From Sphaerolaimus hirsutus (Eukaryota; Nematoda; Chromadorea; Monhysterida; Sphaerolaimidae): 64,000 nt of DNA. The stretch spans positions 12,909,832-12,973,831 of the forward strand of contig OZ038458.1 of NCBI GenBank assembly GCA_964036195.1, written 5' to 3'. Below are positions 1-64,000 of the stretch, one piece after another. Under the pieces are notes generated by a model. That model was not told where the DNA came from. It saw only the letters and a list, made by a program, of their open reading frames with translations, and did no database searches. Each line of letters starts with the position of its first letter. The stretch's first letter is position 1. A program made the translations under genes and the position numbers.

Positions 1-559
1 TGTGTACACAACTAATGAAATGCTCAAGTTATTTTAGTTTTCAGCAATAAAAAATTCGAAAAATCCCCAACAAAAGAGCAGTTACAAGAAGACGTGCTCA
101 TAATCAAGTAACGAACAAGTAAATACAATTTTCTGGAATATGTATACTGACCGAACCGCATGCTTTGTATAGCATAACATGACCAATACAGCGATCTAAT
201 GATAAATCACCTCCAAAAAACGAAACAAAGAATCATTGTAAAATAAATTTGATTTTCGGTCAATCACTAAAATGGGAAATGGTAGATTCTCCCGCAAAGT
301 GTGCAGTCAGTACACTATACGTGAAATATATATTTATATATTTGGTGAATTCCGAGCGCAGGGACCAAAATCCACAATAACTAGAAATGTTCCCGCAATA
401 TAATGTCGTTCATTATCATATTATCTTCCACATTCTTACAAAAATATGACTGCAGTCTTTTCGAAGTAGCAAAAGACTGCAGCACACGGTTCTTAACGCT
501 GGAATGCACCAACTACATAACGTTAACCGAAAGTGCGGACACAGGATCAGTATGATGCA
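1..559. other. 3' flank or 3' UTR of the TRPM gene, no gene seen
   Basis: AT-rich sequence downstream of the TRPM stop. No open frame, repeat unit or consensus polyadenylation signal on the minus strand that I can support. The mRNA 3' end is probably here. Confidence 0.4.
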
Positions 560-604
560 CTAATCCATGCTGTCCTCGGGTTTGCTGTCGGTGCGCAACA
601 CTTT
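560..604 (-). CDS. TRPM: TRPM exon 38, terminal coding exon
   Basis: Acceptor CATTTCAG|AAA followed by 14 codons ([14 protein letters not shown]) and TAG at 562-560. It joins the previous exon in phase 0. I see no clear AATAAA signal on the minus strand below it. Confidence 0.75.
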   Translation of the reverse strand, partial: KVLRTDSKPEDSMD

Positions 605-3600
605 CTGAAATGGAACAATGAATATTTGAATGTTGGCACTGTTTCGAAAGACTTTTGTATTAACATTTATTGACAAACAGGATGTGAATATTCAAAAAAT
701 GTGAGTAAAACATGTGAGAAGTTTTCAAGTATTGAGAAAATGTTAGGACAGTAACGGTGTTAAATGAATGTGGTACCACATGAATTCTGTAGTGTATTTT
801 TTTATAAAATTTGACAATAAGGTCAGAAGAACTACGTGAAGGGTCAGAATGTACAGTGACCTGTTTAGTTCTGCTGTGCGTGCGGCCGTCACCCACGGAC
901 TTTGAGTCAACAGCGTTCATTTCGCTGTCGGCCTCCTCAGCCGGCTGCGGGGCGCTGACGGACGAGTGCAGCGACGCAGCAGCCCACTCGCTGCTGGGCG
1001 ACTCAGCACGAGTGCTCGGCGACGCTCGCTCATTGACCGCCGGTCTGAACAGCGCAGTGCCCACCGATGAGCGCGTGCTGAGCGTGCCCGTGCTGGGCGG
1101 CGACGCTGAGCCGCTCCAAAGTCCTCTCACTTCTCCTGCCCTCTCCCCCGACACACTGTTAGCGCACATAAGTAGATTGTCGGCGGCCGCAGGGCCGGCG
1201 GGACCGCCGACGCCGCTACGGCTGCTAGTGGTTACTGTGCCGCTAGGGGTGCCCATTGCGGCCAAACTAGTACCCGGCACCGTGGTGTAAGCGGGCGGGG
1301 GTCCCGGCACCAGAGATCCTATGTCGGAGCTCACTTGGATGTAATGCGGGTCGAAGCTGAACGCTGGGGCCGCGGTGTGCTGCGACGCCGGCGTGTGCAT
1401 CTGGCTCGGTTCGCTTGCCTGCCGAATGAAATAACCGTGTAAATGTAGGGTATCGCATAACAAGATCAAACCGCAGTTGTGAAAATGTATTTACATTTAC
1501 TCGAAAAATACACATACTCGAGTACTAGACAAATACATATTTTGTACTTGTATTCACCTGTACGCGTACTTTTGAAAAGTACCTAGACGTGTATGGACAA
1601 TGTAATTCAAAATTTTAAATTGCAAAAAAAATTTTTCATTAAGTAAAGAAAACTTGAAGAAATCATATCCTTTTCCTTAAGAAATACTAAACATTCATTT
1701 AACAAAATGACATCAGTTGATGTCTTCCAGTGTATAAATCAATTTCAGGTGTAAAAAGTAGTCGCTTTTACATTTTCCTGGGGAAAGTATTTTACTCAAA
1801 TGTACTTATGAGCTCGGGTAAAAAAGCATTTTACATTTTCTGTAACCAGGGGTGAGTAAAAAAATATTTTACATTTTCTGCACTCAGAGGTGAGTAAAAA
1901 CGTATTTTACACATACAGTATTTGAAAAAGCTCAGTGATTTTAACACCTAAACGAAGGTGAAAGCTCACTATAGGGGTAAGAAGACGCAGTTGGTCGGAG
2001 GAATATTCGTTTTCAAAACCGTCCAGCGCGGGTGGCGCAGAACGCATTTTCGACCCACTCCCTGTTGACAGCTTCTGTTGCGGCGCGTCCGTGTACATGG
2101 ACGCAACGTCGCCATGGAACAGGTAGTCGCCGCCAGCAGCGGATGGCTTCCGAACAGGGCCAAAATCCTACAAAGATGATTATTAACTGACTTTATAAAT
2201 GAACAGGATGGCGACCGAGGCCAAGTGCCAATCCCAGACCCTGTAAAGTGTAAAGTGTCAGGCAATGTGTCAATTGTTATGACAAATGCATGAATGTTTG
2301 CATGCAAAGTCAGGATCAATTTTTTTTTTCTTTTTTGTTTTGATAGAAATTTTACATGACATTTGACACTTTACATTTGACATTTGACACTTTACACTAT
2401 ACAGGGTATGGGAGTGCCTCCAGGGGAAACGAACCTGCGCGCCGGACGCGCTGCCGACGGACATGTGCTCGGCGAGCTCCTCGCTGTCGGCGACCGCGGC
2501 GGCGCTCTCGTAGCACAGCACGTAGTCGGTCAGGTCCAGCTCGCCCGAGGCGGTTGAGTGCGGCACCGCCACGCCGCTAGTGGAGGGCGAGTTGATGCGG
2601 CCGTCGGCGCCCGCAGCCAGAGCGGCCATTTGCAGTATTTCGTCCTCTTCCATGCAGGCGGTCTCCTTGCGCATTCGCCGGCCGATCAGACCGCCCGTGA
2701 TGCGCGAAGAGGTCTATGGAGGTGGTGAAATTGGCTATTCTCGCGGACAGTGTAGTAATTATGCAGTCTCACATACTTATGTCTTACGTGCTAACAAACC
2801 CATTTTTCCACACTTTCACAAAAAAGAAAACAATAAAATAGGCGGAGTCCACCAAACCAAAATATGTTTCGTGCTAAAAATCGTTTTTTTAATATTTTTT
2901 GAACAATTTTCATTTTGTAAATGATAAAATCATGATGGTGTTTCATTCAGAAAACGCATAGTATGCGGTTCGCATAGCATGAAATACACCTCAGCCGTGA
3001 CCCAGCCAACAAACACACACACACACGCACGCACCTCTTCAAACTCCCTCAACAGCCTGTTCTGCTCTATCAGAAAGTCCCTATTCACCCTGGTGGGAGC
3101 TGCGGGTGAGCCGGACGTTTCGTCGCCCGACAAACGTCCGCTGTTGATGCTGGCACCGAAATCGCCCATGACGGCGGCGTCGGGCTCGTGGCCGAGCTTG
3201 GCCGCCACCACGCCCATGGGCATGTCGATCGACTCCTGCCGCTGGATGAACGGCAGCACCAGATCTGCGACAGGGTGTTGAGTGAATAGAATGGCACCAA
3301 GGAACAAGATAACTTAATCATGGATAGCAGAACATAGGAATGAAGTAGTAGCCACTAACGATGGCAAAAAAAGATTCGAAAATTCGAAAACATTTTCGAA
3401 TTTTTTCATAATCTTCGAATTTTTATTTCACCCCTAGAAAAAACACTTAGAAATCGATTTATTTTTCAAAAAATTCGAAAATTCAAAAATTCCAAAATAC
3501 TTTTCGAATTTTTCAGGGAATTCAAGGCAACAAAACGTACTCTTAAGTTCAACGTGCTCAATAAATTGACAATTGGTACGCGGTGCGTATGAAAAAGCGA

Positions 3601-6600
3601 AACAAAACAAAAAAAACGGGGATGGTCCGGCCGTAAAGTAAACCCGGCCGTAAAGTAGAGGGTGCTACTTTAGGCCGGGCATCATTACGGCAGAGTTGTT
3701 TAAAGTACTGAACTTTTTTCAAAGTAAACGTAAACGTAAAGTATTTTATTTTTAGTCACACCTGAATACAGAAAACGTAAAGTAAAAATTTTCTACTTTT
3801 ACGCTGTAAAAGGTGAGTAAACATAAATATCTGTAAATACTCGTTTTCTGTACTCGCGTACTTCAAAAAGTACGCGAGTAACTGAGTACCGGTATTTTTT
3901 CGGGAGGAAACGTAAACGTATTTGCGCAGCACTCGAGTATACGTATTTATCGAGTAAACGTAAATACGTTTGTACAACTATGCCTTACGGCCGGATTTAC
4001 TTTACGGCCGGGTTTACTTTACGGCCGAGTTCTCGCCAAAAAAAACGTCTAAAAACGTTCAAATGTAAAATGCCCTGTAAAATGTGGAATGTCATGCAAG
4101 TGTCAAAAGTTATAAAATGCCCGGGAAAATGGTTAACATATTTGCAATTTTCCACAGCATTTCCATGACTTTAGACACTTTGCATAACATTTGACATTTC
4201 ACAGAGCATTTTACAGGTGTCTGGGACGGCCCATAGGAACTGCACATATTTATAAGTATACTCGGTGAACATGATACTCTGCCTGATTTAGGTCTCACGT
4301 AGGAAGCGTGCCAATAATCATAAAGCATGCTATTTTTGTATAAAATATGAAAAAATCTTTGTTGTGAATAAGTTAACGTATCACGTTATAACTGAGATGA
4401 ATTCTTTCAACTTTTTGTAAAAATCACATGCGTAGAAAAATATTTGGCACGCTTCCAGCGGGAACCACGCCTGCAGGGTGTAATGTTAATGGAGTATAAA
4501 AGAGATGTGATCAAATATATTATCAAAGAAGAGTGGTTTGAGAAGTATTTACCTGTATCTTGTGAAGTTAGCACTGTATGCACTGAGTACGCTCAGTGCG
4601 CTATACTTGGGCGACATTACACTGTACATTTTTCTGGAGGTAACACTCCATCATGACGTCATAACCGCAGTTGGCAGTGAACTTACGGCTCACTGAACCG
4701 GTTCAGAATTGGGATGAAGTGGAGTGGAGTGGGGAGTCGGTTCACAAGTTTTCGGTTGGCTGTCTGCCAGCCGAAGGCATAAATCATATCTATTTGTAGA
4801 GTATCACATCTGCTGAGTATAGCCACTTCCAAAACAGTCCAAATTCTTCATTTAAAACTTCAGAATCAATATTTTTACCAAAAAAATTCGAAAATTATTT
4901 GAAAAAATTCAAAAAGTAGGCAAAAAATTGAAAATTGCCAAAAAAGATTCGAAAATTCGAAAATTAAATTCGAAATTCGAAAATTCATTTAAGGAAAAAT
5001 TCGAAAATTCGAAAATTCATTTCGGAAAAAACACTTAAAAAATTTAAATACTTTTTTTTGGAGGGTTTGCCATCGTTAGTAGCCCCCTACGAATCAATGA
5101 GGTGAGCAGCAACGAGATGTAAAAGTGACAGCGTGAACACATCACAAGGGGAATGGCTATTTGAACCCGTGAAATCCAGACCTCTCCTCGTGTATACCTG
5201 CTTCTGTGGAAATGCAAGGGGGCGGCGTAACAACAGGAAGCCGTTCCAAAACTAGCAAGTTGATTCTCAATAGCTAACCGGCAAGCGGTCCCTCCTCCTG
5301 GTCCTCCTTCAACTCAGCCTCACTGAAGCACGCAACGGCGCTGGGCACCGCGTGCGCCACCGACGGCCGGTGGCTGGACGAGCCGGCCGACACGATCGAG
5401 CCGGGCGCGCCGGCGGGGCACACGCGCGACATCTGCCGCGCCAGCATCGCGTGCAGCGGCGCCGTAGTCGTGCCGGGCGCGTCGGGCGGACGGACCTGGT
5501 CGGTGTCCGAGCCCACGTCCGAGTCCACCGGCGCCGTGGCCACCAGTATCGAGTCGGTGATCGACGTGTACTCGCCGCTGCGACGCCACCTGCGCGGAAA
5601 GAAGTGCTTTGGTTAAACAGTGAACTCTCACTTTACTGTTCTTCATTGTCTTCACCCAAATGAAAAAGCGAACCCGTAAAAAAGCCAAAAGGTACACTTA
5701 TTTGCACAATTACGGAATCGGATCACGGAAAACCCGTGGCGCCTGGGAACAAAGACAAAGTGTAGCGTGATTATTGAGGGGGCATGCCGTTTGACAGTTG
5801 AAAAGTTGGACAGGATAACAGCGAAGTGTCCCATGCAAGGACAGTGACACCAGGGCAAATCCCACCTTTTTAGAAGTAGTGAAGGTGGTGCAGTGGTGAA
5901 AAATAAATACAAATTCACGAGTTTGGAAGCTGGAACTCACGGAACAGAAGTAGAAAAGTAAAATCATGCGTTTTGTACTTGGTTACATTTTTTGCTCGCC
6001 AAAGTTGGAACTAATACTTTTTATCGAGCGAACAAACGTCCGACAGGCTGGAATTTAGCCCAGCATGCGCACAACGAACACAATCAAGGATGCAGAGAGG
6101 ATCGAGACCTACCTGTTGGAAACGTCAGGAGCGAAGACAGAGTTCTTGCGCATGAAGATCGGCATGCCGCTGCCGCTCACGCTGCTCGGCCGGCTGCGGT
6201 TGTCGGCGGCTTTCTGGCCGGCACTTATAGAGCGCTGCCGGCTGTATTCGTCCGGGCCGCCGTTACTGCCACGACCATGCTCAAGTGCGGCCGGCGGCGA
6301 CAAGTGCGTCGCTGCCCGTTGCGGTCGCAGCGGCGCCGGGAAAAACGCATCGGTTTCGTTCGCCGAATCTTGCATTCCCAACAGGGAAGGCCGGGTGCCG
6401 CTGCGCGTCGGCGTCGGCGACGGCGATGGGGAGGGCGCCGCATTGTCCGAACTGCGAAACACCGGCGGAAATGAGCGCACGTTCGCGATAAAGATCCAAG
6501 CAAAAAATAAGCGACGATTTACGAGATACTTACAATAAAACGCGCAACAAAATCTAGAGCATAACAAAAATGATTACCCCACCAAAATCAGAGAGGCAGC

Positions 6601-9600
6601 TAAAGATAGAACGCAACATTGATATTGACATATATAGATGGTGCGACTAACAGTCTCATCGCTTGTGAGTACCATGTTATCACAACTAGTGATGGCACTT
6701 ACTTTTTTTAACTGATTTTATAAAATTAGATTTTTTAAATTACAGGTAAATCAGATGTTTGTTATCTTTCCTGGCATTTTTTATATCCTCCCCGCAAATG
6801 GGGGCGCCTCCCCCCTTGGGTGGGATACGCTACCCCAGGGGTATCTTGAATTTTGACCCTTCGAGTGGTTGAATAGATAGCAAATCGCTCCTCTGGAGGG
6901 ATAGATAGCTGAAAAAATTTCTGGGGGGGTTTGGGTGGGGGGTTGCGGTGGTTCGATATATAGGCTTTTTCGGGGCGTAGAAGGGAGAAAAGGGAGAAAA
7001 ATCGCTAAAAGTAGGTGTAAAATGGCTCAAAATGGGTATACAAGAGCATATAGTACTAAATATAGCTGAAAATAGGCAAATAGGAACCAGAACTATGATT
7101 TTGGAAGTGAAAATCTATAAAAATAGCGATTTTGAGCGAAAAATGGGGTATAGTTTCACAAAAATCGCTCCAGATATGTAGATAGCTGGACGATTTGGGG
7201 GGGGGGGTTTAGGGGGTAGTAGCCCAAAATTTTGCCTCCGGGATAGATAGATAACTGAGCGGCCTCCGGCATAGATAGATAGCTGGGCGGTTGGGGGGGG
7301 GGGGTAACCCCCCCCCCCATTCGAGACCCCTGCGCCACCCCCGTCCCCCCTCTCTTGGTACGTTCTTGATACCAATACTACCTTAGGTACTTCATATGCC
7401 TACATGCATCCTTGCTATATACCCACTTTTGGGCTTTTTCAAAAAATCTGATTTTTAATTTCAAAAATATATTTCTTAAAAAATCAAGCAGCTTAAAACA
7501 TTGATTTTTGCAACCTTAACCACAACATAATTGAAAAATGGCCCAGTGGAAAAAAGCACAGTGTAACGGGAAACTGACGCGTAAGTCGCATCGCCGGGCG
7601 CGGAGGCGGGCTGGTTCGGACTGGGTTCTCGTTCCGGCAGCGAGCAGCTGCCAACGACAAATATTGCAGAGTCCGGTCGCGGCAGCGGCGGCGCTCCCGA
7701 CTGGGAACCGGACTGAAAAGCGACACAAAATTTTACAAGTGGAAAAATTACACACATTGTCTGTCGATAGGTGTTAGGTAACCTGGTTGAAACTAGGTTG
7801 CAAGTGCAAATGTGGGTAGATTATAAATTGTCAGGGTTAGGTCTCGTAACAGCGTTGTTGACAATGTACGAGGTATTTATATTGCTCAAATATACGGACA
7901 GACTACCACCTTGCTAGCAACTTGACCATCACAAGCCTAGTCGGTCAAAGTACGATCTTTTAAATGCGCCTATTTTTCATCCAAATCACCATGGAGGGAA
8001 TATAGGGGAAAAAGCCACAATACCTAAGTGATAGCATTTAATTATATCTTCTGGCGAAAAAAGTTCGAAGTGAAGGTGAATCGAATTGCAATCTTCGATA
8101 TTGTGAAACATAAGCAGAATAATGTGTCTTTCCAGTATGGTCGATGGGTTATAAAAAATCGCTTGCCAACTCCACATGCGAGTCGACAATGTCACCAACA
8201 CCCGAGTCTACCCACCTGAGTTCCATCATCCTGTTCGTGAATGGATCGCGCGTCATTTTCCCCATCGTCACTAGTAATAGCGCCAGTGTCGGCCACCAAC
8301 GCAGCATTGGTTCTGAGAACGGCGCGAGCCGCCTCTTCGGCGTTCAACTCGCCAGTCGCAGTCGACCGGCGACGCGGCATCTCGCCGCTCTTCAAATATT
8401 CGGCCAACGTGCCCGGCAGTTTATAGGACGCCTGAGACGAGCACCACGTATATGTATATGTCGCTGCAAGCAAATATACCGTATTACCTCGAATTACCCC
8501 CCTAACATTTCGCTGAGGAAATAATCAACCCCTGGGGGTATTTCGAGGTAATACGGTAATGTTGATGTGTCAAAGTGACCTGCTCCATCGAAGGCGCAGG
8601 GGGAGCAGAGTGGCCGTGTTGCGCGGTGAGACCGGATGTCACTTCGAACCTAGTACCAGAAATGCGCTCAGCCGTGCTGGCGGCGTGCACCAGCGGCGGC
8701 GGCGGGCGGCCCGTGACAGAGCCGGAACGTGGCAGGGCCGACTGCTCGAATCGCTGCTGCTGTTGCTGCTGCATCAGAGTGTGCAACGAGGTGACCATCT
8801 CGAGCATCATGGCGTTGCTGCGGCTGAACTCGTCCAGTCGGTTGTCCACCTCGCGCAGCACCGTGCGAATGTCCTTCTCGCGGGACGCCAGGTCGTTCAC
8901 TTTCATTGACATGAACTCGGTTCTGCAGGTAGAGATCTTGGTATGTGATCAAAGGGGCGCATAGTATTCACACTGAATGAACAAAATACCTGTCATTTAT
9001 CGACTGGATTCTCTCGTCTGTTGATGTCAATTTCTCGTATGCCTTCCTTCTAGACAAATCGTCCATACATTCCTCCTCAAAGTCATGCAACTTTTCTACC
9101 TCCATCTCATCCAGGAAGAGCTCTGCGGGCAAAAATCAATGTTTTTCGTTCTTTCTTATACACCAATTTTAACAAAAAAATCAAACGTACTCAATCCGTA
9201 ATCGAACAAATACTGTTTTCCTTCCCGCCCTCCACCGGACACAAATTTCATGCGTCGCTGACCAAAAAGCCATTTGATCACGAAATATACGTGGCAGAAA
9301 ATAGTGAGCGGTGGCGGTAGCCAAGGCGACGATTCATACTCCATCACTTGCTCGTAGCGTTGCGATTTCCATAGTTGCGTTGATATGGCGTCCATTTCCA
9401 AGTAAAGGTTGCTGCACGGTATATCAGCTCAAGTATTCAAATGTATTTACCTACTATGAATGAAGACTCAAACTCACTTGAAGACTGCGATGAGCAAGTT
9501 GATGAGCAAAATGTTTGCAATGAGCATAAACACGGCCATCAGAGCTGGAACTATCCACTGACCAACCACGCAGTTCTCGCCTGCGCGGTGAAGTGGGATT

Positions 9601-12600
9601 TAGAAACACCTTGCTGTATAACCCCAACAAAAAAAATCACCAACCTCTATCCCCACACGGGGCAATCTCGGCCGCATACACCTCCCCATACAGCATGAAG
9701 TACGGCTTGTAGAATATGTTGCGCACCAGCAACCAACTCCATTCCTCATCGGGGTAGGTGACCGACTGGCGCACGATGCCGAACGCGATCAGCACCACCA
9801 GCAGAATGGTGATGATGTAGGTCATGTTGAGCACCTGCAACGGTATGATTTGAGGGTTAGGGCAGTGGAGAACTACCGTATTTTCTCGAAATACTCGCAT
9901 GGGGTTACTTGTTCCGCCAGAAATTTTTTCAAACTCCACATATTTATACAGAGGTAGCAAAATTCAATAGTAACAGAGATATTTTTATTAGCGTCTATAG
10001 ACATCAATATATAAGTACATAGACGCTGTTATACGTGTCCTAATACAACTTATTCATTGTTTTGAACATGTGTCCTGCTTCACATGGACCACCAACTGCA
10101 GTTTTGTCATATAAATATATATTATCTTAACACCGATTTCTGCTGGAAGTATTTCGAGGTGTGGTCAATTCGAGGGGGTTGATTAGAGGAATACTCAAAC
10201 AGCAGTGTGTAAACGCACCATCTTCCCCACCATAGTGATGTAGGGTCCGAGCCTCGAGTGGACAGTGAGAACGCCCAACAGCCGAAGCCACCAGAGCACC
10301 ACGTCGAATGCATAGATCACTCTGCCCGTCTGTCTAGTGTCCTCGTAGAGCCGCAGCATGAGCCCGATTAGAAATACAGTGACGGCAAAGGCGGTCAGTG
10401 CATTCCAGTAGTTCGAGAGGTACAGCGACATTTTCGCTGTTAACCGCTTTGGCTCGCACATCACCAGCTGAAATGTGAAATTTATATTTAGTAAACTTAG
10501 CCCGGGTAGTTAAGAAAAATCGCTAAAATTAAATGACAAATTGGTTTAATTAGTTGATTTGGACAAAATTAGTTAATAGAAAACATAAATACAGCACTGA
10601 TGCACTGACAACTTGTCACTCACCCTCCTCAGCTGTTCAAGGCCAACGTTGACAACGTAAGCGATGACGAAAAACTCTGCCACCGAGGGGTTCACCGGTG
10701 TGCGCACCAGGCATACAAACGTAAAAACGCCCAGAAACAGCGCGTAAGACAACGCGAATGCCCAGAACGTTGTGATCGGAGCAACGTAGAATTCGTAGAA
10801 ACGTTTGCGCAGGGGGAGCACCTTGCCAGCGCCGGGTACGGGCAGAGCCTGCGAAACATTACAGAGCTTACTTTTTTTGTTTGTATATACATTAACATTT
10901 CGGCGTAACAGAAATGTATTAATCAAGAATTAGTGAAATTAGATATTTGGTTTTTCATCCTACCGCAGGGACGTAGCCAGGATTTTTGAGCGGGGGGGGC
11001 GGATTGTATACAGAGCCCGGCGAACGGGGGGGGCGGCGCCCCCCCCCCCTAAAATTTAACCCCTGTGGTAAAGGAATGGCGCCTTGGCGCCAGCGCCATT
11101 CGTAGGCGCCACGCCATGGCGCTATTGGCGTTGGCGTTAGCGCCAAATACTGCTGTACGTGTATGTATTTTACATACATATACAGCGACGGCGACCCATT
11201 TTGAGCCGTTTTTTTGTCCTAAACTATAGGTATCAAGGAAAAATACTGACCGGCAATGAAATGCGCGCTTGCGTGCAAAATTTTTCCGAACTGCCGACAA
11301 AATCGCTTTACGGAAGTGCCATTTCTGGCATATTTTTTTGTCCGACCCGGGAAGGGGGGGGGGCGGCCGCCCCCCCCGCCCCCCCCCCCTGGCTACGTCC
11401 TTGTCCTACCGTATTTACTCAAATAATTCCCCCGGGGAATTATTTTTTCGTCAGACATTTTTGAGGGGGGAACTATTCAAGGGAGGGAATTATTCAAGTG
11501 GGGGGATTATTATTTCCTCAAAATTTTTAGCCATGTTTCTATCACACTAAATACACATCCTGTTTCCATTGGTAGTGCACACTTGCATCTTTGAACACCC
11601 AATGTACTGCATTTGAATTCAGTGAATCAAACCACACACAGCTCTTTTGCTTGGGTTGACTTCATCGATTGTTTTTGAAATAAATGTGCATTAACTACCT
11701 TCCATCATTGGGGGGGGATTATTCAAGTGGGGGAATTATTTTTTCCTCACCCGCCTAACAGGGGGGATTTATTCGAGTGGGGGAATTATTCAAGTGGGGG
11801 GAATTATTCGAGTAAATACGGTATTTTAAAATTACAATTTTTTTGCCATTTTCATTTCATTTGCGACTTTTTTACATTTACTGTATTTCAACACAAACCC
11901 CTAACACCGCACTGCCCATCTCTGAGTACGAGAAGCGGCACCGACCTTTCTGTTGTCCGCATTGTAGGGCGCGTTAGACTCGGCGTCGCCCTGCTGCCCC
12001 AGCGGCGCCGAGGCCAGGTCCATCGCGCCCGTGATCAGCTGTCCGCTCGGGTCGGTCATTAGGCAGCCAGGCTTCACGTCTGTGTTTATAGAATTGTTAC
12101 GTCTTGTCACATATTTACACATTCAAGACGCTTACATACAGAAATGGAAGTGATTAAGAAGACCCCGGCAAGCAAGTGAACCCCGAAAATACATCGTGTT
12201 AATCGACTTGATAGTCACCTGTTAAGGCACATGCTAGCCTCGAAAAACTCAAGTGAAAGAGGCGCCACGCCACAGCATAGGCGGTCAACTGAGCTCAATT
12301 TGACAAATTTGTTTTAAAAGTTTCCAGTTGTTTCCTAGCTTCAGTTGACCGGCGGTCAACTGCGTGCGCAGCCGCTCTATATCAGAAAAGCGCGCAAACA
12401 ACACACTGTAGCTCGTAGTGGAGTACATAGACTGTCTGGCATCCCTATCCTTGGCGTGGCCGGGCCCGTTCCGGTACCTAACTTGGTCGTGCTGCGAGTT
12501 GCCCAGGTTCACCGCGTTGACTAATCCGTGTTCGCGCGACTGCGGCGCGCCGCCCTGCACACTCAGACCGAGCAGACCGGAGTTGGACACGTCGCCAGGC

Positions 12601-15600
12601 GTGCCGGGCGGCTGCCGCACCGATGTCTGGTGCATCAGACCTGCGCGCGGTGAGCGACAAGGCATAGAGGCTGCTTCATGCATTGAGACATTGTAGAGGT
12701 GTCACAGTTAGCGATGGAAAAGGCACCGGAAAAGATGGCACCGCATTGCACCGGCACCGGCGGCTTAAAACACTTGGAAAAACACGGTGCCACTGTCTAT
12801 ACTCTGGTGCACCATACAACAGACTATTATGGCACCGGAACTAGTGGGGCACCACAACAGCACCGCCGCCTTCCCATCACTAGTCACAGTCACGGGTGGT
12901 GCGCAGCACAGACAAATCCTTGGTGAATGGAAAATCAGATGACCGTTGTGCTACCCAAGCACAAACCCAACGACGGGGAAATATTGCAATATGCAGAAGT
13001 ATGTTTAAATTTGCATCATTTTGTTGCAGAATGAATATTCAAACTACTCATACTTACTTTTTGTTGAAAATAAAAATTTACGTCGAACGTATTAAACAAG
13101 GTAATCGCAATGCGAATAAGTCCGTTCAAAACTGAAAATTTTCCAGCATTATTTCATTTGAGTATAGTGGTTTAATTAGCTTCTGCCAAAAATTAGTGCC
13201 GAAAATATCGTTCATAAGCCACCCGAAACAAGGTAATTATCATAGCAACCCTAGGCCTCCCCATCAGTGCAAATTCAAAAAGCATAACGTTCCGCGAGAT
13301 AACAACAAACAAGCATGAACGAAAACAAGACAAGACTACTCACAACCGTCAACTCACAACACGCACCTGGTCTAATCGACTGTTTCCGTCGAGTGAACAC
13401 CCGTTTGAGTGGATTCATGCTGCGCTTGGACCGGCCCGAACCCACCGAGTCGTCGGAGTCGTTCGGGTTGGCTGGGGCCATGGCGTTGGCGGCCGCCTCG
13501 TCGAAGTTGCTCTCGAGGTCGAATGAACCGTCGCTGTCGCTGTCGGAGCTGCTCGTCTGGTTGCCGCCCTGGCGCCGTTCCCGCTCGCTTTCTGTGGTGC
13601 GAATTTTTAGTGTTCAGCGGGTGTTTTACAGTGATTGTAATTGTGATAATTTACAATATGGACTCCACAGTTGTTAATGTGTATTTACTTTTACTAAAAA
13701 AATACGCATACTCGAGTATCGAGTAAATGCGCATACGCATACTTTGAAAAAGTATCTGTACTCGCATGTACGCGTACTTTTTGAGAATACAGAAAGAGTA
13801 TTTTTGCCATTCGAGACCCCTGCTTTTCATAAAGAATACTCATTGATAGAAAAAACACATGTTTGTTGTCCAGGTTGAACATTCATAATGCTTTTTCTGG
13901 GCAGAAAAGGTGTTTTACTCGCTTTCCTGAGAAAAAATACTCACATTTACGCTTTCTGAAAAAAAGTTTTTAACACTCATTCACTCGCGAGTAAAAGTAA
14001 AAAAAAATTACTTTACGCTTTCTGTACTTGGGGTGAGTAAAAAAATACTTTACTCATACGCATACTTTGAAAAAGTACGTACTTTTACCAAATCTGTAGG
14101 ACTGTTTGACATGTGTAAAATTCATTGAAAAAAATGATAGTCCAAAAATGCATAATTTCAACGCAAAAATTTTATAGGTAAACCATCACACGCACTGTCA
14201 TGCTCATCGGCTGTCTGCGGCTGGTTTTTCAACTCTTTTTTGTTCTTGAATTCCAGCGCCATGATGAGCAGCGGCATGAGCAGTGCGCCGATAACTTTCA
14301 AATTGGAGTGTCGGCGTATCTTCAAGCCTCCGTGCCACAAGTCGGCGAGTAAAATCTGCGGCAGGAAAAGCTCAATTGTCCTCTGCTTCGGTTTAAGATG
14401 AGAACAAACGAATTAGCTTTAAAAAAATTCCTGAAGATTTCTAAAAACTCGAACCTGGCAACAAGGATGGGCCAGAAACTTCCTATGATTTGCAACTACA
14501 GCCAGTGACAGGCAGGTCTGTCTGCCCCAGTTGCGCAGTTCGTATGTGAGCAGACGTAGTGTTTCATCGTCGTCTGTGGAGTAACATTGTTCCAATAGCT
14601 CCAGCGACAGCCGCAAAAATTCTCTGCGAATATTTACGTAAAATATAATAAAATACTGGATGCATGGAAAGATAAATGGGGATTCAAAGTCGCACCAAGT
14701 ATTTTGAATTTTGAATAATATTGGAATATTATTAAATATATCAAAAAGTTGACTCCTCAATTGTATTTTATTATACTATTGTCTTTTCACCGTATTATCG
14801 TTTTCATTTTGCAGAAATTGGCAAGCCAATATAAGCACCGACTCTGCATTCTGCCTGAGCTCGTCGCACAGCTCCACCTCGAGGTAGTCGTCGGCGGCCT
14901 CGTTGGCCAGACTCTTGTACAGCTTGGCGGCCACCAGCGCCTTGGCGATCGCCTCCTCGCCGTGCGTCCACATGCAGCGGGCCATCTCCTGCCGCTTGGT
15001 GAGCACGGCCCACACGAGCAGCTCGTTGAACGGGTACTTGAAGTCGGGCTCGCCGCCGCGCCCGCCCGCGCCTGACCAACGAAAGACACGGTGCATTTGG
15101 AGGAACCGTGTGGCTTTTTAACCGGATCGCATAACGATTGAGAACGAGGGGGCTACAAAACGAAATACCGTATTTCCTCGAAATACCCCCAGGGGTTTAT
15201 TTTTTCATAGTGCAAATTTTACTGGAGGGGATAAACGGGGGGATTTCGAGCGAAGGGTGACATTAGTCTAAACAGGGGTATTTCACGGGGGATTTATTAA
15301 TTCATAGGGGCCATTTTGAGGGGGTATTTCGAGGGGGAGGGGTAATTTGAGGAAATGGGGAGTTTCATTCTAAAAATGCATATATCCAAGTTTTTCGATT
15401 TTTCAAAATCGCATTTTAAAGTTTGACGCTGGCCCGACGGCGCTATGTTTGGGGGACGACGCTTGCCACGCACTTTTCAGATAGATCCGACATTTCTTTA
15501 CAATTTTTGTAATCACAAATTTTGTTGGCCGGGAAATATTTAGGGAGTTATGTGAGATTTTGTAAGTCACCCAAAATTGGGAACAAATCTGAACATTTGA

Positions 15601-18600
15601 AATTAAATGTTAAATAACTTCTTAACGGTGCATCGTAGGATAAAACGAATCACATCACTGCAAAGCCCGTGTCTAAAAGTACCTCTACCTAAATTTTCAG
15701 ATCAATATATGCACGCATATTTGATTTATAGTGCAAAATAGATTTGGAAATTCACGTATGCATTTTTGGAAATGAAACTTTTTATTGTATGGGAATTCCG
15801 GCCAGCTCTTCGCGGCCGCGCCGAAGCACGCGTGCATTTTTGTAAATGAAACTATTTTTTGGATGTGTGCACTTATGAAATGAAACTCCGGCGGTCCGAG
15901 ATGGATATGTGCACTTACGAAATGAAAGTCCTGTTTTTCATAGGGGATCTGAGATGGATACGTGCACTTTCTATGTGAAAATTGTAATTTTTCTGAAAAA
16001 CGGTACCACTGTATCTCGGGAACGAAATGGACTATAACGCTGATTTTTTTTCTAAAATGTGAAAAACTATTCGTGGAGGTCAAATCCAAACTCGATTTTT
16101 CTGGATTTGGCGCTTGGGAACTGGGAACTTTTAGAATGGAACTCCCCAAATAGTGTACGACCCGTACCTCCATCGCCATCGTCGTTAGCAGCATCTGGAT
16201 CCTTGACGCTGGCAGTGGTGCCGTTGGGCTGCTGCAGCGCCGACTTGAACAGCGTGCTGAGCGTGCGCGACGGCTCCTTGGCGGCGGCGGACACGGGCGT
16301 GCCGCCGCTGGTGTTGATGCCCGCGCTGGGCACCTGCGTCATCGACGTCGACGTGGTGGCGTTGGTGCGCGATTTCGCCTGCGATTGCGAACTGAATTAC
16401 AAATGTGTTCTCAACTATTGACTCGGTTTTAGTGTCAGTCTATCAACAATGAGGTCAGCAGCAGCGTCGTGTTATTTGGTTTTATTTGATTTGTAGCAAG
16501 TTTTTGTCACACTCGGATTTCTACGAACACAGACAGGGCCAAGTTGTAGCTTGAGACAAACACAGCGTTCGTGAAAACGAAACAACAAGTAAAAAATTCG
16601 TTTTGATATACACGTACAACAGTTTTAATTTGCTTTTGTCGAATTTCTTTGCTCTGTGGACGCATACATATGTTTCTCTCAAGCTGGAACCAGGCCCAAG
16701 TTGCAATTGCAAATCCACCCACTTATCGCATAAACAACATCCGTTTACCGTAAGTCAATTAGGTACACATAAATCTTTCATCTGTAGATGCATTGTAAAT
16801 GTATGTAGGATAGGTATTTGTTAATGTCTATCCATTTTTCTTAGGTATATTCATATAGACCAAGGACGTATCAAGGGGGGGGGGGGCGGGGGGACTGCAG
16901 CCCCCCCCCCCCCTTCCCGGGGTGAGACCCAAAAAGTCCCGGAAAATACATATTTTCCTATATATTTTCCGATGTTTCTTAAAAATTTTGCGCGCAAGTG
17001 TCATGAATTTTCACCGGCTACTTTTTACTCAACCAAATTCCACTATGGCAAACTGCCAAGTTTTACCGATCTCACACCTACTTGTTGGATGAGTGACAAA
17101 GTAAGGCAACGGAAAAGCGACTACCGATTGAATTCGCAACGCACAATGGTGAATTCACCGAAGTGAATATCACAGGTGTACGCTACGTCAATTAAGTTAG
17201 CTTTTTAGCGAATGGCGTTTTTATCAACGCACCAGCAATTAGTTGAATGTCTAATTTACACCAAGGGGTCCGAAGTTTTTAGAAGAGATTTTATTTTAGG
17301 CGATTTTTTAGACTCAGAATTCACACATTTAGATAGAACACAGGGAACACACTGAGAGCGAGTTTCTAACCAGCGGCACAAAACCTTCGAAAAAACTCCA
17401 AGAAAATGAAACCGAAGCAATTTCGACTGAATCGACCCCTACTCTAAATTACGGTACGCTTTTATACGCAACAACATAAGCCAAGTCCAGACAACACTTC
17501 CACATACCACGAGAAGCATGCTTACAAACGACTTTACAGACACACGGCATTTTAAAACGGGCATACCTAAAATTATTCACGGCGTCAGTTTACAGGATAC
17601 GTCGATCAACTACACAAAAACACAAAGAATTCACGCGCCAAAAATCGGGTTGGGAACAAGAGCGAGGATAAAAATAGAAAAATAAGAAAATGAACGAATG
17701 CGACAAGAATAAAAAGAACAGGAAAAACACACGAGATACTGTAAAAACTTGTTTTAGCGCGAAAAAAATGGCGGGCGATTCAAATTTTACTCAGCGAACT
17801 CTACCGAAATCCCAAAACCACCTCCACGAACGGGGAAACACACAGCAATTAGCGAAACAAATAAACACGCGAACAGTAATCCCATCAGCAAAAAGAGCGT
17901 ATAATAAACGAAAATGACGTTGATATCCAAAGCGTAAGAAGCACACGTATTATTAATGCACAACGAAAAAATGTCGTAAGTGGGATAATCCATGATAAGA
18001 TTAGGATACCGGTAAGGCGAATGGAATTAATTTCCACACTGACTGTCAAGGAAAAAATGAATTACGGTACCGTTTTAAAGACTCTTAGCAGAAATTCTAT
18101 CAGAGTGATTAAATAAATACGCACTCAAATCAGATCACCTTTACACTTATCAAAATATTCGGGGAAAAAACAGGAAAAACAAGCGGCTTATTATTTCATC
18201 TCTTTGTATAATAAAGATCAACCACGAAATTTGCATAAATTCCTAAATATCCAAATGTCAAGTTATCAGTTTTCTAGGGGAAAGGGAAATACAAAAAAAA
18301 TCAATCTAGGATTAGGTAGATAAAAAAAAATAGCGAAGTTGCAAACGTAAAATCAAATAAAAATTAACATACTCGAGTTTTACCTATTCCCTACCAAACC
18401 TAAAGTAAAAATGAATATGAAGTCGGTATAACGCTTAACAGAAATACGAACGCAAATGATTGGCAACTTGAAAGTTTATAAATTTCAATCTTTGTAGCTT
18501 AAATGCATGTTTGGATTGCATGACTTTTTGAAGTTTAAAACTAAAAACAAAACAAACTCAAGTGAATCCACTGCCACATGCCGAAACGCAACAGCCATTA

Positions 18601-21600
18601 ACTACCGAAGGCACTTATCACGAAAATGACCACTCTCGCTGCTACACCACTCATTCTGCTACCAGAATATTAATTAGCCAGCCACGGCTTTTTGATCCCA
18701 TACGCACTGTGCAAAAACCACACCCCGACAATACCGAACTGCTCAACTCACTCAAAAATAGGTACACTTGTCACTGTATGGGTGCTTGTTTCGATGAGAT
18801 CGGCGGACTGGGCTGTTCTCACAACAAGCCAAGGGAGTAGGCATTTAGACATGCGATCATGCCTGTCGAGTTAGACTCGATTCTTTTAATTACCTCTCAT
18901 TTTCAACACCAATCATCATCGCACCTCTATAATCAGTGTACCTTTGTAAAATCGCGTGTAAATTAACTTTTGTTTCCCAATCCGGAAATGCAGGAATGCA
19001 CAGTACATACTAGATCAATAGCCGCGACCCTCATGTCAAAAAAATGCAACGAAAGTTAGTCAAAATCCAACCTATGTGCCCTCAGTTATCACTGACCATT
19101 CACGCACTACGACACGTAACTGCAGCGTCACTCTTTTTACTTAGAGAAAATAACTGAAACTTTGTTATGCAATCCAAACCGCTAGTAAAAAATTACTTTT
19201 AAATTAAACTGTCACAATTAAAATTGTTGCCAATTCACTTGTCTCACTTTCTTAAAAAAAACTACCTAATTAAAAAAATCTAAACAAATAAAAACAACTA
19301 TTTACATCACAGCGTCAACTTTGTGTCAGATCCTCAATACCTCCAATCCTTTCCTTGGCCAGAAAAAACACACATAACACAATGGGGCACCGGAAAAACG
19401 GAAATGCACGTTGCCACGTTGCCAACGTAGCGCAGCGACGTAGCCGAAAACGTCAACGCCACGTTCACCCACCGAATCGCCCAAAACCATCGTCGAAGTA
19501 GAACTGAAATGTTTAAATTATTGTAAGCTCGGAAGTGTAAACAACCCTCTACATAAATTCATTAAGTGAACTATATATACATTTATACTTAAAATTTTTG
19601 AAATTTTACAATTTTTGGACACCCACTTTTGCTCACAAACTCCACCAGCCATACATTTTACCTCCCGGCTAAAATCGAAGCACAGCAAAACTATTAAAGA
19701 AACGAATTGAACTAAATTCCCGTTTTTTGAGAACTATTTTAAACCAATTTTAAATTTGTTGACAACCATTACGCATTTTTCCACGCTTTGTTGAGAACAC
19801 AAAAAAAACTTTTGAACCGGTAAAACTCAATGAAAATTCAATTTTCAATTCAACAAAAGCTCAATTCTACTGGTAAAACGTTCGCTCTAACAAAAACGAC
19901 TAAATACAAAAACAACCAAAACAAAAAAAAAAAAATTTCCTGTACACCTAAATTACCATTACTCCGCTTCCATCTCCTCCTCTGGCTCCAAACCTGCCAA
20001 AGTTGGAGTCACTGGCGGGGGCGGACTCTGTTCCTCTTGCGGTGGCGGTGACGCGCCAACTACAACAACCTGAACAGGTTGTTGCAGCTGCTGTGCGGCC
20101 ACTTCCTCAGGCTGCTCCTGCTCCTGCTCATCTTCCTGCATGGGCTCAGCAGATTCATTGGCCTCCTCCTGGATGGCGTCCATTTGTCTTAGCATCTGCC
20201 GGTCTGGGCTCATGGACTGTTGCTGTCGCTCAGCGTCCAACTCGGTGTTCAACTCGCCCGCCATTTGAATTAACTCATCCAATTTTTCTCCAATAATTGC
20301 ATTATTGGCCTCTTCAGTATCTGGCTCTGGTTCTTGCTCTTGCCGTTGACCTTCCATTGCCGGTTCCTGCTGTTGAGCACCTTGTTCACTTTGCTCCTGT
20401 TCCACCTCCATCACTTCCTCCTCCTGGTGCGTTTTCTGTTTGTGTACCGGTACGGGCGGCGCGTGTTCAGACTCCGAGGCCGAATCGGTCTCACTCGATC
20501 CCGATTTTGACGAACCCGACGAAGAACTAGAGGAAGAGGAAGAACTCGACGAGGGAGAGCGACGACGACCGCGATACCGACGCCGAGACCGAGAACAACT
20601 CGCTTTTTCATCCGCGCGCGGCTGAACTTTCTCTGACTCCTCCTCCTGCTCTTCGGGCGGCAACATTTGCACGTCTGGGGAATCGGGAGCGGGAACGACA
20701 TCGGCGTCTGGCTGAGGGGACGCTCGCTGTTCGCTCACATCCACCTCCTGAACTTCTTCCGGCGACGGCGGAACCTCATTTTCTTCTTCTTCTTGCACGG
20801 GCGGAGCGGGTTCTTGCAGATCGACCGGCGCACTTCTCCAGTGGCCCAGAAACCTAGCCAACGGGTCACTCTCCCACAAATGTCGCTCGTGGTACGCAAA
20901 AACGCGTCCCTTTCCTAATTCCACCGCCACAAAACGCCAGAAAAATTCAGAATGCAGCACGGTAGCGGCGTTCATGATCACGACTCTGGCCGTTTTGGCG
21001 CGAGACGTGGCCACGTTGCACCGCTCCGGCATCGCCAAAAAGCCAATTCTGTCCATCACATCGCGCTCGCGCTGCGACGGGTGTCCAGTAGCGTCCACGC
21101 GCGGCGCGCTACCCCTCACACATGACACAATCACCACGTGCGCTTCACGAGCTTGCGCTCGATCAGCAGTGATGACTTTTTTCCGCCAAAACGCTGGGGT
21201 CGCTAAATAGCCAGGGAACCCCTCACCCCCTAACAACTGCGCCCAGCTCAATCGCACCAATTCGTCAATCACTCTTCTCTCCTGCGCTGAATAGAAACAC
21301 ACAATCAGCAGCGAATCGGCGCTTTCTAAATCACTCCACGGAACGACATTCTCGCCCTCGCTGTTCAGCGCCAAAATGACAAATTGCTGCACAACGCGCA
21401 CCACAATGTCTACCTCCGTCAAATTTTTAACAGACACGCCCTCGCTCGTTTCAAAACCCATGTGCACGATCACAGAAGACAAAGGCACCTGATCGGCACC
21501 GCAAGCCATGAGCGGCAAAGTATCTCGCCACTGACTGTATTCGTGGAACGCGCGCAATTGGCCATCGTACGCAGCGACTGAATTCGCTTGAATCAGCGCG

Positions 21601-24600
21601 TCGTGGCCGCGGAAGACAGTCTCGAGCTTCAGAATTGGGCACAACACACCTTCCACCAACCTGTTGATCAGCGATGGATCAGGTTTCAGGATCGGAGCGA
21701 TCCATGAATGCGGCCTGACCATTCGGGTCAACTGCTTGCTATCGCCAAACAAAAGCACCAAGCCATTGTGGGGGAGTCGAGCGTTTGAAACAGCGCCAAA
21801 AATCGCAGTTTCATCCGCCAAAGACGCCTCGTCCACAAATACCGCGGCATATTTCAAAACTTGCAGTCGCTTATCGCGCGATGAATCCAAGGTCACATGG
21901 ACTTGGCCTGGCTGCAGCACATTCAACACCACCTTATGCAACCTAGTAGCCACCCTAACGAGGCGTCGCATTTCGCGCTTGTAAATTTTGCCCCACACCT
22001 GGTTGTCATCGACAAAGCCAGCCGCGGCCCCCCACGCCTGCACGCCCTCCTCTTGACCATCGTCCAGTGGCACCAATTCATCCTCGTCGTCTTCGTCGAT
22101 GGACAAACGAACCAAAGGCAACTGCGACCGAATGGCTTCGAAAATGTCGGCGGGGTGCTGATTGTTCGCGATGATCTCGTTCAAAGTGTCACAAATATGG
22201 CGTTGAGCGGTAAAGCGTTCATAAGCAGTTAGCCAGTGGTCATTCAATCGGATCACATGCATGGGCATGTTTTGCGCGATCAAATTCAGCAGCGGCAATT
22301 GCTGGAGCGTCATATCGACGTAGCGATCGTCAACTTCCAACAATGGACTCAGCACGCGAATCGCGAAAGCGGCGCGCACCTGACAAAAACGCGCATAGCC
22401 AGGTGTTTGAAAATTTGGCTTATCATCCATCGCAGTCCACCTCTCCCTACTGCGCAGCAAAACTTCCACGACCGTTTCCAAATTAGGCAGACCAATGTTT
22501 GCCAAACTTTGCAACGATCGTCTGGCAGACTCATCAGCGGCCGAATTCACACTGCAAGTAATCATTGTGGAGTGGTAAAGCGCATTTTTGTTTGCATCAG
22601 AGGGCAATTCCCTCTTCAGCGGGTTCGGCGGGTCATTTTTCTCAGTAAATTTGAACGCAACCGCGTACGCACACTGACTTTGCACAGTCGTTTTACCGGA
22701 ACCGAACGGTGAATCACACATCAACAATAGCGGCGCAGTTTTTCGCACAGACTTGATAACTGACGCAATCACACGCCCCTGCCCCTCCTGCGGCCGAAAA
22801 TCACCCTGCTGCGCTTGCAATAAATCTTCGCATGTGCCTCTGCGCACCTCGGCATACAACCCGTCAGACTCAATTTTTTCGAGCGTGCGCTGCCAATCAG
22901 TCTCAACTTGGTTCAACTGCTTGTGCAGCACTACCGCCATTTTGACCTGGTCTTCCACAGCGAGCATTCCGGTGTTGCTCTCGGTTGGCCGGTAACCACT
23001 AGGCCCCATTATACACAACCACTCCAAAATTTCCATGCAGCCATTGTAGCTAGGCGACAAAGCGGAACCGCGCACCATGTAATCGCAATTAGGCAGCAAA
23101 TGCGGCGACAGCGCCTGCGGCACCAACACATCCGGTTTGGCGACCAGCTGCACCGCCTCGGCAGTGATGTCGGCGCTGACCGTACGTAAATTTATTTGCG
23201 GGCGGCCAGTCAGAGCGCGTTCTTCCCCCCGGGGATCAGCTTCGACGATTTGTAGCGACGACATGGGCGAAGTAAAATTCAACATGTAGCCCTGCGCCTT
23301 ATTCCTGTGCCACTCGGCCGTGTCGCGCATCGCAGCAGCTGGATTCAAATGCACGCGCTCCCACCTAATTATCGCAATTAATCCCCGCGGCCCATTTTGC
23401 CAAGTCACCTGCGCGCGCACCGCTTTCGCCCTAGTCGCAGTGTATCGCAAATGCGCTTCGTGACACACGTTAGCGGCGGCCAAAAAGATGGAACGAAGCT
23501 GCAGCTGAGAGGTGAGGTAATTTCTATTCATTTCGCCCTTCCACTCCATACCAGCCTCAATTTGCCGCGCCGAAAAAATACGCACGCCATACGCATGACC
23601 CCAATAAAAGTTGTTGACTTTGCCGGCGTCATCAAAAGCGTGATATTCTACATGCGCCACACCTAATTGTCCGGCGTGCGGGTGTATGTCACTTTCCATG
23701 ACATTTTCGCTGTGCGCAAAAATTAACTTTTCAGGGCCCGGATCCCGCTCGTCGGCGCCTTTGAAGGGGGTTGCACTAATGTACCGCGAAGGGGTGAACG
23801 CTGCCCTCAAACGCAAGTATCTCCACTTGGCCGGATAAGGATGATATCCTTCGCGATTTTCCTGTCCTCTCTGTGAAATTTCCGATGCTGGCTCATCGAC
23901 GGAGAGGTCAACCTGTCCTTGCGAAACAATAACAACAGGGCGGCCCAAAAACAATGGCATTTGAGCGTCATTTTTCATAATTGTGACGCCTCGCAATTCC
24001 CAATATTTCGGATTGGCGCTAACCCTACTGATACCAGTCGCGACAAAATGCATGCCGTGGCGGACAAGCGGCAAAAACATGTCGTAAGCTTCGTTAGCCT
24101 CGCGATATTCCCTCAAAATTTTCTGCACCGACCGCTCACGAGCGCGCTCCGCTTTGTTGACCGAATAGGTGAAAAAGGGATAAGCCGTTTCCGCTTCCGA
24201 CCACTCCGGATAACTTTCCAAAAGCGCCTGCGCATCGCCGTCGAAACGAATGTGGCATTGATAACTGGTAGGACGCTGCTCGTTACCGACGTGAACTCGA
24301 TCCACTATTCCCGACAATTTCTGGTTGATGACAAATTCAGGACAAGTCGATCGGGCGTTTCGAGGAGGATTGTAGGGCAGCGGCGGAATAGTGTCACCGC
24401 CCTGTTTTCCATGAGAAGTCCACGACTTGAGCGGCGCTTTGGCTATGCGCCCGCCACGATACGAACTGGAACTCGCTCCATACCCACCCATGGGTACGCC
24501 ACCCGAACTAGTCATATTTCACACTTCAAAGTAGAGCACCGGAAAACACAACTTATTGCTACTTAAAATGCGCCACCCAGAATGTCGGCACCGAAATGCA

Positions 24601-27600
24601 CGAAGGTCTGAGCGACACCCTAATCGAAAAGTTGCGAATTATTTTCAACGCACTACGTTGAACGTATTGCGCCAAAAATAATTTTTATTTTGTTGCGAAA
24701 CGGGCGAAAATGAGAATGAAATTAAAGAACAAATTTAGAACGAAATAAATGCGATGGTATGAACAACTAACGAATTAAACTTGCGGCGATAATTAGAAAC
24801 GAACAATTAATAACACCGATAAAATTTTCGCGCTTTACCTTTTACATAAAGAATAACTTTTTACCTCAAAATTACCTAGCGCACAATCAAAAATACCAAA
24901 TTTGCAACCCCGAACTCACCACGAATTGACGGTCAGAATTAAACGCGAATAATCCAAAAATAAATTTTAATTGAATTTTCGAACGGAATAATTAACTTGA
25001 AGCACTTTAGGTTGAAGAGCGGAAAATCTCGGGGTTTTTTAACCGAAAATCTGCGAATAAGTGGGATTAACTGGCTCATTTGTCAATTTAACGCGATCAG
25101 CATGAACGGTATAAGTTTTCTTAGACAACCTATTAAACACGGTCACAATGGGATGCACATAATCTAAACATTCATACAGGCCAATATAATGATGCGTGAA
25201 TTTCTTAACGCGACCTAACTTTCGAAGAATTCGGGGCGAATAAACACGAACTGATTGACCGGGCTTCAAATTCAAGCGGCGCGCACTGCGATTTGCATAA
25301 AAACACTCTTTTTCTTGCGCGCGCTGTAAAGCCGAATGCGCGGCCGTGCGGACGTCCGAAAGTCGCGCGTCTAAATTTGACACAAAAGGACTGTACGCCG
25401 TCGGCTTATCGGTCTTATCGGTGCCATTTCCCGTCGGCTCGATCATACGCTCCCAAAGTGACGGAGAATTTGATCCAAATAGCAACGCATATGGTGTCAC
25501 TTTCATAGAGGGGTGCATAGACGTATTATACGCATAGACAGCGGCGCCTAAGTGTTTGTCCCAATCCGAATGCGAGCCATTCACATAATGTGAAATTATT
25601 TCCATTAAGACTCCATTCCTACGCTCAACCAAACCATTCCCCTTTGGCGTATAATTGAAACACTTATGCTGCACTGTATTTAGATAACGCAGCAATTCCG
25701 CAAAAATGCCGCCAATGAAGCTTGGTGCATTGTCGGATAAGATTACAGCGGGCACACCAAAAATCGGTAACACATGTTGCAAAAACGCAATAGCCACAGT
25801 ATCTTGCTTCAAATTAGGAACAGGTACTGCTAAACCAAAACGCGTACATTGATCCACAAATACCAATACATGCACATTCCTTTTTTCGGTAATTGGCAAT
25901 GGCCCTACTGCATCAATCGCAATAAAATCACCAGGAAACTTAGCGATTTTCCGGCTCTGAATTTGAGTTTTCATTGAGCGGCGCAATCCTTTCTTCGCGT
26001 TGCACGAAGGGCAAGTAGAAACCCATCTAGCGCATTCTGGACGCATATTTGTAAACCAAGCAAATTCGCGCAATCTTTCAAACGTTTTCATCACACCTAA
26101 ATGTCCAGCAGTGGGATGATTATGAGCCAATTCTAACACAGTGACAACTAGTGACTGGGGAATGCACGCAGGGTCGTATTTCCTTTCACCCACTAATATT
26201 GACGGGTCTGCATCACGCCTGACAACATCAAATTGATCAATGAAAAACGGTGGGGCCCTACGCAAAGTAGATTCCTCGCACATACGACGAATTGTAATTA
26301 TATACGGTTCTTCTTTTTGCAAACGCGACAACTCTTCAATTGGAGTAATGGGAGGAGGTAAAGCATCGAGTTTTTCCGGTTTCTTAATTAATTGAACAGA
26401 ACGGCGGCCACCAGCCATTAATTTAGGCGCATCGTCACTTTTGGGCGGCGATTTCAAAGCATTTTCAGAATTGGACTCCACCTTCTTTTTACTTCGCACA
26501 CGCATTGTCATTGGATGCGGCGCCCGCACAGTAGCAACGCTTGCCACTGGCAGTTCAGTAGCTACCGTAACTAACGGTTCCAAAGACTTCATTTTCGCAT
26601 GTTTCAGCCAATTTTGAGCAGCAGCCAATCGCGCCATGGCCTTAGCTACCGCTTGACAAGCCAAATGTTCCTCAGATGTTAACAACGCCATTTCCTCAGT
26701 CAAAATTCTCGCCAATTCATCAACAGGTATATCAAATGCATATTCTTCAAACGCTTCGTCCAAATTAACACGCTCATCAAATTCAACGGGTGCATCACGC
26801 CGGCGCGACAAAGCATCAGCCAATTCGTTACTTTTCCCACGCAAATGCTTAAAAGTAACTTGATATGATTGAATAGCAAGCGCAAATCGGTGCAAACCCG
26901 TATGGGGATGGGTTTCCAAATTTGGATTTTTCACCCATGAAATACTTTTCGCATCAGTCCAAACTTCAAACGGCCGGCCCGCTAAATAACAATGCCAATT
27001 GCGTATGCTCTCAAAAATAGCACATGCTTCTTGCGTAATTGCAGGCCATCGGGATTGCGCTTCAGAAAGTTTTCGACTATAAAATGAACACGCATGCAAA
27101 GCGGCGGCAGGTTCAGCGCGTTGTACTAAAATGCCAGCTAATGCAACTTTAGAAGCATCGGTAATAATTATGAACGGTTTACTGGGATCAGGATACTGTA
27201 TACAGGGACTTTCAGCCACCATCACTTTCAACTTATTAAAAGCTTCCAAAGCGGCGGGGTTCGCATTTAAATCTACGGGAGTACTTCCGCTATACTTTTC
27301 AGTTCCTAATTCAGTTTTTGTTCGAGTTAAATTAGACAAAGGAGCGGCATATTCAGCACATTTATGAATTAATCTCCGGAAAAACCCAACGGCACCCAAA
27401 AACGCTTTAACCTCACGCACACACACAGGTAGCGGCCAGTCACTCAAATACTTTCGCTTATCATCCGGTATACAAATCCCTTCACGCCCTACCATATAAC
27501 CCAGGAATTTAACAGCAGTTGTGCGCGCGAAAAAACACTTTTTGGGGTGTATTTTAAAACTGCTACTTATCAAACGCGACAAAACCTGACTTATATCACT

Positions 27601-30600
27601 TAAATGATCTTCCCATGACCTACTGTAAATGAGCAAATCATCTATATATACCAACACATTTCGATGCAATAATCCAGCCATTGTAACTTCAAAACAGCGC
27701 TGCGCTAAAGCCGGGGAACACTTTAATCCCATCGGCAAGCGTTTCATCTGAAATTGACCAAAACAATTACGAAACGACGTAATATGTCTATCATCCGGAT
27801 GCAGCGCAATGTTGTAAAACGCTTGATTGATATCGACACTGCTAAAAGTATTTGCAACTGTGCAATGACTCTATTGTATCGTCTAATCTGGGCAGCGGAA
27901 ATTGGGGAGCGTGAACTACTGCATTTAATCGTCGATAATCTATCACCATGCGCTTGGCACCATCCGGCTTAGTAACAACTAATGTCGGCGCGCAGTACGG
28001 ACTCGTACTGTGTTCAATGACGTCATGCTCAAGCAGGCAACTTAAATGCTTTTCTAAGTACTGCTGGTCATCCAAACTCAACCTATACATTCGACACGCG
28101 ACCGGAATTTTACTAGTCAACTGAAGTCGATAATCAACCAATTCACTGTATCCCAAATCATACTTATCCCTGGCGAAAGCATCCTGATGAGTCAAAATTA
28201 ACTCTTTTAATTGCTGGCGCTTAATTTCGTCCAATTCAACCGGTACTTCAAAATCCATTTCCCTCCCATCGGCACAAACCACTTTCATAGTCGTATTCGC
28301 CGCTTTTGAAGGTACAGTGCCCTTCGTTGGTACTTTTTCCTCACTAGCTTCAAGTATAGTATCGGTAAAACTCATATCACGCTCGCGGCACTCTCGCACC
28401 CACTCAGCAGGCGGATCACCTCGACGCACTTGTAAAACACACTCCACTGGCTCTACGATGGCAATTTTCTGGCCCACCTGCAACTTTACTGGCACCTCAG
28501 TCACATTAACACACCTCACCGGAAATAATTCACTCGCGCTTTCATAAACAGCATTAGCTGCAAACACACCCGTTTTCACATGAAATTCGTTCAAAGGCTC
28601 AATCGCAAACGTCAATTCATCAATTGGTTCAGATAATTTCGCACTAATTATCGTTTCATGCCGCGGCTTAATTTCAGTCGGTTCAGTCACAACTGCATAA
28701 ATATGCCGTTCTTGCACTACAGGCGACGGGTTGTCAAAAGGCACAGTCAACTTTTTACGCGCATCGCCACTCTCAATTCGCAACTCACGCGCAGGCATAT
28801 CAATAACCATATGCCTCAATACATCAGCGCCTAATAAAATGTCGTCCGACAAACCGCTAATCACCTGAAATACAATAGAAAACGCTTTCCCGGTAATCAT
28901 CACTTGAAGTTCCAGCTGACCCTCAATTTGCAATTTGCATTGAGACGCGCTTTGCAATCCCCCCACAGGCGTGACCTCATCAAACGCTATGCAATTATTT
29001 CGATGCCTAGCCAACACCAGCGGGCTGCACAATGACCTCATCGCACCTGTGTCCAACAGACACCTTTTGTATTCATTCCCCTCAATTTCTACCGTAATCG
29101 ACGGACTATAGTAAATTGGCACGAGTTCTTTACGCTTAGCCGTAATACTTTTGATGTTCGCAATTTCTTCACTGGTCAGCGTGACTACATTCACCTTTTC
29201 CATGACGGCAGAACCTTTAGGAACGCGCAGCGGCGGCAAACGCTTAAATCTACTCACTGGCGTTTCTTCAATATCGGCGCCATACCCTGAACTGTCAGCG
29301 CTAACTGGATTTAACTTTTGCGGCGGTGTCACGGGGGTCGCACCCCTTGCAGGATTGCGCCTATTTTCTATCGCTAACATGCGATTTAATTGAACCCGCA
29401 ACACTCTCATTTTTATCCAATCACACACTGTGAACACTAAATACAACACCAGTTCACACAAAGCGGGCAGAATATATCTCAAAAACACAGAAGTGCACAT
29501 TCCAGCGATAAATCCCTCAAGAAAATTTCGCACGGTCAAAATCCACTCATCTGACACTCCTTTTTTCTTAACAACGCCACCACTTGGAACACCCAGGGCG
29601 TCAACACTTGCAAAAAACGTAAATAGACAGCACAGGAAAAACACACGGTTCAACACACTGGGCAACATACTCGGTTCCGACCACGTTCGGTACAAGGTTG
29701 GCACGCTCGCTTCACAATAATCGGACAACACATACAATTCAGAGTCAGATGACGTTCGCGACAAACTAATGTCCGGCGGTTCACACATAAATGTATGCAT
29801 GGTCAATTCTAGCAGCGCTTCTAACTTAACATACGTCAACGTGTCCTCAGGGTCATCATGCGGATGCTCATCAGCATGCTCACAAAACCCGCTTATATTC
29901 AACCCCTGCAAACCCATGTGTTGCAATTGAGCCCACCACTTTGTTCGAAAAATCATGCTATCTAACGAACGCGCATAAACCCAAGGCATAATCCAAGCCT
30001 CTCTTTCGAGCATGAATTGATGTTCTTGCGGCGTTATTTCAGGCGGATTGCATGGATCCTCTGCTTCCTCATCTGAACTTTCAAGACCCGGTACAACCCT
30101 AATCATGCGCACATATTCCTTACTTTCTTGCACGCTGCGTGCATGATTCACTGAGTTCGCAGACACGCGCGTCGGATTTAACGCAGTCAATTCAGTTGAC
30201 GGAGGGGCCGCAATGGCCATTTGCGATGATTGAACTTGTTGCACTGGAGACCAACTAGTAGTTGACACTTGCGCGGGAGGGGGATAATACAGGTAAGGCG
30301 GCGCTTGCATGGAATATACAGGTTGCTGTGCAGAGCGCATCATATTCGCTGGACCTCTGAAATTATTCATCGGTCGCTGCGGCGGCCCGCGCCGAAAATT
30401 TCTAAAGCGCGCTCTTTCCTCTTCTGTCAATTTAGGACAATCAGAGCGAAAGTGATCATCTGCCCCACATTCATAACAGCCCTCATCAAATTTACGCGGC
30501 CTAAATTTGGAAACTGGTTTCGCAGCATTGTTACCTATCAATTGCTTTTCCAAGTCAACTAAACGCTTATCCTTATCCTCTAACTGCCTAGAAAGTTCTT

Positions 30601-33600
30601 CCAATTTCACTCGCTGTTCCTCAAACTTTGGATTTTCCGCCGCCGCCGGAACGGGCGGGGAATTTCCGAAAGCTCCCGCACCCCCTAAAGCAAAAATTCG
30701 CTCGATTACCGAATTGGTGGCTTCTGAAACTAATTCAGCGTTGGATTTTGACTTTTTCTTACCACCCACTTTGTCCTTATCAATTTCCAGAAAACTTTCT
30801 TGCGTGCGCGCATTATTGACTACGTCTTGAAACTTAGCCCCAGCAGTAATAGATACATTCCTACGGATGTCAGGATACAATCCACTGACAAATTTCGCCA
30901 CTGCCATCTTTTCGCGTTCAATTTTTGAAAGTTTCGGAAAAGCGCGTTTTATAATCTTCTCCAGCCGCACTGACCAATTTAACACATCTTCATCTTCGCC
31001 CTGCTCACTACTAATCACTTCCCTTTGCGCATGATGCTCCGAAATGGGGTTAGTATAATAACGTTCCAAAGCGTCCATAAACTCCTCATAATCCAAATTA
31101 ATCAATTCACTCTTATGCGACATGTAAATCGAACGCGCGCTGTCACGCAAATAAACCGGAAGCAGCGATTTTCGCTCATCCGTCGGAATTTGCAACGCCT
31201 CACAAACTGCGTCCCAATTTTTACGCCAATCAGCAAATTTATCATCAGCGCGCCCCTTAAATGGTATCACCTGTCCAGTAAGCGCGGTCATGGCAGCAGC
31301 ATAACCCTCCCTACTAGTAGCAATCATACTCACAGCAGGTATAGGTGGTGTGGTAGCGGTAGAGCACCCTCCCGAATTAGAAACAGCGCTAATTACAGAA
31401 TTAATCGCTTGCATATCAGGCTTTTCTAAATGAATATACTCAGCAAATGCATTAATCGCGTCCGCAATTTGACTCACATCATTTCGCAAATTATAGCAGT
31501 CAACACCTAACTTTACTAATGACACTAATTTTTCGTCATTATCACTCATGTTCCCATTTTCCAAAGAACTCATGGGTCGCTGATTATACAAATAAGCGGC
31601 AATACTCACCGTTTGAGTCACAACCTGACTAAGGTTCCATTCTAACCCCTGAACCGAATTCCCCACTATCGACGAATTAATTTGGTTCAAAGTCAAATTT
31701 TTCGCTTGAATCAACAATTGCACCACATCGGGACCCGTGTTCACACCACTACCGCTCGCATGCGCCATACTCAAGGTAGAATACCGGAAAAACACACACT
31801 CACTCGACGACTGGGTACTCGCGCTTCGGTACCCGGCACTCGCGCTTCGGTGCCCTAACTTACTTTGCCCTACGGTCGGGAATGGCACCTCCGCACCCGC
31901 ACTTGGCTTGACTTGCTCACAGGTCGGGAATGACTCCTCCGCACCTCTTTCAGGGACCGGTCCTTCCGCGTCCACCCAGCAGTTGACGTCAAAGTCGTTA
32001 GGTTCGTCACTCAACTCAGCGGTTCCCGGTTCAGAACAGTGCGCGTCCGTACTGAACTGAACCGATTTCGATTTTTTCTTACTTTTCCGCTTTTCCCTTT
32101 TTTGCCCACTAATAATTTCGTCAGTTTCGCGTCCCAAAACAAAAATATCCGTGCTTATCGGTTGCGTCGATCGGGTAGCCTTCCGTTCCTCCAGCCGGGC
32201 GGTGGTTCGTTTGTTCTCACCAGCGATTGTCAAACGGTGATCAGTCGCCTGAACTCACTGGGAATATTAAACAAACCACTCGCTGCTACCAGTTGTCATG
32301 AATTTTCACCGGCTACTTTTTACTCAACCAAATTCCACTATGGCAAACTGCCAAGTTTTACCGATCTCACACCTACTCGTTGGATGAGTGACAAAGTAAG
32401 GCAACGGAAAAGCGACTACCGATTGAATTCGCAACGCACAATGGTGAATTCACCGAAGTGAATATCACAGGTGTACGCTACGTCAATTAAGTTAGCTTTT
32501 TAGCGAATGGCGTTTTTATCAACGCACCAGCAATTAGTTGAATGTCTAATTTACACCAAGGGGTCCGAAGTTTTTAGAAGAGATTTTATTTTAGGCGATT
32601 TTTTAGACTCAGAATTCACACATTTAGATAGAACACAGGGAACACACTGAGAGCGAGTTTCTAACCAGCGGCACAAAACCTTCGAAAAAACTCCAAGAAA
32701 ATGAAACCGAAGCAATTTCGACTGAATCGACCCCTACTCTAAATTACGGTACGCTTTTATACGCAACAACATAAGCCAAGTCCAGACAACACTTCCACAT
32801 ACCACGAGAAGCATGCTTACAAACGACTTTACAGACACACGGCATTTTAAAACGGGCATACCTAAAATTATTCACGGCGTCAGTTTACAGGATACGTCGA
32901 TCAACTACACAAAAACACAAAGAATTCACGCGCCAAAAATCGGGTTGGGAACAAGAGCGAGGATAAAAATAGAAAAATAAGAAAATGAACGAATGCGACA
33001 AGAATAAAAAGAACAGGAAAAACACACGAGATACTGTAAAAACTTGTTTTAGCGCGAAAAAAATGGCGGGCGATTCAAATTTTACTCAGCGAACTCTACC
33101 GAAATCCCAAAACCACCTCCACGAACGGGGAAACACACAGCAATTAGCGAAACAAATAAACACGCGAACAGTAATCCCATCAGCAAAAAGAGCGTATAAT
33201 AAACGAAAATGACGTTGATATCCAAAGCGTAAGAAGCACACGTATTATTAATGCACAACGAAAAAATGTCGTAAGTGGGATAATCCATGATAAGATTAGG
33301 ATACCGGTAAGGCGAATGGAATTAATTTCCACACTGACTGTCAAGGAAAAAATGAATTACGGTACCGTTTTAAAGACTCTTAGCAGAAATTCTATCAGAG
33401 TGATTAAATAAATACGCACTCAAATCAGATCACCTTTACACTTATCAAAATATTCGGGGAAAAAACAGGAAAAACAAGCGGCTTATTATTTCATCTCTTT
33501 GTATAATAAAGATCAACCACGAAATTTGCATAAATTCCTAAATATCCAAATGTCAAGTTATCAGTTTTCTAGGGGAAAGGGAAATACAAAAAAAATCAAT

Positions 33601-36600
33601 CTAGGATTAGGTAGATAAAAAAAAATAGCGAAGTTGCAAACGTAAAATCAAATAAAAATTAACATACTCGAGTTTTACCTATTCCCTACCAAACCTAAAG
33701 TAAAAATGAATATGAAGTCGGTATAACGCTTAACAGAAATACGAACGCAAATGATTGGCAACTTGAAAGTTTATAAATTTCAATCTTTGTAGCTTAAATG
33801 CATGTTTGGATTGCATGACTTTTTGAAGTTTAAAACTAAAAACAAAACAAACTCAAGTGAATCCACTGCCACATGCCGAAACGCAACAGCCATTAACTAC
33901 CGAAGGCACTTATCACGAAAATGACCACTCTCGCTGCTACACCACTCATTCTGCTACCAGAATATTAATTAGCCAGCCACGGCTTTTTGATCCCATACGC
34001 ACTGTGCAAAAACCACACCCCGACAATACCGAACTGCTCAACTCACTCAAAAATAGGTACACTTGTCACTGTATGGGTGCTTGTTTCGATGAGATCGGCG
34101 GACTGGGCTGTTCTCACAACAAGCCAAGGGAGTAGGCATTTAGACATGCGATCATGCCTGTCGAGTTAGACTCGATTCTTTTAATTACCTCTCATTTTCA
34201 ACACCAATCATCATCGCACCTCTATAATCAGTGTACCTTTGTAAAATCGCGTGTAAATTAACTTTTGTTTCCCAATCCGGAAATGCAGGAATGCACAGTA
34301 CATACTAGATCAATAGCCGCGACCCTCATGTCAAAAAAATGCAACGAAAGTTAGTCAAAATCCAACCTATGTGCCCTCAGTTATCACTGACCATTCACGC
34401 ACTACGACACGTAACTGCAGCGTCACTCTTTTTACTTAGAGAAAATAACTGAAACTTTGTTATGCAATCCAAACCGCTAGTAAAAAATTACTTTTAAATT
34501 AAACTGTCACAATTAAAATTGTTGCCAATTCACTTGTCTCACTTTCTTAAAAAAAACTACCTAATTAAAAAAATCTAAACAAATAAAAACAACTATTTAC
34601 ATCACAGCGTCAACTTTGTGTCAGATCCTCAATACCTCCAATCCTTTCCTTGGCCAGAAAAAACACACATAACACAATGGGGCACCGGAAAAACGGAAAT
34701 GCACGTTGCCACGTTGCCAACGTAGCGCAGCGACGTAGCCGAAAACGTCAACGCCACGTTCACCCACCGAATCGCCCAAAACCATCGTCGAAGTAGAACT
34801 GAAATGTTTAAATTATTGTAAGCTCGGAAGTGTAAACAACCCTCTACATAAATTCATTAAGTGAACTATATATACATTTATACTTAAAATTTTTGAAATT
34901 TTACAATTTTTGGACACCCACTTTTGCTCACACAAGCGCGCAATTTCTTCCCCATGCATTGTAATTTCAACGGATCGGCCCCTGCGAACCAATATCCTCG
35001 GAAATAACCACATCTTTGCGAATTTCGCTGCATATGTATGCATTTTTACATAACATATAAAGCGGCTCCTGGCGCTGGCGCCAACGCCAATAGCGCCATG
35101 GCGTGGCGCCTCTGTATGGCGCTAGCGCCAAAACGCCTTTCCGTCCCTATATAGGGAAAAAATTTAGGGGGGGGGGCTGAGCCCCCCCCCCGTTCGCCGG
35201 CCCCCGTAAACAAGCAGCCCCCCCGCTCAAAAATCCTGGATACGTCCCTGAAACATACATACCTAATTAATTTTAATTCAATTTCATGTTCTCCTATATC
35301 CTGTGTAAAACATTAACGAGATATGAACATATCTTGCTGAGTCGACATGGTTTTTCACAATTGGGCCCACACACACTAGTTTACGTCGCAAAATCGTGCC
35401 AACTGAATGTCAACTAAATATTACAAAAGTTTTTCAAAAGCATCACACTTAGCAGAAACAATGAAAATTAAATGTCACGAAAAATTTTAACTATGCTCTA
35501 TTACATAGGAAAATTGAAATCACACAATTCAAAAAAATTTAGTTGAATTCAGTTGACAAGAATTTTGATGTATACTCTATCACGTGAGCGTGTGGTGGCT
35601 GCGAAATCACGGAGTAACGGTAAACTTATTTCTTGGTGATCATCACAACACAACGCAACGCAAGCGTGTGTGTCCAAACACAGTTATAAGGAAGCGAGGT
35701 GGAATTTGCAATTTGCAACCAATGTTATTCCCGTTAATGCAGTTTCGCTGTTAGACATGATATCGTCATTAATAACGTTTTTCTTATCTACATATTTATT
35801 TACAATCACAGCAAAAGTTTACAGCGGGCAACACAGGACCTTTCTAGCACTGACAAATTTTTCGGCAGCAAAGGGCAAGCAATGTGTTAATACCATGTTT
35901 CTTCTAATAGAACGACATCAACATGTCTTTTCGTGGCCGCGTGTATTGATTATATTTACTCGTAAAATACCATGTTAGCGGCCAAGTCCCTTCAAATATC
36001 AAATTCCCTTTGATCGGGTGGTGCACCTCGATTTTTTTAAACTGAAAATGTGACACTTTAAAAAACGTCATAAAACAGTTTTTTAGGTACCTACATAGTT
36101 GCCTCCTCTGTCCTTTGCACTCACGGTACATTCTACAGCATCAGATAAATGGCCCAATTCATAGCTACTTTTATTCAGCTTAGGTATTCATAATTGCTCA
36201 TCCGCATTCATACAGTTAGGTAAAGTTAAACCACATTCATACACCGTGCCATTGTTAGAATAAATACCTAAAGCTAAGCCCTGAACGTCCGTGCTTTTCT
36301 ATCAGATGAAGTCTTTATGTTTTTGTAGGGTAGGTGCCACACAAACTGGATTAAAAACACTGTTGAGCAGAAACTATGTTCAAATGCGGATTCCTTTCCG
36401 ACATTGCACTTGAAAATTGACTTGCTACCTAAATTAAGCTAAAATCGAGTTGACACTAGGGATGGCCAAGGGTTTTTTTAAATGTAAAACGTTTTATTTT
36501 TTTAAAAACCCGACCATCGAAACCGTTTTTTAAAAAAAAACCTTGACCAAATTTTTTTGTACTAAGCACTAGGTATTTTGCAATTTTTTACGCGCAAGCG

Positions 36601-39600
36601 CGCAATTTCACATGCACATTACTTTTTGTGCTTGTTTTCATTGGTTTTGCAGCATTTTTAGTGTAAAAGCTTCCATTTGTTCATGCTATTGTGCCATAAT
36701 AAGCCGTGATATGTTAGCGTAATATATAATATACAGCTAATGTGCCCCCACATACTTGTACAGCGTGAAACACCACTGCCAATGTGTTAGCCAGCTATTA
36801 TATCCTTATTTAAGCACTTTTCCACACCCAACATCACTTGAAGTCACAAATGTTCGACAAAAGGCGATATCCATAATAAGTCAGTACTGTCACCTATCTG
36901 ATTTACCTGTATCTGAGGCGTCGAATTCTAAAAGTCGACAAGTCCAAATTTGGAAAATTTGAGTTATCCCCGTGAAAATGATCTGGGGATGGTCCCTCTC
37001 ATTTTTCAAAATTTTCCATAAATTTTCCTACCTCACATTCCCCTATACGACCATGCCAAATTTGACCATTTTGGGGGAAAATGGAGAAAATTTGGGCAAG
37101 AAGTCGACAAGTACGCCTAGTTTTTGGGCAAAAAGTCGACAAGTCCACCTTGTGCAGCCTTTTTTGTTGGGACAAAAAAAGCAAGAAATGTGTTAAGTCC
37201 GCTATGGGCAGTGATTTCTAAAAGTCGACAAGTACAAAAATAGCCCATAAGGCAAATTTTTTCAAGCTGGGAACAAAAATGTTTGCAAGTGCAAGAAGTC
37301 GACAAGTCCACTCCCCTGCCCATAAAATTTTTTTGGGCAAGAAGTCGACAAGTCCATGCCTGATTAGAGCTAAAAGTCGACAAGTCCATTTCATTAACGC
37401 AAGAAGTCGACAAGTCCACTTTTGTTTACTGAACATTGTTTGTAAAAGTAGTGCCATTTCCATGGCGTTGGCGCCATTTTTATGGAGTGGCACTATTGAC
37501 TCCAAAGTAGCGCCATTTCCATGGCGTTGGTGCCATTTTTATGGAGTGGCACTATTGACTCCAAAGTAGCGCCATTTCCATGGCGTTGGCGCCATTTTTA
37601 TGGAGTGGCACTATTGACTCCAAAGTAGCGCCATTTCCATGGCTTTGGCGCCATTTTTATGGAGTGTTGCTGTTGACTCCAAAGTAGCGCCATTTCCATG
37701 GCGTTGGCGCCATTTTTATGGAGTGGCACTATTGACTCCAAAGTAGCGCCATTTTTATGGCGTTGGCGCCATTTTTATGGAGTGGCACTATCAACTCCAA
37801 AATAGCGCCATTTCCATGGCGTTGGCGCCATTTTTATGGAGTGTTGCTGTTGACTCCAAAGTAGCGCCATTTCCATGGCATTGGCGCCATTTTTATGGAG
37901 TGGCACTATTGACTCCAAAGTAGCGCCATTTCCATGGCGTTGGCGCCATTTTTATGGAGTGGCACTATTGACTCCAAAGTAGCGCCATTTCCATGGCTTT
38001 GGCGCCATTTTTATGGAGTGTTGCTGTTGACTCCAAAGTAGCGCCATTTCCATGGCGTTGGCGCCATTTTTATGTAGTGTTGCTGTTGACTCCAAAGTAG
38101 CGCCATTTCCATGGCATTGGCGCCATTTTTATGGAGTGGCACTACACTTTTTTTCAAAAAAAATTTTAATATTTTTTTTAAATATTTTTTTCAACATTTT
38201 TTTCAAATTTTTTTTTCAAATTTTTTTTTAATTTTTTTTTTAATTTTTTATTATTTTATTTTATTTTTTTTTATTTTTTTAAAAAGTTTCTTTTTTTTTG
38301 TTTCAATTTTTTTCTTCAATTTTTTTATTTTTTTAATATTTTTTCTTAATTTTTTTTCTTTTTTCAAATTTTTATTATTTTTTATCAATTTTTTTTCAAA
38401 TTTTTTTTAATAATTTTTTTTAATTTTTTTTAATAATTTTTTTGTTTCAATTTATTTTTCAAATTTTTTTTAATTTTTTTTTAAATTTTTTTTATATTTT
38501 TTTTATATATTTTTTATTTTTTATTTTAAATTTTTCACATTTTTTTTTTAATTTTTTTTTTATAAATTTTTTTTCCAAATTTTTTTTTCAAATTTTCTCA
38601 AAATTTTTTTTGTTCAATTTTTTTCTCTCAAATTTTGTGTTTATATTTTTCCATTTCCTTGGCTCCGTTCCTGGCAGCCAGCCAAAATTTCAAAATCCGC
38701 TATAAATATGGATAAAATAGGGCCAACACTAGATATATAACCATGTATATGAATGAAAATAGAGATTATGAAGGTGGAAATTGGCAAAGTAGAGCAAATT
38801 TGACGATTTTTAGCTAACTTTGAGTTTTCACTCTCATTCATATAATACGCAACTGATAAGTGGGATGAGGGCCACGTTCTGATACATGACCCAATCCGTT
38901 CCAATCCTTTGAATATGGCGACACAAAAATGACGTCATGCACTCTCCACTGGAGAGATTGACGCAAATGTTTGTAGGGTGATACGTCTGCCAACTTATAC
39001 ATAATTTTTTTTATTGAGTTTTATCAATTTTGCATATCAATTATTTCAACAAAACAATATTTTTTCAGAATCACACAAAATTAAACAATGAACAACAGTG
39101 TCATCTCAGTAACATCTAGGGATGGAAAGTACATCCTAGTACAACTAGTCTAGTTTTTGATACAGCCCTGAACAATGATGTCCGTAACAAATCATGGCAG
39201 CATGCTAACTCAAATTAAATCTGAAAAAGATTCACATAATAGGGCCAACTTCTTCCACTGAAGAATAAAAGCAACTTAAAAACTTAAAACTTTATTTAAA
39301 AAATTTAAAAACAATAAAAAAGAAAAAAAATTATTTAAAAAATTTTGAACAAAAAGAAGAAAAAAATTGATACAAAAATTTTTAAAATTTTTTTTGAAAA
39401 TTTTGAAGAAAAAAAAGTTATGAAAATTTTTTTTGAAAAAAGTTATAAAAAAAGAAAAGAAAATTTTTTGAAAAAAAAAATAATAATAAAAGTTTTATTT
39501 AAAAATTTATCAAAAAAAATTTAAAAAAAATGTATAAAAAAATTTTAAAAAAAATTACAAAAAATTTTTTTCAAAGATAAAATTTGAAGAAAAAAATTTG

Positions 39601-42600
39601 AAAAAAGTTATAAAAATAAAGAAAAATTTGAAGAAAGAAAATTTTTTTAAAATAAAAATTTATAAAAATTTGAAAAAATTTTTTTGAAAATTTTGGAGTC
39701 GACAGCACCACTCCATAAAAATGGCGCCAATGCCATGGAAATGGCGCTATTTTGGAGTTGATAGCGCCACTCCATAAAAATGGTGCCAACGCCATGGAAA
39801 TGGCGCTGTTTTGGTGTCGATAGCCACTCCATAAAAATGGTGCCAACGCCATGGAAATGGCGCTATTTTGGAGTTGATAGCGCCACTCCATAAAAATGGC
39901 GCCAACGCCATGGAAATGGCACTATTTTGGAGTTGATAGCGCCACTCCATAAAAATGGCGCCAACGCCATGGAAATGGTGCTACTTTGGAGTCGACAGCA
40001 CCACTCCATAAAAATGGCACCAACGCCATGGAAATGGCGCTACTTTGGAGTCGATAGTGCCACTCCATAAAAATGGCGCCAACACCATGGAAATGGCGCT
40101 ATTTTGGAGTTGATAGCGCCACTCCATAAAAATGGCGCCAACACCATGGAAATGGCGCTACTTTGGAGTCGATAGCGCCACTCCATAAAAATGGCGCCAA
40201 CGCCATGGAAATGGCGCTATTTTGAAGTTGATAGTGCCACTCCATAAAAATGGTGCCAACGCCATGGAAATGGCGCTATTTTGGAGTTGATAGCGCCACT
40301 CCATAAAAATGGCGCCAACGCCATGGAAATGGCACTATTTTGGAGTTGATAGCGCCACTCCATAAAAATGGCGCCAACGCCATGGAAATGGTGCTACTTT
40401 GGAGTCGATAGTGCCACTCCATAAAAATGGTGCCAACACCATGGAAATGGCGCTATTTTGGAGTTGATAGTGCCACTCCATAAAAATGGCGCCAACGCCA
40501 TGGAAATGGCGCTATTTTGGAGTTGATAGCGCCACTCCATAAAAATGGCGCCAACGCCATGGAAATGGCACTATTTTGGAGTTGATAGCACCACTCCATA
40601 AAAATGGCGCCAACGCCATGGAAAGGGCGCTACTTTGGAGTCGAAAGCGTGACTCCATAAAAATGGCGCAACTTCCAGGTGCTTTTAAATCAAATGTTTG
40701 CAAGTGCAAAAAGTCGACAAGTCCACATGGTTTAAAGCAAGAAGTCGACAAGTCCGAAGGTGTTTGCAGCAAGAAGTCGACAAGTCCACCTTTGTTTACT
40801 GGATTTTGCTGCTGATTTCTTGCAAATATCCAAATGGCATTTTATGGACACCCCATTTTTCACATAAACGTTGAGAGCAGGGGTTGAAAATTTGACACTT
40901 TATTGTCAACATATGGAACTTAATGTAAAGCATGAGAGAGCCACATTGGACACGCTGCACAGACCACAAATTGGATCTGAAACTTAAAATGCGATTTACT
41001 CGAAATCGCATTTTGTGGACTTGTCGACTTTTAGAATTAGACGCCTCATCTGTTGACTCATGACCATATCTGGGAGCTTTTGAAAAAAAACGGTTTTATT
41101 TTAAAATAAAACCCTGTTTTTGAAGAAAAAAAAACGTTTTTTTATTATAAAAAAAACCTGTCGTTGAAAAAAAAACTTTTTCGACCATCCCTAGTGACAC
41201 CGAAACCAGTTGACATCCAGTGTGTGTCACCATATAGGCAAGCCGGTGGCGTATTAGGGATGAAAAAGCGAGCGTTTTTTTATGACCACGTTTTTATATA
41301 AAAAAATTTGCTAGCGATTTTTTTATCCAATCAGATGCTGCGAACTAATGATTATGTGAGTGGATTAACGTATAGGTAGTTATGCTTTATTACCAGCGCT
41401 TTTTGACCTATGTTTATACGAAAATACTGCAATAAGTTCTTTGCAGAAAAAAAAAATCAATCAGGTATAACGAAAGGTTAGATCAAGCAGAATTAGAAAG
41501 CAATGCCTTCTGTCAAGACAACGGAACATGTAAGTCGACCGAATTAGACCACAGACACACGGCGCTGCGCTGAGGCAGCCACAAGCAGTGCACCCGCAAC
41601 CCTCACCATCCGCAACCAGGTATCGTGCGCAGTGTTCATTCTAAGCCGCCACCAGTGCTTGTCGCGGTTAGCGCCGCCAGAGGGCACAGTGAGCTGATGC
41701 GCATCTACCTGCTGCTGGATCAGCGGCAGCGTCTCGTACAGCTCGTCGGTCCAGTCGACGGTGGGCGGCGGCAGCTCGGCGTGCACGTTGCGCCGCTGCC
41801 TGAACGGGCTCGTGCCCCAGGGGTACCACGTGTCCGCCGGCCGCTCCGCCTTGCCCAAGCGGAACGCGTGCAGCGTGGCCGACGCGTCCGCCATGCACAG
41901 GTGCGGCGCGACCGCAGACACGGCAGCCAGGTGCGCGCGCATGTCTGATAGCTGCGAGCGCACGCGTTTTACACTCTCCCGTTGAACGACACTGTCGACA
42001 CATTACTCGCACTCAACACACCACGTACACAATGGTGGCCCGCACACTAGTTGACATGTGTATGACAAGTGGTCTGTGCCAACTCAGAGTTCGGCCTCAC
42101 GTGTCGCAGATCGATCTCCCAATGCACATGCGGCACTGTTAAAACATAATTACGGCAAGTGCATTGGAGGATCCTCTGCGACACGTGAAGCCGAAATCAG
42201 AGTTGACACAGACCAGTTGGCACACGTGTCTCAAGTAGGGTGCGGGTCGCTAATAACTGCAATCAGACACGTTGGGATAACTGCTCGGCATTTCAAATAT
42301 TCATGAAGGGGCATGCGAGCGAATGCAAACAAATTGGCGCAACGGTTGTCAAAAAGGGACAGAGAAACGCAAGCTTATGAAGAGAAACGCAAGCGTACGA
42401 AAGGGAAACGCGTCGTCGTTGACGAGACATACCGCAAGCTCACGGGAGACAACTACTCATTCAATTCGAATTCGGCAAGGTTTTCATGTGCCGCCAAGTT
42501 CATGTTCAAAAGCTAAGTGTAGAAGTCAAGTGATAAGGATCGTCTCAAGAATCAGCCAGTTGCTACATAACTATAAATAAAAACTGGACTTCAATCTCGG

Positions 42601-45600
42601 AACGGAACTTGGCTCATATCGATACGCTATTCGCAAACAGATTCGGCAAGCACACGGATGGGGCGGACTAAATAGGACAGCGCCACGCCGGGCCGACCAT
42701 TTACCAGTAAGCGCTGCAAGTTGGTGCGCGTGTCGCCCATGCGTCGCGTGGCGAACGGGGACTCGCCCCAGGGGTACCACTCGGCCGAGCTGCACGTGGC
42801 CTCGTTGACGGCCGCCAGCGCGCCCACCCTGCCGCCGGCCGCCACGCTGCCGCTAGTCGACGTGTCGCACGAGCGCGCGTTGCCGCGCAGCTTCACGCTG
42901 ACCAGCTGCAGCTGTTTCCGGGCAGAAATGCACTCAACGTGAGGCACGACGAAAGCGATTGCGATGCTCCACGCTAATTTTACATTACTAGATAATTGAT
43001 TTTGCTATGCACAAAGAGGCCATGCACAGCCATGTGATAGATGTACATATATAAGTTGCATACTCATAAATGAAGGGTGTGCTTCTAAAAGTACCGATCT
43101 ACAAATTTTCCAAATTTGAGTTAGGACCATTTTTGGGGTCCCCATAAACATGCGCTTCAAAAAAATATATAATATGTGGGGGGTGCGAAATTCAATTTTG
43201 AGATATGGGGGGTCGAAAAAAGCAAAAAAATCGCAAAATACGGTTTTTGTAATTTTAAAAGTACCGATCTACAAGCTTTTTCAGCTTTTGTGTCTTTCAA
43301 AGTACCGATCTACACACTTTTTTCAAAATTGTTCTTTTAAATGTACCGATCTGCACATTATTTTTTGTGCTTCTAAAAGTACCGATGTCAGATCGGCGTC
43401 CGATTGAGCAGAAACTCATTTTGTGCTTTTTTATTATGGGTAAAAGTACCGATCTACAGCTGTCTGATTTTTTGCTTTAAAAAATACCGATCTACATGCT
43501 AATACCAATTTGTTCCTTTAAAATGTACTGTACTACAAAAATATAATTCACTAAATTTTATTTAGCTAGTGTTAGGGTTGGCCGATGTTGTTTTTTAAAC
43601 GTTTTTTTATTTAAAAAAACGTTGTTTTTTTTTAAAAAACGTTGTTTTTTTAAAAAAACGTTGTTTTTTTTTAAAAAACATGACGTCCGAAATGTTTTGT
43701 TTTTTTTAAACATCGGCCGAAATTTTTAGTACTAAGCACTAGGTATTTTGCAAAATTTTTGCGCGCAAGCGCGCAATTTCACACACAAATTGACATTGGT
43801 GGTTGTTTTCATTGGTTTTGTTGCATTTTTAGTATCAAAACATCCATTTCTATGTGCTACCATGGGTGAATAAGCCGACATATGTTGCTGTAATATATAA
43901 TATTGAGGTAATGTGCTTCCGTGTACCTCCACAGTGTGTAACTTCACTCCCAAAGTAACAACCTCCTTTTATAACCTTGTTTGATCACCATTCCGTGCCA
44001 AACTTTACCTGAAGTCACGAACATTCGACTATAAGGCGATATACGAACGATATGTCGACGAAAAATGGATATTTTTGACACAAATCACCACTTATAATGC
44101 TATCCCATGGCTCCACAGCCATTATATGGTCATATTTAACATCACAGAGTATTGCCAGTGTCTGATATACCTATATATGTTGACACTAGGTCATATCTGG
44201 GAGCTTTTAAAAAAAAACGTTGTTTTTTTTAAAAAAACATCGAGTTAAAAAAAACGTTTTTTTTCTGTTGTCTCTAGTGTTATGTGTATAATCTATGATT
44301 ATACCCATGCATGTGGATACCCAACAATATGGCCGAAATACCCATACCCAAAATTCCCATACCCAATACCCATGTATGGGTATTGCATACTCCAAACTTT
44401 CAATTGCGATTATCTCAAAATCGACTTTTTGTAGATCGGTACTTTTAGAAGCACACCCTTCAAATGCTCTACGCGCCATGCGGACCGCCTAGTTTGACTA
44501 CAATTCAGCGATATTTACTGGCGCCCTGCACACCAGTCGCCTGGCTAAACATTCGGAAACAACTGAAACTCATAAATACTCATGCAGCCGCCAGAAACGA
44601 TGTGGTTGAATGGAAGAAATTCAAAGGTCCATTGAATGGAATAAACCGAATATTGTATTGATGTATTTAGAAGTGATAGCGGCGGTGGCTTTTTTAAAGG
44701 CAAAATTGATATATGTTTTTAAAGACAATTACATCATTCGAAATGGCGATGATCTATGCCCATGCCAACAACAAGACTACTGATATATATTTCTGTACTA
44801 GGTATCAAGCGGCACTGGGCATTCAGGAATTGGAATCTTCGTTTACCGGGAGCGGGAGGGACAGTGTCCCACATTTTCATTTTTTGGTACCAAGAAAGGG
44901 TCAAAGCTGGGCAAATTGGAAACGGATTACCGCTTTATTTTGAAATTTTCACAGCCATAGTTCACTGATAAAGAATCACCAGAAATGGGACACTGTCCGG
45001 GACAGGGATCAATGTGTCGGTGCATGCACCAATACACACTACTTTTCGCATATATATAAAATGCAGCATAAAGTTTCTATAAAGTCAGTCAAACCACACA
45101 ACGTCATAATCGTCTAAATTATATCTGGATACACACGAAGCGTTTGATCCACGCAAAAAAAAACAACTTACTTTGGTCGCCGTTGCCGAAGCTCTCTACG
45201 ATGTGATTCCAATTCTAAGTGCTAACGCTGTGCATGATTCGAACAATGGGTGCGTGCGCACAAACCCAGCAACCCACTGACCTGTCTGGCGGCGCGCGCC
45301 CGCTCGCACTTGTCCCTGAAATCCTTGCTGGTGTAGTTGCTCCTGTACGCGCCGCCGATGAGCTTCTCGATGACGAGGCCGATCTCGGGCAGCGTGCGCC
45401 ACCCCATCGCCTCGGCTTTGATGCCGCCAGTGAAGCGGTGTCGCGTTTTGACGATGTCGCGCATCACGTTGTCCAAAACTTGGTTGGCGCCGACTAGTTG
45501 CTGAGAGCACGAGCGGAAGGGCAGCTTATCGAATGTTAGGATTCATCTTAGACAAAGTGTCAACAACAATAAATGTCAACGAAACGCTCCACAACTGGGA

Positions 45601-48600
45601 TGAAATAGGTCAGCCAAATCCGAACACCAACCGAGTTGTACAGCTGCTCTAGTCTCTGTATACTCAGAAACTGCGACATAGACACGCCGTTCTCCAGCAA
45701 CAGCTTCACGAAGCCAACGTGGTTGTTCACCAGCGCCTCCATCATGGCGTGGTCCAACGATCCAGGGGGCCACTCCTGGCCGAGTACGAAAATGTCGCTG
45801 CGCGCAATGTCCACCCGGTTCCACGCCAGCGCGAGCGCGAGTTGGTCGGGCGCGGACAAATTCTGCCCTGCGTTCAAGTTAAGCTGAATGACGTCACCTG
45901 CTAAACACGTTGGACAAGCACTAAGCCAACCTTTCAGTAACGCAGTGAGTATGGCGTGGTCGATGTCCTGCTGCATGTCTTCCCCCATGCGAAACACGGT
46001 GACCAAGTGGCGCCGGCGGACGCACAGACACAACTCCAACAACAGTTTCTCGGCATTGTCCCGTGAGTAGCCGAACACGGACTGAATCAGTGAAAGCAAC
46101 TGCGGCTTCACACCCTCCGGCAGCGTGCTGAGTGAGTGCGGTCGAAATAAGGAATGAAACACTCGGTGATATATTCGGTATGCAGATATTGGAAACAAAA
46201 CATCCATCCAAAATACAGTATTTACTCGAATAAATCCCCGTCTTGAATAACCCCCCCCTCCCATTAGACGACTGAGGAAACAATAATTTCGCCCTTTAGG
46301 CATATGAACAATTTGTTGTGTACAATTTGAACAAAAATAGGCATTTTATGCTGTTAATAAAGCATATTTCATGAACTGAATTGTAAGAAACATGCTTGAA
46401 AATTTTTACGAAAATACAACCCCTTAGAATAGCTCCCCCCTCAAAAAGTTCACAATGAGTTCAATCTGGACGATCAAGCAACCCAATCTCACCCATCATC
46501 CTGCGTGAACTGGTGCGCGAACGCCAGCAAATCGGCCGCCCTGCCGCTGCCGTCGCACACGACCACGGGCACGGGCACGTCGGCGGTCACGTAGTCGAGC
46601 ACGGAGCGGACGGTGCACGTGCCGCCCTCCAGCACCACGCACACCACGGGCACCGGCCGCCCGCCCACTTTCTGCTTCTTGCTGATGAACTCTTCTAGTC
46701 GCTTGCGCAAGATTATGTCCGCGCCGTAGCTACGTGCCGCAACGGAAAAACTTGAACCCTTTTCTGTACACAACAGAAAGAATCTGTGCCTGTGGACATG
46801 TAACGCCGGTCGACATGTAGACACGGTCGACATTTAGACTAGGGTTCAAACGGGACCAGTTTTTCGGACCGGGACCGGGACCGGGACCAGAAATTTTCTA
46901 ATGTCGGGACCGGGACCGGGACCGGGACTGGGGGGTCCGGACCGGGACCGGGACCGGGACTGGCTTTTTTCAATTGTCGGGACCGGGACCGGGACCGGGA
47001 CTGGGGGGTCGGGACCGGGACTGGGATTTGCCGAACCAGGTACCGGCACCGCGGTATTGTTTGAACCTTATTGGTATGTAATATCCAGCCAATGTTGTTC
47101 CACACACCTCCACTGTGTGAAGGACCACTCTCAATGTATTAGCCTTTTCTTATAACATTATTCCAGCAGTATTCCATTGCCATCTTCACTTGAAGTTGTG
47201 AATATATGATGAAACGCAATGTACGCAGGATTTTTTTGGGAGGGGGGGCAGCGATAGTTGTAGGTGCTAACACCATGCCAGTATTGGCGCTGGCTTTGGC
47301 GTCATCGTCTACAATATAGGTATCTTTATATACCTATATTTCGTACTAGAATCATGTTGGGGACCTTTCTAACTCTGTCACATTATGGAAAAATACATAG
47401 ACATCATTGGCTGGGTATTTGCGCGCTTGCGCGCAAAAATTTTTCATATGTTCTTGCAAAATCGCTTTAGAAAAGTGCCATTTCTGGCAAAATGTCTGGC
47501 CATTTACGTTTTTTTCCATCCCTTGTCGGGACCGCTATAAAATTCCGGGACCGGGACCGGGACCGGGACTGGGTGGTCGGGACCGGGACCGGGACCGGGA
47601 CTGGCTTTTTTTTATTGTCGGGACCGGGACCGGGACCGGGACTGGGGTGTCGGGACCGGGACCGGGACCGGGACCGCCCCAGTCCCGACTTTTTGCCGAA
47701 CCATGTACCGGGACCGCGGTCCCGTTTGAACCCTAATTTAGACCCGTTCGACATGTATCGGGCCAGTACATATCCAGCGGACAGGGGTGTAAAAAGTTAT
47801 TACTTTTCACTTTTTGACTTTCACTTTCACTGACTGGCTTGTATTAACTTGAAAAAGTGAAAAGTAAAACGTGATTATTCCACTTTTATTCAGTTTAAAA
47901 AGTGACAAGTGAAAGGTAATAACTTTTTACTTTTCACCTGCAACTTTTTTAAGTGACAAAAATACAAAAAAAATCTCAAAAAGTGAAAAGAAATCACTGT
48001 TTACTGCTCTGCCATGCCCTGCCCGCTGGACATATACAGCCCAGATACATGTCGAGCGGGTCTACATGTGGGCCGGGCAGAAATGGGTTGACATGTCGAG
48101 CGAGTTTACGCGTCTAGGGAACCAGGAACATGAACAAAGCACCCACCGGCCCACAGTGCCGTTGTCGACCAGCAAAAAATACGAGTGATTGTCATTCAAC
48201 ACGGCAAATCTGCCCTTGGGGCTGAAACTCTGCGCGTGGTAGGGCACGATCACGTCCCTGCCGTGGAGGTCGTCGCGCTTCTTGAGCAGGCCCCACGGCG
48301 CGATGCCGATCGACACGATTTTCTGCCGCGACCGGCTGAACTGGTCGCTGAGCGCCGAGGCGACGTGCCGCACCACGCCAGAGTTTATACCTGGTCGGTT
48401 TGAGCGTTTGTTTTACTTGATGGTCAGTAAATTTGACTGTGAAAATTGAGGGGAAAGCGAAGGCGATCTGCCCAAATGCGAATGAAAACAAACCGGAAGT
48501 GATTATCCAAGCACCAGTAGTTTTGGCAGCATTCATTAAGCCCTTGCGGAAAAGCCGGGCTAGCTTCGGCTGCAAACTGTACAGGCATGGGCCAATTTTA

Positions 48601-51600
48601 ATCACCAATCGATTGCAACATTGAAAACAAAAGTTACACAATAACTCACTCGAAGTTAGCAATCCCACCGTGCACCGTAATGACCAATTTCGGTGGGGGA
48701 ATTTTCCAATAATCGAACAACTTCATCACATCCTCGGGGCTCGAATCGAAACCCAGGCGGACATAGTGCGCCTTGTGCGGATGCGGACCGCCCTAGAAAA
48801 GTTAATTGACATCAAGATCATCACACAAAAAAAACATCAAAAAAGCCTCCAAAAATCCAACCTCAAACTCGATCACTCCAAAAGCGTCAGTAGGCTCGGC
48901 GCTGGTGTGCTTCAAGATGGTCCACCTCTCGGAGAGCTTCTTCTTGTACGACTCGCTGCTGCCCTGGGTGCGGTCGTCGTCGCGGCCCGACGGCGACAGG
49001 GGCGTGCCAATGCTCGTCTGAATGGGCCGCATGTAGGTGTGCGCGGCGAGCGGCCGGCCGCAGCCGCATTTCCTGAAGTGGGGTTAATGGTACACACACT
49101 AGTTGACATCAAAATTTGTGTGAACTGAATTCAACTGAATGCTGGTTAATTGCGTGATTTCAGCTTCCCTATGTGATAAATAAAGAATACTGAATTTTAT
49201 ACCCTGACACTTTATTTTCACTGTTTCTGTTAATTGTGACGCTATAAAATTTTTTGTGTTGTTTAGTTGACACGAATTTAGGATGTCAACTAGCGTGTGG
49301 GCTCTCCACTCCCGGTAGTTGAAATGTAAAATCAGGTAAACTAATTAGAATAAAGAGGCAGTTTACATGATACCTGACAGTGCGTGTAATTGCATAATTG
49401 TGACTGGCCCACGTTCTAACCTGGCATGATTGCCGGTGGGCTCCCGCTCGCTGGGTATGAACTTGATGCACTCTCTCTTCTGAAACACTTGTTCGATCCA
49501 GTGCGGCGTCAGCCTTTGCGACTGAAAAGGATGAAAGTTGCGTTTGAATTGGCGGCCAATGTGGAAATTGGAACATTATTGCATTCGAGAATGTCTTTAT
49601 AATGAATTTATGAACCCGACAAACTACGGCAGCAGGGTGGTGCAAACAGTGCAAAATAACTGTGGAAATAAGTAAATGTATACCACATGAATGAGAGTAA
49701 ACATGTGCAGTAAAGTTTAGATCCAGTAAGGTATAGAAAATACAAGTAGATAGATACAGTAAACACAGTAAATACAACGGATGAGAGTATAAAATTCGTA
49801 CAACGCATACCAAAATGTTAGCAAAGAAGGCGGGCAGCAGGACAGAGTTGTCCAGCTTGACGCGCAGGTTGGCATTCTGCACACTGGTCAACGTGTTGCA
49901 ACGCGTGCGCGCCGCGTATGGCCGGACTTTTTTGTATGACGTCCCCGCGGATCCTTTTGAGTTCTTTTTTCGAAGACCCATTGCGCTCTTTTGTATTTTG
50001 AGCTCTATTTTTTAGAATTTTAGAACTCTAGATGATGTTGGAAATAACGCATCGATGAGTAAATATGTGAATAGAGGAATGAGTGTCGGTCATCAATTGC
50101 TGCCGCAGATCATGACAATTCAGCGGGCATATTTATATTTAGGATCAAGTGTTTACAGTTGCGATTTACGGCATCAGTGACTGGTACAGAGCACCTCAGT
50201 GTCTAATGGTGCCGATAATTTGATTAAGTCGTTACATTACTACAATAATAAGTAAATACGGCGGCGCAGACTTGCATGCAATAAGTAAAACGTCTGTCAA
50301 CATGCATCACGGCGCAGATCCATTACCTACGTGAAATTATGCAGCAAAGTTAATGGAGAACCTTTGATTTGTTTATCAATATTGCATAATTGGAATGTAA
50401 ACTTCGAAGTACATGCGGTAGACAGGTTTACGTGTTTACGTTGTTTACACGTTTCCGCATTGTATTCGCTAACGTTCGCTCTGCAGTTGCGCCAAACCCG
50501 AAGTGATGGGCAGAACTTTAATCATTTAATCATTATTTTTTATCATTTTATAAAAATTTTGACAAAAAGTCGAAACAGCTCGGGGCGTATATCGATGTTT
50601 TTGTACAGTTACGACACAAGCCCAATATCGGGAAACTCATAACTCATTGGTTTTAAACCCAATTGAGTTTACCAGAATGAATGATTTTTGACCGCCATCA
50701 ACAGTAATTGACAGATTCATCGCCCTGGTAAACTCAAATCTGATCAAAACAGATTTACGAGTTTTCCAAATTTTGGTGGTGTACCACTGTACACAGCGCC
50801 AATCGTCCTTTATTTCATTGACATACCAGACGTTCTTTGATAAAAATATCAAACGACCGGGAAAAAAGACGGACCAATAAACACTCAAATATATTGTGTG
50901 TGTTCTGGTTAATCGCTTATGCACACTAGGGTTGGAAAAAAAACGTTTTTTTTAACTCGATGTTTTTTTTTAAAAAAAAAACGTTTTTTTTTAAAAAAAA
51001 ACGTTTTTTTTAAAAGCTCCCAGATGTGACCTAGTGTCAACATATATAGGTATATCAGACACTGGCAATACTCTGTGATGTTAAATATGACCATATAATG
51101 GCTGTGGAGCCATGGGATAGCATTATAAGTGGTGATTTGTGTCAAAAATATCCATTTTTCGTCGACATATCGTTCGTATATCGCCTTATAGTCGAATGTT
51201 CGTGACTTCAGGTAAAGTTTGGCACGGAATGGTGATCAAACAAGGTTATAAAAGGAGGTTGTTACTTTGGGAGTGAAGTTACACACTGTGGAGGTACATG
51301 GAAGCACATTACCTCAATATTATATATTACAGCAACATATGTCGGCTTATTCACCCATGGTAGCACATAGAAATGGATGTTTTGATACTAAAAATGCAAC
51401 AAAACCAATGAAAACAACCACCAATGTCAATTTGTGTGTGAAATTGCGCGCTTGCGCGCAAAAATTTTGCAAAATACCTAGTGCTTAGTACTAAAAATTT
51501 CGGCCGATGTTTTTTTTTAAAAAAAACATTTCGGACGTCATGTTTTTTTTAAAAAAAAACGTTTTTTTTTTAAAAAAAAAACGTTTAAAAAAAAACATCG

Positions 51601-54600
51601 GCCAACCCTAATGCACACACTAGTTTTTTGCCGAAATTTTGAAAATTTGGAAAACTCGTAGATCACAAATGAACCCATTTCAGTTTTCCGAAATGAGTAC
51701 TTTTCAATCACCGTGACCTCATTCTGGTAAACTCAAAGCTGGTGTATGAGGTTTAAAAATTCCAGGACTCCAAATTCTAATCACTTTTTATCATTCACAA
51801 TTTCGGAACATTTGTTTATTTACGCTTAAATTCAGAGAAACAGCGAAGTCTATCTACCGTACTTCCTGGAAATACCCCCAGGGGGTTTATTATTTCGCCA
51901 GCAAATTTAGAGGGGGGGTTGATTTGAGAGGGAGGGCTTATTCGAGGGGGTCTTATAATTTCGTCTGTAATTTTCGTAAAGGGTCGTAGTGTGTAGCTGC
52001 GATGCAAGTTGGGAGCGATAAATACATCATGTACATTGCATACATGATCTACCTTAGTCCAGACGGGGGGGGTATTTCGAGGAAATACGGTATTTACATA
52101 CAACCAAAAAATTCGGGAACATGTAAATACACGAAAATGACGCGATAAAAATATTTTCCCCTTGACTGATTACCTTTTTTCAAACCATAAAAGTTTTTGA
52201 CTGCAATTTCTTTTAACTGAAAAAATCAAAGGTTACGAAAACTTTACGTAACCGTATATTTTTTACATATCACTTCTACGTGATAAGCTTGCAAAACCAA
52301 TGATACCCTAATACAGCATAAGCGCAAGCGCTAAATTTTAACTGCACCGGCATTTTTGGGGAGATGCGATGCGGCGCGCGGATGACCCCAAAGCGGGGCA
52401 GATATGCGGCAAAGATGCGGCCTATTATGAACTGTCACGTCTAATTAGCCGCGAGCTACAACAACGCGTCGCGATCACAGCAATATCTCAATCACGGGCC
52501 TAGGGTTGGCCGATGTTTTTTTCAAACGTTTTTTATTTAAAAAAAACGTTTTTTAATTAATAAAAAAACACGATGTCCGAAACGTTTTTTTTCAACATCG
52601 TCCAAAATTTTTTGTACTAAGCACTAGGTATTTTGCAAAATTTGTGCGCGCAAGCGCGCAATTTCACACACAAATTGACAATGGTGGTTATTTTAATTGG
52701 TTTTGTGGCATTTTTAGTATCAAAGCATCCATTTCTATGTGCTACCATGGGTTATAACAACCTCCTTTTATAACTTTGATTGATCACTATTCCGTGCCAA
52801 ACTTAACTTGAAGTCACGAAAAATCAACTTTAAGGCGATACATGAACATGTAGACAAAAAATGGACATTCTTGACACAAATCACCACGTATAATGCTATC
52901 CCATGGCTCCACTATTTATGGCTCCACTATATGGTCATATATAACATCACAGAGTATTGCCACTTGTCTGATATACCTATATATGTTGACACAAGGCCAT
53001 ATCTGGGAGCTTTAAAAAAACGTTGTTTTTTAATTAAAAACTTTTTTTCCAACCCTACGAGGGCCACATTCCCCACATGATCACATCGCATAGTTTATTA
53101 ATGTATACACATGATACGCGGGAACGCGCAGTTTAGAAAATTGCCGATTCAATTGATTATTGAGCGAGTTATTGACGCAATCAGGCGGGGCAACTGAGAA
53201 TGCGGGCAGAGTGATTATCAGCCGGGAACGAACGTACCCCGAGGTCGTTGAGCGTGGCGGCGCTGGTCTTGCGTCTGGAAGCGCGCAGCGACTGCACCCT
53301 GCTGATCATGCCGGCCAAGTCCAACCCGGCGATGATGGAGCCCTTCCTGCCGCGCTGCGTGTGCGACTGCGACTGCGACCGCTTGCTCGACCTGTTCCGA
53401 TGGCTGCGTCTCAGCGCGTCCTGCTGAGTAGACCGGCCGCTCAGCACGCGCGACAGCATGCTCTGCTTGCCCGCGTGGCTGTGCACGGTGGCGTGCGCCG
53501 GCGCCAACGCCAGGTGCGTCTGGCTCGACCGCTTCACGATGGCCGACGTGGCGCCGGGCGACTTGGGCCCGTTGGTCGTCTCCACGTCCTCCATGGTGGG
53601 CGGCAGCAACGTATTCAACGTGGGGCGCATCAACGTCAACTCGCTCGTGGGCGCCACCGGGTGGCTGCCGTCCAAGCAGCTTCTCATGCTTATGAAATCG
53701 TCGTTCGCTTGAGGGACCTGTGTGAAATTTGGCAACTCTGCACGGCTAGACTCCTGCATCCAAGTACGGGCGCCATTCAAAGATGCAACGTAAATAAAGT
53801 GACCTGCGGCAGATTGGAGTGCTGCCTCTTGATGAAGCTGGCCTCGTTCCTGACTCTGTCGTCGGTGGCCTCGTCCTCCTGACGCTGCGTGTGGCGCGAC
53901 ACGCTGCAGTCGCTCATGGGCGCCGCCGTGTCGTCGGTAACTTCCACGGTGGGTATGACGAGCGGCGGCATCGGCGTGGCCAGCTTCTTCTCGCGTCTCA
54001 CGTCACGCTTGTGCGCGTTTCTCTCCGCTATGCCGACGATCATGTCGCGCATGTCGTCGGGGTTGTCGCTTTTGGGCACGTGCCGCCGATGGCGATGGGC
54101 CAGGGCGTCCGCTCGCAGCTCGCGAATGTCGCCCGATTTTGACATGGTGTCCGGCAGCGCAAGGCACTCTTGACTCTTGAGACAGCTAGGTATGTAGTAT
54201 GCACAAATCGCAGATCATGGACTCACTCGGGATTACATAAAGACATCCTGCGAAGTAATAACACTGTAACAAATTTGAATAACAGCGGATTACGAAGGAA
54301 TTTTGAGCGCATTGGGGAGCTGTCCGGGACAAGTGATAGCGTGTCCATTGGGCATCAATCAAGTAGAGGAAAAAACGTGGAAAACGCACTCATTCGTGCC
54401 ATAGTTCGTATTTCTTGAAAATAAAAAAATATCGAATGTCCCAGAGTCCTAGATAAACAGAAACGAGATCGTAATAAAAGTAAGAACGTGTCATTGAAAT
54501 AGCACGATCTCGGCAAGAAGCAGTCACATCTAGGTGTTCGTGCGAAAGAAAAAATGCATTGCAGCACTGATAATGTACTTATGAGACAGCAAAGGCATAT

Positions 54601-57600
54601 AAATACAGGAAAAGCCGCATTTTGGAACAATTCTGCTTCTATTATCAGCAGCGACGCGGCAGTGGGAAAATTGCGGCGTCACTGCTAATTGGCCGCGCTG
54701 CAAGGTCATGTGGTATGTTTTAAGAAATTTTGTCTGCGCTTTGTTCGCTTTGATGGAAGTTTAATTGGTTGAAACCAGTAAGCGATTAAGTTGTCTTCGT
54801 TGTCAGAAGAGGTACACTTGTAAAAACCTTAAAAAATTTAAATTGAGGCTGCAGCGAAGCACTCACTAAATATGTAACAGCATAATGCCACTGGATGAAT
54901 ACTGGCTGCGAGTATGAATTACATACATTTCAATGCAAATGACAGGTATGTGTTCACATCTCTACTTACATCAACTTGAGCGGAGATGATAGTCTCACAT
55001 GCGGAAGTGACCCTTTCCCACCCCCCCCCCACCCAAAAAAAAATGCGTCGAGCGATTGAGCTTTTTGAAACTTAAAAAGTTTTTTATCATATGAATTCAC
55101 TACTATTTTTTAAACATTTACATTCATCGTCCGGTGGTCTGTGCAGACTCGCCTGCTAGTAGCCGGAGGGGTTTTAGAAGAGAGTTAACCCACAAATCGA
55201 TCAGCTATCTATCTATCCCGGTGGCCGATAAGGTTTTTTTATCTATCAGGGGGCGAATCTTTTTGGCAGATTTTTGCCATTTTACATCTGCAAAATCGCA
55301 GTTTCTATCATTCTTCAAAATCACCATTTCATGTGTTTCATTGCCTATTTTGTGTACTATATAAATAATGTTTATATAACTATTTTTCATCTACTTACCT
55401 ATTTTTTCCTTCTATACCTTGGCAAAGCCTATAAATTGAACCCCCGCGAATTCTCCCCCCCCCCAAAAAAAAACAAAACAACAACAACAATAAACAAACA
55501 AAAATTCAGCTAGCTATCCCTCCGGAGGAGCGATTTACATCTATGTGAACCCCCGCGGGGGTCCAAATCTACAAAACCCCTGCATTGTGATCCCAGCTTA
55601 CTAACAGGAATTGGGAGGACGAAAAATAATTTCAGTTGTCCAAATCAGAATGGGGAACTGAATATCAAGTACCATAAATAGCCACTGGCTCGGGCAGTAG
55701 CACTGATTTGTTTATGAAAACAAGACAACAAACAGGTCAGCGAACTGCGAATATAGCAGCTAAACCGAAAATTGATGCGTCAGTGACGAAGTGGTGATTT
55801 TGGGGTAAAATATGTACACAAACATAAAATTAGTGTTTATGTGTCACATGCATTCACACATCAAACTGGCTGAAACAGGTCAAAACAACGAGCGGCGGCA
55901 ACAATAACAACAGCTGCGCCGATGCGTCCGTCAACTGTAGTTTCCGATCACCAGTCCAATATTGTATTTAGCGGAAAACCAGGTGTCAACTAATGTCTGC
56001 CAAATTGTCTCGGATTTAATACACCGCCTTTGGCGGCGGTTCACGTTTCACGCCAGCTGAATGAACATCACAACGCGTCCCGCGGAGGCGAAACTTTTGC
56101 GAGAGTGAAAAACAAACGGTGTTGGTAAGCGCTTCAGGTAAATGGAGTAATGGTAAAAACAAGAATCTGGCAGAAAGGTTAAAACTGCATCTTGCATCTT
56201 TTAGATGAACTGTGTCTATCGTCAAATCTGCCAAAACTAGCTACATAAATATTCACGCGTACAATTTCTGGAGGTCTGCCATTCTTGCCTCCGCAACCAC
56301 TCCAACTGACTGGAAACCCAGGACTCAGGGGTTCAAGATCTGGGAACCCCTGAAAAATTGCGAAATGAACATAATGACTATAAATATTTTGTGAAATTGA
56401 CTTGAAAAACCACAACAACATCGAACCACTTTAAGCATGATGTTTGTTCGTTCATGGTGTTTATCCAGCGGGTGAATCCACTATAACATGTTGTGTACTT
56501 TAACATGTTGTGGAATCTAACCTGCCACCATGTGAATCTGACATGTTGTGGAAACTGACATGCCAAAAGGTGGATGTTACATGTTCAGTGTGAATGTAAC
56601 ATGCCAAACCCAAAGGTGAAACTAACATGCAAAGCATGAAACTGACATGCCCTGCACATATGGTCACAATGCATCTGCTGCACAGCGCTGTTGTTGAGAG
56701 AGACTTTTGTGGTCTTGCAGTATAGCAAGAAAGTTAACAATATTGTGTATTTTTAATGCATATAGTTTTCGCCAAATTTACCCCATTTGTGCAGTAAATT
56801 AAGCATACATTTTACTGAAAATTCTGATGGAAAATAACTGTCTAAAATGAATAAAGAACAAAATAATGAAAAAATCTCTTTAAGTACTTTTCGAATTTTT
56901 GAACATTTTTCGATTATTTTTTTCCACGTAAATATTGCATTTTCAAATTCTTATAGAAAAAATTGGGTTTTTTCGAGGGGGGAAATTTTCATCATATTCA
57001 ATTATTATTTATATTTCAATCAATTAATTTTATAAAATCAAATTGAAATTAAAAATTGAAAATTCCAAAATTTTATGGAATATTTCAATTTTTGAATTGA
57101 CACCTTGACAAACATGGTGAGTGATAACAACCAATCTCTGATGAAACATGATCATTTCATGCAAGTGAGACTTGTCTTGCAACTGCCGGGCATGTCAGTT
57201 TCACGCTTCGCATGTTAGATTCACCTTTGAGCTTGTCATGTTACTTTTACGTTGGACATGTCACATGTTACATTCACCTTTTAGCATGTCAGATTCCCAT
57301 GGCGGCATGTTACTTTCCACAACATGTCAGAATGACCACACTCTTATCCAACGCAGAATATTTACATGCGATCCAGTTGAACTTTGGCATGAATTTCACG
57401 TGTCGCTGTCACCGTCCATTTGAATGCCCATGTGAAATAGAATCTGACAGGCCGTTTTGCATGAAATGACCATTTGATCGGTCAAACACAGGACGCGGTA
57501 CAAAAAAAATGTTTACGAATTGGCATATTCGTTACACTACACGTCTGGAATTGCAATGATTCATAATTCGTCTATCGAGGGACACACAACAGGCAAAAAA

Positions 57601-60600
57601 TATATCAAAGGTAATCCCCCGCTAGGGATGGAAAAAAAACGTTTTTAACGACCCCGTTTTTTAAAAAGTTTTTTTTTAAAGCTGCCAAAGATTATTATGA
57701 AACGAAATATACAGGTATATCAGACAACTGCCAGTACTTTGGTATGTAAATTAGAAATATAGAAAAGCTGTGGTGGATCCATAAAGCTACTAGAGAAGAC
57801 TGTCCCCAAAAAACCGTTTCGTTTACTTTTTTTAAAAACTTTTTAAACGGGGTCGTTGAAAGAAGGGGTTTTCATCATAATTATCTCTAACCCTAGTCAA
57901 GCAGTGGTTATGAAGAAATATTAAGCACTAATGAATCTTGAAGCGAGCGAGGCACGGTAACGAAGAAAGATGCGCGATTGGAAAATAGAAAAAGGAAAAA
58001 AACAACTAAAAGCCATGAACGAACATAAAAGCATGAAAGTGCATTATGTTCGCATCATTGGAGCGAGACTATTATGTAACTAAAATAATGTGAAATTTAA
58101 ATAGATTAAAATGACGACATGGCTATGTGGACCATTAAGTAGGTTTTCCCGAATTCTAGCAAACTGTGACTAAAAAAAAAAAAAATGTCAATAAATATCT
58201 AAATATAATGGGATGGGAAGTTGTGAAGATACCTAAACTATGTGAAGATATAACAGAGAAAAAAAATCAGAAAATGCATGGCGATGAAAATTTCGTGTTC
58301 GTTGCATATCTGGTTAAATGAATCGTGAAAGATGATAACAAGCGAAGTATTTATTTGGTCTGTAAATACGGAGGAATACCGACGCAGTCACGCAAACGAA
58401 GCTGATAAATTTGCATGCCATGTGCTGAGCCATTTCTAAATGCATAAACACGGGACTGGATTCTAGCGGGAGCCCCAGAGTCCGACGAAATGTCTGTATT
58501 TTTCAGACTACGTCTCAGTTTGCTCAAATTGTCTGTTTTAACACATATTTCATGCCAATTGGTGATCTATTTTTGTTAGCAATTTTTCACGTATCTAAGC
58601 TATTTATTTTACCCCCATTTTCAGCATTTTCTTTTTAGCCACGCTTGTCTTCTGCCCATTGAAAAAGGCTACACATTCAACCCCCTGTAACCGCTCCCCC
58701 AAGAACAATACAGCTAACCCTTGAGGAGCGGTCTACTAAATATATAAATCCCCGAAAAAGTAAAAATCTTATAGACCCCTGCAGCTATGACTTTCCATGG
58801 TGGTATACAAAATACGAACACGCTTTTATCTTGCCGTAATAAGCCCCCAACACGCTAGTTGACATCGACACCAAATGTCAACTGGTTCACAGCCCAATTC
58901 AAAGGTTGTATTTGAACGTTGACGAACGGTGGTTCGTCGGATCGTCAGCAAGCTTTTTATTGGGATGGGAACCAGTTGACATTTGGTGACGATCTCAACG
59001 AGCGTGTGGGGGGTCATAAGAACCTATACTCAGCAGACATCATACTTAGTATGGAAACCTACCATAATGAACCATCTTAATAATGAACCAAAAATTAATA
59101 ATTAATTACGAAATTTATCACACGATTTTATTCATAAATTATGGTAGGATTAGGGTTGGCCGATGTTTTTTTAAAAACGTTTTTTATTAAAAAAAACGTT
59201 TTTTTTTTAAAAACATGACGTCTGAAATGTTTTTTTTTTTTAAAAACATCGACCGAAATTTTTAGTACTAAGCACTAGGTATTTTGCAAAATTTTTGCGC
59301 GCGAGCACGCAATTTCACACACAAATTGACATTGGTGGTTGTTTTCATTGGTTTTGTGGCATTTTTAGTATCAAAGTATCCATTTATATATGCTACCATG
59401 GGTAAATAAGCCGTCATATGTTGCTGTAGTATAAAATATTGAGGTAATGTGCTTCCATGTACCTCCACAGTGTGTAAATGCACTCCCAAAGTAACATCCT
59501 CGTTTAATAACCTTGTTTGATCACTATTCCGTGCCAAACTTTACCTGAAGTCACGAACATTTGACTATAAGGCGATATATGAACAATATGTCGACGAAAA
59601 ATGGATATTTTTGACACAAATCACCACTTATAATGCTATCCCATGGCTCCACAGACATACTATGGTCATATATAACATCACAGAGTATTGCCACTGTCTG
59701 ATATACCTATATATGTTGACACAAGGTTATATCTGGGAGCTTTTAAAAAAAACGTTTTTTATTTAAAAAAAACGTTGTTTTTTTTTAAAAAAACGCTTTT
59801 TTTTAAACAAAACATCGAGTTAAAAAAAACTTTTTTTTTCCAACCCTAGGTAGGATTCTGCACATACTTTGCGGTCCGCCGGGTATGGCAAAAAATTTAT
59901 AAACTAGAAAAAAATACAAGCGCCTCTACGGGATTTTTTCACGGTGTCTTTCTTTAAACATTTTTAAAAATAGACATCGAAACAGTTTTTTAAAACCACA
60001 TCCAAATTTTGTAGTACTTATGCACTATGTATTTTGCAAATTGTTTGCGCGGAAGCGCGCCATTTTGCAAACAAATTACTATTGGTGGTTGTTTTAATTG
60101 GTTTAGTTGCATTTTTAGTGTAAAAACATTCATTTTTATATACCGTAATTCGTCGAAATACCCTCAGGGGGTTTAATTTTTCAGGGTGAAAATTTTGAGG
60201 GGGTATTTCGATGGGGGGGTGATTCGACGGTGTTTACTATTTCGTCAGAAATTTTTGTGAAATTCACGGTAAATAATACGCTGCATCATACCCAAAACCG
60301 GTAATTAAAGTGACCAACAAAAGTATTTCGAGGGAGTTAATTCAAGCGGCGGTATTTGGAGGAAATGCGGTAATTAGTATTCATGTAATATGTTAGTGTA
60401 GTAGATAGGATAAACAACACATTTTTTTCAACGACCTGGTTGTTGTTTTGAGTTTTTTTTGTTTCTAAGAACGGTTGTTGTTTTTTAAATATTCAAAGGG
60501 CATGGACACAATTTTGCACACCTCCCGCAAAAAAATTGTTACACTCCCCACAAAATTACTATAAAAAGCGCCATCTTTGGTAGGGTGGCAGACGACTCGG

Positions 60601-60948: not shown

Positions 60949-61376
60949 CTTGACTAGATACGTGAGATTCGAGCGGGCGACGCTGCCGTCTCGCCTGTGT
61001 GTCGCGTGATCGATTAGCGTCGGAAATAGAATGACTATAACAAGCATGAACATGTAACGGCACGCGCGCGCGAAATGGGGTGATTCCCCTAAGGAGTGGG
61101 TGGCATGTTTTCAACGCGCACACTTTCTGGAGGACTGATGGCACAGATGCACGCCTGCTTGTTTTACTAGGCTGCAAATGTGCATGTTCCGTGCTTGATA
61201 ATTTCAAATCGGTTGTACTAAGTAGGCGCAATGGAAAGCCCCTTTAAAATGTGCTTATTTCATAAAGCACTCCTCTAAATTAGTCGGCTAGGGGTGGCAA
61301 AAGAATTGTCTCCTATAGCTATAAGTTTGAAACACACATTTTGAAATGATCACGAAATAGTTTGGGACAGCTAAAA
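60949..61376. other. 5' flank of candidate exon 1, promoter region by position
   Basis: Moderately GC-rich next to the exon, then AT-rich. I see no convincing TATA box or other motif. Confidence 0.3.
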
Positions 61377-61477
61377 TACCGTATTACCTCGAAATACCCC
61401 CAGGGGGTTTATTATTTCGCCAGCAAAATTTGAGGGGGGGGTTAATTCGAGGGGAAAAAATTCGAGGTAATACGGTA
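61377..61477. mobile_element. Family C MITE, 101 bp
   Basis: Near-perfect ends TACCGTATTACCTCGAAATA and TTCGAGGTAATACGGTA. Confidence 0.82.
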
Positions 61478-61779
61478 GTCACAATGAATATGCCAGTAAA
61501 AAATCTGGTGGATAATAAAGTTTCTTGAGTGGTCCGTATTGACGATCACTGTTAACCAAATATTGAAAAATATGACCAATAACTAATGCCTATTTTGGTC
61601 AAACATGTTTTGCCACTGTTTTTGCCAACTAAATAAGATGCTCAATTTGGCTGAAGAGTGAAAGCAACCCCTACCACACTAAGCCTATTTTAATTAAACA
61701 CGAACAGCTGACATTTGGAAAGAATATCTACATTACATAATGATATGAGACAGCAGACTGTATTAAAAAAAAGAAATAT

Positions 61780-62130
61780 CAACATCCCCCCCTCCCTAAA
61801 ATTTTACCCCTGTAGTAGGGGAATGGCGCCATGGCCGCGGCGCCATTCGTAGGCGCAACGCTATGGCTCCATTGGCGTTGGCGCCAAATACCGCTGTATA
61901 TGTAAAGTATTACATACAAATACAGCGGCATGAAAAATCTTGAGTGAATTTTCACAGAAGTTGAGACAGCCGCGACCTGTGAAATGAAAATTCCTGCCAT
62001 GAGAAGCAAAAATGCGCAAAATTTTTGCAAAATGACCTGAAAATCGTTCCACCACACGTTTTCTCTCATTTCTCACGTCTCACCCCGGAAGGGCGGCCAC
62101 CCCCCCCCCCCTGGCTATGCCACTGATCAG
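61780..62130. mobile_element. Family B-related hAT-like element
   Basis: AAATTTTACCCCTGTAGT-type start, GGCGCCATGGCCGCGG block, then a long C run and CTGGCTATGCCACTGAT at the right. Same plan as 10966-11403; left end not resolved. Confidence 0.6.
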
Positions 62131-62652
62131 GTATAAAATGCCGCTAGTACAGATGAACTTAGCGGTATGAAATACCGGTATGCGGTAATGAAAGGCAGAC
62201 TTTGAAATGCGTAACTCAATTTGATCTGCACACTGAATCTCGAACGAAATCAACTCTGGATCCACAAATGATGTTCATCGAGCGTTGGTGTAATTTCAAT
62301 TACCGTAAATGCTCGAATGGATACGCAATGTATGTTGCCATAAAAGCTATTGGGACTAATTAATTTAAGCAGGCGACCACACACAAACAGGCAAATGTGT
62401 ACTTTTCTTGTAAAAACTTTCCCGACTGATGCAACGGGATTAGCATTGGATCCTAATCAACTAAACCCCTGGATACGATAGTACTGGAAAAAGGCAAATT
62501 TCACATAAAAAGTACATATCTTCACCATGAAAAACGAGATTTTCACGTCAAGCTCATATTGCTACCCTCCGGTCACTGGAATGTCAAGTGCATCAGTCTA
62601 AAAATAGTTTCATTCCAAAAGTGAAGATTAAGGTTGGCGTAATTCTCGATAT
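62131..62652. other. No feature recognised
   Basis: AT-rich flank; AAAAAGTACATATCTTCACC near 62509 recalls the iterated words of family D. Confidence 0.35.
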
Positions 62653-63441
62653 GGGGAGTTCCATTCTAAAAGTTCACAAGCGCCAAATCCAGAAAAATCG
62701 AGTTAAGCGTGGATTTGACCTCCGCGTATAGTTTTTCACATTTTAGAAAAAAAATCAGCGTTATAGTCCATTTCGTTCCCGAGATACAGTGGTACCGTTT
62801 TTCAGAAAAATCACAATTTTCACATGAAAGTGCACATATCCATCTCAGATCCCCTATGAAAAACAGGACTTTCATTTCGTAAGTGCACATATCCATCTCG
62901 GACCACCGGAGTTTCATTTTATAAGTGCACATATCCAAAAAAATAGTTTCATTTCCAAAAATACACGCGTGCTTCGACGCGGCCGCGAAGAGCTGGCCGG
63001 AATTCCCATACAAAAAAAAGTTTCATTTCCAAAAATGCATACGTGAATTTCCAAATCTATTTTGCACTATAAATCAAATATGCGTGCATATATTGATCTG
63101 AAAATTTAGGTAGAGGTACTTTTAGACACGGGCTTTGCAGTGATGTGATTAGTTTTATCCTACGATGCACCGTTGAGAAGTTATTTAACATTTAATTTCA
63201 AATGTTCAGATTTGTTCCCAATTTTGGGTGACTTACAAAATCTCACATAACTCCCTAAATATTTCCCGGCCAACAAAATTTGTGATTACAAAAATTGTAG
63301 AGAAATGTCGGATCTACCTGAAAAAAGCGGGGCAAGCGTTGTCCCCCAAACATAGCGCCGTCGGGCCAGCGTCAAACTTTAAAATGCGATTTTGAAAAAT
63401 CGAAAAACTTGGATATATGCATTTTTAGAATGAAACTCCCC
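62653..63441. mobile_element. Family D iterated-word element, copy 2
   Basis: Ends GGGGAGTTCCATTCTAAAAG and TTTTTAGAATGAAACTCCCC, flanked by ATAT (62649-62652, 63442-63445). AAGTGCACATATCCATCTC words occur four times. 789 bp, inverted relative to the copy at 15357-16147 (791 bp). Confidence 0.85.
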
Positions 63442-64000
63442 ATATGGGCCTTTCAGTGGTGTAGTTGGGTTTGCCCTGGGTTTCACCATTAAAAGGTCAT
63501 TTCACTTTGAATGTCAGAGTGTCTGTTTGTTTGTTGAAAATTGACAAAAAAAATCTGGATATAAGTCCACAATTCGCCCAAGCATGGCGTTATCATGCCA
63601 GCGCCAAACTTTAGAATGTGATTTTGAAAAATCGAAATTGATGGATATATGTACTTTTGTGATGAGACTCTTTAAAAGACACGAAGTAATTTTTCGATGC
63701 TAAACGGGATATTTTGTATTACGTCACCTGTATCGACATGAAAAGCACACGGCCGGGAGTGAGGGCTCTTTTGAAGCCTTTTGAGTGAGTGTTTGGTGAG
63801 GTGAATGCAATTATTTGTGGTTGTCCAAACAAACACGCGTACCTATTTAATCAGGCTGGGCTAACTATGTATACTGGACAATGCGCATCCATTCAAGCCG
63901 TTTACGGTAGGTAATTGCGAAGCTGCTTTCCAACTGCAAGCTTAAACCCTAGAGAATTCTGGACGGGAAACGTATTCTTTTTCAAATAGTAAACAAACTA
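63442..64000. other. Flank with a degenerate family D fragment
   Basis: 63580-63665 has GCCAGCGCCAAACTTTAGAA and TGGATATATGTACTTTTGTG, as in family D. The rest shows nothing recognisable. Confidence 0.4.

Follow-up and report, generated by a model that had tools for sequence, protein, structure and literature searches.

A large Ty3/gypsy element of Sphaerolaimus hirsutus and the Upf1-like helicase reading frame that it very probably carries as an accessory gene

The slot after integrase in gypsy elements is often occupied by env-like open reading frames, and its occupant often marks the element's way of life; retroviruses are close relatives of these elements. In the 64,000-nucleotide stretch of nematode DNA analysed here (the window), this slot holds a long open reading frame for a helicase. 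This raises the question of what kind of helicase the frame encodes, how the gene came to lie there and what it may do for the element. In all likelihood, the locus is a recently inserted large Ty3/gypsy element with an SF1B (Upf1/IGHMBP2-like) helicase as accessory open reading frame in the env position.

Structure of the gypsy element

The element is unusually large (17.9 kb), is on the minus strand and lies in a TRPM intron, in sense orientation relative to TRPM. The 5′ LTR (32294..34932, minus strand) and 3′ LTR (16999..19637, minus strand) are direct repeats of 2,639 bp with TG...CA ends, as judged by eye. They show one mismatch in 2,639 positions. A target-site duplication, CAAG, was seen by eye on both sides (16995..16998 and 34933..34936, no strand assigned), and the clean LTRs and target duplication of the preliminary description are thus confirmed. 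Two LTRs with such ends and a short target duplication are as expected of Ty3/gypsy. Because the LTRs are nearly identical, the insertion is considered to be young. The leader (32254..32293, minus strand) has a possible primer-binding site, with TGG... beginning two bases past the 5′ LTR; the 64-kb window contains no tRNA gene. A short purine-rich stretch just before the 3′ LTR is a candidate polypurine tract. The window contains no second copy of the element.

Gag and pol are encoded in two frames. The first (27842..32254, minus strand, first ATG at 31768) comprises gag, a CCHC knuckle, protease and the first part of RT. Its Pfam matches are PNMA (E 1.3e-5) and, both below cutoff, zf-CCHC (E 0.0028) and gag-asp_proteas (E 0.048); the weakly matched protease displays LLDTGA at residue 1059. 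A Kyte-Doolittle scan reveals two hydrophobic, possibly membrane-spanning segments (29414..29668, minus strand), in frame in the interval between the CCHC knuckle and protease. The second frame (25039..27870, minus strand) completes RT and adds RNase H and integrase, with Pfam matches to RVT_1 (6.7e-18), RT_RNaseH_2 (4.7e-26), Integrase_H2C2 (1.2e-15) and rve (4.8e-9). The order protease-RT-RNase H-integrase, which is required of a Ty3/gypsy pol, is present, and no dUTPase or Env model is among the Pfam matches of the element. Pol is split in the examined copy by a frame change inside RT, where the two frames overlap at 27842-27870; the preliminary description did not remark on this.

A protein search returned gypsy-type pol proteins. 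In an RT tree of 53 rows (the window sequence and 52 of 120 listed matches, with no non-gypsy outgroup), the element is on a long, weakly placed branch, and the bootstrap is not settled.

The helicase reading frame

The helicase frame (19959..24515, minus strand) starts with ATG and is intact over 1,518 amino acids. Its coordinates and the domain order place it downstream of integrase and upstream of the 3′ LTR on the coding strand of the element, as had been described. When 19638-25038 was shuffled 200 times (Markov-1), the longest stretch without a stop averaged 194 codons and never exceeded 358. The five SF1 motifs named earlier are all present and in the order given: GSGKTT at residue 605, VDEAS at 894, GDSKQL at 924, SCVR at 1131 and VATSRAK at 1168. 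The helicase core, with Walker A at one end and motif VI at the other, spans residues 605-1174 (20994..22703, minus strand).

At the domain level, Pfam AAA_12 matches with E 1.4e-19. AAA_11 matches the core with E 1.8e-5, its 25.1 bits being just under the cutoff of 27, and the NCBIfam IGHMBP2 family matches with 4.5e-9, yet below the family cutoff. The frame thus has the signatures of an SF1B Upf1-like helicase, i.e. Walker A, DEAx, GDxxQ, the R..R of motif VI and AAA_11/AAA_12 domains. The motifs are divergent in places, including motif V, and an AlphaFold model of residues 540-1240 from a two-row alignment has a mean pLDDT of 31; both were counted against the explanation preferred below. 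The helicase is probably enzymatically active.

The carboxy-terminal tail (approximately residues 1214-1518; 19962..20876, minus strand) is rich in E, Q, S and P. Around residues 1309-1333 lies a short stretch of RS/basic residues and serine runs, and a Pfam SR-25 match at residues 1296-1408 is below cutoff. Residues 1-560 contain six cysteines. This region matched no Pfam model, the UPF1 zinc domain included, in a search at E up to 5, which is limited by HMMER filters that drop most matches above about 0.1. Its three matches in the PDB, at E 3.4, are taken as chance.

The CH zinc domain of UPF1 binds UPF2, and a UPF1 ortholog was ruled out by the failure to find a zinc domain in residues 1-560. 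A viral-type SF1 helicase was likewise ruled out: PF01443, the viral SF1 helicase family to which the insect LINE helicases belong, is matched neither by the full-length protein (threshold E 0.1) nor by the core (threshold E 5). The profile check proposed in the preliminary description thus favours Upf1-like models (AAA_12) and not the viral SF1 model. UPF1/NAM7 and IGHMBP2 (SMUBP-2) share the core motifs and the AAA_12 domain with the element protein. They differ from it in that similarity is weak (E 0.014-0.24 for solved UPF1/NAM7 chains), the zinc domain is not found, the tail is long and acidic and the protein is encoded by a transposon. The earlier designation "UPF1-like SF1 helicase" therefore holds in the sense of an Upf1-like SF1 helicase in a gypsy element and does not hold for UPF1 sensu stricto.

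These properties bear on a possible link to nonsense-mediated decay (NMD). The helicase might act as a decoy or guard that competes with or replaces UPF1, sparing element RNA with long 3′ regions. An Upf1-group fold predicted by sequence is in keeping with this, and retroviral RNAs are NMD targets, with HTLV-1 Tax blocking UPF1 (excerpts of PMC2925335 and PMC5789848). Such a function is nevertheless very improbable given that a CH-type zinc domain was not found and that identity to the relatives compared is only about 26% over the RecA part. Protection from NMD, as initially suggested, is without specific support since the zinc domain is unmatched and the UPF1/NAM7 similarity is weak.

Relatives, composition and origin

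Close relatives of the helicase were not encountered in the collections searched. The RecA part has 26% identity to each of the two nearest relatives compared. Residues 1-1250 gave no match among 7,051 candidates of a protein collection at E up to 0.01. Residues 870-1210, searched with a limit of E 10, gave one among 4,422, namely P0122 (E 4.3e-3), an 879-amino-acid protein that is near UPF1 at E 2e-31 and whose contig does not exceed 4.8 kb. In viral contigs, none of 43 stretches was confirmed, and genome contigs gave none of 110 for the helicase; both are weak tests, with search patterns partly from the low-complexity tail. Viral contigs searched with helicase alignment A1 (0 of 600) and with pol (0 of 2 confirmed) were also negative. 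A single phage record of 50,697 matched (26%, residues 889-1203), as did, with E no higher than 0.1, 16 of 72,556 plasmid records that each span 6-15% of the query. These are ordinary distant helicases and are no evidence of origin. PHROGs gave no helicase match at E up to 1.

The shift in base composition is confined to the helicase frame: the integrase-helicase spacer (24516..25038, minus strand, one ATG) has a GC content of 0.358 and the 321 bp from the helicase stop to the 3′ LTR (19638..19958, minus strand) 0.312, both near the LTR value of 0.380. Such a sharp change at the frame edges might suggest a nested insertion or an assembly chimera, i.e. an ordinary gypsy element that received a helicase-bearing piece once it had inserted, or through misassembly. 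This is the most improbable of the explanations considered. The spacer and 3′ stretch are GC-poor like the LTR, the helicase and gag-pol share a strand, direct repeats of at least 40 nt in 16000-38000 are limited to the LTRs and one minisatellite, and inverted repeats of at least 60 nt are absent from 10000-30000.

GC3 is 0.591 for helicase residues 1-1260, 0.381 for pol, 0.452 for gag and 0.743 for 354 host TRPM codons, and the bootstrap intervals of the four do not overlap. The helicase thus lies between gag-pol and host TRPM exons, which agrees with a captured gene. The codon evidence is mixed: by RSCU, the helicase core is also correlated with gag (0.67) and pol (0.52).

By eye, no poly(A) follows the helicase stop on the element strand. 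A processed gene lying on the sense strand and ending in a poly(A) tail of its own was ruled out, the post-stop stretch being T-rich and not A-rich. Upstream of the helicase, no splice acceptor pattern is present in 24401-25300, and the one donor-like match, a weak one, falls in the 5′ LTR at 34239. By eye, TTATTCGCAG is seen close to where the integrase frame ends.

Is the helicase gene a passenger, i.e. a processed gene of host or foreign origin that this one copy picked up by chance and that has no function in the element? Chance capture of genes by LTR elements is known (excerpts of PMC7264820 and PMC6431247). The element is known from a single copy, pol is split in that copy and the codon make-up of the helicase is unlike that of gag-pol. 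A passenger is nonetheless unlikely: the collections searched yielded no close host relative, GC3 is intermediate and not host-like, and a poly(A) 3′ of the stop is missing on the element strand.

Comparison with known systems and possible roles

SF1 helicases are found in insect retrotransposons: TRAS and Jockey LINEs encode them, and in Aedes aegypti and Leptopilina boulardi they occur as fusions with Ty1/copia proteins (excerpts of PMC5563155 and PMC6338049). The principle of a retrotransposon-borne SF1 helicase is therefore not new (PMC5563155). The insect proteins have the full motif set, as does the gypsy helicase, but are viral-type helicases whose nearest kin are those of virga-like viruses, and reside in LINE open reading frames or copia fusions, whereas the gypsy protein is a separate 1,518-amino-acid member of the Upf1 group after integrase. 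The planarian Burro elements are also giant gypsy elements with long LTRs, captured extra domains and an in-frame membrane-type segment between gag and protease. Their extras, as given in the excerpt of PMC6431247, are AIR1, Smc, MATH, BIR, ankyrin, BCL2, dUTPase, Env-like and midasin (Dugesia tigrina), with no SF1 helicase among them. Giant orchid gypsy elements similarly have an additional open reading frame for an RNA-directed enzyme that they captured; this is a different enzyme in plants, an m6A demethylase that several subfamilies have retained and that has been assayed in vitro (excerpt of PMC9289625). Accessory genes in the env position are thus already known from gypsy elements, and an Upf1-like helicase as the accessory is new. 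The literature search, like the preliminary description, found no described gypsy element with such a gene.

Perhaps the helicase is a replication helper that aids RT and RNase H in template unwinding, strand transfer and clearing of RNA:DNA hybrids. With 12,656 bp between the LTRs, the RNA genome is long enough for such help to be of use. The element is large, the helicase adjoins pol on the same strand and the same idea has been raised for LINE helicases (excerpt of PMC5563155). On the other hand, the helicase is a separate frame not joined to RT, and the giant gypsy elements Burro and Ogre are described without one (in the excerpt of PMC6431247 the word occurs three times, never for LTR elements). 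Replication help is an unlikely role.

The best explanation overall, offered tentatively, is a captured accessory helicase that remodels the element ribonucleoprotein. Capture of the gene, for which a host mRNA may have been the source, would have been followed by a drift of its codon make-up partway towards that of the element. The protein would translocate at the expense of ATP, probably along RNA, and its target would be the ribonucleoprotein of the element itself. There it would most likely strip or remodel proteins and duplexes on element RNA, with the disordered acidic tail as a putative docking arm. RNA remodelled in this way might escape host small-RNA silencing or decay and stay usable for packaging and reverse transcription.

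An anti-silencing or anti-decay role is possible by analogy. Insect LINE-borne SF1 helicases are reported to be weak suppressors of RNA silencing in a plant system (excerpt of PMC6338049), and by likeness these may lend it support; that they are viral-type SF1 proteins, of another group than the element's helicase, was counted against it. Also counted against the remodelling explanation were the mixed codon evidence, the divergent motifs, the split pol, the lack of a convincing acceptor and the restriction of the evidence to one element copy, the pol-helicase order not having been seen in any relative. A broader proposal, that a lineage of giant animal gypsy elements stably adopted an Upf1-type helicase in place of env, as an RNA remodeller against host RNA surveillance or small-RNA silencing, is rather doubtful.

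Even a mere passenger would show that a 4.5-kb coding sequence was captured by an animal LTR element. Were adoption by a lineage true, an enzyme class that polices host RNA would have been turned to the benefit of a transposon. If the helicase is an accessory gene of the element, it would link retrotransposon replication to that enzyme class, and would make it testable whether such helicases serve against silencing or for the copying of very long RNA genomes.

Structure of the element and its host gene

The window contains one LTR element, a minus-strand Ty3/gypsy retrotransposon with a unit length of 17,934 bp. Its 3′ LTR (16999-19637, minus strand) and 5′ LTR (32294-34932, minus strand) are each 2,639 bp in length and differ at one position. 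By eye, the LTRs start with TG and finish with CA on the element strand, and CAAG is present at both flanks; the clean LTRs and target duplication of the preliminary description are thus borne out. The near-identity of the LTRs shows that the insertion is young.

A first frame (32254-27842, minus strand) encodes a PNMA-like gag (E 1.3e-5, right at the model cutoff) and the beginning of RT; between them come matches to a CCHC knuckle and a protease, each under cutoff. The second pol frame (27870-25039, minus strand) encodes the remaining RT, RNase H and integrase. The two overlap by 29 bases (27842-27870, minus strand) inside the RT domain. This frame change is read as damage to the present copy or an error of assembly; it would be very unusual for a programmed shift to fall inside RT. 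A 523 bp spacer then leads to the helicase frame (24515-19959, minus strand), which is separated from the 3′ LTR by 321 bp. The spacer has one ATG, and a pattern search of 24401-25300 revealed no splice acceptor-like match before the helicase.

Downstream of the CCHC knuckle and ahead of the protease, the gag-protease frame encodes two strongly hydrophobic segments (29414-29668, minus strand). They recall the Env-like region located in frame between gag and pol of Burro elements, as described in part of PMC6431247. This is only a hint, as one integrase and one helicase segment were flagged in the same scan.

A host TRPM channel gene spans about 10600-48700 (minus strand), and the element is inserted between its exons in sense orientation. 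On the upstream side, exons at about 45.6-46.1 kb show a match to TRPM3 (E 2.6e-44), with more TRPM domain matches in open reading frames at 45.6-46.3 and 48.2-48.7 kb; downstream exons at 14.8-15.05 kb and 10.6-10.8 kb match TRPM7 (E 2.9e-18 and 2.5e-13). With TRPM exons on both sides, the element has inserted into an intron, in the genome of an animal. Also present are G+C-rich arrays of a CGGGAC-type 6-bp unit close to TRPM exons (46865-47026 and 47545-47676) and a 73-nt direct repeat of GGGGAATTATT-type units (11434-11506 and 11730-11802, 81% identity). Arrays of a 59-bp unit at 37445-38144 and 39690-40669 (11.9 and 16.6 copies, 92% matches) have consensus units that appear reverse-complementary by eye, with a very AT-rich core between them (GC 0.257 at 38001-40000).

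Identity of the additional protein

The helicase frame is intact, with an ATG start and 1,518 codons. Shuffling 19638-25038 under a Markov-1 model 200 times gave no stop-free run above 358 codons (mean of the longest runs 194), and therefore the frame is not due to chance. All five motifs named in the preliminary description are found in order: GSGKTT at residue 605, VDEAS at 894, GDSKQL at 924, SCVR at 1131 and VATSRAK at 1168. FRG is at 968-970, and a divergent motif V, TADRAQARE, precedes SCVR. Pfam AAA_12 matches residues 948-1182 (E 1.4e-19), and AAA_11 matches the core alone as query at 1.8e-5, slightly below cutoff. Other matches are to the NCBIfam IGHMBP2 family (4.5e-9, well below the model's cutoff) and to two PADLOC MkoA models (best 1.8e-12). 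Solved-structure sequences listed at E ≤1 number 11: ten belong to NAM7/UPF1 or SMUBP-2 (best E 0.014), and the other aligns to the tail only. This tail, from about residue 1214 on, is enriched in E, Q, S and P and includes, near 1309-1333, a short stretch that is RS/basic with a serine run. The predicted structure (pLDDT 31) is unusable as independent support for the fold.

Judged by sequence, the protein is a divergent Upf1-group (SF1B) helicase. The earlier assignment to UPF1-like SF1 helicases stands in this form, and UPF1 itself is rejected: residues 1-560 match no Pfam family, the UPF1 zinc domain included.

Relatives and origin

None of 7,051 candidates from the protein collection was confirmed as a relative of residues 1-1250, and residues 870-1210 gave one weak relative among 4,422. 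Viral contigs (0/43 and 0/600) and prokaryote contigs (0/110) yielded none. The RecA part shows 26% identity both to P0122, an 879-aa collection protein itself near UPF1, and to one MT835511.1 protein. Pol has 397 relatives among 7,991 scored candidates, with 23-37% identity in best local alignments among the 120 listed. A tree was built from the window and 52 of the listed 120 (53 rows); in it the window is on a long branch (1.9), joins three rows at 92/46 support and falls in no well-supported group.

GC3 is 0.381 in pol, 0.452 in gag, 0.591 in helicase residues 1-1260 and 0.743 in host TRPM (354 codons, four exon pieces), with non-overlapping bootstrap intervals. At fourfold sites, pol has 0.44, gag 0.52 and the helicase 0.65. 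When codon fractions are compared with those of the host exons, the correlation is 0.52 for the helicase, 0.09 for gag and -0.12 for pol. In RSCU, the helicase core is correlated with gag (0.67) and pol (0.52) too, and thus its codon make-up is intermediate rather than host-like. The spacer (GC 0.358) and the stretch before the 3′ LTR (0.312) are low like the LTR (0.380); the composition change is therefore limited to the helicase frame. This fits a gene that was captured and then partly adjusted, the yardstick being a thin one of one host gene.

Possible roles of the helicase

Upf1-group SF1B enzymes use ATP to move along RNA or single-stranded DNA. The element's helicase may act on its ribonucleoprotein. 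The proposal that it protects element RNA from nonsense-mediated decay is weakened, as the zinc domain is missing. Nearly as likely as a role against silencing or decay is that the helicase helps reverse transcription of the long RNA. That the helicase is a passenger gene is a serious competing reading, given that the helicase-bearing element is known from one copy.

Viral-type SF1 helicases are carried by TRAS and Jockey LINEs, and in Aedes and Leptopilina they are found as fusions with Ty1/copia proteins (PMC5563155, in part). Among gypsy elements, extracts describe many captured domains in Burro (PMC6431247) and a demethylase open reading frame in orchids (PMC9289625); additional open reading frames in plants are reviewed in a portion of PMC7264820. 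"Helicase" appears three times in the available part of the Burro paper, never about an LTR element, and is absent from the main texts of the other two. The preliminary description did not know of a gypsy element described with such a gene, and text searches within the open-access literature listed none with a helicase of Upf1 type.

The insect silencing suppressors are of viral type, whereas the element's helicase is assigned to the Upf1 group. SF1 helicases of insect retrotransposons are reported to have a weak silencing-suppressor effect in a plant system (PMC6338049, in part), and it is partly for this reason that the favoured reading is a role in which the helicase would aid the element against host RNA silencing or decay.
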